A stretch of DNA of 64,000 nucleotides, from positions 3,162,001 to 3,226,000 of the forward strand of contig NC_018017.1 in assembly GCF_000243155.2 (NCBI RefSeq), in the 5' to 3' direction. The notes under the pieces are model-generated. The model saw only the letters and a program-made list of their open reading frames with translations, was not told the origin of the DNA and searched no databases. Shown here one piece after another: positions 1-64,000 of this stretch (the stretch's first letter is position 1; the number at the start of each line of letters is the position of its first letter). Both the position numbers and the translations under genes were made by a program. This DNA is from Desulfitobacterium dehalogenans ATCC 51507 (GTDB lineage: Bacteria > Bacillota > Desulfitobacteriia > Desulfitobacteriales > Desulfitobacteriaceae).

Positions 1-303
1 GCAAAAACTAACACTGGGGTGAAGTATGCAAGTGGTAGTAAAATGTCAGAATTGGATAATGGCTATCAGCGATTAAATATTTCCGGCCTAAGTTTCCGAC
101 CATCTTTTGTGTTAGTACAAGTTAATAACTATGGATATCTATTGGGCATGTCCAACTATACTATATATCATGGTCCATATAACACAGGTTACTCTAATAC
201 TGGAGTATCAACGGGTTATTCTGCGACATCAGACGGCTTTTCCATCATAGTTAGTCCTGGGATATCTTCACCTCAAACTTGTAGTTGGCGAGCTTGGGAG
301 TAA
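1..303 (+). CDS. silent 3' cassette of the shuffled adhesin (partial at left edge)
   Basis: The frame is open from base 1 to the stop at 303 and has no start of its own. The last residues form a short beta-rich module ending in CSWRAWE, unlike the other tips in the array. It lies just left of site A in the same orientation as cassettes A to C, so it is probably another alternative C-terminus, and the array continues beyond the window. Function is inferred from position only. Confidence 0.6.
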   Translation, partial: AKTNTGVKYASGSKMSELDNGYQRLNISGLSFRPSFVLVQVNNYGYLLGMSNYTIYHGPYNTGYSNTGVSTGYSATSDGFSIIVSPGISSPQTCSWRAWE

Positions 304-331
304 TTTTATTCATTAAATTTCAGATTAAGAA

Positions 332-355
332 AATGGGGGAATCTTCCCCATTTTC
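332..355. terminator. hairpin after the left cassette
   Basis: An AAAATGGGG stem pairs with CCCCATTTT around a short AATCTT loop, followed by CTTT. It sits between the stop at 303 and site A, so it would end transcription of this cassette when it is joined to the expressed gene. Confidence 0.6.
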
Positions 356-367
356 TTTACCTATTTC

Positions 368-384
368 GATTCGTACGCGAACCC
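368..384 (+). repeat. shufflon site A
   Basis: The 17-bp core GATTCGTACGCGAACCC is preceded by ATTTC. TTCG and CGAA arms flank an asymmetric TACG centre. It reads in frame as Asp-Ser-Tyr-Ala-Asn-Pro, the same junction used in the expressed gene. Orientation is opposite to sites D, E and F. Confidence 0.85.
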
Positions 385-1432
385 TATTTCAGGGGCTAAT
401 TTGACCGTCTCTGGAGGGTTTGGAGTTAGCGTATCGAGAACCACAAATACCAATGGATACTTCAATTTTGGGATTACTCCTAGTGTTATTGGGGGGCCGT
501 ATACGCTCCATTATTCAGTAACCAGTTCCTCCGGGAATTACGCTGTTAGTCATAATACCTTAACTGTTACGGCTCCCCTTGTTATACCTACAGATAAGAT
601 TCTCGAAGGCGTTTCAATAGCAGGTCAAATCGGCACAATGCCAAATATGGCCACAGCTAATCCCAATGGCATAGGAGTAGGCCGAAGCCTTGCTAAGGAA
701 TACTGGACAGGCGGTGGGTCTACGGTTTTTCTAAAGCCACAAAGGGGCTATTTTGATGGAGCCGATACATGGACATACGTCAATGCCCCCAATCTATTAC
801 CGTCAAATATAAAACAAGGAGTTAATTTATTTGGTGTAACGGGTACCTACTTGGGAACCGTACCTACACATGGATCAAAAGAATGGACTACTCCAGGAAC
901 CTATTCATTTACCGTCCCTGAAGGCGTGAATTCGATTTTTGCGCTAATTCAAGCAGGTGGTGGTGGCGGTGGTGGTAATACCCCCGGTCAGGTCGGAGGA
1001 GGAGGCGGCGGTGGTGGTGGTTATGGTGTTTTTTCAATACCTGTAACGCCAGGCCAGATTTTACCTATTGTTGTAGGATCAGGGGGATTAGGCGGCACTA
1101 TAAATTATTATGATGGTAGTAAATGGACTGGTGCCACAGCAGGACAAGACGGGGGAAACTCATCAGTGGGTTCCTACAGCTGCACGGGTGGTAAAGGGGG
1201 ATCTCCTGGCGGTAGTTATCCATACGGAGGTCTTGGTGGTATCGGAAATTCTTATGGTAGGAACGGCACACCAGGGACACAAGGCGAATATTATTCGCCA
1301 TCTAATGGGTTAGGCGGTGCTGGTGGAATGAATAATTATGGAACCGGAGGAATGGGATCTGGTACATATTCGACAAAGGAAAATGGTGACGGTAATGATG
1401 GCAGCTGCGGAAGAGTTGTGGTGTTTTGGTGA
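368..1432 (+). CDS. silent adhesin cassette A, glycine-rich tip
   Basis: This is an alternative C-terminus of 354 residues with no start codon of its own, open from site A to the stop. In order it has an Ig-like end (ANLTVSGGFG), a tail-fibre-type collar (ILEGVSIAGQIGTMPN, FDGADTWTY, LLPSNIKQGVNLFGVTG), and a glycine-rich tip opening with WTTPGTYSFTVPEGV, carrying long Gly runs and ending RVVVFW. Phage tail fibres carry similar collar and glycine-rich modules, where the tip binds receptors. The first ~75 bp are almost identical to cassettes E and F. It becomes expressed only if inversion joins it to the constant part near 6,966. Receptor specificity is unknown. Confidence 0.8.
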   Translation, partial: DSYANPISGANLTVSGGFGVSVSRTTNTNGYFNFGITPSVIGGPYTLHYSVTSSSGNYAVSHNTLTVTAPLVIPTDKILEGVSIAGQIGTMPNMATANPNGIGVGRSLAKEYWTGGGSTVFLKPQRGYFDGADTWTYVNAPNLLPSNIKQGVNLFGVTGTYLGTVPTHGSKEWTTPGTYSFTVPEGVNSIFALIQAGGGGGGGNTPGQVGGGGGGGGGYGVFSIPVTPGQILPIVVGSGGLGGTINYYDGSKWTGATAGQDGGNSSVGSYSCTGGKGGSPGGSYPYGGLGGIGNSYGRNGTPGTQGEYYSPSNGLGGAGGMNNYGTGGMGSGTYSTKENGDGNDGSCGRVVVFW

Positions 1433-1507
1433 AGTAGTTTTGGCTCAATCCCATCCTTGAATGGGGTGTTAAATGACCAAAAATAACGACAATGCGTTAC
1501 CCATTTC

Positions 1508-1524
1508 GATTCGTACGCGAACCC
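1508..1524 (+). repeat. shufflon site B
   Basis: Same 17-bp core as site A with ATTTC before it, in direct orientation to A and C. It lies 1,140 bp from site A and 881 bp from site C. Confidence 0.85.
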
Positions 1525-2338
1525 TATTTTAGGGGCTGCAATTACGGTTTCTGGGGGCTTCGGAGCCAACCATTCAGGGATTACCAATGCCAATGGCTAC
1601 TTTAATTTTTTGATTACTCCAACCGTTATTGGAGGGCCCTATACACTTCAGTATTCGGTAAATAGCCCCCAAGGAAACTACTCTACAAACCAAAATTCCT
1701 TAATCGTTACAGCCCCACTTATTATCCCAGTCGATAAGATCCTGCAGGGCGTTACTATAGCCGGTCGAGTCGGGACCATGCCCAACATGGCAACATCTAA
1801 TCCAAATGGCATAGGAGTAGGCCGAAGCCAGGCGAAAGAATACTGGACAGGTGGAGGCTCTACGCTCTTTCTAAAGCCGCAAAGGGGCTATTTTGATGGC
1901 GTTGACACCTGGACTTATTGGAATGAGCCTAATCTGTTACCATCAAATATTAAAAGTGGTACAAGTATCTTTGGAGTCGAGGGAAATATGCCTCCTGGAA
2001 AACGGTCATTATCAATGAATTTCATTTACGATACATATCCAGTTAAAAATCCCGTTCTAAACTTTACAGTGCCCAATGTCAACTTCACTCCATTTTTAGT
2101 TTATGCGGATTTTAGTTCGAGTGGCAGCGTAAATGGAACGGGAGGTGGAAGTGGCCCATCAGGAACGTACTTAGGCTCAGTTAGTAATTTAAGTAAAGGA
2201 GAAATGCATGCCGCGTCTAATCATGTAGATTTTTATCTTTCTTTCAGTATGTCAGGAACAAATTGTAATGTTTCAATAACGGCCAATCAAACTTTTACTC
2301 TTGATAGAGGTAATGTAACAATCTATCTCTTTGAATAA
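1508..2338 (+). CDS. silent adhesin cassette B
   Basis: An alternative C-terminus of 276 residues, open from site B to the stop and without a start of its own. It carries the Ig-like end, the tail-fibre-type collar (ILQGVTIAGRVGTMPN ... SNIKSGTSIFGVEG) and a ~100-residue beta-rich tip ending NVTIYLFE. From the ITPTVIGG segment onward it is identical in protein sequence to cassettes E and F, but its first ~35 residues (GANHSGITNANGY) differ from theirs. The copies therefore look like mosaics made by recombination inside the coding region. Confidence 0.8.
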   Translation, partial: DSYANPILGAAITVSGGFGANHSGITNANGYFNFLITPTVIGGPYTLQYSVNSPQGNYSTNQNSLIVTAPLIIPVDKILQGVTIAGRVGTMPNMATSNPNGIGVGRSQAKEYWTGGGSTLFLKPQRGYFDGVDTWTYWNEPNLLPSNIKSGTSIFGVEGNMPPGKRSLSMNFIYDTYPVKNPVLNFTVPNVNFTPFLVYADFSSSGSVNGTGGGSGPSGTYLGSVSNLSKGEMHAASNHVDFYLSFSMSGTNCNVSITANQTFTLDRGNVTIYLFE

Positions 2339-2388
2339 ATAAGAGAGTAAGGGAACAGGAGAAAATCCACTGTTTTCTTACTGATTTC

Positions 2389-2405
2389 GATTCGTATGCG
2401 AACCC
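2389..2405 (+). repeat. shufflon site C (TATG variant)
   Basis: Core GATTCGTATGCGAACCC, with TATG in the asymmetric centre instead of TACG. Only sites C and D share this variant, and they are in opposite orientation, so they are the best-matched inversion pair. Confidence 0.85.
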
Positions 2406-3498
2406 CATTTTGGGGGCCTCCGTGACCGTTTCAGGGAACTTTGGAGCCAGTCGGTCAGGAGTTACCAATGCCAATGGATACTTCTCTTTTTCAGTAACCC
2501 CAACCAATGTTGGAGGCCCTTTTACACTCCTTTATTCTGTGACTGGCCCCCCTGGTAGTTACACGACTAACCAAGGCTCACTTACAGTTACCCCACCTAT
2601 TTTAGTCCCAAGGGACAAAGTCCTCGAAGGAGTGACTATAGCTGGAGAAACAGGTATCATGCCCAATATGGCCACACGCAATCCAAACGGGATAGGTGTG
2701 GGTAGGAGCGTCGCGTTGCAGTATTGGACAGGTGGGAGTTCCACGATTTATTTTAAGCCCCAGAAGGGTTTTTTTGATGGAGTTGACTCCTGGACCTATG
2801 TATCTGAACCTAATTTGGTGCCCTCTAATGTCAAGAAGGGGGTTTCCATTTTAGGGGTTACAGGAACTTTGCAGGGTGCTCTACCAACACACGGGAGCAA
2901 ATCATGGACTACACCTGGAACATATACTTGGACCGTTCCGGAAGGTGTAAGTAGTGTACTTGTTGGAATTTATGGTGCGGGCGGGAGTGGAGATTTTCAT
3001 CCGGGTGGTTACATTCCCGGTATTGGTAATCGAAGCCCTATCGGTGGGGGTGGGGGTGGTGGAGCATTCGGTCTAGCCTTCGTGGCTCTTACACCGGGTC
3101 AAAACATTTCCATTACTGTTGGAGGAGTAGGGGCCGGGACAAAAAACTCTTCCTTTGGAGACCTAATAGTTAATGGTGGTAAATCGTTTAGCGCATATGC
3201 ACCTATTAATGAGCTTACCTCGGCAAAAGGCGGTGAAGCACCAACGGGAGCTGGCTTTATAGCTGGCTCAAAGGGTGGAGATGCGTATTGGGGTTCTAGT
3301 ACATCCGTATCTGGAGCCAGTGGTGGCGGTCCTGCAGGTCCGGGGCAAACAAGCGGTGCAGGAGGTCCAACATTTCCAGGTAGTATCTTCCCAGCCGGTG
3401 GTTACGGGGGAGCAGACGTAGGCGTGGCCGGTTCTCCGGGCGGTGGAGCAGGATCAAAAGGTACTCCAGGGGATGGAGCTGTATATATCTTTTGGTAA
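2389..3498 (+). CDS. silent adhesin cassette C, second glycine-rich tip
   Basis: An alternative C-terminus of 369 residues, open from site C and without a start of its own. After the Ig-like end and the tail-fibre-type collar (VLEGVTIAGETGIMPN, FFDGVDSWTY, VPSNVKKGVSILGVTG) comes a glycine-rich tip beginning WTTPGTYTWTVPEGV and ending GAVYIFW. The tip has the same fold type as cassette A but different Gly-rich loops. It faces cassette D tail to tail inside the C-D segment, so one inversion exchanges two tips, as in the R64 shufflon. Confidence 0.8.
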   Translation, partial: DSYANPILGASVTVSGNFGASRSGVTNANGYFSFSVTPTNVGGPFTLLYSVTGPPGSYTTNQGSLTVTPPILVPRDKVLEGVTIAGETGIMPNMATRNPNGIGVGRSVALQYWTGGSSTIYFKPQKGFFDGVDSWTYVSEPNLVPSNVKKGVSILGVTGTLQGALPTHGSKSWTTPGTYTWTVPEGVSSVLVGIYGAGGSGDFHPGGYIPGIGNRSPIGGGGGGGAFGLAFVALTPGQNISITVGGVGAGTKNSSFGDLIVNGGKSFSAYAPINELTSAKGGEAPTGAGFIAGSKGGDAYWGSSTSVSGASGGGPAGPGQTSGAGGPTFPGSIFPAGGYGGADVGVAGSPGGGAGSKGTPGDGAVYIFW

Positions 3499-3552
3499 AA
3501 TGGTAGCGCGATTCCGCTGGCCCCGGACCTGTGTGCTTCCTCAAAAACTTCA

Positions 3553-3594
3553 TTTCAGAAAAGGCTATTGGAAGATCCGATAGCCTTTCTGAAA
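3553..3594. terminator. bidirectional terminator between cassettes C and D
   Basis: A long stem pairs TTTCAGAAAAGGCTAT with ATAGCCTTTCTGAAA around a short loop. It lies between the stop of cassette C (3498) and the stop of cassette D (3603), so it can serve either cassette after inversion. Confidence 0.7.
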
Positions 3595-3602
3595 GCCTTC
3601 TG

Positions 3603-5204
3603 TTAACCTGTAATCGTTGTGCTAATACGCTGGGTCTTGAATATTTTATCGTAATTTCCCCAACCGTCTTGGGGGTATTCCAACCAGAAAAGACTATTGA
3701 GCCCATCATAAATAACATTTGTAGTAGCCGAAGTAAGAGCAGTCTGATAGTAAACCTCCTTGTCGGGAGTTAAAACAAATACGCGCATAGAAGTGTACGA
3801 ATAATAATTGACAGTGATAAACCCATCTGGAGCCACACTAAGGTTTGCCCCATATGTTATGTCGGTGTAACTCGATCCGGATGACCAAAAGTTGATTAAA
3901 GGGTATGTCCAAACGGGCTGCATCGTACTTCCATTGATTTTTACTAAGTCAAAATTTGAATTGACAATATAAAGGTATCCAGCTTTTCCGGACATGGCAA
4001 TGTTATTCCCATAGTTAGTCCATGTATAGTGTGGAACACGCACTGTTGTTGAGCCAATGTAGCTTGAAATTAAATTTCCTCCTTGATTGTATTTATATAT
4101 ATTTGTTCGGGGCTGCGAAGATGAATCAGTGTAGTGGGGGATGAGGATTTCCGAAAGATAGATATTACCTGATGCATCCACATAGGCGTTATATTTTGCA
4201 TTATTGCCAGGAGCTAAGCTGAGATTAATTGTTGCAACGACGGAAAAAGCATTTGGATCGATTTTCTTTATAGTGCTTCCTCCATTATATCCAACATAAA
4301 GATACCCGTCCTCACCGGCAATAAGGAAGGATGGATTAAAGCTACCAGTCGTTGGAAAATCCAAGTCTAATCTTACCTCGCTGAGATCAGCATTTACTTT
4401 GTAGATACTATGGAACCATTTATCTGGCCAAGTTGAACTGTTGGCGGATACTACTATTGCATAATAATAGCTTCCATAGGTTATAGGATAATATATTCTT
4501 GGGTTGCTCATATAGCTTAACCCCTTTGTTCTACCTGTACTTGAGAACAATGCATTATTACCGTTTCCAAAGTTATGGGATGCTATCCCGACACCGTTAA
4601 TAAAGTTTGCCCAAAATGGAGAGCCATTGTTACTGTAAAAGTTAGTATTAAGAGTTTTGGTTTCCGGAGTCATGCCCAGGTTCGATAAAAGGACTCTATC
4701 ACCAATTTCATAACCAGCGGACATTTCTCCTTTAACGCCCAGAATATCAACTCCTTTCTTGATGTTTGACGGGCTTAGGTTAGGCACAGACACATAGGCC
4801 CAGGTATCGTTACCATCGTAAAAGCCCATCTGGGGTTTTACAAAGATGGTGCTTCCGCCGCCTGTCCAGAACTCTTTAGCTTGGCTTCGGCCTACCCCTA
4901 CGCCATTGGGATTTCGGGTAGCCATGTTGGGCATAGTTCCGGTTTTACCAAAGATCGTCACACCCTCTAAGATACTCTGCACGGGGACTACTGGGGCTGC
5001 TGTGACCGTGATTGTTCCTTTGGATGTGGAGTAGTTTCCGGATATACTGGAGACTTGAAAATTCAGCATATAGGGACCACCAACCACGGTTGGTTTTATA
5101 GATACTGAAAAGAAACCGTTAGTATCTGTTGTACCGGAAGTAGATGTCCCAAAGCCACCAGAAACAGTCACAGAGGCCCCTAAAATGGGGTTCGCATACG
5201 AATC
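3603..5204 (-). CDS. silent adhesin cassette D, propeller-like tip
   Basis: The longest alternative C-terminus (533 residues), open from site D and without a start of its own. It has the Ig-like end, a tail-fibre-type collar (ILEGVTIFGKTGTMPN, FYDGNDTWAYV, SPSNIKKGVDILGVKG) and then a ~350-residue tip with repeated blade-like motifs such as IAGEDGYLYVGYNGGSTIKK, ISLSEILIPHY-like strands, MSGKAGYLYIV and VAPDGFITV. These suggest a beta-propeller of the NHL or PQQ-like type. The secreted protein at 15257-17617 also looks propeller-like. The ligand is unknown. Confidence 0.75.
   Translation of the reverse strand, partial: DSYANPILGASVTVSGGFGTSTSGTTDTNGFFSVSIKPTVVGGPYMLNFQVSSISGNYSTSKGTITVTAAPVVPVQSILEGVTIFGKTGTMPNMATRNPNGVGVGRSQAKEFWTGGGSTIFVKPQMGFYDGNDTWAYVSVPNLSPSNIKKGVDILGVKGEMSAGYEIGDRVLLSNLGMTPETKTLNTNFYSNNGSPFWANFINGVGIASHNFGNGNNALFSSTGRTKGLSYMSNPRIYYPITYGSYYYAIVVSANSSTWPDKWFHSIYKVNADLSEVRLDLDFPTTGSFNPSFLIAGEDGYLYVGYNGGSTIKKIDPNAFSVVATINLSLAPGNNAKYNAYVDASGNIYLSEILIPHYTDSSSQPRTNIYKYNQGGNLISSYIGSTTVRVPHYTWTNYGNNIAMSGKAGYLYIVNSNFDLVKINGSTMQPVWTYPLINFWSSGSSYTDITYGANLSVAPDGFITVNYYSYTSMRVFVLTPDKEVYYQTALTSATTNVIYDGLNSLFWLEYPQDGWGNYDKIFKTQRISTTITG
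5188..5204 (-). repeat. shufflon site D (TATG variant)
   Basis: Core with the TATG centre, inverted relative to sites A to C. With site C it bounds a 2.8-kb segment carrying two convergent tips. Confidence 0.85.
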
Positions 5205-5254
5205 GAAATCAGTAAGAAAACAGTGGATTTTCTCCTGTTCCCTTACTCTCTTAT

Positions 5255-6085
5255 TTATTCAAAGAGATAGATTGTTACATTACCTCTATCAAGAGTAAAA
5301 GTTTGATTGGCCGTTATTGAAACATTACAATTTGTTCCTGACATACTGAAAGAAAGATAAAAATCTACATGATTAGACGCGGCATGCATTTCTCCTTTAC
5401 TTAAATTACTAACTGAGCCTAAGTACGTTCCTGATGGGCCACTTCCACCTCCCGTTCCATTTACGCTGCCACTCGAACTAAAATCCGCATAAACTAAAAA
5501 TGGAGTGAAGTTGACATTGGGCACTGTAAAGTTTAGAACGGGATTTTTAACTGGATATGTATCGTAAATGAAATTCATTGATAATGACCGTTTTCCAGGA
5601 GGCATATTTCCCTCGACTCCAAAGATACTTGTACCACTTTTAATATTTGATGGTAACAGATTAGGCTCATTCCAATAAGTCCAGGTGTCAACGCCATCAA
5701 AATAGCCCCTTTGCGGCTTTAGAAAGAGCGTAGAGCCTCCACCTGTCCAGTATTCTTTCGCCTGGCTTCGGCCTACTCCTATGCCATTTGGATTAGATGT
5801 TGCCATGTTGGGCATGGTCCCGACTCGACCGGCTATAGTAACGCCCTGCAGGATCTTATCGACTGGGATAATAAGTGGGGCTGTAACGATTAAGGAATTT
5901 TGGTTTGTAGAGTAGTTTCCTTGGGGGCTATTTACCGAATACTGAAGTGTATAGGGCCCTCCAATAACGGTTGGAGTAATCAAAAAATTGAAGTATCCAT
6001 TGGTATTTGTGGTTCTCGATACGCTAACTCCAAACCCTCCAGAGACGGTCAAATTAGCCCCTGAAATAGGGTTCGCGTACGAATC
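5255..6085 (-). CDS. silent adhesin cassette E (copy of the expressed tip)
   Basis: A start-less alternative C-terminus of 276 residues, identical in protein to the currently expressed cassette F. Sites D, E and F are spaced exactly 881 bp apart, so E and F form a tandem duplication. The beginning (ANLTVSGGFGVSVSRTT) matches cassette A, the rest matches cassette B. Since E and F encode the same tip, an inversion choosing E would not change the protein. A direct-repeat deletion or an assembly artefact should be considered. Confidence 0.8.
   Translation of the reverse strand, partial: DSYANPISGANLTVSGGFGVSVSRTTNTNGYFNFLITPTVIGGPYTLQYSVNSPQGNYSTNQNSLIVTAPLIIPVDKILQGVTIAGRVGTMPNMATSNPNGIGVGRSQAKEYWTGGGSTLFLKPQRGYFDGVDTWTYWNEPNLLPSNIKSGTSIFGVEGNMPPGKRSLSMNFIYDTYPVKNPVLNFTVPNVNFTPFLVYADFSSSGSVNGTGGGSGPSGTYLGSVSNLSKGEMHAASNHVDFYLSFSMSGTNCNVSITANQTFTLDRGNVTIYLFE
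6069..6085 (-). repeat. shufflon site E
   Basis: 17-bp core with TACG centre and ATTTC before it, in the same orientation as D and F. It lies 881 bp from each of them. Confidence 0.85.
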
Positions 6086-6135
6086 GAAATCAGTAAGAAA
6101 ACAGTGGATTTTCTCCTGTTCCCTTACTCTCTTAT

Positions 6136-9048
6136 TTATTCAAAGAGATAGATTGTTACATTACCTCTATCAAGAGTAAAAGTTTGATTGGCCGTTATTG
6201 AAACATTACAATTTGTTCCTGACATACTGAAAGAAAGATAAAAATCTACATGATTAGACGCGGCATGCATTTCTCCTTTACTTAAATTACTAACTGAGCC
6301 TAAGTACGTTCCTGATGGGCCACTTCCACCTCCCGTTCCATTTACGCTGCCACTCGAACTAAAATCCGCATAAACTAAAAATGGAGTGAAGTTGACATTG
6401 GGCACTGTAAAGTTTAGAACGGGATTTTTAACTGGATATGTATCGTAAATGAAATTCATTGATAATGACCGTTTTCCAGGAGGCATATTTCCCTCGACTC
6501 CAAAGATACTTGTACCACTTTTAATATTTGATGGTAACAGATTAGGCTCATTCCAATAAGTCCAGGTGTCAACGCCATCAAAATAGCCCCTTTGCGGCTT
6601 TAGAAAGAGCGTAGAGCCTCCACCTGTCCAGTATTCTTTCGCCTGGCTTCGGCCTACTCCTATGCCATTTGGATTAGATGTTGCCATGTTGGGCATGGTC
6701 CCGACTCGACCGGCTATAGTAACGCCCTGCAGGATCTTATCGACTGGGATAATAAGTGGGGCTGTAACGATTAAGGAATTTTGGTTTGTAGAGTAGTTTC
6801 CTTGGGGGCTATTTACCGAATACTGAAGTGTATAGGGCCCTCCAATAACGGTTGGAGTAATCAAAAAATTGAAGTATCCATTGGTATTTGTGGTTCTCGA
6901 TACGCTAACTCCAAACCCTCCAGAGACGGTCAAATTAGCCCCTGAAATAGGGTTCGCGTACGAATCGGTAAGCGTACCACTTACGATGGGTAAAGGGACC
7001 GACTTTCCTTCTGCCCAGACTTCAGTCGTCGTTGGAGAAACCGTAGAAAGTATTATCGCAGGTGCGCCTGGAGTCACGGTTATACCAACTGTTCCAATCA
7101 CAGCAGAGTCGTCTTCTAAGGTTGCCATAAGGGTGTGAGTTCCGGCCTTGGTAAGCGTACCGACTGTTGTCTGGACACGTCCTGACGCATCTGTTACAGC
7201 CGTTAACGGAGTGATCAAGGAATCACCCTGGGGAGTTTCTATAAACTTAACTGTTTTACCGGCTACAGGTTGTCCGTTGGAATCCTTAAGGACGAATCCC
7301 ACAGTCCCTATCGACTGTCCCGCTTTGACATTATATTGATCCTGTTCTGGAGTGAGCGTAAACGCTGAAGTTGCCAATACTGTTACCGTGAAGCTCCCAC
7401 CCGCTAACGGGTTATCCGCACTATCAGCTACGGTTAAGGTCTGAATACCTGGTGTCTGCATTGTTACATGAGTGTTGATCGTCCCACTATGAACGACCGT
7501 TGGAACACTCTCTGATAATGCATTGGATCTAACAGTTAGCGTTGTTCCGGAACTGACTGGATTATCGTATCGGTCGCTAATATAACCTGAAATAGAAAGA
7601 TTCGCCCCCGCATTCAGTGGATTGGGCGTTTGGGATAGATTATTGACCTTATACGGTGCGCCCGATGTAACCACTGTTGTCGCTGTAGGCGAATTTATTG
7701 AGCCGTTTGTCTGGGCATAGAATACGTGAGTTCCTGCCTTGGTTAATGTTGCCGTCATTGAGAAATTTCCTTGATCGTCAGTGACGGCTGAAGGCATGGT
7801 ATCCACCACGTTTGTTCCTGAAACAATTTTTACCTGGGTATTCGCAGCCGGTGGAGTTCCATAGGGACCAAGAACTTTGCCCGAAAACGTAACCGTCGAT
7901 CCCGCCGATAAGGTCGCTGGGGAGATATTTAACGCAATTGACTCAGGACTGCCTGGTATGACATTTACAGTCTTCGTCGTTGACGCTGACCCAGCTGTTG
8001 CAGTAATTGTTAATGAATTTAGCGAAGTTATTCTGTCAACGGAATATGTGAAACTCCCATACTTGGTATTAACATTTGTTGGTGGAATATCTGTGGCATT
8101 GCTAGAACTAATAGTAACAACCGTATCATCAGCAACGATCTTCCCTGAAGCATCCACCACTTTACCCGTGACATTGAATGTGTCTCCGATCTGAATTGTG
8201 CTCGGGACCTGAAGCGTAATCGAGGCCGGGACGCTCGGCTGAACATTCAACGTAACACTGGCTGAAGCCTTACCACTGACCCCTTGCAAAGTGATTGTAC
8301 CCTGAGTGGTAAAAGCCACATTGGCCGTATACTTGCCGGAACTATCCGTGGATACAGTTTGCCTTACTCCTCCCCCATTGAGAGTGATTTGTGTCCCCGC
8401 CGGGGCAGTATTAGCCCCGACATAAGCCGTTCCGGAAACTATTACTGAAGAATTAGCCACAGGGGATGAGTTTGAGCATGTCATCGTCATGCTGGTTGCC
8501 TGGATACTTGTACCCGATCCAGAGGAGGAACCTCCTGAATTGGTTCCCCCCTGGGTACCTCCGAAAATAGAGGAAATATCGGTGCTACCGGACGTATCAG
8601 CACCGGAACCGGGAATCAATTGACTTTGAGCAAGAGGTAGACTTCTTTCATAATATTTATGCCATATGGTCCTATCAGAGCCTAGTGCTCTAATGTCCCA
8701 GTCATAGCCAATGACAGCCTCAAGACCGCGACTACCGTATGACTGTGGCGTTGTTGTTGCGTTAAGATAAACCTTACCCGGATTTAAGCCGCTTTTTTCG
8801 ATATAAGCAATCAGTTGTTCTTGCCCTTTTGCAGTTAAAGCACCGTTTTGGGTCATGTTCTGGCCAATGATTTCCAGGGCATGATCCAGCGTGTTCATGA
8901 TCCGATTTGAGCTGGCCATATAGCCGCCACCGACGATAAAGGTCAGCAATACCGGTAAGACTATTATGAAGCTTACATAATTGCTTACCCCATTCTCTCG
9001 TTTTAACTGATAGGCCAGCCTTCTGATCAGATTTTTCAATCTCATCAT
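6136..9048 (-). CDS. TadE-anchored pilus adhesin, expressed gene of the shufflon
   Basis: Predicted surface adhesin of 970 residues, probably the pilus tip. The start is the ATG pair at 9048, 8 bases after GGAGGG. Near the N-terminus, after a basic stretch, is one hydrophobic helix (YVSFIIVLPVLLTFIVGGGY) followed by a TadE/G-like region. Then come a Ser/Gly-rich linker and at least five Ig-like repeats of about 100 residues (bacterial Ig/invasin type). At residue ~695 the frame crosses site F, and the rest is exchangeable: a tail-fibre-type collar and the tip ending YLFE. It is the last gene of the tad cluster, downstream of tadC. Residues 1-694 would be constant and 695-970 variable. The role in attachment or mate choice is inferred by analogy to PilV of R64. 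Confidence 0.8.
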   Translation of the reverse strand: MMRLKNLIRRLAYQLKRENGVSNYVSFIIVLPVLLTFIVGGGYMASSNRIMNTLDHALEIIGQNMTQNGALTAKGQEQLIAYIEKSGLNPGKVYLNATTTPQSYGSRGLEAVIGYDWDIRALGSDRTIWHKYYERSLPLAQSQLIPGSGADTSGSTDISSIFGGTQGGTNSGGSSSGSGTSIQATSMTMTCSNSSPVANSSVIVSGTAYVGANTAPAGTQITLNGGGVRQTVSTDSSGKYTANVAFTTQGTITLQGVSGKASASVTLNVQPSVPASITLQVPSTIQIGDTFNVTGKVVDASGKIVADDTVVTISSSNATDIPPTNVNTKYGSFTYSVDRITSLNSLTITATAGSASTTKTVNVIPGSPESIALNISPATLSAGSTVTFSGKVLGPYGTPPAANTQVKIVSGTNVVDTMPSAVTDDQGNFSMTATLTKAGTHVFYAQTNGSINSPTATTVVTSGAPYKVNNLSQTPNPLNAGANLSISGYISDRYDNPVSSGTTLTVRSNALSESVPTVVHSGTINTHVTMQTPGIQTLTVADSADNPLAGGSFTVTVLATSAFTLTPEQDQYNVKAGQSIGTVGFVLKDSNGQPVAGKTVKFIETPQGDSLITPLTAVTDASGRVQTTVGTLTKAGTHTLMATLEDDSAVIGTVGITVTPGAPAIILSTVSPTTTEVWAEGKSVPLPIVSGTLTDSYANPISGANLTVSGGFGVSVSRTTNTNGYFNFLITPTVIGGPYTLQYSVNSPQGNYSTNQNSLIVTAPLIIPVDKILQGVTIAGRVGTMPNMATSNPNGIGVGRSQAKEYWTGGGSTLFLKPQRGYFDGVDTWTYWNEPNLLPSNIKSGTSIFGVEGNMPPGKRSLSMNFIYDTYPVKNPVLNFTVPNVNFTPFLVYADFSSSGSVNGTGGGSGPSGTYLGSVSNLSKGEMHAASNHVDFYLSFSMSGTNCNVSITANQTFTLDRGNVTIYLFE
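6950..6966 (-). repeat. shufflon site F, fusion point in the expressed gene
   Basis: Same core, but preceded by TACC instead of ATTTC. This is the only copy with a different upstream flank, as expected for the fixed acceptor site joined to the constant part of the adhesin gene. Confidence 0.85.
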
Positions 9049-9129
9049 GGATTCTTCCCTCCAAACTACCTCCAAAAGAAATCAACGATCTATTTTCTTG
9101 AACTAAAAAATGATCCAAATCATAGTAAC

Positions 9130-9945
9130 TTATATACGACCTAATGAATCAGTCAGCATATGGTAAAAATACGGAATGAGCCAAAGCACAAAGGTAAAAA
9201 AGCCTACACCAGCAATGAGGGTTAAAGAACCAGACATTTTCTTAGTTGCATACTTCACCCTCTTGGCAGCACTTCTCTCAATTTTGGCCGCCATATCTCC
9301 AAAAGGATCAGGACTTCCCAAATGATCTGTTGGGACACCCTCCCTGTGATAGGTTTTTAGCTTCATAAGGATAGCACTCATATCCCGATCCCCAATCTTA
9401 TCCGCCAGCCGATCCAGAGCATCCGGTATCGAGACACCCCCGGCTATTTCCGAATTCAATTCCATCCATGCCACTTTCATAGGGCCATGGAGTATCGGCA
9501 GGATAGCCGGTATAGCCTGGGATACCGTATCGCCCACAATTAGACGTATCTTAAGCAGAGTGGCTAAATTGCCCGCTTGAGCGACAACATCCTCATGCCA
9601 AGAGGTATACGCTTGATAATACTGCATCCAGTGGATGAGATAAGCGGCACCGCCTCCAAATAAAGCCCATGCTATGCTCCGCCCGGCTAAGCCAAAAAAC
9701 AGAGCTGCACCTAGAGTCATCAACACCCCCTTAGTGATGTAAGCTTGTGGGGATATACCTAAGCGAAGCAAACGTGACCGCAGCCCATAGGATGTCTTTT
9801 TTTCTATCCATGCCATGACTTTATTTTTTATTTTCTGGTCATCCAATCCAAATACTTCATTCCGTCTGACATCCTCTTCGCTGATTCCTAAATAGATAAA
9901 TGTAAAGGCTGAAAATGAGAGTGCCGCTATCATCGGTAAATTCAA
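9130..9945 (-). CDS. tadC: TadC-like pilus inner-membrane platform protein
   Basis: A 271-residue membrane protein of the type II secretion F-domain family, which with TadB forms the platform on which CpaF acts. It has an N-terminal hydrophobic segment, a pair of helices around residues 60-110 (GVLMTLGAALFFGLAGRSIAWALFGG), a cytoplasmic T2SSF-type domain (LPILHGPMKVAWMELNSEIAGGVSIPDALDRLADKIGD) and a C-terminal hydrophobic helix. The start follows AGGAGGAATCACCTTGA. It lies directly after tadB and before the adhesin. Family assignment is by pattern and position. Confidence 0.8.
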   Translation of the reverse strand: MNLPMIAALSFSAFTFIYLGISEEDVRRNEVFGLDDQKIKNKVMAWIEKKTSYGLRSRLLRLGISPQAYITKGVLMTLGAALFFGLAGRSIAWALFGGGAAYLIHWMQYYQAYTSWHEDVVAQAGNLATLLKIRLIVGDTVSQAIPAILPILHGPMKVAWMELNSEIAGGVSIPDALDRLADKIGDRDMSAILMKLKTYHREGVPTDHLGSPDPFGDMAAKIERSAAKRVKYATKKMSGSLTLIAGVGFFTFVLWLIPYFYHMLTDSLGRI

Positions 9946-9969
9946 GGTGATTCCTCCTTCTTCAGCAGC

Positions 9970-10863
9970 TTAAAGTGTTACTCTAAACCGTGAATATTTT
10001 CTTAAGCTGTTAAAAATAATCACGGTACCAATGGCCGAAAGGGCCAGCAGCCATCCGAACGTCGTTGGTATAACCAACCATACATCCGGCATAAAACTCC
10101 GATAGACCAAGGGACCGGCAAGGGATACTGAAAGAAAAGCAAGCAATAGATTCATCCAAAGTGACACTTCTCCCCGCAGATCACTCTGAATATCTTCTTC
10201 TTCCTTGAATTTGAAATCCAGAATATCGAAGCTATCACTTCCTTTGGTTCCCACTTTTTTTACTGTAGTCACCAAATTAGCAAAGAAGAGAAAACTAGGA
10301 GTATTAATTTCCTGGGCCATTTCAGTTATCGCCACCTCAATAGACACTTTCGCTCCAATTTTCTTCATATATGTTTGGGCTATAGAATACATTGGCTCTT
10401 CTCTCATCAGTAACGCCGCCTGCCATAAAGCTTCGTTGATCGTCCGCCCATTGCCTAACCCGTCAGCCGTCGTGCCAACAAAAATCGCCACTTGCCGATC
10501 ACGCATATCTAAGAGTCCGGCCGCCTTGCGTTCGTAATACAAACCCGGCAGCTGGAAGCCCACTGCATACATAATGACAGCAGCCACATAGTTTTGGGCG
10601 ATAGCCAACCATGCAAAAGTCACGATAAAGCCAAAGACAAATGAGAGCACCCTATAACGCAGATAAGGTACTCCCAAAATCGTAAGGCTTTGCAACGTAA
10701 CGACATTCCCCTTCTTGGCCTTCTCTTCTTTTTTCCTAACACTTTTTACTACTTCCTCTGTCTTCTCATCAAAGGTAAGCCCCTTCTCCTTGTTCTTTTG
10801 CCACAAGAAGAAAGCTATAGCCATCGCTAAAGCACTCAGCAGACTAAGCAGAGACCATTCCAT
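9970..10863 (-). CDS. tadB: TadB-like pilus inner-membrane platform protein
   Basis: A 297-residue membrane protein. I chose the ATG at 10863 (MEWSLLSLL), which has a strong AGGAGGATAAGG site directly upstream, overlapping the 3' end of cpaF by 20 bases and implying coupled translation. It has an N-terminal helix, a charged linker, a second helix pair near residues 75-120, a central T2SSF domain (GRTINEALWQAALLMREEPMYSIAQTY) and two C-terminal helices. It works with TadC as the assembly platform of Flp-type pili. Confidence 0.8.
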   Translation of the reverse strand: MEWSLLSLLSALAMAIAFFLWQKNKEKGLTFDEKTEEVVKSVRKKEEKAKKGNVVTLQSLTILGVPYLRYRVLSFVFGFIVTFAWLAIAQNYVAAVIMYAVGFQLPGLYYERKAAGLLDMRDRQVAIFVGTTADGLGNGRTINEALWQAALLMREEPMYSIAQTYMKKIGAKVSIEVAITEMAQEINTPSFLFFANLVTTVKKVGTKGSDSFDILDFKFKEEEDIQSDLRGEVSLWMNLLLAFLSVSLAGPLVYRSFMPDVWLVIPTTFGWLLALSAIGTVIIFNSLRKYSRFRVTL

Positions 10864-12310
10864 CCTTATCCTCCTCAGCATCTTTTTTCTTGGTTTTTCT
10901 GGATTTCTTACCCTTATCCTTATTACCAGGAAACTCTGGCACAATAGCCCCATTAATGATCCATTCCCGCCTCTTATCTTCTTCAATGTCATTGACCCAT
11001 TCGAATGTGTCTGTTATTGGGTCCCAAACAAATATGTCTTTGAATTTCGGAGTATTGCTTGCTTCTAAAGAATTGACTTCGACAATACGAGATATCCGTC
11101 GACGACCATCACGTGTACGGGCAAGAAAGACCATGATGTGGACTTGTTCGTGTATAAAGCGTTCCAAGAACTCTTCACTCATGTCATATCCCGCTTGCTT
11201 CATCCGCATAATAAGTAAGAAGACAGCCTTTTGAGGATTTCCAGCATGCATGGTGGACACCGCACCATCATGCCCAGCTGCCGAAGTTAAGAGAAAAACA
11301 GCAGCCTCAATACCACGAATCTCGGACACACACACTCTATCGCCCCGTTTTCTCATGCTCTCCTCAAACAGAGCTATCATATCCATCTTGTTTTGACCTT
11401 GTGTAACAGTTTGCATACTTAAAAAGCGTTTCAAATTAGCGTTGGTTTCCCGAGTATCTTCGAGCATAATGACTCGTTCTTCTGGATCGAAACCACCGCC
11501 CTCTACTGTAGCTCCGCCTTCCATCACGGTTCTTACCCAGGTTGTTTTACCTGTACCAGTAGGCCCTAGAATTAACATTGTAGCCTTACCACGAGCAGAC
11601 GCAAGCATAAAGTGGGCCATATCTATATCAGCTGATCCGGCCTTAATTTGGTCCTCAACGGAGTATTTTTTTGTTTGTTTCACACTTTTCCGGATATTCA
11701 CTGTGATATGCTCCGTTACAGGCGGACAGGTTGCTTGCACCCGTTCCCCATTTGCAAGTTCCACATTTACACTTGGATTCCCGTAATTTAATGGTCTCTC
11801 TGCCTTGGCCATCTTCAGTAACTGGTCCACCCACTGCTGTAGTTCCTCGTCGCTTTCAAAAACTTCATCGTTTTCAAATGGTGGATCTTCTCCTAGACGA
11901 TATAAAACACCCCCGACTTCAACATCAACTGCGCCAGGGGCATCAATGATAAGCTCTGTGATTTTATTGTCATTCATGTGTTTATCAAAAATACCAAAGC
12001 CAAAAAGATTGACCTTCATCTGCTCATAAGCATCTTTCTTCTCAGTACTGGTCAACGATTTTTTTTCAATAACCAATTCCAGGTGGCGCAAGATTTCTTT
12101 CTCGTGAGTGTATTTATCAATCAAGAGGTTTCCGGCGCTTTTAATTACATCAGCATTGATTTCATCAAGGATTCCTTTCCAATGCTCCTTCCGGCTGTCA
12201 TCTTGCTTATTCTTATCCTGTTTCTGTTTTCGCTGACCAGTCACCTTGAGATCAGCCAGATTGACACTTCTTTCTGTTACTTCCAGTGTTTCAAAATCTA
12301 GTCTTGGCAT
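10844..12310 (-). CDS. cpaF: CpaF/TadA-type pilus assembly ATPase
   Basis: Cytoplasmic hexameric ATPase of the secretion superfamily that powers Tad pilus assembly; 488 residues, slightly long for the family because of a Lys-rich C-terminal tail. It shows Walker A GPTGTGKTT, an Asp-box region MLEDTRETNANLKRF, a Walker B-like region DRVCVSEIRGIEAAVFLLTSAAGHDG and the His-box STMHAGNP. The N-terminal region (TELIIDAPGAVDVEVGG) fits the CpaF N-domain. It is followed by tadB with a 20-base overlap. Confidence 0.92.
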   Translation of the reverse strand: MPRLDFETLEVTERSVNLADLKVTGQRKQKQDKNKQDDSRKEHWKGILDEINADVIKSAGNLLIDKYTHEKEILRHLELVIEKKSLTSTEKKDAYEQMKVNLFGFGIFDKHMNDNKITELIIDAPGAVDVEVGGVLYRLGEDPPFENDEVFESDEELQQWVDQLLKMAKAERPLNYGNPSVNVELANGERVQATCPPVTEHITVNIRKSVKQTKKYSVEDQIKAGSADIDMAHFMLASARGKATMLILGPTGTGKTTWVRTVMEGGATVEGGGFDPEERVIMLEDTRETNANLKRFLSMQTVTQGQNKMDMIALFEESMRKRGDRVCVSEIRGIEAAVFLLTSAAGHDGAVSTMHAGNPQKAVFLLIMRMKQAGYDMSEEFLERFIHEQVHIMVFLARTRDGRRRISRIVEVNSLEASNTPKFKDIFVWDPITDTFEWVNDIEEDKRREWIINGAIVPEFPGNKDKGKKSRKTKKKDAEEDKDGMVSA

Positions 12311-12385
12311 GAGCTATTCCTCCTTCATTAAGGTAAGTTCCCGGAACCCTATACCGTTCCGGGAACTTAGATACACTTCAGACAT

Positions 12386-12529
12386 TTAGATCGATGGCAC
12401 AGAATTAAGCAGGTTTTGCAAAGTATTGTTAAACCAGTTGCCGACGGCTCCCGGTGCTACCGAATTAATAATTAATCCTATCCCAATAACAACTACTACA
12501 ATAATTATCAGCGTAGCCCAATTGTCCAT
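12386..12529 (-). CDS. 47-residue Flp-like pilin candidate
   Basis: A small gene below the usual length cut-off. ATG at 12529 follows GGGAG by about 9 bases. The product starts MDNWATLIIIVVVVIGIG: a very hydrophobic N-terminal helix followed by a short polar tail (GNWFNNTLQNLLNSVPSI). Size, single helix, NN/LN-rich tail and position between tadZ and cpaF fit a Flp pilin. It lacks the basic leader and Gly-x4-Glu cleavage motif of classical Flp, so it may be unprocessed or a different small subunit. It is the best candidate for the major shaft subunit in the cluster. Confidence 0.65.
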   Translation of the reverse strand: MDNWATLIIIVVVVIGIGLIINSVAPGAVGNWFNNTLQNLLNSVPSI

Positions 12530-12587
12530 TCTTTTATCTCCCTTCGTTACTCATTTTTCGTCACTAAAAAAGCGTTTTGTTCAGATA

Positions 12588-13811
12588 TTAGCAAAAGAAA
12601 AAGCTAAGAAAACCTTTCCGCTTTTTCTTAGCTTTCCCACCGGGTCCATCACCCTTGGTGCCTTCGATTAAGTTTATAGCTGAGGCATCACCTCCCAAAT
12701 CCATATTAAAAAAGACCTTGCGCCAGGAAGAATCCGAAGGAATCTCAAACTTAGCCCGGTTAATCATTCTGTCATAGTGCTCTACATCTGCAGAGATTGA
12801 ACCGAGCAAAGGCAGTCCTAACGCATCAGCCATTTCTTCCGGACTAAGCCCATTTTTCTCCGGCACTTTATTGACAAGCAGCCGGTACTTCTTCGGCAAA
12901 TTGCTGAACTGCTCTACTTCCTGGCACAGCTTCAGGTGTTTTTGCAAGGCATCCATAAGAATATCCGTTGGCTCAGCTACCAGAACCACTTGATCCACCG
13001 CCTGCAGCACAGAAAACGTCATAACATCACGCAATCTTGGCGGCAGGTCGTATAAAGTTAAGTCGAATTGTGAATTAGCCCAAGTAAAGAGAGATGACAC
13101 ATTCTGCATGTTGCATGATAATCCGTTAAATGTACTAACCATTGGTACAACCTGTATTCGACCGACCTTCTGTACAATTCGTTTTATGTTTTCCGAGAAA
13201 AACACTTCATCATCCCATACCGCCTTTTCTAGCGAATCAAGTCCCTCTTGTGCAGGGGACTTTCCCAGATAACGTAATACTCCTCCTTTGTCTTCATCGG
13301 TTTCAATTAAACCGACATTGATTCGTGCTTGTTCAGCAAGCTTTGCCAGATGGACAGCAGCTGTTGTCTTTCCTACACCACCTCCTGGGGAAAATAATGC
13401 CACAGACCGTACCGGCGTAAATTTGTTTGATCTTTTATGCTTTGCTTCGCTTTCATCCCAATCCCAATTTAATTCCTCATTTAGGTCACCGCAATTATCT
13501 TGCAGTAGGGGTTCCAAAAAACCGTCTACGCACTCCGGCAAATTCCCCGTCAGCTTTTGATACGTCAACGCTTTATCCGACGATGGAATGGAAGCTTTAC
13601 CATATAGGAGGGCAATTTCACCTTCTATTCCATCCAAAAATCTCATGTCGTCTACGCATTTCCGGTAAATAATAAAAGCATCAGCTTGAACCTCTTCTAC
13701 CCCGTGAAGATCCAGCTGAAGCTTTGCCGTTACTCCGTACTTTTCATTTAGATACTCACATAATCGAGTACCTATATTTTTATCTGGGATAATTACTATA
13801 ACCGTTTTCAT
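12588..13811 (-). CDS. TadZ/CpaE-like pilus localisation ATPase
   Basis: A 407-residue protein with an atypical receiver-like N-terminus (TVIVIIPDKNIGTRLCEYLNEKYGV) and a MinD/ParA ATPase domain. Its deviant Walker A is intact (FSPGGGVGKTTAAVHLA), followed by LIETDEDKGG and LYDLPPRLRD. TadZ/CpaE proteins place the pilus machine in the cell. It is one of three ATPase-like proteins of this kind in the element and the only one with a complete P-loop lysine. Confidence 0.82.
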   Translation of the reverse strand: MKTVIVIIPDKNIGTRLCEYLNEKYGVTAKLQLDLHGVEEVQADAFIIYRKCVDDMRFLDGIEGEIALLYGKASIPSSDKALTYQKLTGNLPECVDGFLEPLLQDNCGDLNEELNWDWDESEAKHKRSNKFTPVRSVALFSPGGGVGKTTAAVHLAKLAEQARINVGLIETDEDKGGVLRYLGKSPAQEGLDSLEKAVWDDEVFFSENIKRIVQKVGRIQVVPMVSTFNGLSCNMQNVSSLFTWANSQFDLTLYDLPPRLRDVMTFSVLQAVDQVVLVAEPTDILMDALQKHLKLCQEVEQFSNLPKKYRLLVNKVPEKNGLSPEEMADALGLPLLGSISADVEHYDRMINRAKFEIPSDSSWRKVFFNMDLGGDASAINLIEGTKGDGPGGKAKKKRKGFLSFFFC

Positions 13812-13830
13812 TCAACAACCACCTTTTTTG

Positions 13831-14643
13831 CTAAAATACTCTTGCTGAAGGAGCACTGATTAGATTATGCAGTAGCTCTTCAGCAATAGATTGAACATTT
13901 TGTGGAACCTTATCACCTTGCTCCATACTTTTCATCGAATTTTCCCATGGAATGCAATAATTAATTTTTTGTTCAATAATCCCTGCTAGTTGTGCTGAAT
14001 CTTTTGATGAGTATGCTTGGTTTGCAATCCAGATTAATTTGTCGCTCAAATTTGCGTATCTGGTTTGCTCATAAAAGCGAATGGCTGCGTCTATTCCCAT
14101 ATCTGTTGGCCGGAACAAAGAAACGATATGATCAGCATCTATCAACGCTGCGCGGGATAATGCATCACTTAGAAGATTTCCGGCATCAACGACCATAAAG
14201 CCGGTACCCGCCATCTTCCTAGCAAGTCGCAATAATTCCAAGGCTTCTTCTTCTTTCCAGGCCCATTGAGTATTATAAGGAGCACCGGATCGGGGTAATG
14301 TGCTTAGGCCTTTTATGATGTTCACTTTAATATCTTCCAATTCACTATTCATTTTTTCACGGTTCTTACTTATTGTATCAAGGCCATTGTTCGCAGGTCT
14401 TTTCCCCATAAGGCGCAAAAAGCTTCCTCCGCTTGCTGCTGCCTCAACAACCAGCACTGTAAATCCCCAACGATGTAAGGTTTTAGACAGAACCGCCGTA
14501 AGGCAAGACGTACCTACTCCTCCCTGTGTTCCATAGACCGCTATAGTTTGATTTGCGGCGATCACCCCAGGACCCCCGGTTCGTCCCCTCACAAGACGAT
14601 CAAATAATCCTCGCTTGTTCATAATTGTTTCAGCGTACTCCAT
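13831..14643 (-). CDS. MinD/ParA-like protein with degenerate P-loop
   Basis: A 270-residue protein related to TadZ/MinD ATPases. The P-loop reads VYGTQGGVGTSCLTAVLSKTL: the Gly frame is kept but GKT is replaced by GTS, so the catalytic lysine is absent. LVVEAAASGGSFLRLMG and MVVDAGNLLSD occupy the switch positions. It sits one gene upstream of the intact tadZ homologue, and a pseudo-ATPase partner of it is a reasonable inference. It may still bind nucleotide. Confidence 0.75.
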   Translation of the reverse strand: MEYAETIMNKRGLFDRLVRGRTGGPGVIAANQTIAVYGTQGGVGTSCLTAVLSKTLHRWGFTVLVVEAAASGGSFLRLMGKRPANNGLDTISKNREKMNSELEDIKVNIIKGLSTLPRSGAPYNTQWAWKEEEALELLRLARKMAGTGFMVVDAGNLLSDALSRAALIDADHIVSLFRPTDMGIDAAIRFYEQTRYANLSDKLIWIANQAYSSKDSAQLAGIIEQKINYCIPWENSMKSMEQGDKVPQNVQSIAEELLHNLISAPSARVF

Positions 14644-14669
14644 AAATGACCTCTTCCTTTTTTATTTTT

Positions 14670-15269
14670 TCAGCGAGCCAAATTCCATGCTCCGGTTGAA
14701 GCATCATAAGAATTAGAGCTGACCATAACATAAATTGGGATTGTCCACCGTGTGAATACTGGGATAAATCCCATATCAATTTTAATGTGCATATCCATTT
14801 TTATATAAACACTTGTACCTGGTACTGGATTCGAAAACTCTGTCGGAGGTAATGAGCCACGGTCACTTTCGCCAAAAGTTTCTAAAGACCTTATTGTATA
14901 AGTGTTACGCGGCCAATCCTTCATTTGGTCTTGTAGAATACTGATAAATTCATTCTGAAAAGCTCCGGCATTCGAGACTTGTACACCATTGTTAGTTGTA
15001 TCAGGGATTGCATGGTTTCCGAAGGCCGTTTTTGCAGCTACCTCAATTCCATAACTGAGATTTGTAGCCATGGCTTGTATCTTACCAACATAGGAGAAGG
15101 CAGCATACACGGCTAAAAGGGTGGATATAAAGAAGATAGCAAGTATATAGATTGGTGGGCCGCCATGTTCGTCACTAAATCGCGAAGCTTTGTATTTTTT
15201 AATGAGATACTTAAAGATATTTATCACCCCCAGTTCATTCTTCACCCTTAAAGACTTTAAGGTTGCCAT
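14670..15269 (-). CDS. TadE-like pseudopilin
   Basis: A 199-residue protein with one hydrophobic helix near residues 43-65 (PIYILAIFFISTLLAVYAAF) behind a basic N-terminus, followed by KIQAMATNLSYGIEVAAKTA, typical of TadE/TadG pseudopilins, and a ~130-residue extracytoplasmic domain. It overlaps the end of the upstream secreted-protein gene by 13 bases. Likely a minor pilus subunit processed by the prepilin peptidase at 19396; the exact cleavage site is not obvious. Confidence 0.7.
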   Translation of the reverse strand: MATLKSLRVKNELGVINIFKYLIKKYKASRFSDEHGGPPIYILAIFFISTLLAVYAAFSYVGKIQAMATNLSYGIEVAAKTAFGNHAIPDTTNNGVQVSNAGAFQNEFISILQDQMKDWPRNTYTIRSLETFGESDRGSLPPTEFSNPVPGTSVYIKMDMHIKIDMGFIPVFTRWTIPIYVMVSSNSYDASTGAWNLAR

Positions 15270-17617
15270 ACAGGAGTACCTGGGTCATGAATTTTTTGAT
15301 TAAAGATATACAGGTCAGTCCCTGTTATATCCAACGTTGTTCCAGCATTCCCGCTGGCTTCATAACTTCCTGATGCCCAGTAATAAAACACACCGAATTC
15401 CGTGACATAAGGCACTTGATAGATATAGTTCACATGTACAGCGAAGGGTGCGTATATATAATTTGTTTCCATGACAGTGTTATCCGGTATAGGTGGTGGG
15501 TATCCTGCCCAATCTACGGTGTATTTTATCGTGCCAACAAGACCATTGAGAGATAAATTAATATCCTCTTCTCTCCTCTTAATTTCCACCTTACCGGTGC
15601 CATCCCAACCGATTTCTCCCCGGGGAGTATGAACCCATGCCTTGGTAATATAAGCACTTGTGACCTGTGCATTGAGTAGCCCCCGTGGCGGCGGTGGCTG
15701 ATCGACTGTTAAGGTGATAGCCAGCTCATTTCCATATTTGGCAGTACCCGCAGGCTGAACGGTATTATTTCTTCTCCATGCCTCGATTTTTAGTTTTCCG
15801 GACAAATTCCCTGGCGGCGGCAAAGGAATGGGATTTACCTTGAACTGTGTTGTGGCTGTTGCTGTCTTACCGCCGGGTTGTGTTGCTGTTAATGTAACCG
15901 TATAGACTGCATCAGCCCCGGTATAATTATTGGGGGCATTCATCACTCCCTGCCATGTTTCCGGTGACCGGCTCCACTGACTTAAGTCCAGATCAACCGT
16001 ATTTTCCCCGCCATCAGTAATATGAGCTTTCACACTCTGGGTTAGGTTCTCCGGAAAGGGCAAGCCTTTGATAATGACCTGTTCCCCACTGTTGACTATG
16101 CCCGGTGAAGCTGTCGCCTTAAGATTATAGTCAGCCGGTGCCCAAATCTCGACGCAGCCTTGACTATTCAGGCCGTAATTCGTCCAAGCACAAACGAAGT
16201 GTAAATCTGAGCCATCCACAGAATCGACACCAACATCGGCGGCAACCGATGTATAAGTCGCGGAGACAGAACCAAGTGTTTGCCAGTAATCCTTAAATTC
16301 ATCGCCAAAGGTTGCGGATGGATTAGTAGCTGTCATGGGATTGGTAACAAGTAGGCCGTTTGTTGTATCGGAAGCAAGAAAAATCGTACTGGTAGATCCG
16401 TTACTCACTACTGCTGGTGAATATAGTCCTGAAAACCGACTTGCCCGAATCCGCATGGAACCAAATGAACTAAGAGGTGCTACGGTAATCGTAGTATGTG
16501 CATTTCCGATCCAGATCACGTTTTGCCCATCTATGGCAATGTTGGAGATATTGGACCGGGCTTTATCCATGGCAGACAGATCCTTTGCCTCAAACACTCC
16601 ATTGGCATTCATCCTGTAAATACCTCCCCAATGGTCCGGTACAAAAATATGCAAATTCGGAGCAATAACCGGCGAGGAATCTATAGGGCCTTCAAAGAAG
16701 CCACGGACCGTTGTAATCTCACCTGTCGTAGGATTCATGATGATGAGACGGTTATCCCCACTCCCATAAGCTGCTACACCGAATACAGCGGCTCCGGTGC
16801 CGCCCACCACTGTTGTGCTGGGATTCCAGGCCGGGGAGGATGTGACGATATCGTTAGTGGCGCGGGAAGTGTCCATTATGGTGTTATATCCTTTTCCTAT
16901 GAATTGTACATTCACAGGTGTATAAAGGGGTTGAGCTAATACCCCACCCGACCATGAACCAACAACGGCGAAGGGAGTTTCCCACGTTATTGTTTCCCAC
17001 GTGAGCATGTTTGTCCCACTTGCAGTTAAAGGTGGAGTAATTAAAGGGGAGGATGCAATTAATTTTATCGCGTTCCCCGAATTGCCTTGAATATTCTTAT
17101 TGAAAACATTTGAAGTCCTATTGCCATTTTCATCAATTGTCCACCAGTACAGATACTCACCCACAGCTATTGCAAGATACCCATCCTTAATAGTTGGCCC
17201 GGAGATCCCAGCAGCTGCATCACGGCCTCCACTTGATCCAACATCAAATGTAGCAATTAAAGTTGCATTTAGTGATATTCCATTGCCTGGTTTCCATGTG
17301 GCATCCGGCTTTTTAAGTTCAATTCGGGTAAGGTAACCTTTGCCTTTCTGATCATAGGTAAATTGATAAAGATTGCTTCCTACAACGGCCGGAGTGGTAT
17401 TAGAATACTGCCGGTTCCCGTTCCATGACGGGATTTGAACATAGTAGGGATTGTTATTGTACTTAAGGTCATTGTATTGAGGGTCAACGACAGTATTATT
17501 TCTTGAGATGTTGGCATTGTGAGTGTAGTTATCTGCCCCAAAGACATTAGCCGGTAGAACAAGAGATAGACAAAGCAAAGTAACAACAAGGGCCATGGTC
17601 CATTGCTTTCTGTGCAA
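15257..17617 (-). CDS. secreted propeller-like and Ig-like surface protein
   Basis: A 786-residue secreted protein of unknown function. The start is TTG at 17617, 7 bases after AGGAGG. A signal peptide (MALVVTLLCLSLVLPANVFG) ends near residue 27. Residues ~50-480 contain repeated blade-like strands (GGRDAAAGISGPTIKDGYLAIAVG, APNLHIFVPDHWGGIYRM, IDGQNVIWIG) resembling a PQQ-type beta-propeller. Residues ~490-600 look Ig-like, and the C-terminal ~150 residues are beta-rich. No LPxTG or membrane anchor was seen. It lies within the pilus cluster, so it may be a pilus-associated surface component. Confidence 0.65.
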   Translation of the reverse strand: MHRKQWTMALVVTLLCLSLVLPANVFGADNYTHNANISRNNTVVDPQYNDLKYNNNPYYVQIPSWNGNRQYSNTTPAVVGSNLYQFTYDQKGKGYLTRIELKKPDATWKPGNGISLNATLIATFDVGSSGGRDAAAGISGPTIKDGYLAIAVGEYLYWWTIDENGNRTSNVFNKNIQGNSGNAIKLIASSPLITPPLTASGTNMLTWETITWETPFAVVGSWSGGVLAQPLYTPVNVQFIGKGYNTIMDTSRATNDIVTSSPAWNPSTTVVGGTGAAVFGVAAYGSGDNRLIIMNPTTGEITTVRGFFEGPIDSSPVIAPNLHIFVPDHWGGIYRMNANGVFEAKDLSAMDKARSNISNIAIDGQNVIWIGNAHTTITVAPLSSFGSMRIRASRFSGLYSPAVVSNGSTSTIFLASDTTNGLLVTNPMTATNPSATFGDEFKDYWQTLGSVSATYTSVAADVGVDSVDGSDLHFVCAWTNYGLNSQGCVEIWAPADYNLKATASPGIVNSGEQVIIKGLPFPENLTQSVKAHITDGGENTVDLDLSQWSRSPETWQGVMNAPNNYTGADAVYTVTLTATQPGGKTATATTQFKVNPIPLPPPGNLSGKLKIEAWRRNNTVQPAGTAKYGNELAITLTVDQPPPPRGLLNAQVTSAYITKAWVHTPRGEIGWDGTGKVEIKRREEDINLSLNGLVGTIKYTVDWAGYPPPIPDNTVMETNYIYAPFAVHVNYIYQVPYVTEFGVFYYWASGSYEASGNAGTTLDITGTDLYIFNQKIHDPGTPVWQP

Positions 17618-17654
17618 ATATATGACCTCCTTTCACACTTTCGGCAATAAAAAA

Positions 17655-17680
17655 TCACCCTCCTCGATTCTGGAAGGTGA
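17655..17680 (-). terminator. terminator just upstream of the 17617 gene
   Basis: On the minus strand TCACCTTCC pairs with GGAGGGTGA and is followed by TTTTTTATTG, only about 25 bases before the AGGAGG of the next gene. It may separate 17696 from 15257 or act as an attenuator. Confidence 0.6.
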
Positions 17681-17695
17681 AATGATGTTATTGAG

Positions 17696-18562
17696 TTATG
17701 CTTTTTTTCTGATAAAGACAGCTCCAACCGAAGCTAAAACCACAACAGCTACTACGACTCCTAACCACATCATGAGATTAGTATTAGACTGCTCCGGCTC
17801 TGGAGCTTGCACAGGAATGCTGGCAACGGGGACCGGTGGTTCATTTACTTTTGGTGGATCTTGAGTAACAAGCTTTTGATTCTCGGTTACCATCTCTTCA
17901 GTCATAGGTGTATCTGGTGTTTTTACCGTTTGCCCAACTGAATCTGACGGATCAGCTTTCGGCTCTGATTCAGATTGTGTTGGTACTGTTGATAAATTAA
18001 CTGGCTCAGTAACCGCATTGACCTGTCCTGTATTGATCGGAAGTTCTGGTTCTGGTTGTACTGGAGCTGGTTCAGCTTCGGCTAGCGGTTTAGGTGCCGT
18101 TGTTTCTGCTGGAACAGTATAACCGCCTTTTTGAAGCCAGGCAATCTGATCATCATTTAATGCTGTGGACTCAGGTGGGATGCTTGCCCCACCCACTTCT
18201 GCAGGATTAAAATTCTGAGATTTCATAGCCGCAAGAACATTAGGAGCGAAGTTAATTGTTGTACCGAGAATTCCACCTTCACCACCCAAGTTCGGTCCAT
18301 AGCCTTCCTTATAAGCTTGTAGAATAGGTTCTACCGGATTAACTTTTTTCCATGATGAGTTGTATGGGATAGATATAAACAAATCTGTTCCAAATCCATC
18401 ACTATAACCGAACGAAATACTTGTTCCGTTCCCATTGGGTCCTGCAACCCATCCCTCAAGCGTAACGCCATGAGGAACGCCTCCTCTAGCTAACGCAACG
18501 CCTGGCAATAACCCTATTAGCAAAGCAACCGTAATAACTAAAGCCTTAATTTTCTTGGTCAT
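17696..18562 (-). CDS. membrane-anchored secreted protein with proline-rich stalk
   Basis: A 288-residue protein. I chose the ATG at 18562 (MTKKIKALVITVALL), preceded by AAGGAGGGG. It has a signal peptide ending ...GVALA, a ~110-residue folded domain (GWVAGPNGNGTSISFGYSDGFG), a long Pro/Glu/Thr-rich stalk and a C-terminal membrane helix (LMMWLGVVVAVVVLASVGAVF) ending RKKA. This layout fits a surface protein tethered in the membrane. It is the first gene after a strong promoter and is followed by the rest of the pilus cluster. Function unknown. Confidence 0.65.
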   Translation of the reverse strand: MTKKIKALVITVALLIGLLPGVALARGGVPHGVTLEGWVAGPNGNGTSISFGYSDGFGTDLFISIPYNSSWKKVNPVEPILQAYKEGYGPNLGGEGGILGTTINFAPNVLAAMKSQNFNPAEVGGASIPPESTALNDDQIAWLQKGGYTVPAETTAPKPLAEAEPAPVQPEPELPINTGQVNAVTEPVNLSTVPTQSESEPKADPSDSVGQTVKTPDTPMTEEMVTENQKLVTQDPPKVNEPPVPVASIPVQAPEPEQSNTNLMMWLGVVVAVVVLASVGAVFIRKKA

Positions 18563-18683
18563 ATCTTTTCCCCTCCTTATAGAAACAACCACTTATCTGG
18601 AGATATGTGACGCTTTTGCAACAGCCACTTGTTAATCAATGTCAGCTTGATTTCTTGAATAAAAAGTCTACTATCTCAATACT

Positions 18684-18712
18684 ATTATATCATAATCAGT
18701 GTGTAATTTCAA
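18684..18712 (-). promoter_or_regulatory. strong sigma-A-type promoter for the pilus cluster
   Basis: On the minus strand TTGAAA (-35) and TATAAT (-10) are separated by exactly 17 bases, preceding the 18562 gene by about 120 bases. The remaining 18,563-18,792 gap is AT-rich with no other clear signal. Confidence 0.7.
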
Positions 18713-18792
18713 GATAATAAGAGAAATCACGAGTTAATTTGATATAATCAACTCAAATCGCATTTTTTATTTTCAGTATCGCGACATTCATT

Positions 18793-19392
18793 TTAGCGCT
18801 CCAAATCCTGCTCGTCCCGGTCGTTACTCCTGTCCTGATTCACACGACTTAACTCAAGAGTCAGCTTCTGTACCTTTTCTTCCAAGACTATGACCTTATT
18901 TTCAAGCTCCCTATTCCTGCTGATCGTTCTCTCCCAATCCTTAACCAAAGCATGTATTCCTTCTACATGTCCCTTAATCTTCTGTTGATCCTTATCCAGA
19001 TTCTTGAAACTATTCTCGTGATCCGCTTTTTCCTTGATGAGATGGTCATTGATTTTTTCTACCTTTGTCAATATGGTGTTTGAGGAAGATAATATTGACT
19101 CTGTAGAGCCTTTAATCGAATCCTTGACTTGCTCATTGAGACTGCAATTACCTTCTTTAATGGCAGCCTCAATATCCTTATGCTGTCCGGAAAGAGTAGT
19201 ATTCGGTACCTCACCAATTTTAAGATTTAGTTTTTTATACCCCTTCACATCGGTAATCCAATTCGCCAAAAGAGTTGATCCTAGCACCGCCACTGCACCA
19301 ATAATCGCAACCGTTAAACTGTCCATTAGAATCTGCCCCCAATTCAAATCTCCTTCACTCCCTTCATTATATCTTTTCCCATCAGTTTCCAT
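18793..19392 (-). CDS. membrane-anchored coiled-coil protein
   Basis: A 199-residue protein with one N-terminal membrane helix (LTVAIIGAVAVLGSTLLANWI) and a long charged C-terminal region with heptad patterns (ENKVIVLEEKVQKLTLELSRV), probably a coiled coil. Start choice is uncertain: ATG at 19392 directly follows the peptidase stop, but ATG at 19326 has a better GGGGG spacing. Not recognised as a known family; its pairing with the peptidase gene suggests a pilus-related role. Confidence 0.55.
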   Translation of the reverse strand: METDGKRYNEGSEGDLNWGQILMDSLTVAIIGAVAVLGSTLLANWITDVKGYKKLNLKIGEVPNTTLSGQHKDIEAAIKEGNCSLNEQVKDSIKGSTESILSSSNTILTKVEKINDHLIKEKADHENSFKNLDKDQQKIKGHVEGIHALVKDWERTISRNRELENKVIVLEEKVQKLTLELSRVNQDRSNDRDEQDLER

Positions 19393-19395
19393 CAA

Positions 19396-19827
19396 TTATA
19401 AAATAATCATTGTCATCCACGCGCCGATTGTCAAAAAAGGACCAAAAGGAACTTGCTGCTTCAGCGTAATTCGTTTGGAAACAATGAGGACCCCCCCCAA
19501 GATAAGAGCCAGTAAAATGGCCCAAACCAGGGTAACCATAACAGGAAGAGGCCCTAAAAATAGAGTCAATGCTGTCACGTATTTAGCATCACCCATACCC
19601 ATGCCGTTGGGGTAAAAATAAGCAACCAAGGCGAATAATCCACCGATGAAAAGTGCTGCCACTCCATTATCAAACAAGACCTGAGAACCCTTAAGACCTG
19701 AGAAAAGTAGCCCTATCCCAAGTAGTGGAAATGTCAGCTTATCCGGAAGCCGCATCTTAAAATAGTCTGTTAGTGCTAAAAAGAATGTTATTAGGACAAA
19801 AACAAAATATAGGAATCCAGTTAACAC
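19396..19827 (-). CDS. tadV: prepilin peptidase, A24 family (TadV/CpaA type)
   Basis: A 143-residue membrane aspartic protease that cleaves prepilin leaders at the membrane. It has both expected aspartates: LTDYFKMRLP near residue 21 and GMGDAK near residue 76, and about five hydrophobic helices. It is short, as in CpaA/TadV enzymes that lack the methyltransferase domain. The start is GTG with GGAGGG upstream. Likely acts on the TadE-like proteins and the small pilin. Confidence 0.88.
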   Translation of the reverse strand: MLTGFLYFVFVLITFFLALTDYFKMRLPDKLTFPLLGIGLLFSGLKGSQVLFDNGVAALFIGGLFALVAYFYPNGMGMGDAKYVTALTLFLGPLPVMVTLVWAILLALILGGVLIVSKRITLKQQVPFGPFLTIGAWMTMIIL

Positions 19828-19870
19828 GAGTATCCCTCCTCAAGACACATGGTTTTCTTCCAACAAAAAA

Positions 19871-19887
19871 ACAGCCCTTTGGACTGT
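19871..19887 (-). terminator. terminator between the NACHT gene and tadV
   Basis: On the minus strand ACAGTCC pairs with GGGCTGT and is followed by seven T residues, after the stop of the 19911 gene and ~45 bases before the tadV start. Confidence 0.7.
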
Positions 19888-19910
19888 CTTTTAATAGCTA
19901 TTGTATAAAT

Positions 19911-22295
19911 TCACAGTAACATCTTATATTGTTCTCTGATTTTCGCCTTAGATGGGCTTAGTCTGCTTTTGACATTCTCTTGAATTTTTTTTAATCCACC
20001 GGCATCAATACTGTCTTTTCTATCGTATAAGTAAATTTTAGTTTTAAAAATTATAAAAAGCAAAACATCTATATCCTGGGATTTAGTCAGCTCTTTCAAA
20101 TGTTTAGGATAATTAGCGATTCCTAAGTCACATACAATAATACATAAAAATGTCACCCAAAGATCATATTCATTTTTCCCATTAAACTCTTGGATCAATT
20201 TCAAGTATTGGTTCTTCATTTTTTGGGTACCTAATATATAACTCGCTAAGACACTAGAGAATACTAAAACAGGAAATTTATCTGCGCTGTTATTTTTTAA
20301 TAAATAGAAGTGTAAATCTGATAGATGTTGTAAACACTGCTTCAAGCTCTCTATTTTAACATCTTCATTACTTTGATCAGCATTTTGTAAAATACTACCT
20401 AATAAGTACGTTATAAAAAACTTTGTCTTTTGTGTTTCATTTTCTTCGTTAATTTCTTTTGGTATATAATCCCGACCTAAAATTTCTGAAATAAGATTTG
20501 TACAATTTCTCTTTAATCCCGCATAATAAATTATTACTAACGCCCAAGAAGGATTGGTATAGTTTGCAATTATTTCGTTTTCCAATCCTTCGGTTAACAG
20601 ATATTTTGCGGCAAAAAACTCTTGTAATGTATGAAAAGAGAATTCAACTTGATCTTCAGTTCTTTTTATTATACCTGAATTGACTATTTCCTCAAGTAAC
20701 TCCTCCCCTTCTTCATCCAACCCTTTTTGTTTAAATCGTTTGTTGATTTCACTAATAAATTCCCACACAGACATCGAATTGCGGCTTTCTAAAAAAAGTC
20801 TATATGCTATGTAGGATAAATAGTCATGCTTGGTCCTAAAATCAAACTTATATTTAATCGAAAGCTCTTTATCCCATTTGCCTAAATATAACTCAGTATA
20901 TTTTTCAAATAGCTCTGCAACATTAGATGTAATTTCATCACGATGTTCTTCATAGAGTACAAGACATATTGTATAAACGAAAGGTGTCCTTGGAAAATTA
21001 CCTATGCTTATTTTCCTTTCTACAGATTGAAAAGCAACATCTGGTAGAATCGTAGTAGAATTTTTATACCATTGCCTAACTAACTGTTCAGATTTTCGAG
21101 AGTTAAACGGCTCGATTTTACACTTTATTAAATCATCGAATTTTTGGGTAAGTGTAACATCATAATCTCTTGATGCAATTATAAGCGAATTGCCAGGATA
21201 AGCCTTTTTAAAGCTAGCTATCGACTCTTCAAAAGCCTTTTTTTCAGACACCTCAAGGATTTCACTATAAGAGTCAAATAGCAATAGCATATCTCCAGAA
21301 GTAAGTCTTTCTTCTAATTCAGGAATGATCCTTTCTCCATTTTCCTTTTTCAAAATTGATATTAGGGTTGATAAAATATCGTATTTGTTGGCTTCAAGAT
21401 CTTTTACCTTTATAAATACGGGAATAACTCCCTTTTGATGTTCTTGTAGATTATTCAATATCTGTTTACATAATAGGGCTTGTAATAAAGTTGATTTTCC
21501 ACTTCCTTGATCTCCGGTTATTAAAAAATCTTTACGACTTTGCAAAATCTCATCACAAGAATATTTTATTTTTTTATCAACTATCTTTTTGGCCTTTTTT
21601 CTTAACAACTCTTTGTCAGTATTTGCCTCTACAATATCTGGTTCAATGAAGATTTCATTAAACTCTAAATCTTTCTGAGAACCAAATTTTCTTATATCGA
21701 TTAGATACCTATGTTTTTCATAAACCTGAGTATAATAGTCGATATATTGCTTATCTCTAATGCTAAAATACTCAGGATAGTGTTTTTCTAGAAGGTTTAG
21801 GATTTGTTCTCCTTCTAAAAAACTTATTTCATTACTTACTCCTATGCCGTCAACAATTTGTCTTTTTGCACTATTGCTTATTTTTCCATTTGTTATTACA
21901 TACATTGATTTTGGAGAAAACTTACCTCTAGGTTCCACAAAATCATGTTTACGAGTAAATGCAGCTTTAAGTTGATTACCTATAACTGTGATATCGTTTT
22001 TACTTCCAGAACTAGGCGAATTTGTCAGATCACCTACTTTTAATTGAACACCCACCATATGCTTGGTTCCTAAACTATCTTCTTCAAAATATGCTATATC
22101 AAGCCCCGATTCATCATTACCATGTCTAGATTGAACGTGGGACATTTTCCCAATTTTTCTGAACAGTGGCAGTATTACATTTACCCTAAAACTTTCCTCA
22201 TTGAGTTTTTGCAACTCACTTAGCTTCTCTTCTTTAGACATTATTATTTTCACCCAGCCTTCTGAAACAATAAACTTTATTAGATTATTCTTCAT
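19911..22295 (-). CDS. restriction-nuclease plus NACHT defence protein (bacterial NLR-like)
   Basis: A 794-residue protein with three parts. Residues ~50-180 resemble an Mrr-type PD-(D/E)xK nuclease (SGLDIAYF followed by VGVQLKVGD, giving a D...QxK signature). Residues ~230-560 form a NACHT STAND NTPase: Walker A GDQGSGKSTLL, Walker B LLLFDSYSEI, sensor-like IIASRDYD, and the diagnostic FSFHTLQEFFAAKYL. The C-terminus is a helical repeat region, a probable sensor. bNACHT and Avs families with nuclease effectors are known anti-phage proteins. The gene is AT-rich and sits alone between pilus genes, so it looks like cargo. The first ATG is used; MSKEEKLSEL at 22241 is an alternative start. Confidence 0.8.
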   Translation of the reverse strand: MKNNLIKFIVSEGWVKIIMSKEEKLSELQKLNEESFRVNVILPLFRKIGKMSHVQSRHGNDESGLDIAYFEEDSLGTKHMVGVQLKVGDLTNSPSSGSKNDITVIGNQLKAAFTRKHDFVEPRGKFSPKSMYVITNGKISNSAKRQIVDGIGVSNEISFLEGEQILNLLEKHYPEYFSIRDKQYIDYYTQVYEKHRYLIDIRKFGSQKDLEFNEIFIEPDIVEANTDKELLRKKAKKIVDKKIKYSCDEILQSRKDFLITGDQGSGKSTLLQALLCKQILNNLQEHQKGVIPVFIKVKDLEANKYDILSTLISILKKENGERIIPELEERLTSGDMLLLFDSYSEILEVSEKKAFEESIASFKKAYPGNSLIIASRDYDVTLTQKFDDLIKCKIEPFNSRKSEQLVRQWYKNSTTILPDVAFQSVERKISIGNFPRTPFVYTICLVLYEEHRDEITSNVAELFEKYTELYLGKWDKELSIKYKFDFRTKHDYLSYIAYRLFLESRNSMSVWEFISEINKRFKQKGLDEEGEELLEEIVNSGIIKRTEDQVEFSFHTLQEFFAAKYLLTEGLENEIIANYTNPSWALVIIYYAGLKRNCTNLISEILGRDYIPKEINEENETQKTKFFITYLLGSILQNADQSNEDVKIESLKQCLQHLSDLHFYLLKNNSADKFPVLVFSSVLASYILGTQKMKNQYLKLIQEFNGKNEYDLWVTFLCIIVCDLGIANYPKHLKELTKSQDIDVLLFIIFKTKIYLYDRKDSIDAGGLKKIQENVKSRLSPSKAKIREQYKMLL

Positions 22296-22432
22296 AATAA
22301 GACAAATACCTCCATCTACTTAACTATCTTTTTTGAAGTAAGTTTTTATACTTACCTATTAATTATTCACCAAATTATGGATAATGTTTCATGTCCATAT
22401 TTATTTATGAACAATTGCTCCAAAAAATCACT

Positions 22433-24298
22433 TTAGCACGAACATTCCGTTTTCTGGAGCAAATAATTTAGAATACCTTCAATATCTCCAATATCTCCAT
22501 CCATATCCTCCGTAATAAAAATAGTTTTTGCGTCTTCTTTTTCTTCTGTTCGTTTCCCAATATATAAATTAATATCTGCATCTTCAGGAGGAGGCGTACC
22601 ACCTCCATCAACAATAAGGAGCCTCTGCTGAGACCGATGGTAATAGAGCGCCACATTCCACATATCCACTATTTCAGACTGTTCCACCGTGACCGCTTCC
22701 AGCAATGGCCATGCGTTCAGATTTCCATTTACGTAGGTATGTTTGACGCTAGGAGGAATTCCTGGTGTTTTCTTTAACCAAGAGGTTTCCCAACCTGGTC
22801 CTGGTTTAGGACACGGATAATAGCGTTTTAGACAAGGATTTTCGAAGTTCCCATCAAGAATGAGCACTGGTATGGAACCCGCTATTACTTGGGCCAGATG
22901 AGAAACCGTATAAGTTGTTTCCCTTCCTCGTTCAGCCCATACCCAAATGACCAGCCCCATGAGAGATTTCATGGGGCCTTCTACTATACTCGGGCCTGCT
23001 TTACTTACTTTCTCTTCCTTCCACTTTAGTTCTGTCTTTATGGATAAAGTTGAAATAACTTCTTTTGAAACACTAGCTGCCTTCTTAAAGGATTCGGGAA
23101 TCTCAATTAGATTTTTTATCCTAGATGAGACCATCTCTTTATTTTCCTCTTCAACAGAATCATCTGCGAAGGGGATATTTATCTCATCCATATAGTCGCG
23201 CATGATGTCTGCCCAAATCATACGGTTAGGTTTTGGATTAAAGAACTCAGGGGATGGAGAACCTTCGCTAAAGTAAATTGAATGGCTATAATTTTTGACC
23301 ACATTCGTTATAATTTTCTGATCCTCTTCAGAGGCAAATAGAAACATCAGATCTGATTTTTCAAGAGGCTCAAGTATTTTAGTCAAATCTTCTAACTCAT
23401 AAGCTCTATAGTCTATAGTGAGTAGTCTCACATTACTCCCATTAAAAGCATTTGTAATCTGCGTTGTCTTAAAAATATGGCCTAGGTCAAGAACGTTAAA
23501 ATCATAATCTAAAAGATTCACATTATCTTGAATTGTAAAGAAGTGAATTCTCTTATGTTCAATCGGCTGGACATTAATATTTACATTATAGTGTACAAGC
23601 CAATCAAGACTTTTCTCAGGGTCGCATACGATATACGAAACCCTTGCTCCCAAATCTGCTAAAAAGCAGGCGAGATTCAGTGCATTAGTTGTAGCACCCG
23701 TTTCTTCAGCAATACCAGCAGCACAAATGGTTACCCCTTTTCTCTCTTCATGCTCCAAATCAGATTTAATTTCATTACCGGCTGCCTTGACTTTATTGAT
23801 GCGCAATACCTCTTTTTTTGCAATCGGTTTATCGGATTCGGCCTTTGGCTTCTTCAGTTTTGTTTTCTTTGAAACTTCTTCTGTCGGCCGAGGTTTAAAC
23901 TTTTCCACCTTTTGAATTCGCATCCCTTTAGGGCTTATAGATTCCATAATTTCCTGCAGCATCATTTCATGGTCTACCGCCGTGATAAAATTCCTTACCC
24001 CGGCCTCATAAAGATTTTCCAGCAACTTTTCACCGGGTTTCATACCAACGGCTAAATAAATAATCCGGGCATCATACATAGCCCGGAATCCTAATATAGC
24101 TTCCATAATTTCTTCATCGGTATCATTCAACGCCTGGTGGTCAATAGCAATAAAACGAATATGACTGAAACTCCGCATATCGCGAATCACAAATTTCTTT
24201 AAGTTAAACTCCCCTGAGATCTTCTTTACAGGAAGTGTTTCATCCTGAACGAAGTCAAAAAGATTCAAGTTGAGATTACTGGTTAAAAACAATAGCAT
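22433..24298 (-). CDS. large CpaE/TadZ-like protein with two degenerate P-loops
   Basis: A 621-residue cytoplasmic protein with a receiver-like N-terminal part (IIYLAVGMKPGEKLLENLYEAGVRNFI), a charged linker, and two ATPase-like halves. The first has CAAGIAEETGATTNALNLACFLADLG followed by YIVCDPE; the second has WAERGRETTYTVSHLAQVIA followed by VLILDGNFENP. Both keep the overall MinD/CpaE pattern but lack the P-loop lysine. It may be a structural pseudo-ATPase of the pilus or transfer machine. Family assignment is by pattern only. Confidence 0.6.
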   Translation of the reverse strand: MLLFLTSNLNLNLFDFVQDETLPVKKISGEFNLKKFVIRDMRSFSHIRFIAIDHQALNDTDEEIMEAILGFRAMYDARIIYLAVGMKPGEKLLENLYEAGVRNFITAVDHEMMLQEIMESISPKGMRIQKVEKFKPRPTEEVSKKTKLKKPKAESDKPIAKKEVLRINKVKAAGNEIKSDLEHEERKGVTICAAGIAEETGATTNALNLACFLADLGARVSYIVCDPEKSLDWLVHYNVNINVQPIEHKRIHFFTIQDNVNLLDYDFNVLDLGHIFKTTQITNAFNGSNVRLLTIDYRAYELEDLTKILEPLEKSDLMFLFASEEDQKIITNVVKNYSHSIYFSEGSPSPEFFNPKPNRMIWADIMRDYMDEINIPFADDSVEEENKEMVSSRIKNLIEIPESFKKAASVSKEVISTLSIKTELKWKEEKVSKAGPSIVEGPMKSLMGLVIWVWAERGRETTYTVSHLAQVIAGSIPVLILDGNFENPCLKRYYPCPKPGPGWETSWLKKTPGIPPSVKHTYVNGNLNAWPLLEAVTVEQSEIVDMWNVALYYHRSQQRLLIVDGGGTPPPEDADINLYIGKRTEEKEDAKTIFITEDMDGDIGDIEGILNYLLQKTECSC

Positions 24299-24313
24299 TT
24301 AGTTCCCACCACC

Positions 24314-24439
24314 TTACCAAACACAATGGCTGCACAAATTCGGCTCTACCCAATAGCATCCCCCTGGGCAACCATGACGCCAAGTACATCCACATACTCG
24401 GCACCTTTGGACCTTTACAGACTTTATCTTGTATTTCAT
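24314..24439 (-). CDS. 41-residue cysteine-rich zinc-ribbon protein
   Basis: A short gene with ATG at 24439 after GGGAGGG. The product contains CRVCGC, GGCYWVEP and CSHC, four cysteine pairs arranged like a small zinc ribbon. Similar short Cys-rich proteins occur in phages and conjugative elements, often near ParB-like genes. It lies 15 bases upstream of the 22433 gene, so it is probably co-transcribed. Function unknown. Confidence 0.75.
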   Translation of the reverse strand: MKYKIKSVKVQRCRVCGCTWRHGCPGGCYWVEPNLCSHCVW

Positions 24440-24462
24440 CAATTCACCCTCCCAACTACTTA

Positions 24463-25059
24463 TCATAGTTCGTGATCCCATTCGTCTTCTTGACCAGCCT
24501 CATCCAGCAAATTTGGAGCGTTTGGTTTACCATCTCGAATCATCTCTTGGTTCCTCATGATACTCACGATGTCAGCGGCTAGTTCTACCGGCTCTTTATC
24601 GTATCGAACACGATCATGCTCCCATGTTCCCCGGGTATGATTGATCCCATTAAGAAGTTTTATCCCCCTGGCCGGGGGCTGCCATAACTTCAGGTTGTGA
24701 GTGTAATCATCCAGGAGACAATCATTTTCCCTTACGCCTCCAGGAATAAAATCCTTTTTGTCACATCCACAGGGAGAGAAAACACGATGGGCTGCATCAA
24801 TTTCGGGTAAATACTGATCCAGCCATTGATTTTTTTCCTCTATGGCATAAGGGTTACCGGCCAAATAAGCCGACAAGATGTTTACCTCGATTTCAGGATT
24901 GTTCCTAATGATAGTTTTTATAGCTTCTACAACATTGTTTATAGGTTTAAGGTTAAAAAAATAACCCTTTTCATAAAGGGTTTCCAAAGTATCGACCTTC
25001 TTAAATTCAGCTAATGTCCCGTCCATATCCACAAACAAGCGTTGTTTTGACATGCTCAC
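24463..25059 (-). CDS. HAD-type 5'(3')-nucleotidase-like protein with C-terminal acidic tag
   Basis: A 198-residue protein with HAD motif I VDMDGTLAEF near residue 10, motif II LSAYLAG and motif IV CLLDDYTHNL, close to the NT5C deoxyribonucleotidase family that removes phosphate from (d)NMPs. The C-terminus adds ~25 residues ending EDEWDHEL, the same tag found on other unrelated proteins of the element. Likely a nucleotide-salvage enzyme, possibly delivered to recipients; delivery is speculative. Confidence 0.75.
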   Translation of the reverse strand: MSMSKQRLFVDMDGTLAEFKKVDTLETLYEKGYFFNLKPINNVVEAIKTIIRNNPEIEVNILSAYLAGNPYAIEEKNQWLDQYLPEIDAAHRVFSPCGCDKKDFIPGGVRENDCLLDDYTHNLKLWQPPARGIKLLNGINHTRGTWEHDRVRYDKEPVELAADIVSIMRNQEMIRDGKPNAPNLLDEAGQEDEWDHEL

Positions 25060-25067
25060 TCACATCC

Positions 25068-25334
25068 TTAAGCTTCAGGTTCCAACTCATCTTCTGGCAG
25101 ATTCTCGGCATATTCCTGATTCGTCGCAAGGGTATCTATCAGGTCTTGGTACTCTTTTTTAAGATAATTTACACCGGCTATGCATTTTTCATTGTAAACA
25201 TCAATAGCCTCTTTCAAGAGCTTAAGTTGATCGGGAGTAACATTCTCTGGGTAATTTTTAAAAAAACTTATCTTTTTAGAAATTCCACTATACAGATACT
25301 CCGAAACCGTTGCCCAATCGCTATATTGCCTCAT
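25068..25334 (-). CDS. small acidic protein ending DELEPEA
   Basis: An 88-residue helical protein of unknown family (ending NLPEDELEPEA). It lies between the relaxase and nucleotidase genes with 8- and 15-base gaps, so it is probably in one transcript. The acidic end resembles the ELEP form of the shared tag. Confidence 0.6.
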   Translation of the reverse strand: MRQYSDWATVSEYLYSGISKKISFFKNYPENVTPDQLKLLKEAIDVYNEKCIAGVNYLKKEYQDLIDTLATNQEYAENLPEDELEPEA

Positions 25335-25349
25335 CGATACATCTCCTTT

Positions 25350-28349
25350 CTAACGCTCGTATCCTTGCCCCTTATCCCATTTGACGTTGCTGCTAAATTT
25401 AAGCTCAAGAATCTTCTCTTTCAGAGCATGTCCTTCAAGGCGAGATAAAGGATATCTGGATGTATTCGGATTATGACCTCCTCTCGTGAATAGATCCAGG
25501 TAATGCATGAGGTATGGGATATTAAGTGAATCCATCTCTTTCAAAAATACTTGAGCTAATTCATTGCCCTGTTCTGCCGATAGGGTGAAATAGTGTCTTG
25601 CCAACTCCTTATCTCGTGGAACATCTTTTCCGGATAGATACACGATGCCGAGCTTGAATTGAGCAAATTGGTTTCCTTGTTCTGCCGACTCATTGAGAAG
25701 TTGTATGCCAACTTGAACATTCTTAGGAACATCTTCACCCTCGATATAGAGCTTACCCAAGCGGTATTGTGCGAACTGGTTTTTCTGTTCGGCCGATGCC
25801 TTAAGTAGATTCACCCCAGCAACCACATCCTTGGGAACAACTTCACCTTCCAGATACAGCTTGCCGAGAGTATACTGAGCGAATTGGTTCCCCTGCTCCA
25901 CCGACGCTTTAATCAATTCTAGCCCAGCGGCCACATCCTTGGGAACGACTTCACCTTCCAGATGCAGCTTGCCAAGAGTATACTGAGCAAATTGGTTCCC
26001 CTGCTCTACAGATGCTTTGAGCAGTTCCAAACCTGCTACCACATCCTTGGGAACGACTTTACCTTCCACATACAGCTTGCCAAGAGCGTACTGAGCAAAT
26101 TGATTTTTTTGCTCTGCCGATGATGTAAGAAGTGTTAATGCTCTAGCAATATCTTTTTCTACATGTTTCCCTTGGATAAGTATTTTCGCCAAAGCATATT
26201 GAGCCTGGGTGTTGCCACCTCCTGCAGCTTTCTCAAGTAACGTTAACGCTTTACGAATTTTATCAGGCGGAGCATTCTCCGTCTCTAAGTAAATCTTTGC
26301 GAGTAAATATTGTGCATTAACATTACCGGTATTCGCAGATTTTTCTAAGTAATCAATGGCTCTGGGTATGTTCTTCTCTGTGCCGGTTCCCGTATAAAGC
26401 ATTTGCCCTAGTCGATATTGCAGCTTATCGTCACGGCTATCTTTTTCCATGGCTGAAAAGCCCGCAAAAGCACATCGGAAATGCTCGTCAGCTTTGCTTG
26501 TATCTTTTTCAGTCCCGATTCCGCCCCGTAGCATTTTGGCAAGCTCATAATCTGCATAAGAGTTACCCTGGATAGCAGATTGGCGGTACAACACGAAGGC
26601 TGTTCCGTAGTCTTGATCAACTCCCTGACCACGATAATATAAACCGGCTAAAGTATATTGAGCATATTTATGATTTTCCTCAACAGCCATCTCTAGCCAA
26701 TTTGCCGCTGCAAAATAATCTTGAAGCGTTCCCAATCCTGTAGCATACATTTTACCTATGCGGTACTGAGCATAGGTCTTTATATATGGCCTACTTGCCT
26801 CACTCTCCACGGCGTTAAATCCAGTGAAAGCTTTTGTGTACCATTCTTGAGCCTGCACAAGATCAATCTCTTCTACTCCAAGCCCGTCTGCATGCATCCG
26901 GCCCAGGTCATGCATGGCTAGGACGTTGCCAGTAAGTGCTTCTTCCGTGAATAATTGATGTGCCTTGCTAAAATCCTGCTTAATTTCATTTTTACCGTAA
27001 AGGTATGTTCGCGCTTCCTTATAACGAGCACTCCAATCAACACGGTATTCTTGGTTTGCGTTATCATCATGGCTGCTTTCCAGATGATCCTGAACATGTA
27101 TGTCCGAATCCCCAACCTCAACTGGCTCTAATTCATGATTACCTTCCTCGATAGGAGCCTCTTCCTTATGCAGCTCAGCCTTACTGTCCTTATCTCGCAG
27201 TTCCATCTTTCTAATTTCAGTAGCCATGACCTCCCTGTCCTTGTATTCCTTGTTTCTATTAAATGCCTCTATAAAGGCTTCCTTGGTCAGATTCTCATCC
27301 AAAGTGCTATTACGACGTTTTCGACCCTCCGGTGTAATAAAGGTTATGTCCTTCCGTGTATCCGTCCAATTAACCTCATAGCCCAGCGTTCTCATATTAA
27401 CTATGAAGTCGGCTCGGCCAATCGAATTCTCCATACAAGTATCAATAGCTTGGCGTAATTTATCTTCCCAGCTTTTCATTGAGTCTTTGGTGTCGTTCTG
27501 CTCATCAGCTTGCTGCTCTGCTTTTTGCGTTTCAGCTCCAGCCTTGGCTACTTGCACAGCAAGCTCCAACTTTTTGATTTCACCAGCCATATCCTCGGGG
27601 TTTTTAAGTTCTTGGTTAAATTTAAAAGTCTCCTCCAGTACTTCCTTAGTCCACTCCTTATCTAAGTTGTCAAGGCGGCATGGTTTACCCTCAGCCGTAA
27701 AGAATGTGATGTCTTTTCTCGTGTCCGTCCATTTGGTGTCATAACCCAGATTCCTCATATTGTTCACGAAGTCATCTCGGTTGACGGAATTTTTCATGCA
27801 TGCATCCACCGCTAAGCGCAACTCATGTTTCCAGCTCCGCCCTATCTGCCTTGCGCGATATTCTCCGGAGGATTCTCTATCCTTCCCCTTATGCTCTATC
27901 GTGCTGAGACTATACTCTCTGCAGAGTTGGTCGGAGAAATCTTTAGCCATCTGCATTTGTGCCGGGCTTTGCTGCCATTTTAGGCCATGTTCCATATTCA
28001 CGGTATTCATCACAAAATGATTGTGCAGGTGATCCTGATCCAGATGCGTTGACACCACCATTTGAAACCCTGAAAAGCGTTCGAACTCCTTAGCAAGCCG
28101 AACGCCAATTTCATGGACTTGCTCCGGCGTTACCTTTTCCTCAGGATGAAACGATTGGACGAAGTGAATGAATTGCCTTTTATCTGTTTTATTGTAGGCC
28201 GTTTTAATCATCAACATTTCTTCGAATGCTGTCTCAGGTGTACAGTTGATCCCGGTAACAAGCTCAGCTTTTTCGGGATTCATAATATAATCCAGCACTA
28301 ATTTAGATGTGTCAGAGTTTTCATCTTTAAGAACCCGTTCAATCGCCAT
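25350..28349 (-). CDS. MobP-type relaxase with C-terminal Sel1-repeat array
   Basis: A 999-residue protein. The relaxase domain nicks oriT and stays bound to the transferred strand. It shows LDYIMNPEK and HxDxxHxHxH (THLDQDHLHNHF, residues ~101-112), the metal-binding triad of MobA/VirD2-like relaxases. Two ~90-residue repeats follow (WTDTRKDITF appears in each), then an acidic linker containing NHELEP, then about a dozen Sel1/TPR-like repeats of ~36 residues (AQYTLGKLYLEGEVVPKDV). In the same frame upstream of this ATG, a second DYITNPEK motif is encoded without an ATG, overlapping mobC, so the true start may lie up to ~40 codons upstream. Confidence 0.88.
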   Translation of the reverse strand: MAIERVLKDENSDTSKLVLDYIMNPEKAELVTGINCTPETAFEEMLMIKTAYNKTDKRQFIHFVQSFHPEEKVTPEQVHEIGVRLAKEFERFSGFQMVVSTHLDQDHLHNHFVMNTVNMEHGLKWQQSPAQMQMAKDFSDQLCREYSLSTIEHKGKDRESSGEYRARQIGRSWKHELRLAVDACMKNSVNRDDFVNNMRNLGYDTKWTDTRKDITFFTAEGKPCRLDNLDKEWTKEVLEETFKFNQELKNPEDMAGEIKKLELAVQVAKAGAETQKAEQQADEQNDTKDSMKSWEDKLRQAIDTCMENSIGRADFIVNMRTLGYEVNWTDTRKDITFITPEGRKRRNSTLDENLTKEAFIEAFNRNKEYKDREVMATEIRKMELRDKDSKAELHKEEAPIEEGNHELEPVEVGDSDIHVQDHLESSHDDNANQEYRVDWSARYKEARTYLYGKNEIKQDFSKAHQLFTEEALTGNVLAMHDLGRMHADGLGVEEIDLVQAQEWYTKAFTGFNAVESEASRPYIKTYAQYRIGKMYATGLGTLQDYFAAANWLEMAVEENHKYAQYTLAGLYYRGQGVDQDYGTAFVLYRQSAIQGNSYADYELAKMLRGGIGTEKDTSKADEHFRCAFAGFSAMEKDSRDDKLQYRLGQMLYTGTGTEKNIPRAIDYLEKSANTGNVNAQYLLAKIYLETENAPPDKIRKALTLLEKAAGGGNTQAQYALAKILIQGKHVEKDIARALTLLTSSAEQKNQFAQYALGKLYVEGKVVPKDVVAGLELLKASVEQGNQFAQYTLGKLHLEGEVVPKDVAAGLELIKASVEQGNQFAQYTLGKLYLEGEVVPKDVVAGVNLLKASAEQKNQFAQYRLGKLYIEGEDVPKNVQVGIQLLNESAEQGNQFAQFKLGIVYLSGKDVPRDKELARHYFTLSAEQGNELAQVFLKEMDSLNIPYLMHYLDLFTRGGHNPNTSRYPLSRLEGHALKEKILELKFSSNVKWDKGQGYER

Positions 28350-28423
28350 CTTTTCTGTATCATAATCATTGGTTTTGATTTTTTCAGGATTAGTGATGTA
28401 ATCAATCGCCTTCTTCAGACTTC

Positions 28424-28765
28424 TTATTTCTTTGTTCTCGCGATTAATAAACTCAAGGATCGCAATATCTTTTTCACCCCCTTCATGTTAGCTTCCAGCT
28501 GCTTGAGTATTTCAGGTTCTTTAATTTTCCCCATATGGCATAAGTGGGTAAGTTGGTTCAGGTTGTTACCCATACCGCCAAGCTGTCGAAGCAAATTGGG
28601 TACATCTTCTACTACATAGATAATTCCTCGTTCCTCCATCATCAGCATGTAATCATTGACATCCATATTCAAACGCTTAGCCTTGTCTTGGACGTCCTTT
28701 TTTCGCTCGGCTGTCGTTCGGATGACGATACGCTCAGGGTTTTTTCTCATCTCCGTCACTTCCAT
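28424..28765 (-). CDS. MobC-like relaxosome accessory protein
   Basis: A 113-residue protein of the MobC type: an N-terminal ribbon-helix-helix-like part (RIVIRTTAERKKDVQDKAKRLNM) and a C-terminal GGMGNNLNQLTHLCHMG motif, characteristic of the family that helps the relaxase bind oriT. I chose ATG at 28765; ATG at 28750 (MRKNPERIV), with GGAAG upstream, is equally plausible. The longer reading from 28942 runs through a palindromic noncoding region. The 3' end overlaps an open relaxase frame. Confidence 0.85.
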   Translation of the reverse strand: MEVTEMRKNPERIVIRTTAERKKDVQDKAKRLNMDVNDYMLMMEERGIIYVVEDVPNLLRQLGGMGNNLNQLTHLCHMGKIKEPEILKQLEANMKGVKKILRSLSLLIARTKK

Positions 28766-28786
28766 TTTCCGGTATCTTAGAGGGGT

Positions 28787-28861
28787 TTGGGGACGCAGTC
28801 CCCAAGGAGGGTTTGGGAGGTACTCCCAACAAGCTATTTGGGTGCGTGGGCACCCAAATAG
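28787..28861. other. candidate oriT with three perfect hairpins
   Basis: Directly upstream of mobC lie three consecutive perfect stems: TTGGGGAC/GTCCCCAA (28787-28805), TTGGGAG/CTCCCAA (28813-28829) and a 12-bp stem CTATTTGGGTGC/GCACCCAAATAG (28834-28861), followed by GGAAGCTTGCCGG. Stem clusters next to mobC and the relaxase gene are typical of transfer origins. The nick site is not identified. They could instead be regulatory hairpins of the mob operon. Confidence 0.55.
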
Positions 28862-28919
28862 GAAGCTTGCCGGGACATAAGACGCAATCTGGGGCGGGGG
28901 ATATTGAAAAAGAAATGCC

Positions 28920-29423
28920 CTACAGTTCGTGATCCCATTCATCTTGAAACTGGTCTAATTCTATGTCTTTCTCCAGGTCTAATCGAATTTCTTTCATCAG
29001 ATCAGCACTGTATTCAGGCCTCACAAAGCGATCAACATCTACACCATGCTGTAAACCCAAGTAGATCTCTCTTAATTTTTCTGCTATACCGTTGCTGTCA
29101 GGATTTTCTTTAAAGTTCAAGAAATCCAAATCCATATAAGAATGGAGCTTATTAACCATAGGGGATGCCGGCTCATTAACACGTTGCACCACATCTACTT
29201 CGTCAACATACGCCCCTAGTAAATCGCTTTTTTGAAGGTTAGGGCGTTCAAGTGAGATCTCCGCCAATGCGGAGCGGTGATTTTCTTTTATGTCGATGAC
29301 TTTACCAAACTCCCAAAAACGATACTTTTCCCTTGGATGATACTGAATAAAAACGGTATCTCCCGCTTGCAGATCCGCAAAGCGTAGAGGATTATTTTTT
29401 TTCAAAATTTCAATGTTTTCCAT
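28920..29423 (-). CDS. element-type protein with GLxxGVDVxxF repeat and DEWDHEL tag
   Basis: A 167-residue protein; I chose ATG at 29423 (MENIEILKKN), preceded by AAGGAGAA. The C-terminal half has REIYLGLQHGVDVDRFVRPEYSADLMKEIRLDLE, a helical motif common in large proteins of Firmicute conjugative elements. It ends FQDEWDHEL, the shared acidic tag. It lies between the candidate oriT and the primase gene. Function unknown. Confidence 0.65.
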   Translation of the reverse strand: MENIEILKKNNPLRFADLQAGDTVFIQYHPREKYRFWEFGKVIDIKENHRSALAEISLERPNLQKSDLLGAYVDEVDVVQRVNEPASPMVNKLHSYMDLDFLNFKENPDSNGIAEKLREIYLGLQHGVDVDRFVRPEYSADLMKEIRLDLEKDIELDQFQDEWDHEL

Positions 29424-29436
29424 TAGAATTCTCCTT

Positions 29437-30402
29437 TCATAGCTCAGCCTCTTCGGCCTGATCCAGCTCCAAATCAACTTCCCTACTCTCCATCTCCTTG
29501 AAAAAAGAGATTAGATCTTCGTTCCAGTCCTTTCCCTTGGGGAAATGATGAGCTATGGAGTAATCTGACTTATACTTATCTGTCCAGCGTTCCACTGCTT
29601 GATGGCCCCATTTGTCATTGTCTACACAGAAAATAATTTGTTTGATTTCGGGATGGTCCTTAAGATATTGTTCTAATGCCACATCACCAAGGCAACCGAG
29701 AGCTAACATATGGTCATGATTTTCAATTCCATACTGTTTGAAAAATGTAGCATAACTTAAAGCGTCAATCGGAGCTTCAAAGACTCGAATCGTATCGCTC
29801 GTCCCATCCATACGGAAGGCCCAAGTCTTGTCTGAGTTAGCTACATCACCACGATAACTGCTACCCATTGTGTTAGTGCTGCGAACTGAGGCATATTTGG
29901 CGACACCATCCTGGTCGTAACCGACAAAAACACAAGATCGATGACTGTTTTCATAAAGCTTCTTTTGCTTGACCATAAAAGAAACAATGTCTTTGTCTAT
30001 CTTTCGTGTGTTGATTAGATATGCAAAGACATGCTTATAGGTATTGTTCTTTTCAGGTAATACGAGCTCACCTTTTTCCACTTCGGGCTTTTGCGGAGGA
30101 CGGTATAAGCTTTGAGCTGAGTCTAAAGTCGCTGATAATCCAAGCAGTTGTTTTACGGCTTCCACCCAGGACTTTTTCTCCATGTACATAACAAACTGAA
30201 TCGGTCCGCCACCCGTTTTGGTTGAAAAGCAGTTCCACCTATGGCCGTTTCCATCAATACGGAGACCACCCTGTTTTGGTATTTTAAATTCTTTAGGTGA
30301 GATTTGTTCAATGGGATAACCCGCTTGCCTGGCATATTCCAGGATGTTAATGTTATTAGCCATGTCAACCTGTTCATCCGTGAAGAGTTTCCGTTTCCCC
30401 AT
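29437..30402 (-). CDS. CHC2/TOPRIM primase-like protein
   Basis: A 321-residue protein with an N-terminal zinc-ribbon-like primase region (INILEYARQAGY, HRWNCFSTKTGGGPIQFVM) and a C-terminal TOPRIM domain (IRVFEAPIDALSYATFF, QIIFCVDNDKWGHQAVERW). Such DUF3991/TOPRIM proteins are common on conjugative elements and are thought to prime the transferred strand in the recipient. The C-terminus (DLELDQAEEAEL) is acidic and loosely resembles the shared tag. Confidence 0.82.
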   Translation of the reverse strand: MGKRKLFTDEQVDMANNINILEYARQAGYPIEQISPKEFKIPKQGGLRIDGNGHRWNCFSTKTGGGPIQFVMYMEKKSWVEAVKQLLGLSATLDSAQSLYRPPQKPEVEKGELVLPEKNNTYKHVFAYLINTRKIDKDIVSFMVKQKKLYENSHRSCVFVGYDQDGVAKYASVRSTNTMGSSYRGDVANSDKTWAFRMDGTSDTIRVFEAPIDALSYATFFKQYGIENHDHMLALGCLGDVALEQYLKDHPEIKQIIFCVDNDKWGHQAVERWTDKYKSDYSIAHHFPKGKDWNEDLISFFKEMESREVDLELDQAEEAEL

Positions 30403-30436
30403 GATTTTTCACCTCTTTCCTTATCGATTTTGGGCA

Positions 30437-30466
30437 ATAAAAAAAGACGCGATAATTCACGTCTTA
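30437..30466 (-). terminator. terminator upstream of the primase gene
   Basis: Minus strand: AAGACG and CGTCTT flank an AT-rich loop and a T-run, about 30 bases before the primase start. A near-copy is at 31905-31933. Confidence 0.6.
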
Positions 30467-30496
30467 ACCCCTATAAATCAGCTCTAAAAAATCGGG

Positions 30497-31168
30497 TTAT
30501 AGTTTCCTCTCCAGCCGGTACTTAATCTTCGCCACCTCATAAATCACTCCAATACGAAAATCCCATAGCTCCCACAGCTTATTATGGTTATGTTGATTTA
30601 ACCAACAGTTCCCGTCAGTATAGATGTGATTAAACAAAGGGGTGATATCCATAACGTCAGCTTTGATTATCCCCTTTTTATGTCCAATTCCTGCTGTTAT
30701 GGAATGAAGTCCATTGTAAGCATGACAAATATCTAAATAAGGATAGTAGTTGGCCATGTGATTAGAGTCTATGAATTCAAAGGGGTTTTGAAATATGTTC
30801 TTTATAGTACCTCTCAAGTCACTCTTATCCCACGGCACAACAAAAACACAATCCTTGGCTAAGTCAATTTCTCTTTTCTGACTCTTATCGGTCTCCAAAT
30901 TGTTTAGCTTCCCTGATTCGTCTTCGTAAGTACTCGGGAAAAAAGGAGAAATTTTCACAGGTTCTTCATTGTAAAAAACACTTGTCATTAAAGAGGTTTT
31001 TAAATCTTCCCTGATCAGCCCTAACATGAAATCCAAAATAATAATCTTGTCTTCATTGGTGTTCTCATACTCCAAGGCTTCCCGGACAAAACTCATAGCC
31101 CAATCAAATTCCCTTTCCGGGTGTGATCTCAGTTTTATCTCTTTCTTAGAGAATAGCTTTTTAAGCAC
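30497..31168 (-). CDS. hypothetical protein (possibly DUF6710-like)
   Basis: A 223-residue soluble protein. The segment HSITAGIGHKKGIIKADVMDITPLFNHI and a Trp-rich end (LWELWDFRIGVIYEVAKIKY) recall DUF6710 proteins, but I am not certain. It follows the 31176 gene by 7 bases. No catalytic motif is apparent and it lacks the acidic tag. Confidence 0.5.
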   Translation of the reverse strand: MLKKLFSKKEIKLRSHPEREFDWAMSFVREALEYENTNEDKIIILDFMLGLIREDLKTSLMTSVFYNEEPVKISPFFPSTYEDESGKLNNLETDKSQKREIDLAKDCVFVVPWDKSDLRGTIKNIFQNPFEFIDSNHMANYYPYLDICHAYNGLHSITAGIGHKKGIIKADVMDITPLFNHIYTDGNCWLNQHNHNKLWELWDFRIGVIYEVAKIKYRLERKL

Positions 31169-31175
31169 TCTGTTT

Positions 31176-31511
31176 TCACCCTCCCTTTATCTCAAGATAA
31201 GTCTCTAGAATGTTAATAGCATTATTATAAACTCTTTTCTGAAAAAAGGGAGTATAGTACATCAACGAATGAAATTCATTACATACACGAAGATATTTTT
31301 CTTCTTCAAAGGCCTTCTTAATATTTACAAAAAAAAGAAGATAACGAAAGTGATAAATATCTCCCATCTCATACCTAGTATCTGGTTTCCTTTTGCGCAA
31401 TACCCGATAAAATTCCAGCAAAGCAGCTTTAGCCTGAAGATTGGTTTCCTCATCTACATCATTAAACCAATTATCATAAGGCTTTATGATCGCCTTAAGC
31501 TCCTTATCCAA
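31176..31511 (-). CDS. hypothetical helical protein
   Basis: A 111-residue protein rich in aromatic and charged residues (YEMGDIYHFRYLLFFVNIKKAFEEEKY), predicted helical. Strong GGAGG upstream. It is preceded by copy 1 of the hairpin-rich leader and followed closely by the 30497 gene. Unrecognised. Confidence 0.5.
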   Translation of the reverse strand: MDKELKAIIKPYDNWFNDVDEETNLQAKAALLEFYRVLRKRKPDTRYEMGDIYHFRYLLFFVNIKKAFEEEKYLRVCNEFHSLMYYTPFFQKRVYNNAINILETYLEIKGG

Positions 31512-31550
31512 TCATCCCACCTCCTTCGGACACTTAAAATTTGCATGCAA

Positions 31551-31612
31551 AAAAGCCGGGCTTGTGAACCGGCCTGCCGCATTAATCCGCCCTGACGGGC
31601 GGCCACTCTGCG
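31551..31612 (-). ncRNA. repeated hairpin-rich leader, copy 1
   Basis: Read on the minus strand: CGCAGAGTGGCCGCCC, a short loop, GGGCGG, ATTAATGCGGC, then GCCGG...CCGGC followed by TTTTTT. It ends ~20 bases before the GGAGG of the 31511 gene. Near-identical copies are at 34642-34704 and 37283-37342, with a partial copy at 37999-38027. Confidence 0.6.
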
Positions 31613-31641
31613 ATTAGATGTTTCTTCCTCCTATATTTCTT

Positions 31642-31866
31642 TTACTGAAATTCTTTGCCACACAGAGGGCAATGACTCCATTTATGATGTACACATCGAA
31701 CACCAGAGCGTTTTAAATGCCTATTAAGTTTTTTCGAATATGGCATTGCCTCCATTACGGTTACTCCCCAGTTAGGTATTTGAATTATCGGCTCTACCTC
31801 TTCAACCGTGTAATTTTGAATAATGTCTTGTTCCATTTTCTTTAAGCAACTACACACGATAGACAT
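31642..31866 (-). CDS. small cysteine-containing protein
   Basis: A 74-residue protein; ATG at 31866 (MSIVCSCLKK) lies 11 bases after GGGAGG. The end has HxxxHCPLCGKEF-like spacing (CVHHKWSHCPLCGKEF), a possible zinc site. Unrecognised. Confidence 0.55.
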   Translation of the reverse strand: MSIVCSCLKKMEQDIIQNYTVEEVEPIIQIPNWGVTVMEAMPYSKKLNRHLKRSGVRCVHHKWSHCPLCGKEFQ

Positions 31867-31904
31867 GCAAGATCTACCTCCCTTCTTCACCTATTTAGGA
31901 CAAT

Positions 31905-31933
31905 AAAAAAGACGGGATAGTTCACGTCTTGAT
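31905..31933 (-). terminator. terminator upstream of the 31866 gene
   Basis: Minus strand: AAGACGTG and a CGTCTT arm flank a short loop, followed by TTTTTTATTG; near-copy of the one at 30437. It follows the stop of the RadC-like gene. Confidence 0.6.
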
Positions 31934-31936
31934 TTA

Positions 31937-32629
31937 TTATGGCTCTAGCTCATGGTCATTTGCAGCATTATCTTGATGATAATAGATAGGCTGATAATTT
32001 GCAGTATCTCTATAGTCAAAACAAGACTCACCGTTTTCTTTAAGGGAGTAATAGTTCATCCCCCCTACAACAAAATGATCATTAATATGAATTCCTATAG
32101 GTTCAAATATATTGGCTAGCTTTTGAGTCAAGGCAATATCTTCTCTACTGGGCGTGGGATCACCAGAGGGGTGATTATGCGCTAGAAAAATTGAGGAGCA
32201 ACTGCAATCTAATGCTCTCTTTAAAATCTCTTTTGGATAAACGGCGGCCGAATTGATATCCCCTTCGCTCATTATCCTCGTTTCAATGACTTTTAGCTTG
32301 GTATCCATGAAAGCAACCATGAAGACCTCTTTATCTCTCTTGCCCTCCAGGAAGGATACAAAATATCTTCCTGCAGCAGAAACATCATCCAATACCATCC
32401 TTGTAGTTTCTGCAGTTCTTAACACGTTATAGCTTTTGATTAGTTTTTTGAGAAGTTCAATTCGCTCCAACTGTTCTGAAGTCGGATCGACTAGTTCCGG
32501 ATAATCCATGATATTGAAAATAGAACTTGATTTACTATATTCTTTGAGCTGGGCATGAGAAAGGCCGGTAAGCCCGGCCAAACCACTCAAAAAAATCTCT
32601 TTATATGCAAGGTTTTGAGAAGGGTTCAT
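31937..32629 (-). CDS. RadC-like JAB-domain protein with HELEP tag
   Basis: A 230-residue protein with an N-terminal helical part and a C-terminal JAB/MPN+ domain: HNHPSGDPTPSREDIALT gives the metal-binding HxHx10D pattern. RadC-type proteins are frequent on mobile elements; their function is unsettled (a peptidase or DNA role has been proposed). After the domain there are ~35 extra residues ending NDHELEP, a form of the shared acidic tag. It overlaps the 32626 gene by 4 bases. Confidence 0.82.
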   Translation of the reverse strand: MNPSQNLAYKEIFLSGLAGLTGLSHAQLKEYSKSSSIFNIMDYPELVDPTSEQLERIELLKKLIKSYNVLRTAETTRMVLDDVSAAGRYFVSFLEGKRDKEVFMVAFMDTKLKVIETRIMSEGDINSAAVYPKEILKRALDCSCSSIFLAHNHPSGDPTPSREDIALTQKLANIFEPIGIHINDHFVVGGMNYYSLKENGESCFDYRDTANYQPIYYHQDNAANDHELEP

Positions 32630-32844
32630 TGATTGTCCTCCTTGCGGCCGGATATAAGAATTCGAATAGCATCTAGCTTTTCAAGCTGCTCCAACGGTAA
32701 ATTGATACGGTCAAGGTGATTGAAGATGTCAGCCCCAAAATCATCTATACAGCGCCTCAGCTCCTGTGCTTCATCCACTGTTGGTCCAATGAGTTTAACC
32801 ATTAACTCGCTAAATTCATTAAGCTCCTGAATGTAATTATTCAT
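32626..32844 (-). CDS. hypothetical small protein in the parAB operon
   Basis: A 72-residue acidic, helical protein (EAQELRRCIDDFGADIFNHLDRI). It overlaps parB upstream by 8 bases and the RadC-like gene downstream by 4, so the four genes form one translationally coupled operon. Unrecognised. Confidence 0.6.
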   Translation of the reverse strand: MNNYIQELNEFSELMVKLIGPTVDEAQELRRCIDDFGADIFNHLDRINLPLEQLEKLDAIRILISGRKEDNQ

Positions 32845-33823
32845 CTTCTTTCTCCTCCTTCATCTGAAAATATATAGTTAGTGCTTCCTCAATAACTTTT
32901 TCGATTTCGGCCTGGTTTTGCTCTGATTTAAAAAATTTAGTAACCAGTTTTGGCTTAAGCTTAATACTAGTTGGCTTTTTAGGCTTTTTTTCATCTTCGC
33001 CGGACAAAACAGAGTAAATTTTCTCGTCAGTTAATTTCCCTCGTTTGGATAGATCTTTTAGTTTTTCAGATTTAGCCATATCAATTTTATAGCCCTTGAT
33101 AGAAATAGTGTCTTCTATTATTTGTTGCTCGTTTCTTGATAAATACGATAAATGAACCGCAGGACGTAAAGCTATTGTCTCGTCATCTACCCGTTCGAGG
33201 AGATCTGGAATAAGTTCATTCAGCCTAATATACCGTTGGATATTTGTCTTACTCATACGATTTTTATCGGCAACTTTTTCTATACTTTTACCCCGGTGCC
33301 CCACTGGGTTACCTTCCTGTGAATCCCTGTCTCCATGCGGGTTTGAGGGTGAATCTAGCGCATTAATAATTTGTTTTTTTCCAGTTGCCTTAGCCGCTTC
33401 AAGCTGCATTTTAAGTGCCTTTGCTAACTCGGAAGGTAGCATATCGGATGGGGATCTTTGCTCAAGATTGGTCGCTATGACGATTATGACAGCTTCATGA
33501 TCGTCAACGTCGCGAATCTCAGCTCTTATTTTGCTGAGTCCTGCCAATTGGGAGGCATTAACCCGGTTGTGACCAGCTAAAATTTCGTATTTTCCACTGC
33601 CGACTGGCCGGACAATGATAGGTTGGAGAACACCATTTTCTTTTATGCTTTCAACCATGTTTTCCAGTCGTTCCCCAGTATATAGCTTAAATGGATGATC
33701 GCTGAAAGAAATAAGACAATCTAACTCAAGCTCAATGATTGATCCGCTTTCCTTGACAGTAGATTTGTTTTTAATTGGATCACCAAAAAGATCCTCAAGA
33801 GATCTGAGTTTTTTTTCGATCAT
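32837..33823 (-). CDS. parB: ParB-type partition/DNA-binding protein
   Basis: A 328-residue protein with a ParB/Srx domain (GERLENMVESIKENGVLQPIIVRPV, GHNRVNASQLAG; the GHNR box binds CTP in the family), an NLEQRSPSDMLPSE segment, a central HTH region (IEKVADKNRMSKTNIQRYIRLNELI) and a Lys-rich tail. It partners with ParA just upstream, overlapping by 4 bases. Likely stabilises the element's circular form or helps its maintenance. Confidence 0.9.
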   Translation of the reverse strand: MIEKKLRSLEDLFGDPIKNKSTVKESGSIIELELDCLISFSDHPFKLYTGERLENMVESIKENGVLQPIIVRPVGSGKYEILAGHNRVNASQLAGLSKIRAEIRDVDDHEAVIIVIATNLEQRSPSDMLPSELAKALKMQLEAAKATGKKQIINALDSPSNPHGDRDSQEGNPVGHRGKSIEKVADKNRMSKTNIQRYIRLNELIPDLLERVDDETIALRPAVHLSYLSRNEQQIIEDTISIKGYKIDMAKSEKLKDLSKRGKLTDEKIYSVLSGEDEKKPKKPTSIKLKPKLVTKFFKSEQNQAEIEKVIEEALTIYFQMKEEKEDE

Positions 33824-34605
33824 CGGCCCTCATACTCCTTTGCAAAGTTCTTATATGCTGTAGCCACCTTTCCTTTGGGATCAAATTCAACAATACTTTT
33901 AGAGTTAAGAACTGCCTCACCAACTTTAACGCTAACAGGAATTTTACTTTCAAAAATTCGAATATGGCTTCCATATGCTTCGTTGATAAGCGTTAGAATC
34001 TCTTTTGAAAGCTTGGTTCGTTCGGTGAACATAGTAATAAGGATACCGTCTATTTCGATACCTGGATTGATCCGTCGCTTAACACGCATAATATTTTTCA
34101 GTAAGAGTTCCAGACCTTTTGCTGACAAGTATTGAGGAGCTGCTGGAATCAATACACGATCACAAGCGGCTAAAGCATTGATCGTTAACATGCCTAATGA
34201 GGGCATGCAATCAATGATGATGTAATCATAATGATGCCTCAGCGGATCAAGGATAGCTTTTAAGGTTACTTCTCTGCTCATTGCATTTACCAGATTAATC
34301 TCTATTGCAGCAAGCTCAATGCTGCATGGAATAATGTCAAGGTTACCGAAAGAAAGGATAAACTCTGATATTAATGGTAATTCATCATCATCAATAATAT
34401 TGCTCATTAAATGATACAGCGTGATGGGTAATTCGTCCGGATGATCAATCCCAAAACTCATTGTAAGGTTAGACTGTGGGTCGCAATCCACCAGCAGGAC
34501 TTTCTTTCCCTGCTCAGCCAGGGAATAACCCAGATTAATACTCGTCGTGGTCTTGCCAACGCCTCCCTTTTGATTGGCTATAGCAATAATTTCACATTGG
34601 TTCAT
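33820..34605 (-). CDS. parA: ParA-type partition ATPase
   Basis: A 261-residue ParA/Soj ATPase with deviant Walker A AIANQKGGVGKTTTSINLG, A' VDCDPQSNLT and Walker B IIIDCMPSLGMLT. I chose ATG at 34605 (MNQCEIIAIANQKG) after GGGAG; the longer reading runs into the repeated leader upstream. It drives plasmid-type segregation with ParB. The terminator-like end of leader copy 2 lies ~30 bases upstream of its ribosome site, suggesting attenuation. Confidence 0.92.
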   Translation of the reverse strand: MNQCEIIAIANQKGGVGKTTTSINLGYSLAEQGKKVLLVDCDPQSNLTMSFGIDHPDELPITLYHLMSNIIDDDELPLISEFILSFGNLDIIPCSIELAAIEINLVNAMSREVTLKAILDPLRHHYDYIIIDCMPSLGMLTINALAACDRVLIPAAPQYLSAKGLELLLKNIMRVKRRINPGIEIDGILITMFTERTKLSKEILTLINEAYGSHIRIFESKIPVSVKVGEAVLNSKSIVEFDPKGKVATAYKNFAKEYEGR

Positions 34606-34641
34606 AACATTAATTCTCCCTTTCCTTAAAAAATTGCAAGC

Positions 34642-34704
34642 AAAAAGCCGGGCTTGTGAACCGGCTTGCCGCATTAATCCGCCCTGATGGGCGGCCACTC
34701 TGCG
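34642..34704 (-). ncRNA. repeated hairpin-rich leader, copy 2 (upstream of parA)
   Basis: Minus strand: CGCAGAGTGGCCGCCC-ATCA-GGGCGG, ATTAATGCGGC, then AAGCCGG...CCGGCTTTTTGC. The GCCGC segment can pair with GGGCGG or with the later GCGGC, an arrangement that fits a switch. It is located directly before the parA ribosome site. Confidence 0.6.
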
Positions 34705-34710
34705 TAAAAT

Positions 34711-34746
34711 AAAAACCCCTCAGGTATCACACCTGAAAGGCTTCTT
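34711..34746 (-). terminator. terminator after the 34763 gene
   Basis: Minus strand: AAGCCTTTCAGGT-GTGAT-ACCTGAGGGGTTTTTA. One of four related terminators in this region (also near 35018, 37351 and 38035). Confidence 0.7.
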
Positions 34747-34762
34747 AATCAATTGTTGTATT

Positions 34763-34954
34763 TCAGAGTATTCTTTCCTCTTGAAATCGGGATACAAGAT
34801 TAGCTTTATGAATATAATTCATACCCCTTCCAGCCTTAGCCATAATAACCGCATTGTCATTCCGGCGTTCCTTATAATAATCAAGCTTAACAATTTCGAC
34901 TTTGCCTGATATGCCCAAGTGTACACCTTCAGGTTCATGTTGTTTAATATCCAT
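34763..34954 (-). CDS. hypothetical small protein
   Basis: A 63-residue protein; ATG at 34954 (MDIKQHEPEGVHLG) lies 9 bases after GAGG. Beta-rich start followed by a basic helix. Unrecognised. Flanked by related terminators on both sides, so it is probably a separate small unit. Confidence 0.45.
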   Translation of the reverse strand: MDIKQHEPEGVHLGISGKVEIVKLDYYKERRNDNAVIMAKAGRGMNYIHKANLVSRFQEERIL

Positions 34955-35017
34955 ACATATCATCCTCACATTTTAAAATTAGGAGATTCCACACAAAATT
35001 CGAATAACCATAATAAA

Positions 35018-35051
35018 AAGCCCTACAGATTTCATATCTGAAAGGCTTCAT
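35018..35051 (-). terminator. terminator after the Fic gene
   Basis: Minus strand: AGCCTTTCAGAT-ATGAA-ATCTGTAGGGCTTTTTATT, with a long stem including the outer AGCC/GGCT pairs. Confidence 0.7.
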
Positions 35052-35064
35052 GCTAATTCTTTAT

Positions 35065-35742
35065 TCATGGTTCCAGTTCCCACTCATCATCCATTTCCCG
35101 ATACTCTTCTATTACTACGACTGACTTATTTTCCTCAATGAAAGAATCCCTTTCCAATTCCGGGATAATTTGTCTAAGGTTTTCTTTGTATAGGTTGTTA
35201 AGCTCAGTATTATCTCCCTTAAATGACGCTATATAGGCTCCCACTAATTGATTTTTGTCAAATTCCGAATAGTTGAGTTCATATCCGGCCTCTTTAGCGA
35301 GGCAGCGAATGAACTCCCTGGTAGCTCTCCCATTTCCCTCCCTGAAAGGATGTATAGCGTTAATTTCTGAAGTATAATGCGCTAACCTTTCACTCACTTT
35401 ATCAAGACTTAAACCTTGAAGATAATTATCCTTTTTCAAAGCTTTAAAAAGCTCATCACATGAGGGCTCTATTAAATGATAGAGAGCAAACAACGAATTT
35501 CCTTTAGCAATATTCGTCAAACGAATTTGGCCAGCCCAACCGTACATATCCTGAAAAATATGATGATGAATCTTCTGCAGATGCTGTAAGTCAAACCTGC
35601 CAGGGATTGGTTCCTTTTCAAGTTGAGCCAAGCGAAAAAAAGTAAGCCCCCTTTCCATCTCATGGAGTTTTCCTGAGTCTTTTATCCCTAATTTGTTTTT
35701 AAGAATGTTTGTATCGGGATAGCAATATTCTATCCTATCCAT
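35065..35742 (-). CDS. Fic-domain toxin with C-terminal acidic tag
   Basis: A 225-residue protein with the complete Fic motif HPFREGNGRATR near residue 130, predicted to transfer AMP from ATP to a target protein. A flap-like LTNIAKGNSLFA segment and the fold pattern (HHHIFQDMYGWAGQIR) fit class I Fic toxins such as VbhT and FicT. The C-terminus has ~20 residues after the Fic fold ending MDDEWELEP, the shared tag. Its start immediately follows the antitoxin stop. In VbhT, a Fic toxin is delivered by a conjugative T4SS; delivery here is inferred. Confidence 0.85.
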   Translation of the reverse strand: MDRIEYCYPDTNILKNKLGIKDSGKLHEMERGLTFFRLAQLEKEPIPGRFDLQHLQKIHHHIFQDMYGWAGQIRLTNIAKGNSLFALYHLIEPSCDELFKALKKDNYLQGLSLDKVSERLAHYTSEINAIHPFREGNGRATREFIRCLAKEAGYELNYSEFDKNQLVGAYIASFKGDNTELNNLYKENLRQIIPELERDSFIEENKSVVVIEEYREMDDEWELEP

Positions 35743-35919
35743 TCAGAGACCACCTTTAATCCGTTTGATAACCTCTGCTTCAGATAATGAGCCTTCGAGA
35801 TATTGCTGCACCAATTCAGATTCTTTTTCAGTAACCGTAAACCCCTCAATGGCCATAGAGGCTTTCGCATTAGATATGATCCGTTGGTTCTCACTCGAAC
35901 GCTCTTCTTTGCTTTTCAT
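35743..35919 (-). CDS. Fic antitoxin (VbhA/FicA type)
   Basis: A 58-residue protein; I chose ATG at 35919 (MKSKEERSSENQR). It contains SMAIEGF, matching the inhibitory motif [ST]xxxE[GN] of class I Fic antitoxins, whose Glu blocks ATP binding in the Fic partner. The rest (SELVQQYLEGSLSEAEVIKRI) is the small helical scaffold seen in such antitoxins. It directly precedes and is coupled to the toxin gene. Confidence 0.82.
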   Translation of the reverse strand: MKSKEERSSENQRIISNAKASMAIEGFTVTEKESELVQQYLEGSLSEAEVIKRIKGGL

Positions 35920-35965
35920 TCTTTCTTCACCCTTCCATAAGAGCATACTTAGTCACATAATTTGA

Positions 35966-36658
35966 TCAATCAATCTCGTGTATTTGTGCATCTGAATTAA
36001 TGTGCGGAATTGGCATAATCGGTAGAGTCTCACCAAATAATTCGATTTGCATTCTAAGCCAAACACCCCACTCTTTTATATTAGAAAAATCAACTGTGGC
36101 AAGTTCAGGATGTTGTTCCAAAATGACTGGTTTGCATTTTTTTATGGCTTCCGGAATTTGATGAGTCAAGATCTGAGTTCCTAACATGTAATTAAGAATA
36201 TCGTGCATACCTTCTATTTTCCGTGGATAAAGTATTTTGTCAGTAACAATGCTTAAAATATCACCTAAGTAAAACTCTCTTCCAAAGTATGATGGTAGAA
36301 AAGATGTAATACTTGAAACAAATTCGGCCCATCTACCTATGGCTGTGTCGAAATCTTCACTAGCGCTGATAACTCGAACACCTATATTTTTTGTTTCCAG
36401 TAAAAACGTGTCAATATGTTCACCTTTTCTTGATATCCTGGAAAAGCTAGTGGTTATTATGGTATCCCCCGTTTTTAAATTTGAGGTATTCATCATTTCC
36501 TGAAAACTTGCTCCTAAAGCTAATCCAGAGACATTATGATCGATATATATTTTATCAATTATGAGATCGTTTTTAGATGCAGTCAGTTTTATTATATCTT
36601 CTTGGTCTTTAGAAAACTCCTCATTTTGAGCCGTGCGTATATAACCATATACAGCCAT
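35966..36658 (-). CDS. serine-recombinase-like protein lacking the catalytic serine
   Basis: A 230-residue protein whose first ~110 residues match a resolvase/invertase catalytic domain (YGYIRTAQNEEFSKDQ, GASFQEMMNTS, DTIITTSFSRISRKG), but position 10, normally Ser in the G-Y-x-R-x-S motif, is Ala. The C-terminal ~120 residues are not a recognisable HTH DNA-binding domain. It is probably not an active recombinase; a regulatory or structural role is possible. It is the only small serine-recombinase relative in the window and so not a convincing shufflon enzyme. Confidence 0.7.
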   Translation of the reverse strand: MAVYGYIRTAQNEEFSKDQEDIIKLTASKNDLIIDKIYIDHNVSGLALGASFQEMMNTSNLKTGDTIITTSFSRISRKGEHIDTFLLETKNIGVRVISASEDFDTAIGRWAEFVSSITSFLPSYFGREFYLGDILSIVTDKILYPRKIEGMHDILNYMLGTQILTHQIPEAIKKCKPVILEQHPELATVDFSNIKEWGVWLRMQIELFGETLPIMPIPHINSDAQIHEID

Positions 36659-36733
36659 TTTAATCCCCCTTTTTTAATTCAATATATCATTTGATTCTTG
36701 ATCCTGTCGCAATTTCCTTCTTGATGTTCTCTT

Positions 36734-37249
36734 TTAATAATGTGGGTCATATTCCATTTCATCATCGGCTATTTCAGCTTGGGAAGATTTATAAACACGC
36801 GCCAGCATATCCTTTTCAGTTTGTAAATACGTTGACCAAATGCTTTCGACTTCTTCAGGGGAATTTGCTGCATCCAGATCTTTAATAACTTTTTCATTTA
36901 CATTTCCGTTAGGAGTCCAACCTGAGGTAATTAAACCTTCAAATATTATGTTAGAAAAAGCTTTTATTGAGTCATCCGTATATTTTTTTAACGCCCACCA
37001 CTCATCACCATTGTCTGGTATCTGATTGATGAATGCCAAACTGTTAAAAACACACACTTCTCTTATAAAGCGAGGATTCCTACCGATTTGATAAAAAAGA
37101 TCTTGAGGTTCTTTTAGTTCATAAAATTTAAAAGGATAATCTTTTTCAGAGATGTGACTTCCGAACTCTCTTCCACCATCCTTAATACGTGGATTTTCCT
37201 GACATTTTTCAATTATTTCTTCTTGGGTAAATGAGCCAATCCTATTCAT
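36734..37249 (-). CDS. hypothetical protein ending in an acidic tail
   Basis: A 171-residue soluble protein (FTQEEIIEKCQENPRIKDGGREF, DNGDEWWALKKYTDDSIKAF) of unknown family. The end, ADDEMEYDPHY, loosely resembles the shared tag but lacks Trp. Copy 3 of the leader lies just upstream. Confidence 0.5.
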   Translation of the reverse strand: MNRIGSFTQEEIIEKCQENPRIKDGGREFGSHISEKDYPFKFYELKEPQDLFYQIGRNPRFIREVCVFNSLAFINQIPDNGDEWWALKKYTDDSIKAFSNIIFEGLITSGWTPNGNVNEKVIKDLDAANSPEEVESIWSTYLQTEKDMLARVYKSSQAEIADDEMEYDPHY

Positions 37250-37282
37250 TTTAAAACCCTCCCACTATACATTTTGCAAACA

Positions 37283-37342
37283 ATGCCGGGCTTGTGACCG
37301 GCTCTGCCGCATTAATCCGCCCTAATGGGCGGCCACTCTGCG
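37283..37342 (-). ncRNA. repeated hairpin-rich leader, copy 3
   Basis: Minus strand: CGCAGAGTGGCCGCCC-ATTA-GGGCGG, ATTAATGCGGC, GAGCCGGTCACAAGCCCGGC. The final T-run is weaker (ATTGTTTGC) than in copies 1 and 2. It precedes the 37249 gene. Confidence 0.55.
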
Positions 37343-37350
37343 AATTAATT

Positions 37351-37388
37351 AAAAACCCTACAAGTGACACTCTTGTAAGGCTTCTTAA
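37351..37388 (-). terminator. terminator after the 37412 gene
   Basis: Minus strand: AAGCCTTACAAG-AGTGTCA-CTTGTAGGGTTTTTAATT. Confidence 0.65.
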
Positions 37389-37411
37389 TCAATTGTTGTA
37401 TTTTCATCATA

Positions 37412-37975
37412 TCATCCATTTCCTGATAGTCCACCTGTGGACAAAATTGAAACCAGTTTCTTCGCAAAAACGAGCATCCCTTTGGCAGTCATCGAACCCA
37501 TACCAATACCGGCAAACACATAAAGGATAAATGTATTTGGAAGGGTGATATCTGATGTATGAAAAGTTAAAACCGACGTAATTACAATAACCCATACACT
37601 AAAACCTATTGCAAAGCCTAAAACACTTATCAAACCCGTTGCCATCCGTCGCCACATAACATTAAAAACAGTAGTTAAGAAATCCGATGCACTAAAATCA
37701 GTCATGCTTGCCTTAACTTTAAATAGAGGATCTATAAGTAAACCAAACATTACTATCATTACCGCAATCCAATAGACAAGAACCTGAGACCACATAGTTA
37801 TTACAATGAACGATGGGAGAAAAGCAATAATAGGTTGAGTTTCTTTGATGATTGATATGTAGTTTAGAAAGAATGGATACCTGAACGCTGCCACTAGCGA
37901 GGGAAAAAACGTAAGAATAGCCACGACTGCGAATGTAGCTATGTACATTGGCTCATTTTCGTAATCTTTATACAT
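37412..37975 (-). CDS. multi-spanning membrane protein
   Basis: A 187-residue protein with about four hydrophobic helices (MYIATFAVVAILTFFPSLVAAF, LVYWIAVMIVMFGLLI, MATGLISVLGFAIGFSVWVIVI, FILYVFAGIGMGS) and a short cytoplasmic tail. Unrecognised. It may be an exclusion or transfer membrane component, but there is no direct evidence. Confidence 0.55.
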   Translation of the reverse strand: MYKDYENEPMYIATFAVVAILTFFPSLVAAFRYPFFLNYISIIKETQPIIAFLPSFIVITMWSQVLVYWIAVMIVMFGLLIDPLFKVKASMTDFSASDFLTTVFNVMWRRMATGLISVLGFAIGFSVWVIVITSVLTFHTSDITLPNTFILYVFAGIGMGSMTAKGMLVFAKKLVSILSTGGLSGNG

Positions 37976-37998
37976 TAGAAAAGTCCTCCTTGACTGTC

Positions 37999-38027
37999 AA
38001 TTCGCCCCGGTGGGCGGCTACTCTGAG
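37999..38027 (-). ncRNA. repeated leader, partial copy 4
   Basis: Minus strand: CTCAGAGTAGCCGCCCACCGGGGCG-AATTGA. The first hairpin is kept and the terminator-like second half is missing. It lies ~10 bases before the AAGGAGG of the 37975 gene. Confidence 0.5.
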
Positions 38028-38034
38028 CAAACTA

Positions 38035-38071
38035 AGAAAGCCCCTCAGATATCACACCTGAAAGGCTTCAA
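38035..38071 (-). terminator. terminator after the 38086 gene
   Basis: Minus strand: AAGCCTTTCAGGTGTGATATCTGAGGGGCTTTCTTAG, related to the terminators at 34711 and 35018. Confidence 0.6.
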
Positions 38072-38085
38072 GCCACCTACGTTAT

Positions 38086-38517
38086 TCATGGTTCCAAATC
38101 CCACTCATCATTCATTTCTACATGAACTTGAGCTTGCGGAGTACCCTTTCCTGACAGTTCCATCAATTCTTCTTCTAGTGCTTTATCCCAGTTGTCAAAA
38201 CATGATTTTATTTCATCATAATTGCCTCGAACCTCTTTCCAACGAAATTCTGGATCTGCATAATCTTCTACTGGAAGCGAGTATTTAAAACCTGCCCTGT
38301 TATTTTCATCATAAACGTTGATGGAAACCGCGTGTATTCCTTTTCCCTTGTGGTCGGTCCACATAGGATGGGCTTCTAACGAGAGTTTCAATGAATCTTT
38401 TTCTTGTAGTATAATCTCTCTAGTTTTTCCAATTCTGAGATCATCATAATTCTCATCATATATTCTTTTGAAATCAATCTCATTATTATTGCTACTCAAA
38501 TCAAGGATGTCACTCAT
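38086..38517 (-). CDS. hypothetical protein with DEWDLEP tag
   Basis: A 143-residue acidic protein of unknown family (beta-rich middle IHAVSINVYDENNRAGFKYSLPVEDY). The end, MNDEWDLEP, is one of the clearest copies of the shared C-terminal tag. It is followed by a terminator of the same family as that after the Fic gene, and the DNA around both stops is similar. Confidence 0.6.
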   Translation of the reverse strand: MSDILDLSSNNNEIDFKRIYDENYDDLRIGKTREIILQEKDSLKLSLEAHPMWTDHKGKGIHAVSINVYDENNRAGFKYSLPVEDYADPEFRWKEVRGNYDEIKSCFDNWDKALEEELMELSGKGTPQAQVHVEMNDEWDLEP

Positions 38518-38548
38518 TTTACCTTTCTCCTTTCATACTTTGGGTCAA

Positions 38549-38785
38549 TTAGGCTTGTTTGTAACGTTTCAGATATTCCAGCACAACCGGATATGTCCAA
38601 CCCTGCGGGTCTTTTACCTCCACCCCTACCTTACCCGTTTTGGTAGTATAAGGTTCGCTGACAATCTCCAGGATAACCCCCGGCTTACTTCTATGTTCAA
38701 CATACTCACCCAATCCAAGGGGAAGCTCTTGGGCATCAAAAACATCGGCTAGTGAGACCTGTTTAAAGCCGGACACTGCCATCAC
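38549..38785 (-). CDS. hypothetical small beta-rich protein
   Basis: A 78-residue protein (LGEYVEHRSKPGVILEIVSEPYTTKTGKVGVEVKD) with an SH3-like strand pattern. It overlaps the upstream membrane-protein gene by 4 bases. Unrecognised. Confidence 0.5.
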   Translation of the reverse strand: MMAVSGFKQVSLADVFDAQELPLGLGEYVEHRSKPGVILEIVSEPYTTKTGKVGVEVKDPQGWTYPVVLEYLKRYKQA

Positions 38786-39129
38786 TCCTTTAACTTTATC
38801 TCATCATGCGACTTCTTTTTGTTTTTCTGACGATTATAGATTACCGATGCCACGCCACTTAAAACCAGCAAAATGATTCCAACAAAGAGATGCCAAAAAC
38901 CGTTAATGTAACCGCTAATGTCTATATTTTGACTTAAAATCGATTCCAATAGATTGGGCAGCTTTGGAACCAGCATAACCATTCCAAAGATATAAAATTG
39001 TAATGAAAACCCGATAAGCATAGTGCTTGCTCCACCATGCTTCTGATGATATTTAAAGCCGGCACCCATTATACCGACTCCAACCGTTCCGAAGAAAAGA
39101 TAGGCACCCAATGCCGTTAAAAGTTCCAT
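38782..39129 (-). CDS. small membrane protein
   Basis: A 115-residue protein with three to four hydrophobic segments (GAYLFFGTVGVGIMGAGF, MLIGFSLQFYIFGMVMLV, FWHLFVGIILLVLSGVASVIY) and a basic tail. It overlaps the genes on both sides, so it belongs to one operon with 38549 and 39117. Unrecognised. Confidence 0.55.
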   Translation of the reverse strand: MELLTALGAYLFFGTVGVGIMGAGFKYHQKHGGASTMLIGFSLQFYIFGMVMLVPKLPNLLESILSQNIDISGYINGFWHLFVGIILLVLSGVASVIYNRQKNKKKSHDEIKLKE

Positions 39130-39317
39130 AAAATTTCACCTTCCTTTATTGGTTTATTAAAGGTAATTCTTTTCCACTCTTCAAAATTGATATCCCCTTC
39201 GGGCCATTCTCCTTTAGCAATCTGACCAGCCTTCAAAATCTCGTAAATATGCTCAGCATAAGGTTCATCAATATTGATCACAAAATACTTTCTACCTGGC
39301 TTTATCTCTTTTAACAC
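39117..39317 (-). CDS. hypothetical small protein
   Basis: A 66-residue protein (YFVINIDEPYAEHIYEILKAGQIAKGEW), overlapping the downstream membrane gene by 13 bases. Unrecognised. Confidence 0.5.
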   Translation of the reverse strand: MLKEIKPGRKYFVINIDEPYAEHIYEILKAGQIAKGEWPEGDINFEEWKRITFNKPIKEGEILWNF

Positions 39318-39359
39318 AGCTCCTACTCCCTTCCCCTGTAAAATGGATGAAATCCTTTC

Positions 39360-39875
39360 TTAGAAAAACGCCACCTGCTCGTTAAGAAGCACAAAGTTTT
39401 TCAGGTTACTATCAAGCCTGTGATTCCTCGACCAGTGACGAGAAAACAAGTCGTATTCCACATACTTATTTTTCTTCTTGCACCATTCGCAAGTTTGAGC
39501 ATTTCCGTCCAGAAGCTCACGGATATCAAACTTGATTCGCGTAGCGTCCACAGGCTTTACCAGCAAATCCTCAAACGGTATAAATGCCGCCTCGTCGGGA
39601 TACCATTTGTCAGCGAATAAAACCCCGGCAGCGGTGATTTCTTTAACGACCGTTGAAGGGAAGAGTGGGTACTTCCGGTATGGTGATTTTCTTTCTTCTT
39701 TAAGATAAGGCGATTGCAGAAATCCCGCCTCGTCACCAACTTTCAACCTATAGCCAAGTTTTCCGGACAATATCTCAGCATATGTACCTAAGCGCTTCAT
39801 ACTGTCAGAGCAACATTCTGCATACTCAAGCGTGACGTTTGGATAAGTGATAATTATTTCATCTCGTATCTCCAT
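39360..39875 (-). CDS. hypothetical protein with CxxC and HxxxxH-like zinc pattern
   Basis: A 171-residue protein. The C-terminal region has CEWCKKKNKYVEYDLFSRHWSRNH, a possible C2H2-type metal site. It lies 9 bases downstream of the DNA methyltransferase gene, so is likely co-expressed, and may be its partner. Unrecognised. Confidence 0.5.
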   Translation of the reverse strand: MEIRDEIIITYPNVTLEYAECCSDSMKRLGTYAEILSGKLGYRLKVGDEAGFLQSPYLKEERKSPYRKYPLFPSTVVKEITAAGVLFADKWYPDEAAFIPFEDLLVKPVDATRIKFDIRELLDGNAQTCEWCKKKNKYVEYDLFSRHWSRNHRLDSNLKNFVLLNEQVAFF

Positions 39876-39884
39876 CGTTTTTAT

Positions 39885-41705
39885 CTACCTCCGATGTTGC
39901 GCAAAATGACTTAAATGTGTCACATCAGATACCTCTTCGGTCGAATCAGGTGCAACCCAAATGGTCTTATGACTTAACTCAAATTCAACTTTGGCATCGG
40001 CTTTGGCCAATGCCAAAAGCATTACTTCACTTGTTGCTGTGGCTGCAGCCGGTGGATATGCATTACCGATATATTCTCTCGCCTTAGCATCAGAACACTT
40101 TTCAAGCTGAAAAGGACGTCCATCCGGAAGATGAGTAGGAAATGACTGGAGAATGGCCCCCTCATATGTTGTTAACGGTCTGTGCCAGGTACCATCTTCG
40201 GATATAATAATCCAGACACCTCGTTCCGTATCTTCAGGTATTCTCGGGTCCGCCACTGCTGCTGTTCCTGCATGTACATCATAACTGGCAAACACTGTTT
40301 TAGCTGGCTCATCCCATGCTTGGACACCATAACTTCCAGAACGGCACTCACAGGTTAATCGTGGATCGCCGATCAACTGAGCTCCACTTTGTACATCAGT
40401 AACCCCTGTTATGGTATTTCCGGCCTTTTTCCAATCTTGTACACGATACTTATCTGTGTATCGACCGGGGCGTTCTGGAATTCTGGGGTCCGCAATGGCC
40501 AAGGCCCCGCTGCCAAACCTTGTGCCGGTGACAGTGGGGGCGCATTCATCATATCTAACAATTTGGTAAACACTTGGATGCCTGCTGCTTCTCTGACTCA
40601 GCCTAGGATCGCTAATGTTTATGCAGCCATTCGTTGGACCAATGGCTCCCGTTATCGTTGGGGCCGATTTAGTGAACTTACTTACCCGGTAAAGTGAAAC
40701 ATGAGTGTTGTCTTTAAAGCCCGTTCTTGGATCGGCTACAGCTGCACATCCATTGCTGCCATTAATACGAGCATTCCCAATGACTGTATTCGACGGTTCA
40801 TCCCACGCCTGGACACCATAAGCACCAGCTCCTCGGGGAATATAGGTAATTCCATAATTCCACCAATCGAGAGCATTGAGATCACGCCAATCACCGCCTT
40901 CACGGATAAGGGCCAACCTTACCCAGGTTTTCCACTGCAAATTCATCATCCGATGCATCCAACCGCCAGCAACTGTATCGCCTGGTACCGGCAACGGACC
41001 GATGATATCTCCAATAGTCTTCATAGGCTTCTTGGCCGGCTGATAGATAAAGTTCGGGATTTTACTCTCCTGCCTGGCCATGATCAGAAAGCGTACTCTA
41101 TTCTGTCCAAGCCCTCCTATTTGACCTAAGTTATGGCTGGGATTCATATCCACAGCATAACAATAATGCTTCAGAAGCTTTTTCATCTTTGTTAATAGGG
41201 TTTTACCCCGGGACGTAATTCGCGGAACATTTTCAAAATGCACAATCTCCGGCACGTCACCTCCATAGAGGTAGCATGCCAAAAGTACAAGTTCCATCCC
41301 TCTTACAGACAGTTCATTAAGAGCTTGATATTTCTCTGAATCTGCAAACTTCTTGGAAAGCAATCCTGAAAGCCCTTTACACGGGGGACTCAGAAAAAAC
41401 ACGTTTGGCACTCTGTAACCTAATGCAACCCATATATCCCATGGCGTGATTTCATGCCAATCTTCAGGCGGCTCTTGCCCATGAAAGCGAATATACTGCT
41501 TCCTGCTAAATAAATCCATCACGATAGATTTTGATTCTCCGGTTATAAGATCGTGGTTATGACAAGCAATCGGGTCGCAGTCGATTGCTGCAGTTAATTT
41601 GTATCTATAAACGTTCCCGCCGTATTCCACTTGTGCTTTTAATGCGCCATAAGAATAACCGCCAATCCCTGTAAATATGACGGCTAAGGTTTTTTCTATT
41701 AACAA
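39885..41705 (-). CDS. C5 cytosine DNA methyltransferase with internal tandem repeats
   Basis: A 606-residue enzyme that methylates cytosine C5. Motif I FTGIGGYSYG, motif IV SPPCKGLSGL with the catalytic Cys, ENV-type motif VI FENVPRI, motif VIII QNRVRFLI and a C-terminal RPLTTYEGAILQSFP with GNAYPP (motif X) are present. Between motif VIII and the end, in the target-recognition zone, are about five ~45-residue repeats with the pattern W..(P/A)..T(I/V).G ... (V/I)ADPR. I chose TTG at 41705, 8 bases after AGGAGG; a GTG at 41714 overlaps that site. No restriction enzyme gene is adjacent, so it is probably a solitary anti-restriction methyltransferase. Confidence 0.85.
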   Translation of the reverse strand: MLIEKTLAVIFTGIGGYSYGALKAQVEYGGNVYRYKLTAAIDCDPIACHNHDLITGESKSIVMDLFSRKQYIRFHGQEPPEDWHEITPWDIWVALGYRVPNVFFLSPPCKGLSGLLSKKFADSEKYQALNELSVRGMELVLLACYLYGGDVPEIVHFENVPRITSRGKTLLTKMKKLLKHYCYAVDMNPSHNLGQIGGLGQNRVRFLIMARQESKIPNFIYQPAKKPMKTIGDIIGPLPVPGDTVAGGWMHRMMNLQWKTWVRLALIREGGDWRDLNALDWWNYGITYIPRGAGAYGVQAWDEPSNTVIGNARINGSNGCAAVADPRTGFKDNTHVSLYRVSKFTKSAPTITGAIGPTNGCINISDPRLSQRSSRHPSVYQIVRYDECAPTVTGTRFGSGALAIADPRIPERPGRYTDKYRVQDWKKAGNTITGVTDVQSGAQLIGDPRLTCECRSGSYGVQAWDEPAKTVFASYDVHAGTAAVADPRIPEDTERGVWIIISEDGTWHRPLTTYEGAILQSFPTHLPDGRPFQLEKCSDAKAREYIGNAYPPAAATATSEVMLLALAKADAKVEFELSHKTIWVAPDSTEEVSDVTHLSHFAQHRR

Positions 41706-41734
41706 TGTATCCACCTCCTGGTTATTGAAATAAA

Positions 41735-41762
41735 AAAACAGCAGGACGTTTGTTCCTACTGC
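41735..41762 (-). terminator. terminator upstream of the methyltransferase gene
   Basis: Minus strand: GCAGTAGGA-ACAAACG-TCCTGCTG followed by TTTTTTTATT, about 20 bases before AGGAGG. Confidence 0.65.
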
Positions 41763-41764
41763 TT

Positions 41765-41851
41765 TTATAATTCATAATCCCAATAACTTACTACCAATCC
41801 AATGGAAATAGTGATTATTTTAATGATAGAGTACTTTGTTTGATTTCCCAT
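41765..41851 (-). CDS. 28-residue micro-peptide candidate ending WDYEL
   Basis: ATG at 41851 follows AAAGGGG. The product is MGNQTKYSIIKIITISIGLV then VSYWDYEL: a short hydrophobic helix and a C-terminus resembling the shared tag. Its stop abuts the terminator hairpin. Very short, so it could be chance. Confidence 0.35.
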   Translation of the reverse strand: MGNQTKYSIIKIITISIGLVVSYWDYEL

Positions 41852-41998
41852 CATCTTCCCCTTTCATAATTTGATCTTTAATTTATCCTCAGCCCTGCTG
41901 GGCCAGTTCAACTGGTTGCCGAGAATTGAAAATTAATACAAAAATGTGCAATTTTATTATATAATTAGCAAAGAGTAGTAAATTTCTGAGGTGATTTT

Positions 41999-42928
41999 TT
42001 GAATAGCATCTACAATAAATTCAATTCATCAAGGAACTTCTCAAGATGGTATGATTGGAAGGCTCATAGAGACCAATTAACTAAAATCTTTAAAGAAAGG
42101 GCACTCCTGAAAAACAAGCCCAGTCAAAATATTATTATTTTCGGCGCAGGAAATTGCGACGACATCGACCTCAATTGCTGGCTAGAAAATGTTGATGAAC
42201 TTTATCTTGTTGATTTAGACATAAGTAGCGTAAAAGATGCTCTTATCCGTCAAAAGGTTGATGAAAGTAAAAGTCTGAAAATTAAGCTATTAAATATCGA
42301 TGTTTCAGGATTAACTAAAGCTGGTTTTCCGAAGAAATTTGAAGCAATGCTGGTTGATGAAATGCCAAGAAAAAAAATTGTTTCATATATTAGAAAAGTT
42401 GCAAATGATCTAAAGCCTATAGATGATTTATCCGATCTATATGGTAGTTTTTCAGTTGTTGCATCTTCAGCTATGCATACACAATTAGTAATCCCCTACA
42501 TGCTGAAAACGCTTGATCTTCTTGGAGATTACTTGAGTCCAAAAGAAAAAAAGAGCTTGATAGATGAAGCTAAATACTTGATTTACAAAGTAATAGAGAA
42601 TTATCATCAAGTTTTAATAAATCTCGTAGAAAAAGATGGTGCTCTATTCATTTGGCTTGACGCAGCAGAAGTATCACTCGAATTAGGCAATATAGGGGTA
42701 TTGCCCGATTTAGAAAAAGCTATCAGAACCAGTGATCTCCCATATATTCAAACTATCCATCAAAAATTTTGTATTTTCGGCGCAACAGTGGGCACTAAGG
42801 ACCTATTTAATAGATTCCCTACATTTTCGCACGAATTAGATGGCTCTAAAAATCATTGGTTGTATTGGCTATGGCCTTATGACGAACTTAAATACTATTT
42901 ACTATATTGCTTTGTTATTCGAATGTAG
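41999..42928 (+). CDS. Rossmann-fold protein, possibly methyltransferase-like cargo
   Basis: A 309-residue protein on the opposite strand to its neighbours. The start is TTG after GAGGTGA. IIIFGAGNCDDIDLNCWL and VDELYLVDLD form a SAM- or NAD-binding Rossmann start like glycine-rich motif I; no catalytic signature follows. It is AT-rich and isolated, like accessory cargo. A role in defence or as a modification enzyme is conjecture. Confidence 0.55.
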   Translation: MNSIYNKFNSSRNFSRWYDWKAHRDQLTKIFKERALLKNKPSQNIIIFGAGNCDDIDLNCWLENVDELYLVDLDISSVKDALIRQKVDESKSLKIKLLNIDVSGLTKAGFPKKFEAMLVDEMPRKKIVSYIRKVANDLKPIDDLSDLYGSFSVVASSAMHTQLVIPYMLKTLDLLGDYLSPKEKKSLIDEAKYLIYKVIENYHQVLINLVEKDGALFIWLDAAEVSLELGNIGVLPDLEKAIRTSDLPYIQTIHQKFCIFGATVGTKDLFNRFPTFSHELDGSKNHWLYWLWPYDELKYYLLYCFVIRM

Positions 42929-43121
42929 CCTCCTTTTGTTTGCATTCCAGAAAAGAACCTGCTAACACCAAAAATTCATATTCTGAGCGAATTTCACCTA
43001 TCATTTTGGACGTATCTAGCGCTAGCCGATGAAATTTTAACAAAATATGACTCTTTCTTTTAATTGAAGCTCTTCGTTTAATCCGTAAACTACTCCTTAA
43101 ATAAATTTTTCTTACTGTCAC
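42915..43121 (-). CDS. hypothetical small basic protein
   Basis: A 68-residue protein with GTG at 43121 and a good GGAGGGG site 8 bases upstream. It is basic at the N-terminus (VRKIYLRSSLRIKRRASIKRKSH) and acidic toward the end. Its 3' end overlaps the convergent 41999 gene by 14 bases. Unrecognised. Confidence 0.4.
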   Translation of the reverse strand: MTVRKIYLRSSLRIKRRASIKRKSHILLKFHRLALDTSKMIGEIRSEYEFLVLAGSFLECKQKEATFE

Positions 43122-43293
43122 AATAATTACCCCTCCATTTATTCACTTTTAACTTGTTTTGAATTGCCAATCTAATAGAAGTAAATGATTGCATCAATAG
43201 GATGCTTTTTGGAATCTTCCATGCTTTCCCTGGCATTATTGAATGCTACAACGCTGTAGGAAAACGTCGATTTGTTTTTGGCCCGATCTTGAG

Positions 43294-44607
43294 TTATAAT
43301 GAACGGGAGATTTTTATTTGTCCCTCGGCTTTTGCCGGGGCTTTTTCTTTTTCTGAGAAACGTTCTTTGTAATAATCCACTAGATTGAGCTTTTTAAGCC
43401 ATTGATATTTTCTGATGACCGAACCGACGCTTTTTTTCAATGCTTTGGCAACTTCCTTGCTCCCCCGGTCATAGAACATACATAGATATTCGAGATCCTC
43501 CACAGTGAAGAAATCTTTATTCTCTGGGAAAGCCGCTTTATCTATCCCCGCGACTCGTAGGGAGCTTCCTCGTATCGTGTTGGCAATATCACGTTTTATT
43601 GCGCTATCTTCTATAGGAGCCAGGGTATGGAAAGAATTTGATTCAGGCTGTTGCAAAGGTTCTTTATCCCAAAGCTTATCCGCTTCGGGATATCGCAAGT
43701 CTTTGGGAATTTGGACATCTGCCGGTAGCTTGTCTGCAGCCCAGGCTTCTACTTCGTTGGTGTGGTACTCTATTACCATGTTTTTAATATCTGAGTTTGA
43801 AAGCTGCTGACTGGCGGTCAGATCAGGATCGGCCCAGCCTTTTTGACTATTCATTTTCTCATAGGCCAGTTCCACATCATCTTGTAACTGCTTGAGCTGA
43901 TAATCCAATGCGGATACCTCTTCTCGTCTCAAGTTCTCAGCATTAAAACGCTTCTTTTTGAGTTTTACTAACTCCTTTGCCTTCTGAAAAAACTCCCAAG
44001 CCTCTTCCCCACCCCACGTGTAGCGCAGCACAGAATGGAGTTGGATTTTCAGCTCTAATTGCAGAACCTGAAGAGCCGATTCCCGGGTAAATGTGTTGCG
44101 GGCAACTCGGACATTAAAACTTGGCATCGGATTGGACGGTGTTACTCCTTCACCGATATAAATTCCCAAAGCTTCTTTAGCCGCTGCCTTGATCCGACTT
44201 TCCATCAAACGAACCGGCTGACTCATCCAATCTTTTTTCTGCAGCTCAAGGTGTGATCGACGAGCTGCTTCCTTCTCCTCCTTTTCTTTTTCAATATCTT
44301 TTGGGTCCTTCTTTAGTCCAGCTCTTTGCACAAGAGCCGCCTGGAGAGCTTCTTGGGGTATAGAGGCCAACTCCGGATTGTCCGTTATGTTTTTGAGTGC
44401 CAGACGAATAGTTTTAGATTTTGCATTGAGGACTGTTTTGTCCAGACCCGCTTCCGGCCAGATTGCTAAAGCCAACTCCGATGAGGACGCAATGGCCATG
44501 CCGGCAATGAGTTTTTCGGCTACCTGCTGGATCACTTCCAGCCGGTCGGCTCGTATAGAGGTGTTCTTCCGGCCAGCCGGCCGCCCGGAGGATTTAAGCT
44601 TCGACAT
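43294..44607 (-). CDS. element-associated DNA-binding-like protein
   Basis: A 437-residue protein; ATG at 44607 overlaps the upstream stop (TGATG), so it is translationally coupled. It has a basic N-terminus with AT-hook-like SGRPAGRKN, a small helical domain (SSSELALAIWPEAG), a long charged helical middle, and a C-terminal HTH-like region (SKEVAKALKKSVGSVIRKYQWLKKLNL). Probably a DNA-binding or replication/transfer accessory protein; the family is not recognised. Confidence 0.55.
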   Translation of the reverse strand: MSKLKSSGRPAGRKNTSIRADRLEVIQQVAEKLIAGMAIASSSELALAIWPEAGLDKTVLNAKSKTIRLALKNITDNPELASIPQEALQAALVQRAGLKKDPKDIEKEKEEKEAARRSHLELQKKDWMSQPVRLMESRIKAAAKEALGIYIGEGVTPSNPMPSFNVRVARNTFTRESALQVLQLELKIQLHSVLRYTWGGEEAWEFFQKAKELVKLKKKRFNAENLRREEVSALDYQLKQLQDDVELAYEKMNSQKGWADPDLTASQQLSNSDIKNMVIEYHTNEVEAWAADKLPADVQIPKDLRYPEADKLWDKEPLQQPESNSFHTLAPIEDSAIKRDIANTIRGSSLRVAGIDKAAFPENKDFFTVEDLEYLCMFYDRGSKEVAKALKKSVGSVIRKYQWLKKLNLVDYYKERFSEKEKAPAKAEGQIKISRSL

Positions 44608-44855
44608 CACTTCACCCCCCAAGGGAGAGTTGTATCATTCGCGACAAGATCGTAAGCTTCAATCGCAATCTCTATCATTTTTCTCAACAATTTATCTGAG
44701 CACTCGGATGTAACAAGGTGTTTTATGTGTGCTAAGCAATAACAGTGTAAATATTGACACCCTCTTTTTTTTGCCGCCTCCCTGTATGAATCAAGCGTTT
44801 TTTCTCTAAATTCATTTAACTGTACAGCTTCACTTTTTGATTTACCTATGGACAT
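44607..44855 (-). CDS. hypothetical small protein coupled to the 43294 gene
   Basis: An 82-residue protein (ATG at 44855) with a Cys/His-containing centre (RGCQYLHCYCLAHIKHL). The stop TGA overlaps the next ATG. Unrecognised; the longer GTG start at 44867 is possible. Confidence 0.5.
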   Translation of the reverse strand: MSIGKSKSEAVQLNEFREKTLDSYREAAKKRGCQYLHCYCLAHIKHLVTSECSDKLLRKMIEIAIEAYDLVANDTTLPWGVK

Positions 44856-44968
44856 AGCTTCGCCCACATCCTTCCGTTCCGTTTCACCGAACTAAATTCT
44901 AGAGCAATTTAAAGGAATTATTTAACTGTTTATAGAAGTTGAGTTTAATAATGATTAGCGGCTAATAG

Positions 44969-45066
44969 GGTTCCCGCGACCTCCCCGGCAGCTCTGCCGG
45001 ATCATCAGTTTCGGTCCGTACCCAGCGGACCCAAGGCGCGTCTGCGCTCATCAGGCGGGCGGTGCA
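44969..45066 (-). ncRNA. GC-rich four-way-junction RNA candidate
   Basis: In an AT-rich 217-base gap, a GC-rich island has three perfect hairpins: CCGGCAG/CTGCCGG (44985-45000), GGTCCG/CGGACC (45013-45031) and GCGC/GCGC (45036-45047), closed by CCCGC (44973) pairing with GCGGG (45055). Read on the minus strand it carries CTGATGA and GAAAC. No protein was found here. It could be a structured RNA or a DNA site; the family is unknown. Confidence 0.45.
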
Positions 45067-45072
45067 AAATGT

Positions 45073-45501
45073 TCATCCTTTCCATCTATCAATATCATCC
45101 ATTGCATTTTGAACCGTATCATAATGTCTTCCTTGAAAATTTGCATGATTGATAAGATATCCAAGCTTATCACCGGCGGCCGGGCAAGCTTCCCTTAAGA
45201 CGTAAATGGCAAGTCCGCGATGGGTAGTAACGCAAGCATGACGAGAGGTAATATCTGAATTGTAACTAGCCATAATTGACCAAACCTTCTCTTGGATTTC
45301 ACGCCTTTCTGAAGCCAAGTCAAGGATAGATTTGCCATCAACTTTTTCAAAAGCCTCTCTTATCAATTCACGGTCAGCTTCGTTAATTCCATAATCGCCC
45401 GTCTCCCAAAAATGGCTTAAAACCGCTTCACAAATCAAGGCAAACTGCCGATTCGTTAAGTTTTCGATGCTAATGTTATTTTGCTGGATTATTATGTCCA
45501 T
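45073..45501 (-). CDS. hypothetical protein
   Basis: A 142-residue helical protein (NLTNRQFALICEAVLSHFWETGDYGI, GRHYDTVQNAMDDIDRW). Unrecognised; it lies upstream of the GC-rich structured island in the same direction. Confidence 0.5.
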   Translation of the reverse strand: MDIIIQQNNISIENLTNRQFALICEAVLSHFWETGDYGINEADRELIREAFEKVDGKSILDLASERREIQEKVWSIMASYNSDITSRHACVTTHRGLAIYVLREACPAAGDKLGYLINHANFQGRHYDTVQNAMDDIDRWKG

Positions 45502-45528
45502 ATCATCGTCCCCTCTTAATCAAAAACT

Positions 45529-45993
45529 TTATAGCTCTTCCCCTTTTTCAAGCAGCTCTGTCATGAGTTTTTTACATTCTTCTTTTGTCTGGTTTTTCTT
45601 TCCCTTGTTTTCATCCATGTAGTTTTCATATACGTCCTCGAAGTAGTCTTCATCGTAAAGAAGCTCAGTCATATCTCCTAATGTAAAGTCATTATTATAG
45701 AGGTAGTGAATGAAATTACTGTGATCTTCACTTTCGCCAAAAGTTCTCTCGAACCACATTTCGGCAAGTTCGCTCTCATCCGATCCGTTTCTGTGCCAAC
45801 CTGTTAAATCGCCAACGAAGGATGATAAAAGGTCTCCAGGGGTTCTGAACCCAGCTTTGTAAGCCAGCAACTTTAGGTTGATATACTCTTTATCCGTAAG
45901 GCTAATCTTTACATCCTCTCTGATTTTCTTTGTGCTAAAATCTTCTTTGTATTCCTTACTAACGAGCATCCAATGCCCCTTCATGCTGTACAT
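45529..45993 (-). CDS. hypothetical acidic protein with RHH-like start
   Basis: A 154-residue protein. The N-terminal part (KIREDVKISLTDKEYINLKLLAYKAGFRTPGDLLSSFVGDL) resembles a ribbon-helix-helix DNA-binding domain; the C-terminal half is very acidic (LLYDEDYFEDVYENYMDE). It could be a regulator or DNA mimic. AGAAGGGGG precedes ATG at 45993. Confidence 0.5.
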   Translation of the reverse strand: MYSMKGHWMLVSKEYKEDFSTKKIREDVKISLTDKEYINLKLLAYKAGFRTPGDLLSSFVGDLTGWHRNGSDESELAEMWFERTFGESEDHSNFIHYLYNNDFTLGDMTELLYDEDYFEDVYENYMDENKGKKNQTKEECKKLMTELLEKGEEL

Positions 45994-46066
45994 GCTTTTC
46001 CCCCTTCTTCTGTTTACTCACTCCCAACAAAGCCAGCCTAAGATCTCTTTTGGTTCGATTCTGCCT

Positions 46067-46255
46067 TTACTTCCCAACTTGCTCTTTTTCTTTCCGTACG
46101 CGGTTGATTTTGATAAGCTCACCGGATATTGAAACTTCCCATATTTCCCCACATTTTGGACAGACGATCTGAATATTGACTTTTCCCTCACAGTTACTGA
46201 TATCAAAGAGTCTTCTGTTACATTTTTTACAGCGAATGATAGTTGAATGATTCAT
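46067..46255 (-). CDS. Com-like zinc-ribbon protein
   Basis: A 62-residue protein with two CxxC pairs (RCKKCNRRLF ... VCPKCGEIWEV), matching the Com family of small zinc fingers first known from phage Mu, where Com promotes translation of the mom modification gene. An overlapping frame at 46018-46206 is a shadow. Here the target is unknown. Confidence 0.7.
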   Translation of the reverse strand: MNHSTIIRCKKCNRRLFDISNCEGKVNIQIVCPKCGEIWEVSISGELIKINRVRKEKEQVGK

Positions 46256-46293
46256 CTCCCCACTCCCCTCAGCTATCTTCCTTCCATTTTGAT

Positions 46294-46491
46294 TTATGAA
46301 ATAGCATCCAATTCAGCATCCAAATCTTCAGTCGAATCTGTTGCATGAGTTTCTGCAAGATTCACAACTCTTTTTAAGGCTGAAAGCATCTTCTCTTTAT
46401 TCGGATTAAAGATACGCACGACAGTAACGGTATCCTCAAATTTTTTGCTTTGGTATGTAGGTTCAGTTATAAAAATTGCCGGTTCAGCCAT
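46294..46491 (-). CDS. hypothetical small protein in the cro-like operon
   Basis: A 65-residue protein (EDTVTVVRIFNPNKEKMLSALKRVVNLAETHATDS) that follows the Cro-like gene by 2 bases, so the two are co-transcribed. Unrecognised. Confidence 0.6.
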   Translation of the reverse strand: MAEPAIFITEPTYQSKKFEDTVTVVRIFNPNKEKMLSALKRVVNLAETHATDSTEDLDAELDAIS

Positions 46492-46493
46492 GC

Positions 46494-46712
46494 TTAACCC
46501 CCCTTACATTTGCTAACTGTGAATCTTACAGGCAAAAAAATTTCGTCTTTAGGAATTTGGAGAACATTAGCTATTCTGTCAGCAATATAATCCGGGACAT
46601 TTCTATTGCCTTTTTCATACATGTTATATGTGGAAACGCCTATTTTAACTAGCTGAGCCATCTGCTCTTGGGTATATCCCTTAGCTTCTCTAGCAAACTT
46701 TAGTTCAATCAT
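46494..46712 (-). CDS. Cro-like XRE-family regulator
   Basis: A 72-residue HTH protein (LKFAREAKGYTQEQMAQLVKIGVSTYNMYEKGNRNVPDYIADRIANVL). It is divergent from the repressor gene at 46877 with shared operator sequences between, the usual lysis-lysogeny-type switch layout of phages and conjugative elements. Confidence 0.82.
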   Translation of the reverse strand: MIELKFAREAKGYTQEQMAQLVKIGVSTYNMYEKGNRNVPDYIADRIANVLQIPKDEIFLPVRFTVSKCKGG

Positions 46713-46785
46713 TACAAACCGCCTTTCACGAAACGTTAATTATATCTTTATTATACTTTCACACTTAGCAAATGTCAACAATATT

Positions 46786-46802
46786 GTTCACTATTCGTGA
46801 AC
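46786..46802. promoter_or_regulatory. operator palindrome 1
   Basis: GTTCAC-5-GTGAAC perfect palindrome in the divergent promoter region. Half-site-like TTTCAC sequences occur near 46725 and 46757. Confidence 0.7.
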
Positions 46803-46843
46803 TTTGATTGTATATCTTTTCCTTTCCAATTATAATTTAGTTG

Positions 46844-46858
46844 TTCACAATATGTGAA
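46844..46858. promoter_or_regulatory. operator palindrome 2
   Basis: TTCAC-5-GTGAA, the same consensus as the 46786 site and 18 bases before the repressor start, so it probably mediates autoregulation. Confidence 0.7.
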
Positions 46859-46876
46859 ATTGGAGATGGTAACCTG

Positions 46877-47716
46877 ATGAGCAAGAATACTTTGGGGCAA
46901 AGAATTAAGTCTCTTAGAGAAAAAAAAGGCTTAAATCAAAAAGAATTGGCCGAAATACTGAAGGTAAATAATTCGACTCTTAGTCAATATGAAAATGATG
47001 TGAGGGTTCCAAGTGATGATATTAAATTAGTTTTGGCTAATTACTTCAATGTTACTACTGATTATCTTCTCGGGCGCTCAGATTCTATTCGACCATCAAA
47101 CGACTACTTAACTGGAGTTCCAGCAGGAGCAATAGTTATCGGTGAGGCTTCAACTTCATATAAGCACAGTTATAAATCTACACCTCTTTCGACTATACCG
47201 GTATTAGGGACAATCCGTGCCGGGCTTCCTATACTTTCAGAGGATAATTGGGAAGAAGTAATTCGTGTTCCAGATTATCTCGATGCAGACTTTGCCCTTC
47301 GTATTGTTGGTGATTCCATGAGTTGGGTTGGCATTCATGAAGGCGATCTTGCTCTCATGGAGCAAACTTCGGTTGCTTCTCACGGTTCCATCGTAGCAGC
47401 CGGTATTGATGATGGTGAATGGAGAGCGGCACTAAAATTTTTTGTCCAAGATAATACGGGATTCAAGCTCCGTTCGGCGAATCCCGAATATGAAGATATG
47501 TCATTTACGGCCCAACACAGAATTATTGGAAAACTTATTCGAGTAATAAAGGAAACTCCTTCTCTTCATGATTATAAAAATATGGTTATATCGAAGGATA
47601 TCCTCGATCAAGATTGGCAAGATACGATTATGAGGGCCAGTAAGATTGGCCTTGACGGAAAACAAGTTCAGAATATGCTTGAATTATTCGCAAGCGTTGT
47701 AAAAAAAGTTAATTAA
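46877..47716 (+). CDS. CI/LexA-type repressor with S24 self-cleavage domain
   Basis: A 279-residue repressor; I chose ATG at 46877 (MSKNTLGQRIKSL) after GGAGATGG, since the longer frame overlaps the operator. The N-terminal XRE HTH (LNQKELAEILKVNNSTLSQYEND) is followed by a linker with the Ala-Gly cleavage site (GTIRAGLPI), the catalytic Ser region GDSMSWVGIHEGD and Lys in RAALKFF. Members are cleaved after DNA damage through RecA, releasing excision and transfer genes. This is the probable main switch of the element. Confidence 0.88.
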   Translation: MSKNTLGQRIKSLREKKGLNQKELAEILKVNNSTLSQYENDVRVPSDDIKLVLANYFNVTTDYLLGRSDSIRPSNDYLTGVPAGAIVIGEASTSYKHSYKSTPLSTIPVLGTIRAGLPILSEDNWEEVIRVPDYLDADFALRIVGDSMSWVGIHEGDLALMEQTSVASHGSIVAAGIDDGEWRAALKFFVQDNTGFKLRSANPEYEDMSFTAQHRIIGKLIRVIKETPSLHDYKNMVISKDILDQDWQDTIMRASKIGLDGKQVQNMLELFASVVKKVN

Positions 47717-47733
47717 CCTTTAATATAATTAAC

Positions 47734-47764
47734 GAACTGCCTTACTAAAAAAGAAGGGCAGTTC
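47734..47764 (+). terminator. terminator after the repressor gene
   Basis: GAACTGCC and GGGCAGTTC flank an A-rich loop, followed by TTAT. The remaining gap to 48,045 holds no clear gene, only a 23-codon frame near 47,922 that I do not support. Confidence 0.65.
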
Positions 47765-48045
47765 TTATCATATATATCAATTTCGACATAATTCCACAGG
47801 AAGTGATTAAAAGTCGTTTCCCATATTGTAATTAATTACGGCTTGAATTAAAAAGCTCTTATAAGCTGTCTCATCGTAAAGATATTTTCTAGCTAGCGCC
47901 GGCTATATCATTGGATTAAATATGCGACATGCTCATGTTGAAATACAATCGGATTGGGCTGCGAAGAAAATTGCAAGGGCTTACGGGTATTGAAATAAAA
48001 ATAGCTAATATATTTCTTTTCAATAACATTTAAGAGGAGGATAGT

Positions 48046-49185
48046 ATGACAACTTACAGAGAACAACAGGAAGCTTGGGAGGAACAGCACTTACGCCGTA
48101 ACGCAAAAAAATCAAAAAACGCAGAACGTTGGAAAAAAGAGACACCGGACATCTATAGAACTGAGTATCAACGAGATGTTGGAAGAATTCTATATTCAAA
48201 CCCATTTCGCCGGCTACGAATGAAGACTCAGATTTTTAAGGCAAGTGGACTTGAACAACATAACAGAACTCGCTTGACACACTCCTTGGAAGTATCACAA
48301 ATAGCCAAGTCTATTTCGCGACCTCTTCAACTCAACTTAGATCTCACAGAGGCTATAGCACTTGGCCATGATTTGGGGCATACTCCCTATGGTCATGCCG
48401 GAGAAACTGCACTAAAAAAATGCCTTAGTGGAATGACATTTCACCATAATGCTCAAAGTGTATGGATATTGAGAACAACTCTATGTAATCGCCTTGATAA
48501 CGCTACAGGAGAGCCATATCCTGGATTCAATTTAACCCATAATGTTGTCGAGGGAATTTTAAAGCATACAAATTGCTCAGGCACTATTAATGAATTGAAT
48601 CAAATCGACCGTTATGCTCCAGGCAAACCAGCTTCTCTTGAAGGACAAGTTGTCAATATTGCAGACGGAATTGCCTATCTAAAGCATGACATAGATGATG
48701 GAATAAGAAACGGATTAATAACAAAAGACGAGTTCAAAGTATTATGGAACAGCCTTACTGACATTCCGTTTGACCATAATTGGATCGATCATTTGATATA
48801 TGATGTCATTAGTAACAGCCAAAATAGAGATCACATATCTTTTAGCTCTGATTTTCTTAAAGTTTATGATACTATCAAGGGACATATTTATTCAGAGATA
48901 ATCTGTTCTCCAATGGTTGTGGCCACAGACCAAGAGGGAATTGAAAAGATATGCACTATCTTTGACTACTGCATAAATAACCCTGAATTTATCCTAAGAA
49001 AAAACAGAAAAATAAATCAGTACAAACTTGATAAATTCGGAGCGGAAAGAATGGTAGTAGATTATATTCAGTGGCTTGGAGATGAAAATGCAGATTTGGC
49101 GTATATGAACATAATCAATAACTTGTCTCCGGATACTGTTAGCGACGATTTTGACAACTACTATGAGGAAAAAATGACAGTTTAA
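48046..49185 (+). CDS. dGTPase-like HD-domain phosphohydrolase
   Basis: A 379-residue protein with the HD metal site of the dGTP triphosphohydrolase family: RTRLTHSLEVSQIAKSI, LGHDLGHTPYGHAGE and NIADGIAYLKHDIDDG. The family cleaves dNTPs to nucleoside and triphosphate; some bacterial members stop phage growth by depleting dNTPs. It has AGAGGAGG upstream and sits alone between repressor and integration genes, like cargo. Housekeeping versus defence role is not settled by sequence. Confidence 0.85.
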   Translation: MTTYREQQEAWEEQHLRRNAKKSKNAERWKKETPDIYRTEYQRDVGRILYSNPFRRLRMKTQIFKASGLEQHNRTRLTHSLEVSQIAKSISRPLQLNLDLTEAIALGHDLGHTPYGHAGETALKKCLSGMTFHHNAQSVWILRTTLCNRLDNATGEPYPGFNLTHNVVEGILKHTNCSGTINELNQIDRYAPGKPASLEGQVVNIADGIAYLKHDIDDGIRNGLITKDEFKVLWNSLTDIPFDHNWIDHLIYDVISNSQNRDHISFSSDFLKVYDTIKGHIYSEIICSPMVVATDQEGIEKICTIFDYCINNPEFILRKNRKINQYKLDKFGAERMVVDYIQWLGDENADLAYMNIINNLSPDTVSDDFDNYYEEKMTV

Positions 49186-49241
49186 ACGAAAAGTATTGTT
49201 GCCTTGCTTTCTTGTATCAATAATTTCCATTTATAGAACAC

Positions 49242-49269
49242 TTGTTCTTTTTTCAACATCTGCTATACT
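49242..49269 (+). promoter_or_regulatory. promoter for the excision/integration genes
   Basis: TTGTTC and TATACT separated by 16 bases, just upstream of the attenuator-like leader. Confidence 0.55.
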
Positions 49270-49287
49270 GAACACATAAATATGTTA

Positions 49288-49383
49288 GGGGCTCCGCGAT
49301 ATTCAGCCGGAAGTCCAGAACACTTAAACTTGTCAGAGGGCCCTCAGAGCCCCACATTTCTCCCTAGGGAGAGCTGTGGGGCT
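49288..49383 (+). promoter_or_regulatory. attenuator-like leader before the excisionase-like gene
   Basis: AGCCCCACA (49348) can pair with TGTGGGGCT (49375) to form a terminator-like hairpin with an inner CTCCC/GGGAG stem. The same GAGCCCC (49347) can instead pair with the earlier GGGGCTC (49288). The two pairings exclude each other, as in attenuators. The T-run after the hairpin is weak (ATTTCTATT). Confidence 0.5.
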
Positions 49384-49408
49384 ATTTCTATTAGCGGCTC
49401 CTTAGGAG

Positions 49409-49609
49409 GTGTATCAAACGCAAAATGACCGTTATTTAACCGTTACACAGGTAAGTGCAGCTCTCAAATTAAGTAAAGCGGAAACCATTGATTTTATTTT
49501 CAATAACCATATCAGAACTTATAAGGCTTTGCCTGATCACCGCTTTATGGTATCAATAAGGGACTTCAATCGAGCTTTTAGCCAAGTTAAAGAAATTGGA
49601 GGGGACTAA
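49409..49609 (+). CDS. excisionase-like small HTH protein
   Basis: A 66-residue protein with a winged-helix/MerR-like pattern (LTVTQVSAALKLSKAETIDFIFNNHIRTYKALPDHRFMV), like excisionases and recombination directionality factors. It lies 3 bases before the large serine recombinase. Start uncertain: the GTG at 49409 overlaps AGGAGG, and no ATG is in frame nearby. Confidence 0.6.
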   Translation: MYQTQNDRYLTVTQVSAALKLSKAETIDFIFNNHIRTYKALPDHRFMVSIRDFNRAFSQVKEIGGD

Positions 49610-49612
49610 CAA

Positions 49613-51706
49613 GTGTTTGGAATTGCAGAAATTAACTTAGATGAGGTATCTGCCTATGGTCGAGTCTCTTCTGAAGATCAGGCTGAAAGAGGTACCATCG
49701 AAAACCAAATTGACTTTGGTAATAAATACTGTGATTTGCACGGAATTAAGTTGGAAGAATGGTACCTGGATGACGGTGTTACAGGCACCATTCCCTTAGA
49801 GGAACGTAAAGATGGAAAGCGTCTTCTCGAAGACGCAAAAGCGGGCAAAATCAAAACTTTACTTATTTACAAGTTGGACAGGCTCGGGCGTTCAGCTCGA
49901 ATAATACTAAATTCAGTATATGAACTTGAAAAGCACGGAGTAAAAATTCGCAGCATGACAGAGCCTTTCGACACCAGCGATCCAGGCGGTAGATTCTTGC
50001 TAACCATATTGGCCGGCGTGGCAGACCTTGAAAGAGAGACTATTTTGCAGAGGATGTGGCTTGGTGCCAACAGAGCTGCAAAGAATGGAAAATGGTTAGG
50101 AGGCATTGTTCCATATGGATATAGAGTTGAAGACGGGTATTTAGCTCTATCAAACGATCCTATTCCAGGATTTGAATTATCTGAAGTCGATGTTATCATA
50201 TTGATTTATCGCTTAACTATTGAAAGACGTATGAACACCTATAAAATTGCTGACTACCTTAATGCTTTGGGTATTCCCCCTTCTTATACTAAGGATGGAC
50301 GTAAGGTATTGAAAGGAAAAAGAAAGGAAAACACCGCCGGAATTTGGTACCCAGGAAGAATAAGAGCTATACTTATTAGCTCAACTTATAAAGGAATACA
50401 TGAGTATGGTCGCCGGTCCCAAAAAGACCGCGAAATAATCACCCGAAAAGTTCCCGCAATTGTTACCTGCGAAATGTTCGATCAAGCCGCAGCTGTTCTT
50501 GAAGAAAATAGACTCGAAGCAACGAGGAACAAAATGCGTAATTACTTGCTCAGTGGACTTATTCGCTGCGGTAGTTGTAGCAGGACCTACACCGGTACCG
50601 CTTATAGTGGATCAAAAAATAAACTTACAGGTTATTATAGATGCCATAGTAAAAACATGTACCATGGTCCAAATGAAGAAAAATGCACCTCTAAGAATGT
50701 TCCTCAAGAATGGCTTGAAAATCTAGTATGGTCCGATATCGTGTATTTTGTAAGCAATCCTGATGATCTTTTAAACGAATTAGAAACGGAAATTGCTGAT
50801 GATAACTCCTATGTTGAACAACTAAATCAGGAAAAGGACCTTCTAACTAAAGCCATCAACCAAAAAGAATCTGAAAAGCAATCGATACTGGATCTGTTTC
50901 GGAAAAAGATAATTACTGTGGAAGATGTTGAACTACAGCTTCAAAAAATAAATACAGAGTCAATGCAGCTTAACGAAAGGTTAAGCCAATTAAATAAGTA
51001 TCCTGATCAGCAATTTACTGGCGAAGAAAAAATATCAAAAATTCAAGAGCTGCTCGCCTACTTGAAATCAAGAATTCATGAAGATATCCTTTGGGATGAA
51101 AAGAGAGAAATCGTTAAGATGCTTGTAAAACGAGTCATAGTAGAAACAATTCATGAAGATAAAAGCCCCACAGCAACTATTTACATTGAATATAGTTTCC
51201 AACATAGTGACCAACATAGTGAATCACACGGGTGTCCCTGCGGATGGTACGGGGATCCTAAGCGAGCATGTATCTGTACGCCACGTCAAATCAGTCATTA
51301 TCGTAACCGGATATCCGGCCCCTTACTGGATCGTTTCGATCTTCACATTGAAGTTCCCCGGGTGGAGTTTGATGAACTTCACCGGTATTCGGAAAGTGAG
51401 ACCTCAGCAGATGTTCAAAACCGTGTTCTCAAGGCACGCCGGCGCCAATGGGCCCGTCTAGGGGAGAGCAGAACTAATGCGGAGATGAGTGCTGGGGAAA
51501 CATCCACCTTCTGTAGTCTTGACTCCGCTGGGGAACAGCTTCTTCGTAATGTGTTCGACCGTCAGCACCTAAGCGCTCGCAGCCACGATAGAATACTGCG
51601 GGTTGCCCGTACCATTGCTGATTTAGATAGTAAGGAGAATATCTTTCCTCTTCATCTCGCCGAAGCCCTTCAATACCGAACCTTGGACCGCCCTACTGCA
51701 TACTGA
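49613..51706 (+). CDS. large serine recombinase fused to the C-terminus of ComM
   Basis: A 697-residue reading frame starting GTG after GGAGGGG. Residues 1-~150 are the catalytic domain (YGRVSSEDQAERGTIENQ with the nucleophile Ser; KLDRLGRSAR), followed by the recombinase domain, a zinc ribbon (IRCGSC ... YYRCHSKN ... KCTSKN) and a coiled coil. From HGCPCGWYGDPKRA onward (about residue 539) the frame is the C-terminal part of ComM/YifB (RQISHYRNRISGPLLDRFDLHIEVPRV). There is no stop between. This integrase inserts the element into comM, and its own 3' end then uses host sequence. In the circular form its C-terminus must differ. Confidence 0.9.
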   Translation: MFGIAEINLDEVSAYGRVSSEDQAERGTIENQIDFGNKYCDLHGIKLEEWYLDDGVTGTIPLEERKDGKRLLEDAKAGKIKTLLIYKLDRLGRSARIILNSVYELEKHGVKIRSMTEPFDTSDPGGRFLLTILAGVADLERETILQRMWLGANRAAKNGKWLGGIVPYGYRVEDGYLALSNDPIPGFELSEVDVIILIYRLTIERRMNTYKIADYLNALGIPPSYTKDGRKVLKGKRKENTAGIWYPGRIRAILISSTYKGIHEYGRRSQKDREIITRKVPAIVTCEMFDQAAAVLEENRLEATRNKMRNYLLSGLIRCGSCSRTYTGTAYSGSKNKLTGYYRCHSKNMYHGPNEEKCTSKNVPQEWLENLVWSDIVYFVSNPDDLLNELETEIADDNSYVEQLNQEKDLLTKAINQKESEKQSILDLFRKKIITVEDVELQLQKINTESMQLNERLSQLNKYPDQQFTGEEKISKIQELLAYLKSRIHEDILWDEKREIVKMLVKRVIVETIHEDKSPTATIYIEYSFQHSDQHSESHGCPCGWYGDPKRACICTPRQISHYRNRISGPLLDRFDLHIEVPRVEFDELHRYSESETSADVQNRVLKARRRQWARLGESRTNAEMSAGETSTFCSLDSAGEQLLRNVFDRQHLSARSHDRILRVARTIADLDSKENIFPLHLAEALQYRTLDRPTAY
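51225..51706 (+). pseudogene. comM: 3' fragment of host comM/yifB
   Basis: About 160 codons of the Mg-chelatase-like AAA+ family with CPCGWYGDP, SGPLLDRFDLHIEVPRVEF and the C-terminal LSARSHDRILRVARTIADLD. The N-terminal ATPase part is separated by the element and expected beyond the left end. The host's ComM function (branch migration in natural transformation) is interrupted. Confidence 0.88.
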
Positions 51707-51729
51707 TCCTGCTATATAAAACAAGTCAG

Positions 51730-51772
51730 AAACGGCTGGAGAATAGGGCATTTCCCTGCTCTCCAGCCGTTT
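51730..51772. terminator. bidirectional terminator between comM and the sulfotransferase
   Basis: AAACGGCTGGAGA pairs with TCTCCAGCCGTTT. It serves the converging comM and 51791 genes. Confidence 0.75.
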
Positions 51773-51790
51773 GCTTTGCTATTATTATGC

Positions 51791-53680
51791 TTAAGCCGTA
51801 ATGCTAACTCCGGTCTCATAGAGCTTTTCTTCAGCAATGAGCTTAACCTGATACTTTCCGGATAATCCGGTCTTATTGATATAAACATCAATGTTACGAG
51901 GGTCTGCTTTTTGGAACGTCCCTACGCACATGGCTTGAAATGCCTGAGGTACGGTACTGATAGGATATCTTTTTACCCCGCCGTCTCCATCCACCAAGAG
52001 CAACTGAGCCAGTTCCCCTGCGTCAAAGATAGCATTCAAGAGAATTCGATCCTCTTCTTCTGTGATGGATGCTTCATAATGATCCGGCACCCTCTCACCT
52101 GTCTCCACTGCCTTAATCTTCATTTTTGTCTCTTGGGTCTCAACTAAATTGCCGAGTATTTTTCCCTCGCCTAATTCGGCAGTTTCGTAGGCATAGTAGA
52201 GGGGTAGTTTTTCTGCCCGGTAACAATTAGCAGGTACTTGTAATTCATACATAAGCACATCATCTTTGAGCTCACAGGTAATGGAATTAAAGGTGTACAC
52301 ATTATCCTTAAACTCCGGTTGTAATACCTTCATAACCGCCATACCTTCGCAGGTTTCGCCGTTTTCATAGCCAATACCACCGGAGTGAACCAGATAGTGA
52401 CCTTCATCATAATACTCAACATTGCAAATGTAAGGTGAGAAAAATTCAGCGCCCCGTTCTTTCCCATATTGCCATACTTGTTCTATGGTCATCTTTTCAG
52501 TATCAATACGGTATCTTACACCACGGCTGAAATTCTGGCTGTTGGGCAAGTAGTTTTCTTTGTTTTTTGCTCTGAAGTGACCATTGTCAAAAAGCATGAT
52601 ATCTCCATCGGGCAAAACAACACAAGCATGCTGCTCATACTGCCAGTCGAACTCCCCTTCCCCAACCGGGGTAAAGAAGTATTGATCCACCATGTCCTGA
52701 GGCCACCCTTCAGGGTCCCCAATGATCCAGTTTAACTCCCCTGTTTCATAATCAATATTGATCACTGCGTCTTGGTGACGACCGGATAAACTTAGGCTGT
52801 TGGTCTTCCTATCATACCAAACGGCATTATTGTGAAACCAGTCGTGAGCATCTTGACTTCCGGAACCGGCTACATCCTGTGGCAAGACCTTTTTATAGTC
52901 CCAGGATTTCAGAATTTCCCCTGTTTCGGCATCCAGCAGCACACACATATCCTCAACCGTACCGGAGTAAAAATCAAAGGTGAGAACCAGGATGTTGCCA
53001 TCCTCCATTACGAATTGATCATGATGGTATCCGCTGGGCAGACGGTATTCCTTGAATATTTTCCCGCTAAAGGCCATTTCATAAAGGCCTGTGGTGAAAT
53101 AAGGCATTTTCACCAAACGTTCAGTTCCAATAAGAATATGGCCATTAGGTATACGCTTGAGGTCAAAGGCGAAATTTCTCGTAGCATACCAGCGAACCTC
53201 ACCTGCATAGTCATAGCCTACAGGCATAGCTTTCATAGCCGCCGTCAGGAACATCAGATTATTTCCCATGTATTCAGAAGTAGTCTTAATCGAGGTGGCT
53301 ACCGGAACATCAGGATGAAGGGGCCCGGTTTTGATGGTTACCGTGTTCCTCTGTCCATTAGCCAGGACGATTTCAACCTTATTTTCGTAATCTGCATAAA
53401 GCCCATAAATCGGTAGAATATGCTTCTTATTAGCAGGAAATGTATGCCGGATATCTCCAGGATGCTCTTTTCCACGAACGATAATCGTGGCCTCAGTGGA
53501 TACCGGTGTTTCAAATAATATCATGGCCGTTAAGGGGCAAATCTCATAGGGATTGAGTTCAACCAGTGGGTTAGCCAGCGTATAATGGCCCGCTGAGAAT
53601 TCAGCTAAAAAAGCTTCTTCAAAATCCTTTTGCCTATGGATAATATGGGGAATTTGTTCACTTTTGATCGGATTCATCAT
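51791..53680 (-). CDS. aryl-sulfate sulfotransferase (AssT-like)
   Basis: A 629-residue enzyme that moves sulfate between phenolic compounds without PAPS. An N-terminal Ig-like domain (~1-110) is followed by a beta-propeller with conserved HDWFHNNAVWYD, EQHACVVLPDGDIMLFDNGHFR and a third His-bearing region matching the AssT active site. No signal peptide is visible, so it may be cytoplasmic, unlike E. coli AssT. It is followed upstream by an MFS transporter 28 bases away, suggesting an uptake-plus-transfer pair. Confidence 0.85.
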   Translation of the reverse strand: MMNPIKSEQIPHIIHRQKDFEEAFLAEFSAGHYTLANPLVELNPYEICPLTAMILFETPVSTEATIIVRGKEHPGDIRHTFPANKKHILPIYGLYADYENKVEIVLANGQRNTVTIKTGPLHPDVPVATSIKTTSEYMGNNLMFLTAAMKAMPVGYDYAGEVRWYATRNFAFDLKRIPNGHILIGTERLVKMPYFTTGLYEMAFSGKIFKEYRLPSGYHHDQFVMEDGNILVLTFDFYSGTVEDMCVLLDAETGEILKSWDYKKVLPQDVAGSGSQDAHDWFHNNAVWYDRKTNSLSLSGRHQDAVINIDYETGELNWIIGDPEGWPQDMVDQYFFTPVGEGEFDWQYEQHACVVLPDGDIMLFDNGHFRAKNKENYLPNSQNFSRGVRYRIDTEKMTIEQVWQYGKERGAEFFSPYICNVEYYDEGHYLVHSGGIGYENGETCEGMAVMKVLQPEFKDNVYTFNSITCELKDDVLMYELQVPANCYRAEKLPLYYAYETAELGEGKILGNLVETQETKMKIKAVETGERVPDHYEASITEEEDRILLNAIFDAGELAQLLLVDGDGGVKRYPISTVPQAFQAMCVGTFQKADPRNIDVYINKTGLSGKYQVKLIAEEKLYETGVSITA

Positions 53681-53708
53681 TCAACACTCCTTATTGCAAT
53701 TGCGTACT

Positions 53709-55085
53709 TTAGTCAATTTCTTCTAGTGCTTTTCCACCCGTACGTGCCCCTAAGGCAAGAACGAACAAGCCTGAGAATGTCATTAAGGAAGCAATACCAA
53801 GATATAAGCCTTTAAAGCCGTATCCTGCCATGATGAGGGGAATAAAAAGTTGAGAAGCCGATACACCGAGACGTTGGCAGGCATTGACGATACCCACGGC
53901 GGTATTGCGCATTTTGGTCGGGAAATGTTCAGGAACATACGCCATGGCGATAAATCCGGTACCCATACCTAAAGCGTTTAACATAAATGCCACAATCATA
54001 ACGACCATATAGGTATTGCCCAGGCCGGCAAAGATTACGGTCATGATAGCACCTGCTAAAACACCTACGGCTATAGGAATCTTCCGACCGCCTTTATCTG
54101 AGAAGGGTGAAGAGAGGAACAGTCCCACCGGGCCACCCAGCATAAAGGCAGTACCAATGGTTAAGCTCTGTTCGAGGGTAAACCCTTTCATGGTGAGGAG
54201 GGTTGGTGTCCAGACAGATGTGGCAAAGCTGGCAATATTGATAGGAATACCAAAGCCCAACAAAATAAGCGTGCGTTTTAGATACTTCCCTTTGAACATT
54301 CCTGAAAACTGTTCAACAAAGCTTACTTTTGGCGGAGTATGCTTGGCAGCCTCTGTTAAATCGACTGCTACGCCACTGAGTTCTTCGACGATTTTCTCAG
54401 CTTCAGCGATTCTGCCTTTGCTTACCAGCCAACGTGGAGATTCTTTAAGATATTTAAGACCCAGTACGAAGCTTATAAAGCCTAAGCCACCGAGATAGAA
54501 AATAATCCGCCAAGCTTCCGGACTTGTAGGAATAATCGCTCTGGAAATAAATCCGATGGCCGGCATAGCCATAAACCCTCCGGCGGCGGTCAAGCTTTGC
54601 CATTTACCCCGGCTTTCTCCAGGAGCCATTTCCGCGATATAAGCAATTGAGGTAACCATCATCATGAAGATACCGAATCCGGTTGCTGCTCTGGCGAATA
54701 CGAAGACGGAAAAGTTGCTGGTTAAGCCGTTAAGGATAGACATAGAAGAGAAGATCAGCATAGCTAACAAAAAAGTCTTGCGACGGCCGATAGCATCAGA
54801 AATAAATCCTCCCAGGAATCCTCCAAGGGTCATGCCCAGAAAATAAGTTGAGGTAATTGTGGCGATTTGATTTTGTTGGAAAAACCCTCCACCAACAAGA
54901 GCAGGAGCAATAAAGGCAAAATTGTTATTGTCCATTTGCTCGAAAAAGTATGACAAAACAATGATGACAAATAAAAACAGATGCTGTTTGGACACAGCCA
55001 ATCCATCGAAATAGTTATTAGGTTTCTTTACTTTTGGCCCATCGGTAAGTGAAATTTCCTTACCTTGGTTAAATTCTACACTCAT
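53709..55085 (-). CDS. MFS transporter (aromatic/organic acid type)
   Basis: A 458-residue membrane protein with 12 predicted helices and MFS loop motifs (GGFLGGFISDAIGRRKTFL, and SDKGGRK between halves), close to the sugar/aromatic-acid:H+ symporter group. I chose ATG at 55085 (MSVEFNQGKE). Co-directional with the AssT gene, so it probably imports its substrate. Substrate unknown. Confidence 0.82.
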   Translation of the reverse strand: MSVEFNQGKEISLTDGPKVKKPNNYFDGLAVSKQHLFLFVIIVLSYFFEQMDNNNFAFIAPALVGGGFFQQNQIATITSTYFLGMTLGGFLGGFISDAIGRRKTFLLAMLIFSSMSILNGLTSNFSVFVFARAATGFGIFMMMVTSIAYIAEMAPGESRGKWQSLTAAGGFMAMPAIGFISRAIIPTSPEAWRIIFYLGGLGFISFVLGLKYLKESPRWLVSKGRIAEAEKIVEELSGVAVDLTEAAKHTPPKVSFVEQFSGMFKGKYLKRTLILLGFGIPINIASFATSVWTPTLLTMKGFTLEQSLTIGTAFMLGGPVGLFLSSPFSDKGGRKIPIAVGVLAGAIMTVIFAGLGNTYMVVMIVAFMLNALGMGTGFIAMAYVPEHFPTKMRNTAVGIVNACQRLGVSASQLFIPLIMAGYGFKGLYLGIASLMTFSGLFVLALGARTGGKALEEID

Positions 55086-55097
55086 ACATTTCCACAT

Positions 55098-55352
55098 CCT
55101 TTACATAGTCAGCCTAAAAATTGAAAGTATAGGTTCGGGGGCAAAGAAGAAAGACAGTACTTTCACAATTCCTCCTTCAAGGCTTTTCTGTGAGCCATAA
55201 AAATAAGTAAAACTGATGGACCAATTGGCTGACTTTATTGTAGGATATTGCTAGGGCTTTGCATAATATAGGTTTTGTTATGCCAGGTATGTGAAAAAAA
55301 ATATATGCACTTACTCGTGCATATATTGCATACCCATATTAAATTCCAACCT
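55098..55352. other. intergenic region between MFS and LysR genes
   Basis: Contains the LysR terminator (55293-55326) and the AT-rich promoter region of the MFS-AssT pair. No further gene seen. LysR boxes could be here but none stands out. Confidence 0.5.
55293..55326 (-). terminator. terminator of the LysR gene
   Basis: Minus strand: perfect ATATATGCAC-6-GTGCATATAT stem followed by eight T residues. Confidence 0.7.
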
Positions 55353-56282
55353 CTATTCTATCTGACTAATTAGGTTATCCTGAATCAGCTCTTTGACCAG
55401 AGCAAGCAACTCTCTTTCGATAGATGATAAAGATTCGTTAGGGTAGTATAAGATGAAAATATCCCACTGCTCACTTAACTCCGGCATGGGTATAGCTTTA
55501 ATCATTCCACTGCTCATATATAAATCGTTGAAGGATAAAATCTCTGGAAAAATGGAAAACCCGAAGTCCGCACCGATCAGCTTTTTAAGCAGCTCAATGT
55601 CTTCAACAACAATTGGCTTATTGAAAGGATATCCTAAGTTTCGCGAAGTTTGAATATAGTTTGTTTTATATGAAATCATTTTCATCGACTTAATATCAGA
55701 GAAGCTAATCCGTTCTCTATCTGCCAAAGGGTTCTTGCTGCTTAAGAAAAGCAATAATTTGGCCTGACCGCCGGAGATAATCTCGCATTCAATTTCAACG
55801 TCTTTAAGCTGCTTGAGTAAATCTTTTTTGCCCTCTTGTCCGCAGGGTATGACGCCTATGGAGTATGCTCCCTTATCCATGCGCTCCACAATTTCATAAT
55901 AGGGTGTCTCATGAATATGCAGATTAACCTCAGGATAAAGAGCGTGAAACCTCAGCAGTAGATCCGGGGCTATGGCATTAGCGAAGGCTCCCGGTATAGC
56001 CATCTGAAGATTACGGATTAGGACCTTTCTTCCATCCATAATTTCTTTAATCTTTTCGCTTAATCCCACAATATTTTTTGCCAATTCCAAGGCAACTTCT
56101 CCCTGCTCTGTAGGCAGCACACCTGTATTACTGCGTTCAAAGATTTTCAGGCCCAGTTCCTCTTCCAGCCGGCTGACGGATACGCTTAATGAGGGCTGGC
56201 TGATAAACAGTGAATTAGCAGCCTTGGATAGAGATCCATGTTCGTGAATCTTTATGATTTGGTCAAGCTGTTCTATACGCAT
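55353..56282 (-). CDS. LysR-family regulator 1
   Basis: A 309-residue protein with an N-terminal winged HTH (LSKAANSLFISQPSLSVSVSRLEEELG) and a periplasmic-binding-like effector domain. It lies next to the AssT-MFS genes, so it probably controls them in response to a substrate. The paralogous gene lies 15 bases upstream. Confidence 0.85.
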   Translation of the reverse strand: MRIEQLDQIIKIHEHGSLSKAANSLFISQPSLSVSVSRLEEELGLKIFERSNTGVLPTEQGEVALELAKNIVGLSEKIKEIMDGRKVLIRNLQMAIPGAFANAIAPDLLLRFHALYPEVNLHIHETPYYEIVERMDKGAYSIGVIPCGQEGKKDLLKQLKDVEIECEIISGGQAKLLLFLSSKNPLADRERISFSDIKSMKMISYKTNYIQTSRNLGYPFNKPIVVEDIELLKKLIGADFGFSIFPEILSFNDLYMSSGMIKAIPMPELSEQWDIFILYYPNESLSSIERELLALVKELIQDNLISQIE

Positions 56283-56297
56283 GGATGAATTTTCTCC

Positions 56298-57221
56298 TTA
56301 ACTATAGTTGCCGACAATTGTTTCGGTGAGCATCTTCTTTAATTGCCGCGCAGAATGCGACAAAGGTTTAGTTCTGGAATAGATGAGATACATTTTCATT
56401 TTGATTTCATCTTTTCCTTTCTCGATAGTGCGATAGTTCAACAACCCTTGTTCAAAAAACAAATCATTATAAAAGAAAAAACGAGGAAACAGAGCGATTC
56501 CCTGATTTTTTGCGATGATCATTTTCATGACCTCTCGGTTATAAACAATCAGGAATTGACTCTTAGTCGTATTGATCCCACAAATTCGTAGCAAATTACG
56601 ATATCTGCCGCAATAATCCACAAAAGTCATTCCTTCCAAATCGGACAATCTTATGATCTCTTTATCTGCTAATGGATGCTGATTACCGACAATCAAGCTC
56701 AGGTCATCCTGAATAATTTCTTCATAGGCTATATCACTTCCATCAAGGAGCCTTCGCATGGTCTCATCATAATTGCTGGTCCACACCGTGACCCCCATTA
56801 GACATGTTCCCGTGGCAACCTTTTCAATGATTGCAGTGTCTATATCCTCTGTAATCATTAGATTAATATTAGGGTATTTTCCGTTGAAACCAGTTATCAA
56901 ACAGCTGGCATATGAGTTGAAAACTCCCGGCGCAAGAGTCAGACTGAGATTTCCGGTTAGGTTGGCTTTGCCACTTGCCAGAGACTTAAGTTCCTCCATA
57001 TTATTAATTATTTCACGAGCCAGTCCGACAACTTCCTTCCCTTGACAGGTTGGAATTAAACCTGCTCGATTGCGCCGAAATATCTTATATCCTAACTCAT
57101 CTTCCAGGTTCTTCATGGAGTGGCTAAGCTGAGGCTGGCCCATAAAGAAAGTTTTCGCCGCTTCCGATATGGACCTTTTATTATTAATTTCAATAATATG
57201 CTGGAGTTGTTCTATTCGCAC
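56298..57221 (-). CDS. LysR-family regulator 2
   Basis: A 307-residue protein; GTG at 57221 after GGAGGG. HTH ISEAAKTFFMGQPQLSHSMKNLEDELG and an effector domain, similar in layout to regulator 1. It is in tandem with regulator 1 and directly downstream of the histidine kinase gene. Confidence 0.85.
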   Translation of the reverse strand: MRIEQLQHIIEINNKRSISEAAKTFFMGQPQLSHSMKNLEDELGYKIFRRNRAGLIPTCQGKEVVGLAREIINNMEELKSLASGKANLTGNLSLTLAPGVFNSYASCLITGFNGKYPNINLMITEDIDTAIIEKVATGTCLMGVTVWTSNYDETMRRLLDGSDIAYEEIIQDDLSLIVGNQHPLADKEIIRLSDLEGMTFVDYCGRYRNLLRICGINTTKSQFLIVYNREVMKMIIAKNQGIALFPRFFFYNDLFFEQGLLNYRTIEKGKDEIKMKMYLIYSRTKPLSHSARQLKKMLTETIVGNYS

Positions 57222-57248
57222 AGAAACTATCCCTCCAATAAAGTTCAT

Positions 57249-59054
57249 TTATTTGGGAAGTATCACTTTGAAGGTTGTACCTTTTCCGACCTCGCTTTCA
57301 ACTTTAATCTCCCCATTATGGGCCTCAACGATCAGCATAACAATGGATAAGCCTAAGCCCATACCTCCTTCTTTCCGCGAGCGGGATTTATCCACCCTAT
57401 AGAATCGATCAAAAATATGGGGAAGGGCTTGAGGGGGAATTCCCTCTCCTTGATCTTCTACATTAAACTGAATATGCTCATCATAGTCAATGATTCTAAT
57501 GTTGACACTTTTCCCCTTAGGAGTGTGCCGGAACGCATTTTCTATGAGATTGATAAAGACTTGGAGCAAACGATCTCGGTTGGCATGGATGACTCCTGTA
57601 CCATTATCCATCTCTAAATGAATTCCTAACTCTTCTGCCCGTCCTTGAAAGCGATAGTGCAACTCTTGGAGAAAACTAGCCAAGTCAATTTCTTTCTTCT
57701 CAAAATTCTTCCAGTTGTCAAAGCGGTCCAACTCCTGGAGTTCCATGACTAATTTCGCTAAACGTTTAGCCTCTTCCAACACCAAATCAATGTTTTCCGC
57801 TTGCTCCTCTTCGGCTATCACTCCATCTTGAATAGCCTCTAAATATCCTTGAATCAAGTGAAGGGGGGTTCGTAATTCATGAGTGACACTGGCCATAAAA
57901 TCCCGCCGCTCTTTTTCGGCCCTTAAGGATGCGGTAATATCCCGCAGTACAGCAACATAGCCTTGCTTTCCATCTTCAAATTGGGTTGTTGCCATAGCCA
58001 CTTGAAGCACTTGGGTATCCAAGTTGAAATGGATCTTGTTATCGATCTCAACATCCTCCATGAACTCCCGTAAAAAAGTCATAAGGGCTTCTTTCCGCTC
58101 CGGGGACTCTTCGTCCGGCCCCGACCCTTGCCAAAGGGCTTTAGCAGGTTCATTGGTGTAGAGAATCTCCCCTCCCGCATCCAGCATAATGACGCCATCG
58201 CTGATCCCTTCTACAATACCCAGGAGGAGGTTCCTCTCCTCGGATAGCCAAGTCATATGGTTCTTCAGGCTTTCTCCCATAGAGTTTAAGACATCGGCAA
58301 GTTCACCCAACTCATCACGGCTTCTCACTCCGGTGATGGGCTGAAAGTCCCCGTTAGCCATTTGGCTGGCCCCTTTTTGCATCAGAGCTAAGGGCCTCGT
58401 CACTTGTCTTGCGAAAACTAAGCTTACCAGGGTAGCCAACACCACAGCTGCCAGAGATACGTATAAAGTCATCCGTCGAAAAGCATTGATACTATCTTGA
58501 ACAGGGGCCGGCGATGTCCCCAACACCACAATGGCTTCACTTGGGGTACCTATGGGGGCCGCAGCGATCAGCATTGCTTGTCCCGTCTGATTCCTGGGGA
58601 TAGCCTTAATCGTTATAACCTTTCCCGCCAAGACCTCGGCAATATCGGTTCTGGATAAGAAATCCGAAGGGTATAAAGAGCGGATAAGCCAGCTCATCTC
58701 CCCTGAAACGTCACCCCAACCGATACGGTCGTTGGTTCCGAAGCTTGCCGCTACATTCCCACCTTTGATGGCAATGATTTCACTGTAACGGTCAATGACA
58801 ACCATCTGGGTATCCGAGGAAAGACGGATCTCATCAATGGCAAATAAGCGCTGAGACCAGTTAGGCTGCTCCCCGAGATAGTGAGATATTTCCTTAACTT
58901 CATTTCCCAAAGTATCCAATGTTTGTTGGAAATAAAAATCACCGAATAGCAAAGTGATTGTTATCCCTAATCCACCTAATACCACTAGGATTAAAGCGGT
59001 AATGGCAGCCCATAATTTTATACTGATACTTCGTGGACGAAGATCAAACTTCAA
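57249..59054 (-). CDS. PhoR/ResE-type sensor histidine kinase
   Basis: A 601-residue membrane kinase. TM1 (LWAAITALILVVLGGLGITITLL), an extracytoplasmic domain, TM2 (VSLAAVVLATLVSLVFA), HAMP, PAS-like region (GVMLDAGGEILYTNEPA-type), HisKA with phosphoacceptor His in SVTHELRTPLH, and HATPase with NLIENAFRHTP, DQGEGIP and GMGLGLSIV. Partner of the response regulator 32 bases upstream. Signal unknown. Confidence 0.9.
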   Translation of the reverse strand: MKFDLRPRSISIKLWAAITALILVVLGGLGITITLLFGDFYFQQTLDTLGNEVKEISHYLGEQPNWSQRLFAIDEIRLSSDTQMVVIDRYSEIIAIKGGNVAASFGTNDRIGWGDVSGEMSWLIRSLYPSDFLSRTDIAEVLAGKVITIKAIPRNQTGQAMLIAAAPIGTPSEAIVVLGTSPAPVQDSINAFRRMTLYVSLAAVVLATLVSLVFARQVTRPLALMQKGASQMANGDFQPITGVRSRDELGELADVLNSMGESLKNHMTWLSEERNLLLGIVEGISDGVIMLDAGGEILYTNEPAKALWQGSGPDEESPERKEALMTFLREFMEDVEIDNKIHFNLDTQVLQVAMATTQFEDGKQGYVAVLRDITASLRAEKERRDFMASVTHELRTPLHLIQGYLEAIQDGVIAEEEQAENIDLVLEEAKRLAKLVMELQELDRFDNWKNFEKKEIDLASFLQELHYRFQGRAEELGIHLEMDNGTGVIHANRDRLLQVFINLIENAFRHTPKGKSVNIRIIDYDEHIQFNVEDQGEGIPPQALPHIFDRFYRVDKSRSRKEGGMGLGLSIVMLIVEAHNGEIKVESEVGKGTTFKVILPK

Positions 59055-59086
59055 TTTTTTCTCCTCTTTTCAAGTGAAGACTTAAC

Positions 59087-59779
59087 CTATTCATTGACTG
59101 CTTCAGGATCGAATTTATAGCCCACTCCCCATACCGTAGCAAGCATACTTCTTACCTTAGGATCCGCCAGCTTTTCGCGGATTTTTTTCACATGTGTATC
59201 CACTGTACGGGCATCCCCGTAGAAGTCATAGCCCCATACAGTCTCCATAAGCTGTTCTCTGGAAAACACCCGGCTGGGGTTTTTCGCCAAAAAGTAAAGA
59301 AGTTCAAATTCCCTTGGGGTAAAAGGAATTTGTTCATCCTCAATAGACACCCGATGTTTCTCCTTTTCAATCTTAAGGGAACCAAAGACTAAATCCGAAG
59401 AACTTATGGCAGTATTCCCCCGGGAACGCCTTAAAAGGGCTTTTACTCGTGCCACAAGCTCCTTGGTACTGAATGGCTTTACCAGATAATCATCTGCGCC
59501 CAATTCAAAACCCAGCACTCGATCAAACTCTTCCCCTCGGGCAGTAAGCATGATGATAGGGATATCGGATTTCTCTCTTACATCCCGGCATACCTTCCAA
59601 CCATCTATCTCAGGCATCATTAAATCAACGATAAGCAGGGCATAATCCCGTTTCTGGATTTTTTCCAAAGCTTCCCGTCCGTTTCCCGCCTCATCCACCT
59701 CATAGCCTTCCCGTTCCAAATACATGCGAACCAAATGACGTATGCGTTCTTCATCATCGATTACTAAAATGGGATTCAT
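59087..59779 (-). CDS. OmpR/PhoB-type response regulator
   Basis: A 230-residue regulator: receiver with acidic DDEE pair, phosphoacceptor Asp in LLIVDLMMPEIDG, Lys in YLVKPFS, and a winged-helix C-terminal domain (FTPREFELLYFLAKNPSRVFSREQLMETVWGY). Paired with the kinase at 57249. Confidence 0.9.
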   Translation of the reverse strand: MNPILVIDDEERIRHLVRMYLEREGYEVDEAGNGREALEKIQKRDYALLIVDLMMPEIDGWKVCRDVREKSDIPIIMLTARGEEFDRVLGFELGADDYLVKPFSTKELVARVKALLRRSRGNTAISSSDLVFGSLKIEKEKHRVSIEDEQIPFTPREFELLYFLAKNPSRVFSREQLMETVWGYDFYGDARTVDTHVKKIREKLADPKVRSMLATVWGVGYKFDPEAVNE

Positions 59780-59876
59780 AGCTGTCTCCCCTCCAATATT
59801 GTCTTATATCTGCATTTTATCATACCTCTACTTTATAACAAATAAGAGATCTGATTCCAATGTAATACGTTTGCTC

Positions 59877-59947
59877 GGGTCGTGTAGCTTTCCCCACATC
59901 CGTACCTTCGGGCGTGGTCTCCTGTGCGTAAAGCTACGCTTGCGGGC
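59877..59947. repeat. dispersed repeat, copy with GTAAAGCTACGC
   Basis: GGGTCGTGTAGCTTT near 59877 and TCCTGTGCGTAAAGCTACGCTTGCGGG at 59920-59946 form an imperfect inverted pair; near-copies lie at 60458-60479 and 60688-60715. Confidence 0.5.
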
Positions 59948-59990
59948 ATATAGGGCCACTCTTTTCAGAATGTGGATTTATCAATATTAT

Positions 59991-60356
59991 TTAAATGCTA
60001 CGGATCCAGATAATATCCGGCTGACTGCCTTCCCGGTCTTGGGAACGTATGGCAATTATGTCAAAGCGTAAAGAAGGCCACTCTTTATACTTCCTATAGT
60101 TTAAATAATGAGTAGCAATACGATAAAGTCTCTCACGCTTCTTAGAGGTAATGCTCTCTTCCCCCCATCCCTGTCTTCCGGTGGAACGAGTCCGAACTTC
60201 AATAAAAACAATCGTTTCCCCGTCTTGAGCGATAATATCCATTTCCCCTAAAGGACAGCGATAATTGCATTCCCGAACAGTAAGTCCAGCCTGCTTAATA
60301 TGCTTTACAGCAAGTTCCTCTCCATATTTTCCTAATGCTTGCCGACTTTCGCTCAC
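59991..60356 (-). CDS. yraN: YraN/UPF0102 nuclease-fold protein
   Basis: A 121-residue protein with the PD-(D/E)xK-type core (GEMDIIAQDGETIVFIEVRTRS) and N-terminal GKYGEELAVKHI. Conserved in bacteria and often next to comM; its activity is not established. Confidence 0.85.
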   Translation of the reverse strand: MSESRQALGKYGEELAVKHIKQAGLTVRECNYRCPLGEMDIIAQDGETIVFIEVRTRSTGRQGWGEESITSKKRERLYRIATHYLNYRKYKEWPSLRFDIIAIRSQDREGSQPDIIWIRSI

Positions 60357-60781
60357 CGACAGCTCTCTCCTTTGATTTCCTTAGTGTTCTAAGTTTTTTA
60401 GTATTCTAACATATTAAGTCCCTTTGTCCCAGCAAGAATCTGTTGTACAGCAAAGCCGGGTCGCGTAGCTTTACGCACATCACTCACTCCATAGCTTCAG
60501 GGCTGATTAACTCGCATTCTTAACAGCTGCACCAAACCTTTGGGCAATACCAGATGTGAACCGTGGCTGCGCTACGTTAAGAAAGCCTCGTTAACCTGAC
60601 CGCCCCTACGCTTAAAGAAAGCTTGGCTTATGGTGAGTGAAGCGAATCAGAAGCCTTAGCTGCCTTATACACAGTGAAATCCGTTTGCTCCTGTGCATAA
60701 AGCTACGCTTGTGGGTCTCTTTCAGCTTTTCTTTTAGGTCTTATAGGGACGCTTCGCAGCCCAGACCCAAAAGACAGCCCA

Positions 60782-60987
60782 AGGATTTTGATTTACAAAA
60801 GGGAGCGGATTTAAGCGAGCGGAAACAAAACTTCGCGAAAAGCACGCAGCGGAGTCGGGTTGGAAACAGGACGTTTCCAACCGCCCATTGAGCAGGAGCG
60901 ATTTGGGCGGTGTCCCGACGGAGCGGAGGGCTTGAGCGTTAGTTTTGTCCGCGCAGCTTATGGAGCGACCGCTGTAAACAAAATCCT
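60782..60987. repeat. ~206-bp inverted-repeat element with nested hairpins
   Basis: AGGATTTTGATTTAC at one end pairs with GTAAACAAAATCCT at the other. Inside are nested stems GTCGGG/CCCGAC, GGTTGGAAAC/GTTTCCAACC and CCGCCCA/TGGGCGG. It resembles a non-autonomous mobile element or a structured RNA. No ORF. Confidence 0.6.
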
Positions 60988-61032
60988 GGAGACCTGGCTT
61001 TCCACTCCTTTTTATCGCAGCCGCTTATGAAA

Positions 61033-61060
61033 AGAGCCTCAGCATAAGCTGAGACTCTTA
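61033..61060 (-). terminator. terminator of the nuo operon
   Basis: Minus strand: GAGTCTCAGC-TTAT-GCTGAGGCTC followed by TTTT, 16 bases after the nuoN stop. Confidence 0.75.
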
Positions 61061-61075
61061 AAGACATACACTATC

Positions 61076-62566
61076 CTATTTTACCAGGCTCGTAGCGGCT
61101 GTAATCGCCATTTGAGCCAGAGGTGTGGGATAAATACCTAAGACAATGGTAATGATCATAGAGAATACCATACCAAATTTGGCAGCACCACGAACCGGTA
61201 CTTCAGGTAATCCTTCCCCATCGCCTAGATACATGACCTTAACAATCGATAAATAGTAGTAGACGGAAATCATACTCATCACAAAACCAATCACCGCTAT
61301 CCAGACATGACCTTGGTTGACGACAGCCGAGAAGAGGTAGAATTTACCCACAAATCCTGCCAAGGGAGGAATCCCAGCCAAAGAAAGAACGGATAAGGTG
61401 AGAACTGCGGCGGACAGCGGGGAGCGTTTAGCTAAACCTGCATAGTCCTTAATCTCTGTGCTGCCTTGAGATTGGGCCACATGGGTAATCACCGCAAAGG
61501 CCCCTAAGTTGGCAAAGACATAAATCATCAGGTAGAACAATACCCCTTTAATCCCGTCCAGAAAAGCACTGACCGGATCGACGCCCCCTTGGGCTGCCGA
61601 GCTGGCAATGGAGACTGCGATAACACCAACAATGACATAACCTGCTTGGGCAATCCCTGAATAAGCCATCAAACGTTGGATGTTCTTTTGCGGGAAGGCC
61701 ATCAAGTTTCCGATGATCATGGTTAAAGCAGCCAGAACAAGAAGCAGAATGAGCCCAGCTTCACCCATGGAGTGATTGTACATCATTAAGACATAGAATC
61801 TGATCAGGGCTGCGAAACCGGCAGCTTTGGAAGCTGTAGCTAAGAAGGCGGTAATCGGAGCAGGTGCCCCTTCATAAATATCCGGCGCCCACATATGGAA
61901 AGGAACCAAACTAATCTTAAAGCCAAAACCGGCCAGCATCATCACGGTAGCCAGAATGGTCACCGGATTCGCTTCCGCACCCAAGGTCATGGCCACCGAG
62001 TGCATCTGGGTGGAGCCGGTGAGTCCATAGATAAGGCTGATACCATAGAGAAGCACTGCCGAGGAAGCGGCTCCAAGAACTAAATACTTAATACCGGCTT
62101 CTGAGGATTTTGGATCATTAGGATGGTAGGCTACGAGAATATAGAAGGTTATGGTCATCATCTCTAAGCCTACATACATGGTGATAAGATCCCCTGCTCC
62201 AGCCATGAGCATCATGCCCAAAGTAGCTATGAGCAATAAGGGATAGAACTCTCCACGATGAGCCTGGAATTTAGCCACATAGTCTTTCGTTGAGAGCACC
62301 ACAAGGAATGCCGCAATGACGAAAAGAATCTTAAAAAAGCTTGCAAACTGGTCATGCATATACATTCCTTGCAGGAACGCCGCATTTCCACCATAGAAGA
62401 AATCATAGACGGCATAAGCAAGGGTTCCCAAGAGGGCGAATAAGGTAAGAGGGAACATTCCCTGTCTTGACCCGCGGGGAAGGATTAATCCTACTGCGAA
62501 TAAGCCAAGGCCAAGGACTGCCATAATGATTTCCGTTGAGAGTAAAGATAATTCGAAACTCACCAT
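61076..62566 (-). CDS. nuoN: NADH-quinone oxidoreductase subunit N
   Basis: A 496-residue membrane protein of complex I, one of the antiporter-like proton-pumping subunits, with ~14 hydrophobic helices. The family core is visible (TYVGLEMMTITFYILVAYHPN, ASKAAGFAALIRFYV, LMAYSGIAQAGYVIVG). It starts at the nuoM stop and is the last gene of the operon. Confidence 0.93.
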   Translation of the reverse strand: MVSFELSLLSTEIIMAVLGLGLFAVGLILPRGSRQGMFPLTLFALLGTLAYAVYDFFYGGNAAFLQGMYMHDQFASFFKILFVIAAFLVVLSTKDYVAKFQAHRGEFYPLLLIATLGMMLMAGAGDLITMYVGLEMMTITFYILVAYHPNDPKSSEAGIKYLVLGAASSAVLLYGISLIYGLTGSTQMHSVAMTLGAEANPVTILATVMMLAGFGFKISLVPFHMWAPDIYEGAPAPITAFLATASKAAGFAALIRFYVLMMYNHSMGEAGLILLLVLAALTMIIGNLMAFPQKNIQRLMAYSGIAQAGYVIVGVIAVSIASSAAQGGVDPVSAFLDGIKGVLFYLMIYVFANLGAFAVITHVAQSQGSTEIKDYAGLAKRSPLSAAVLTLSVLSLAGIPPLAGFVGKFYLFSAVVNQGHVWIAVIGFVMSMISVYYYLSIVKVMYLGDGEGLPEVPVRGAAKFGMVFSMIITIVLGIYPTPLAQMAITAATSLVK

Positions 62567-64000
62567 TAGAACAACCCCCCCATCTTCGCCTGAGTCACAG
62601 CTTCAAGCACCTTGGCTAACCCTGAGGATTGGACCCCGGTGTCAATCAATTGCAGTACGGTGTTCGGGAACACACCAGTGATGATGATGACAAAGACCAG
62701 AACAACCAAAGGAACAAGCTCAGGACCGCGCAGGTCTTTCAGATGATCCCATTCCTTACGGCGAGGTCCGAAGAGGACATTGGCAATAAGTCGGAGGGAA
62801 TAAACCGCTGTGAAGATAATCCCGGCGATACCAACTATCGCATGGACCGGCAATACCTTAACCGTTCCAATGAAGATCGTAAATTCACCGATAAAGTTCA
62901 CTGTGCCGGGCAATCCCAGGCCAGCCATACCTGCCAGTAAGAAACCTACGGCCAGGCGTGGCATCTGATGGGCAAGCCCGCCCAGTTCCGCAATATTGCG
63001 GGTATGGGTCTTCTCATAGATAAATCCGATCATGGAGAAGAAGAGGGCTGACATCACGCCGTGCGCAAACATCATGGCCACTGCGCCATTGATACTGGTT
63101 ATATTAAGTGCCGCCACGGCAATCAGAACATAACCCATATGGCTTACGGAAGAATATCCGACCACATATTTGAGGTCTTTCTGTGCTAAAGCGATGAAGG
63201 CTGCATAGAGAACGTTAATCACCGCTAAGACGGCAATCACCGGCGCCCAGAATTTTGCACCCAAGGGGAACACCATAAGTCCCAGGCGAATTAAACCGTA
63301 ACCCCCGATCTTCTTCAAGACTCCGGCGTGAATCATACTGACCGCTGTAGGAGCGCCGGCATAACCGTCAGGAGACCATGAATGGAAGGGGAACATAGAA
63401 ATCAGCGAACCAAAGCCTAACGTTAAAAGACCGAAGCAAATGATCTGGAAGGTCTGGTCATACTGAAGCTTTGCCAGCTCATCGAACATAAAGGTCGGCC
63501 CCTGGCCCAGGGCGGCCAGCTGGTTGGTAGCATTGACCCAAAGGGAAACCATAGCCACCAGCAATAAAGCGGATCCGATCAACAGGTAGATGGTCAGCTT
63601 CATCCCTGCATACTCTTTGGTCACCCGTTTTGTACTTCCCCAGATGATAACCATGATATAAATGGGAATAACCACGATTTCATAGAAAAGGAAGAAGATA
63701 AACAGGTCGCGGGCAATGAAGGTTCCCATAACCCCGGCAATCAGGATCAGGAGAAGAACGAAGAACTCTTTGACACGATTGTCGATGTTCCAAGAGGAAT
63801 ACACGGCAGTAAAGCCGATGAGGTTCGTGAGTAAGAGCATAGGAATACTAATGCCGTCCACCCCGAAAGCCAGATTAACACCGATATCCGGAATCAGCGG
63901 AATCGTGAGATTAAACTGCATGCCTGCTAAGGAGCGGTCATAGGCAAAGAATACATAGAGAGAAAGTAACAATGAAGTGAGGGTACCCAGAGCTGCCACC
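62566..64000 (-). CDS. nuoM: NADH-quinone oxidoreductase subunit M (5' end cut by the window)
   Basis: At least 477 residues of the antiporter-like subunit M, with the conserved YEIVVIPIYIMVIIWG, HAGVLKKIGGYGLIR and YSSVSHMGYVLI segments. The true N-terminus lies beyond the right edge. Same operon as nuoN with a 1-base junction. Confidence 0.93.
   Translation of the reverse strand, partial: VAALGTLTSLLLSLYVFFAYDRSLAGMQFNLTIPLIPDIGVNLAFGVDGISIPMLLLTNLIGFTAVYSSWNIDNRVKEFFVLLLILIAGVMGTFIARDLFIFFLFYEIVVIPIYIMVIIWGSTKRVTKEYAGMKLTIYLLIGSALLLVAMVSLWVNATNQLAALGQGPTFMFDELAKLQYDQTFQIICFGLLTLGFGSLISMFPFHSWSPDGYAGAPTAVSMIHAGVLKKIGGYGLIRLGLMVFPLGAKFWAPVIAVLAVINVLYAAFIALAQKDLKYVVGYSSVSHMGYVLIAVAALNITSINGAVAMMFAHGVMSALFFSMIGFIYEKTHTRNIAELGGLAHQMPRLAVGFLLAGMAGLGLPGTVNFIGEFTIFIGTVKVLPVHAIVGIAGIIFTAVYSLRLIANVLFGPRRKEWDHLKDLRGPELVPLVVLVFVIIITGVFPNTVLQLIDTGVQSSGLAKVLEAVTQAKMGGLF

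What the first reader, a model, noticed from the sequence alone, without database searches (positions are those of the whole stretch)
25350..28349. Relaxase carrying a ~12-unit Sel1 array: possible receptor for the tagged proteins
Sel1 and TPR arrays often bind short acidic C-terminal peptides (for example EEVD by TPR co-chaperones). A relaxase that is itself exported, with such an array, could carry DEWDHEL-tagged proteins with the DNA strand. This would explain both oddities with one mechanism.
Basis: inference. Interest (0 to 1): 0.75.

Follow-up and report, generated by a model that had tools for sequence, protein, structure and literature searches.

The report
Sel1 relaxase and element-specific protein tags
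A mobile DNA element carries a DNA-nicking protein with a long repeat scaffold and a set of helper proteins that share one short tail; the tail looks like an address label for export during mating, but related elements suggest that the repeat scaffold is not what reads it.

Summary
Observation confirmed: 25350-28349(-) encodes a MOBP-type relaxase with a Sel1 solenoid of about 13 helix pairs, beside proteins sharing an acidic C-terminal tail (DEWDHEL, DEWELEP, DEWDLEP). All four pattern matches in the 4.32-Mb genome lie in this element. The receptor idea is not supported. Conjugative elements with an unrelated MobP3 relaxase carry a homologous Sel1 array (first half 59-74% identical) but a different shared tail (GMTMxM). 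Outlying MobP3 elements keep that tail although their Sel1 block is further off (55-59%). Coupling protein and VirB4 track tail class (62-95% within, 25-29% between); the first half of the Sel1 array does not, its later repeats give a mixed result. Elements with non-Sel1 relaxases also have tailed cargo (..ER, a weaker signal). Homologous primase, SNF2, ArdC, Fic and RadC proteins mostly bear the tail of their element (42 of 49 rows with ParB, some weak). AlphaFold2 fusions placed neither tail with confidence (weak negative). Best reading: the tails are element-class-specific C-terminal signals for co-export with the DNA, read by the coupling protein or an adaptor. The papers searched describe no such labels; no transfer was shown.

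The parts
25350..28349 (-). MOBP-type relaxase with Sel1 array, 999 aa, C-terminus ..KGQGYER
27906..28289 (-). relaxase nuclease domain (residues 21-148), with HLHNHF histidine motif
   Evidence: Pfam PF03432; sequence
25515..27026 (-). Sel1 array, residues ~442-945, about 13 helix pairs; first ~250 residues homologous to the MobP3 relaxases of other elements
25353..25514 (-). relaxase segment after the Sel1 array (..LEGHALKEKILELKF..WDKGQGYER), conserved in the 7 relaxases of this group shown, different in the MobP3 relaxases
24463..25059 (-). NT5C-like 5'-nucleotidase ending DEWDHEL; homologs end DEWENVP, EPEWDYER, DNEWENAP, EAECENAP, DGEWDQDFI
25068..25334 (-). 88-aa protein ending EDELEPEA; related proteins (82-187 aa) in the other elements mostly end EDEYDxE[IV] or KDEYDMEI
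28424..28942 (-). MobC/NikA-like relaxosome protein, untailed (start uncertain: homologs are 108-109 aa)
28920..29477 (-). 185-aa protein without Pfam match, ending DEWDHEL
29437..30402 (-). primase-like DUF3991/Toprim protein ending EEAEL (weak tail); homologs in other element classes end NFSMTM or RGQER
31937..32629 (-). RadC/JAB protein ending NDHELEP (homologs DELELEP, DEPELEL, KDFELEF)
35065..35742 (-). Fic/DOC protein ending DEWELEP (homologs DDWDYEL, DDWENEL)
38086..38517 (-). 143-aa protein ending DEWDLEP, no homolog among the loci compared

Best explanation
The element is an integrative conjugative element (integrase, VirB4-like ATPase, TrbL and TraG/VirD4-type coupling protein lie just left of the window). 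Several of its proteins end in an acidic, aromatic-centred peptide of 7-8 residues. [quoted passage not shown] Other element classes do the same with other tails. The Sel1 array is a separate protein-binding scaffold common to two unrelated relaxases; its partner is unknown. Shown: the shared tails, their restriction to the element class, their exchange between homologous cargo, and co-variation with coupling protein and VirB4 but not with the first half of the Sel1 array. Inferred: export, and the receptor.
For: Pattern confined to the element. Tail profiles learned on one element per class and tested on others at p<=0.01: acidic profile 11/66 proteins in this group (A; 8 clear, 3 look like chance), 1/77 MobP3 (B), 1/54 non-Sel1 (C), 2/159 gut loci (D), 1/35 chromosomal; GMTM profile 2/66 A, 16/77 B, 1/54 C, 3/159 D, 0/35. 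Homologous cargo carries its element's tail in 42 of 49 rows; 0 of 20,000 shuffles, also within families, reach this. T4CP, VirB4 and relaxase domain track tail class; the Sel1 N-block does not. ICE machinery left of the window. Two loci with a serine recombinase and a non-Sel1 relaxase, and no tblastn match to T4CP, VirB4 or TrbL, have relaxases ending like the MobP3 ones..KKLAIGQKEDDH..FEMKM and ..KKLAQGH..EFTHSL. F-system precedent for transfer of plasmid proteins with the DNA (PMC8406263, passages) and for a Fic toxin fused to a relaxase-type signal (PMC5675462, passages).
Against: No transfer was measured. In this group ParA, ParB, MobC, the methylase and the relaxase lack the tail; primase tails are weak (EEAEL, EEAEM, EEAII). 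Misses: 3 B primases (two ending YNLS, one probably truncated), 1 B Fic protein, 3 A ParB proteins; of the 42 matches some are weak (one B Fic at z -0.2, two A primases at 1.2, one A ParB), one protein (L080) counts twice, and some rows are near relatives of training proteins. The R/ER tail of class C is weak on its own: 7/54 C against 3/66 A, 4/77 B, 8/159 D and 2/35 chromosomal. Members of one class are close relatives within each family, so rows are not independent. T4CP, VirB4 and relaxase domain co-vary, so the receptor among them is not resolved. Later Sel1 repeats give a mixed result.
Confidence: 0.65

Rival explanations
1. One reading: the Sel1 array of the relaxase binds the acidic tails and drags the tagged proteins along with the DNA strand.
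For: All 7 genomes found with the acidic-tail element also have the Sel1 relaxase (in G021 it is split over contig ends). The later repeats of the window and G003 arrays are closer to the other acidic-tail arrays than to MobP3 arrays (0.70 against 0.62). TPR clamps binding EEVD tails are a precedent (recalled).
Against: Near-equal first halves of the array coexist with unrelated tails; the other acidic-tail arrays are closer in their later repeats to MobP3 arrays (0.69) than to the window (0.63); non-Sel1 elements also have tailed cargo; net negative array and tails; no confident tail placement by AlphaFold2; relaxase length varies (829-1053 aa) under one tail class.
Confidence: 0.1
2. The tails are docking peptides for an element-specific partner in donor or recipient (for example an SSB-tail-like recruitment peptide for DNA processing), not export signals.
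For: The acidic tail resembles the SSB C-terminal tail in character (recalled); several cargo proteins have DNA-related domains.
Against: Tail type follows the T4SS/T4CP class across unrelated cargo, also where the tail is hydrophobic.
Confidence: 0.15
3. The tails are C-terminal degrons that keep establishment proteins scarce until conjugation.
For: Position at the extreme C-terminus.
Against: Different tails for different element classes within one order, and in one genome (G021 holds contigs of both classes), would need a different protease specificity per element (inference).
Confidence: 0.05

Closest known systems
T4SS C-terminal translocation signals (RalF, CagA: cited in PMC3297438, passages and references; VirE2/VirF recalled)
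   Same: short C-terminal signals read by VirD4-type receptors
   Different: said to vary between and even within systems and to be positive or hydrophobic when C-terminal (PMC11288057, passages); here one short motif is shared by several unrelated proteins of an element and differs wholesale between element classes
BID-domain Fic proteins (VbhT, Beps) of Bartonella (PMC5675462, passages)
   Same: a Fic protein of a conjugative element carries the element's secretion signal and is co-transferred
   Different: signal is a BID domain shared with the relaxase; here it is 7-8 residues and the relaxase ends differently
F-plasmid (pED208) co-transferred proteins (PMC8406263, PMC11288057, passages)
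   Same: plasmid maintenance and anti-stress proteins pass with the DNA, dependent on TraD
   Different: no shared tail in the passages seen; a Clostridia-type ICE here
Solved Sel1 proteins 6ok3, 6deh (LpnE), 8sxq (LceB), 1ouv (HcpC)
   Same: same alpha-solenoid fold
   Different: listed as Sel1 repeat or effector proteins, not relaxases
MobP3 relaxases (NF041499)
   Same: homologous Sel1 array in the order-level loci; a shorter one, seen by eye, in a Subdoligranulum plasmid
   Different: unrelated relaxase domain and different tail class

Membership tests
MOBP-type relaxase (PF03432) | nuclease domain match above cut-off | tested here: met
   131.4 bits against 24.6
MOBP-type relaxase (PF03432) | nicking and covalent attachment at oriT | not testable with these tools
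   HLHNHF motif is invariant in the 6 sequences aligned; activity unknown
NCBIfam TraI_MobP_relax / SAG1250 relaxase | score above curated cut-off | tested here: not met
   41 against 250 and 65.8 against 575 bits
Sel1 repeat protein (PF08238) | repeat match above cut-off, solenoid fold | tested here: met
   252.9 against 30.7 bits; AF2 and Foldseek
MobP3 relaxase (NF041499) | score above cut-off | tested here: not met
   not reported for the window protein; 397 against 150 bits for L050
Integrative conjugative element | integrase, relaxase, T4CP, VirB4-like ATPase, TrbL in one cluster | tested here: met
   attachment sites not tested; the own T4CP reads in two overlapping frames, so present-day activity is unsure
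T4SS C-terminal translocation signal | signal at the extreme C-terminus shared by co-encoded proteins | tested here: met
T4SS C-terminal translocation signal | necessary or sufficient for T4CP-dependent transfer | not testable with these tools
   needs a transfer assay
TPR/Sel1 receptor for acidic C-terminal peptides | first half of the array varies with tail class | tested here: not met
TPR/Sel1 receptor for acidic C-terminal peptides | later repeats vary with tail class | tested here: inconclusive
   window/G003 to other acidic-tail arrays 0.70, to MobP3 0.62; others to window/G003 0.63, to MobP3 0.69; repeats picked by a regular expression
TPR/Sel1 receptor for acidic C-terminal peptides | predicted peptide docking | tested here: inconclusive
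   tail pLDDT about 46 and 32-35 in single-chain read-through fusions from 5-sequence alignments; no two-chain prediction available

The most novel reading that the evidence does not exclude
Conjugative elements of Clostridia use short, interchangeable C-terminal address labels, one per class of conjugation machine (acidic DEWDxEL, GMTMxM, ..ER), grafted onto many unrelated proteins, so that each element injects a whole kit of establishment and anti-defence proteins with its DNA; mobilizable elements copy the label of their helper.
Probability: 0.55. Interest if true: 0.85.

Novelty: new variant of a known kind. Interest (0 to 1): 0.7.

Why it matters
If the tails are export labels, the injected protein set of a conjugative element could be read from its sequence, and the pairing of label and coupling protein would help explain which mobilizable elements ride on which helper. 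It would also give a compact tag for directed protein delivery between laboratory bacteria. The Sel1 array, found on two unrelated relaxases, remains an open question with a testable partner.

Tried and rejected
Sel1 as receptor: tested by cross-class comparison, charge and AlphaFold2; rejected as the leading model, though the later repeats gave a mixed result. AlphaFold2 docking through read-through fusions: tails stayed at low confidence; the second model is poor overall (mean pLDDT 60), and coordinates and contacts were not available, so this is a weak negative. Plasmid search with the whole relaxase: 0 of 1896 records had one place covering 80% of the query; the 40 rows listed all match the Sel1 part. 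A MobP3 plasmid whose relaxase showed no evident Sel1 array (CP141730.1, L142) showed no clear shared tail by eye. An Enterococcus plasmid (L143) showed R-ended tails on a few genes only. Four non-element pattern hits in the order (G012:C21, G018:C40, G063:C79, G070:C11) were taken as chance, since the control gives as many; the first two lie antisense to a longer ORF and the last ends in TGG. Literature searches for Sel1 relaxases, C-terminal signals in Gram-positive or ICE conjugation, MobP3 with Sel1, and Desulfitobacterium ICEs listed no paper that, by title and the start of its abstract, describes the tails or a Sel1 receptor role; five papers were opened for passages.

Rows dropped: one search used 8 group A loci (window kept for training), 12 of the 17 loci labelled B (L047 trained; L058, L063, L064, L067 left out), 8 of 12 labelled C (L074 trained; L069, L070, L071 left out), 16 of 23 gut loci, 4 chromosomal loci. 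One search left out the three training loci, the gut loci, short matches and identical tails. One search used 5 A and 7 B relaxases (L046 was missed by the selection), 6 and 14, 6 and 9.

Full report
What is there. The window's 25350-28349(-) is a 999-aa relaxase: nuclease domain PF03432 at residues 21-148, a linker region with a duplicated segment, a Sel1 array from about 442 to 945 and a 54-residue C-terminal segment ending KGQGYER. AlphaFold2 on residues 434-999 gives 13 helix pairs; Foldseek finds solved Sel1 proteins. A 5'-nucleotidase-like protein lies just downstream; a MobC-like protein and primase, RadC, ParB, ParA and Fic genes lie upstream on the same strand. Left of the window, in the same genome, are an integrase, a TraG/VirD4-type coupling protein (two overlapping frames), TrbL and a VirB4-like ATPase: a conjugative element. 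Close relatives in the named genome collection (68-71% in the relaxase domain) are all Desulfosporosinus (5 of 29 loci; the other 24 are 29-45%).

The tails are real. The DEWDHEL pattern occurs twice and the looser one four times in the whole genome, always in this element, with no control match. Among 73 genomes of the order, 9 of 13 matches lie on three contigs holding this relaxase; the other 4 equal the control. In 398 genomes of the phylum only the own genome and G003 have more than one. The seven genomes with this relaxase type (G000, G003, G022, G027, G012, G023, G021) all have variants of the tail on two or more proteins.

Other elements have other tails. Eleven genomes of the order have relaxases that match this one well only in the Sel1 part. 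One (L050) was identified as MobL/MobP3, and four others checked share its relaxase domain at 53-71%. Several proteins of these elements end in GMTMNM, GMKME, GFSMSM, NFSMTM and the like, and in L060 the relaxase itself ends GMTMTM. Elements with shorter, non-Sel1 relaxases and a giant SNF2 protein have proteins ending ..ER or ..R. Profiles trained on one element and tested on others separate the first two classes sharply (acidic: 11/66 in its class, 1/77 in the MobP3 class; GMTM: 16/77 in its class, 2/66 in the acidic class); the third is weak (7/54 in its class; 3/66, 4/77, 8/159 and 2/35 elsewhere). Three of the 11 acidic hits look like chance.

Homologous cargo changes tail with the element. 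The primase ends EEAEL/EEAEM here, NFSMTM in MobP3 elements, RGQER in the third class; the SNF2 protein NEWEQEL against VGYER; ArdC DEWDLEL against EPER/EMER. Assigning tails by profile gives the class of the element in 42 of 49 rows, with 0 of 20,000 shuffles as good, also within families. Some matches are weak (one Fic protein at z -0.2, two primases at 1.2), one protein counts twice, and rows within a class are related to each other and in part to the training proteins. The stronger point is that within the acidic class at least five unrelated families (ArdC, SNF2, Fic, RadC, nucleotidase) share the tail. The misses are three MobP3-class primases, one Fic protein and three ParB proteins.

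Does the Sel1 array read the tail? Four results speak against it. (1) The first ~250 residues of the array are 59-74% identical between this group and the main MobP3 set, about as much as between the two subclades of this group (64-67%); 6 of 259 columns are fixed differently. (2) MobP3 elements L060 and L066 keep the GMTM-type tail although their Sel1 block has only 52-59% identity to both other sets; in the tree they lie apart from the rest (100/100, midpoint root), while one origin of the acidic-class arrays has weak support (56/93). Coupling protein, VirB4 and relaxase domain do follow tail class: 62-90%, 73-95% and 53-87% within, 26-29%, 25-28% and no full-length match between (the coupling protein of L060 was not identified). 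(3) Elements with non-Sel1 relaxases also have tailed cargo. (4) The array is net negative, like the tails, and AlphaFold2 read-through fusions left the tails at pLDDT about 46 and 32-35. The last is weak: single chains, 5-sequence alignments, no contacts visible, and a poor second model. One result leans the other way: the later repeats of the window and G003 arrays are closer to the other acidic-class arrays (0.70) than to MobP3 arrays (0.62); but those other arrays are closer to MobP3 (0.69) than to the window (0.63), so no clear class signal emerges.

Mobilizable elements. Two loci (L070, 20 kb; L071, 11 kb) hold a serine recombinase and a MOBP relaxase without Sel1, and no tblastn match to T4CP, VirB4 or TrbL. 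Their relaxases end ..KKLAIGQKEDDHSGHDFEMKM and ..KKLAQGHKLSGEQEQEFTHSL, close to the MobP3 ending ..EKKIAQGHAxDDHE... This suggests that the C-terminal segment, not the array, is what the helper machine reads. It rests on two cases.

Mechanism. Transfer of plasmid proteins with the DNA, dependent on the coupling protein, is established for F (PMC8406263, PMC11288057; passages read), and a Fic toxin with a relaxase-type secretion domain is co-transferred in Bartonella conjugation (PMC5675462, passages). PMC11288057 calls translocation signals variable even within one system. Here one short motif is shared and differs as a set between element classes. I infer a coupling-protein- or adaptor-read export label; the 228-aa protein whose gene overlaps the coupling-protein gene (L044, L046, L053) is a candidate adaptor. 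Neither export nor receptor is shown.

Novelty. Searches listed no paper on these tails or on a receptor role for a Sel1 relaxase, within an open-licence library that lacks most subscription papers.

Noticed in passing
window 9130-19827: Tad/type IV pilus-like cluster (T2SSE ATPase, T2SSF match below cut-off, ParA-like ATPases, prepilin peptidase) inside the conjugative element; related clusters are in G027 and G021, and a more distant T2SSE homolog in G022, G003 and G012.
   Followed up: partly
window 345-6976: Large inverted repeats (948 nt at 96%, 1337 nt at 87%) in ORFs with shared C-terminal sequences on both strands, next to an Ig-like surface protein gene and about 1.4 kb from an integrase gene left of the window: looks like an invertible shufflon-type region.
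   Followed up: partly
L092 13514-15543 (genome 3155514-3157543): Coupling protein of the own element reads in two overlapping frames (169 and 507 aa); four relatives have it in one frame.
   Followed up: no
window 19911-22295: NACHT/STAND-type NTPase in a low-GC stretch (30% GC), possibly an inserted defence gene.
   Followed up: no
L047, L050 and other MobP3 loci: Multiple proteins (DUF3849, DUF6103, DUF6329, amidoligase, primase) share C-terminal GMTMxM-type tails.
   Followed up: partly
window 27327-27836: The relaxase holds a duplicated segment (SW..xLR.A.D.CM.NS..R.DF..NMR.LGY...WTDTRKDITF) before the Sel1 array.
   Followed up: no
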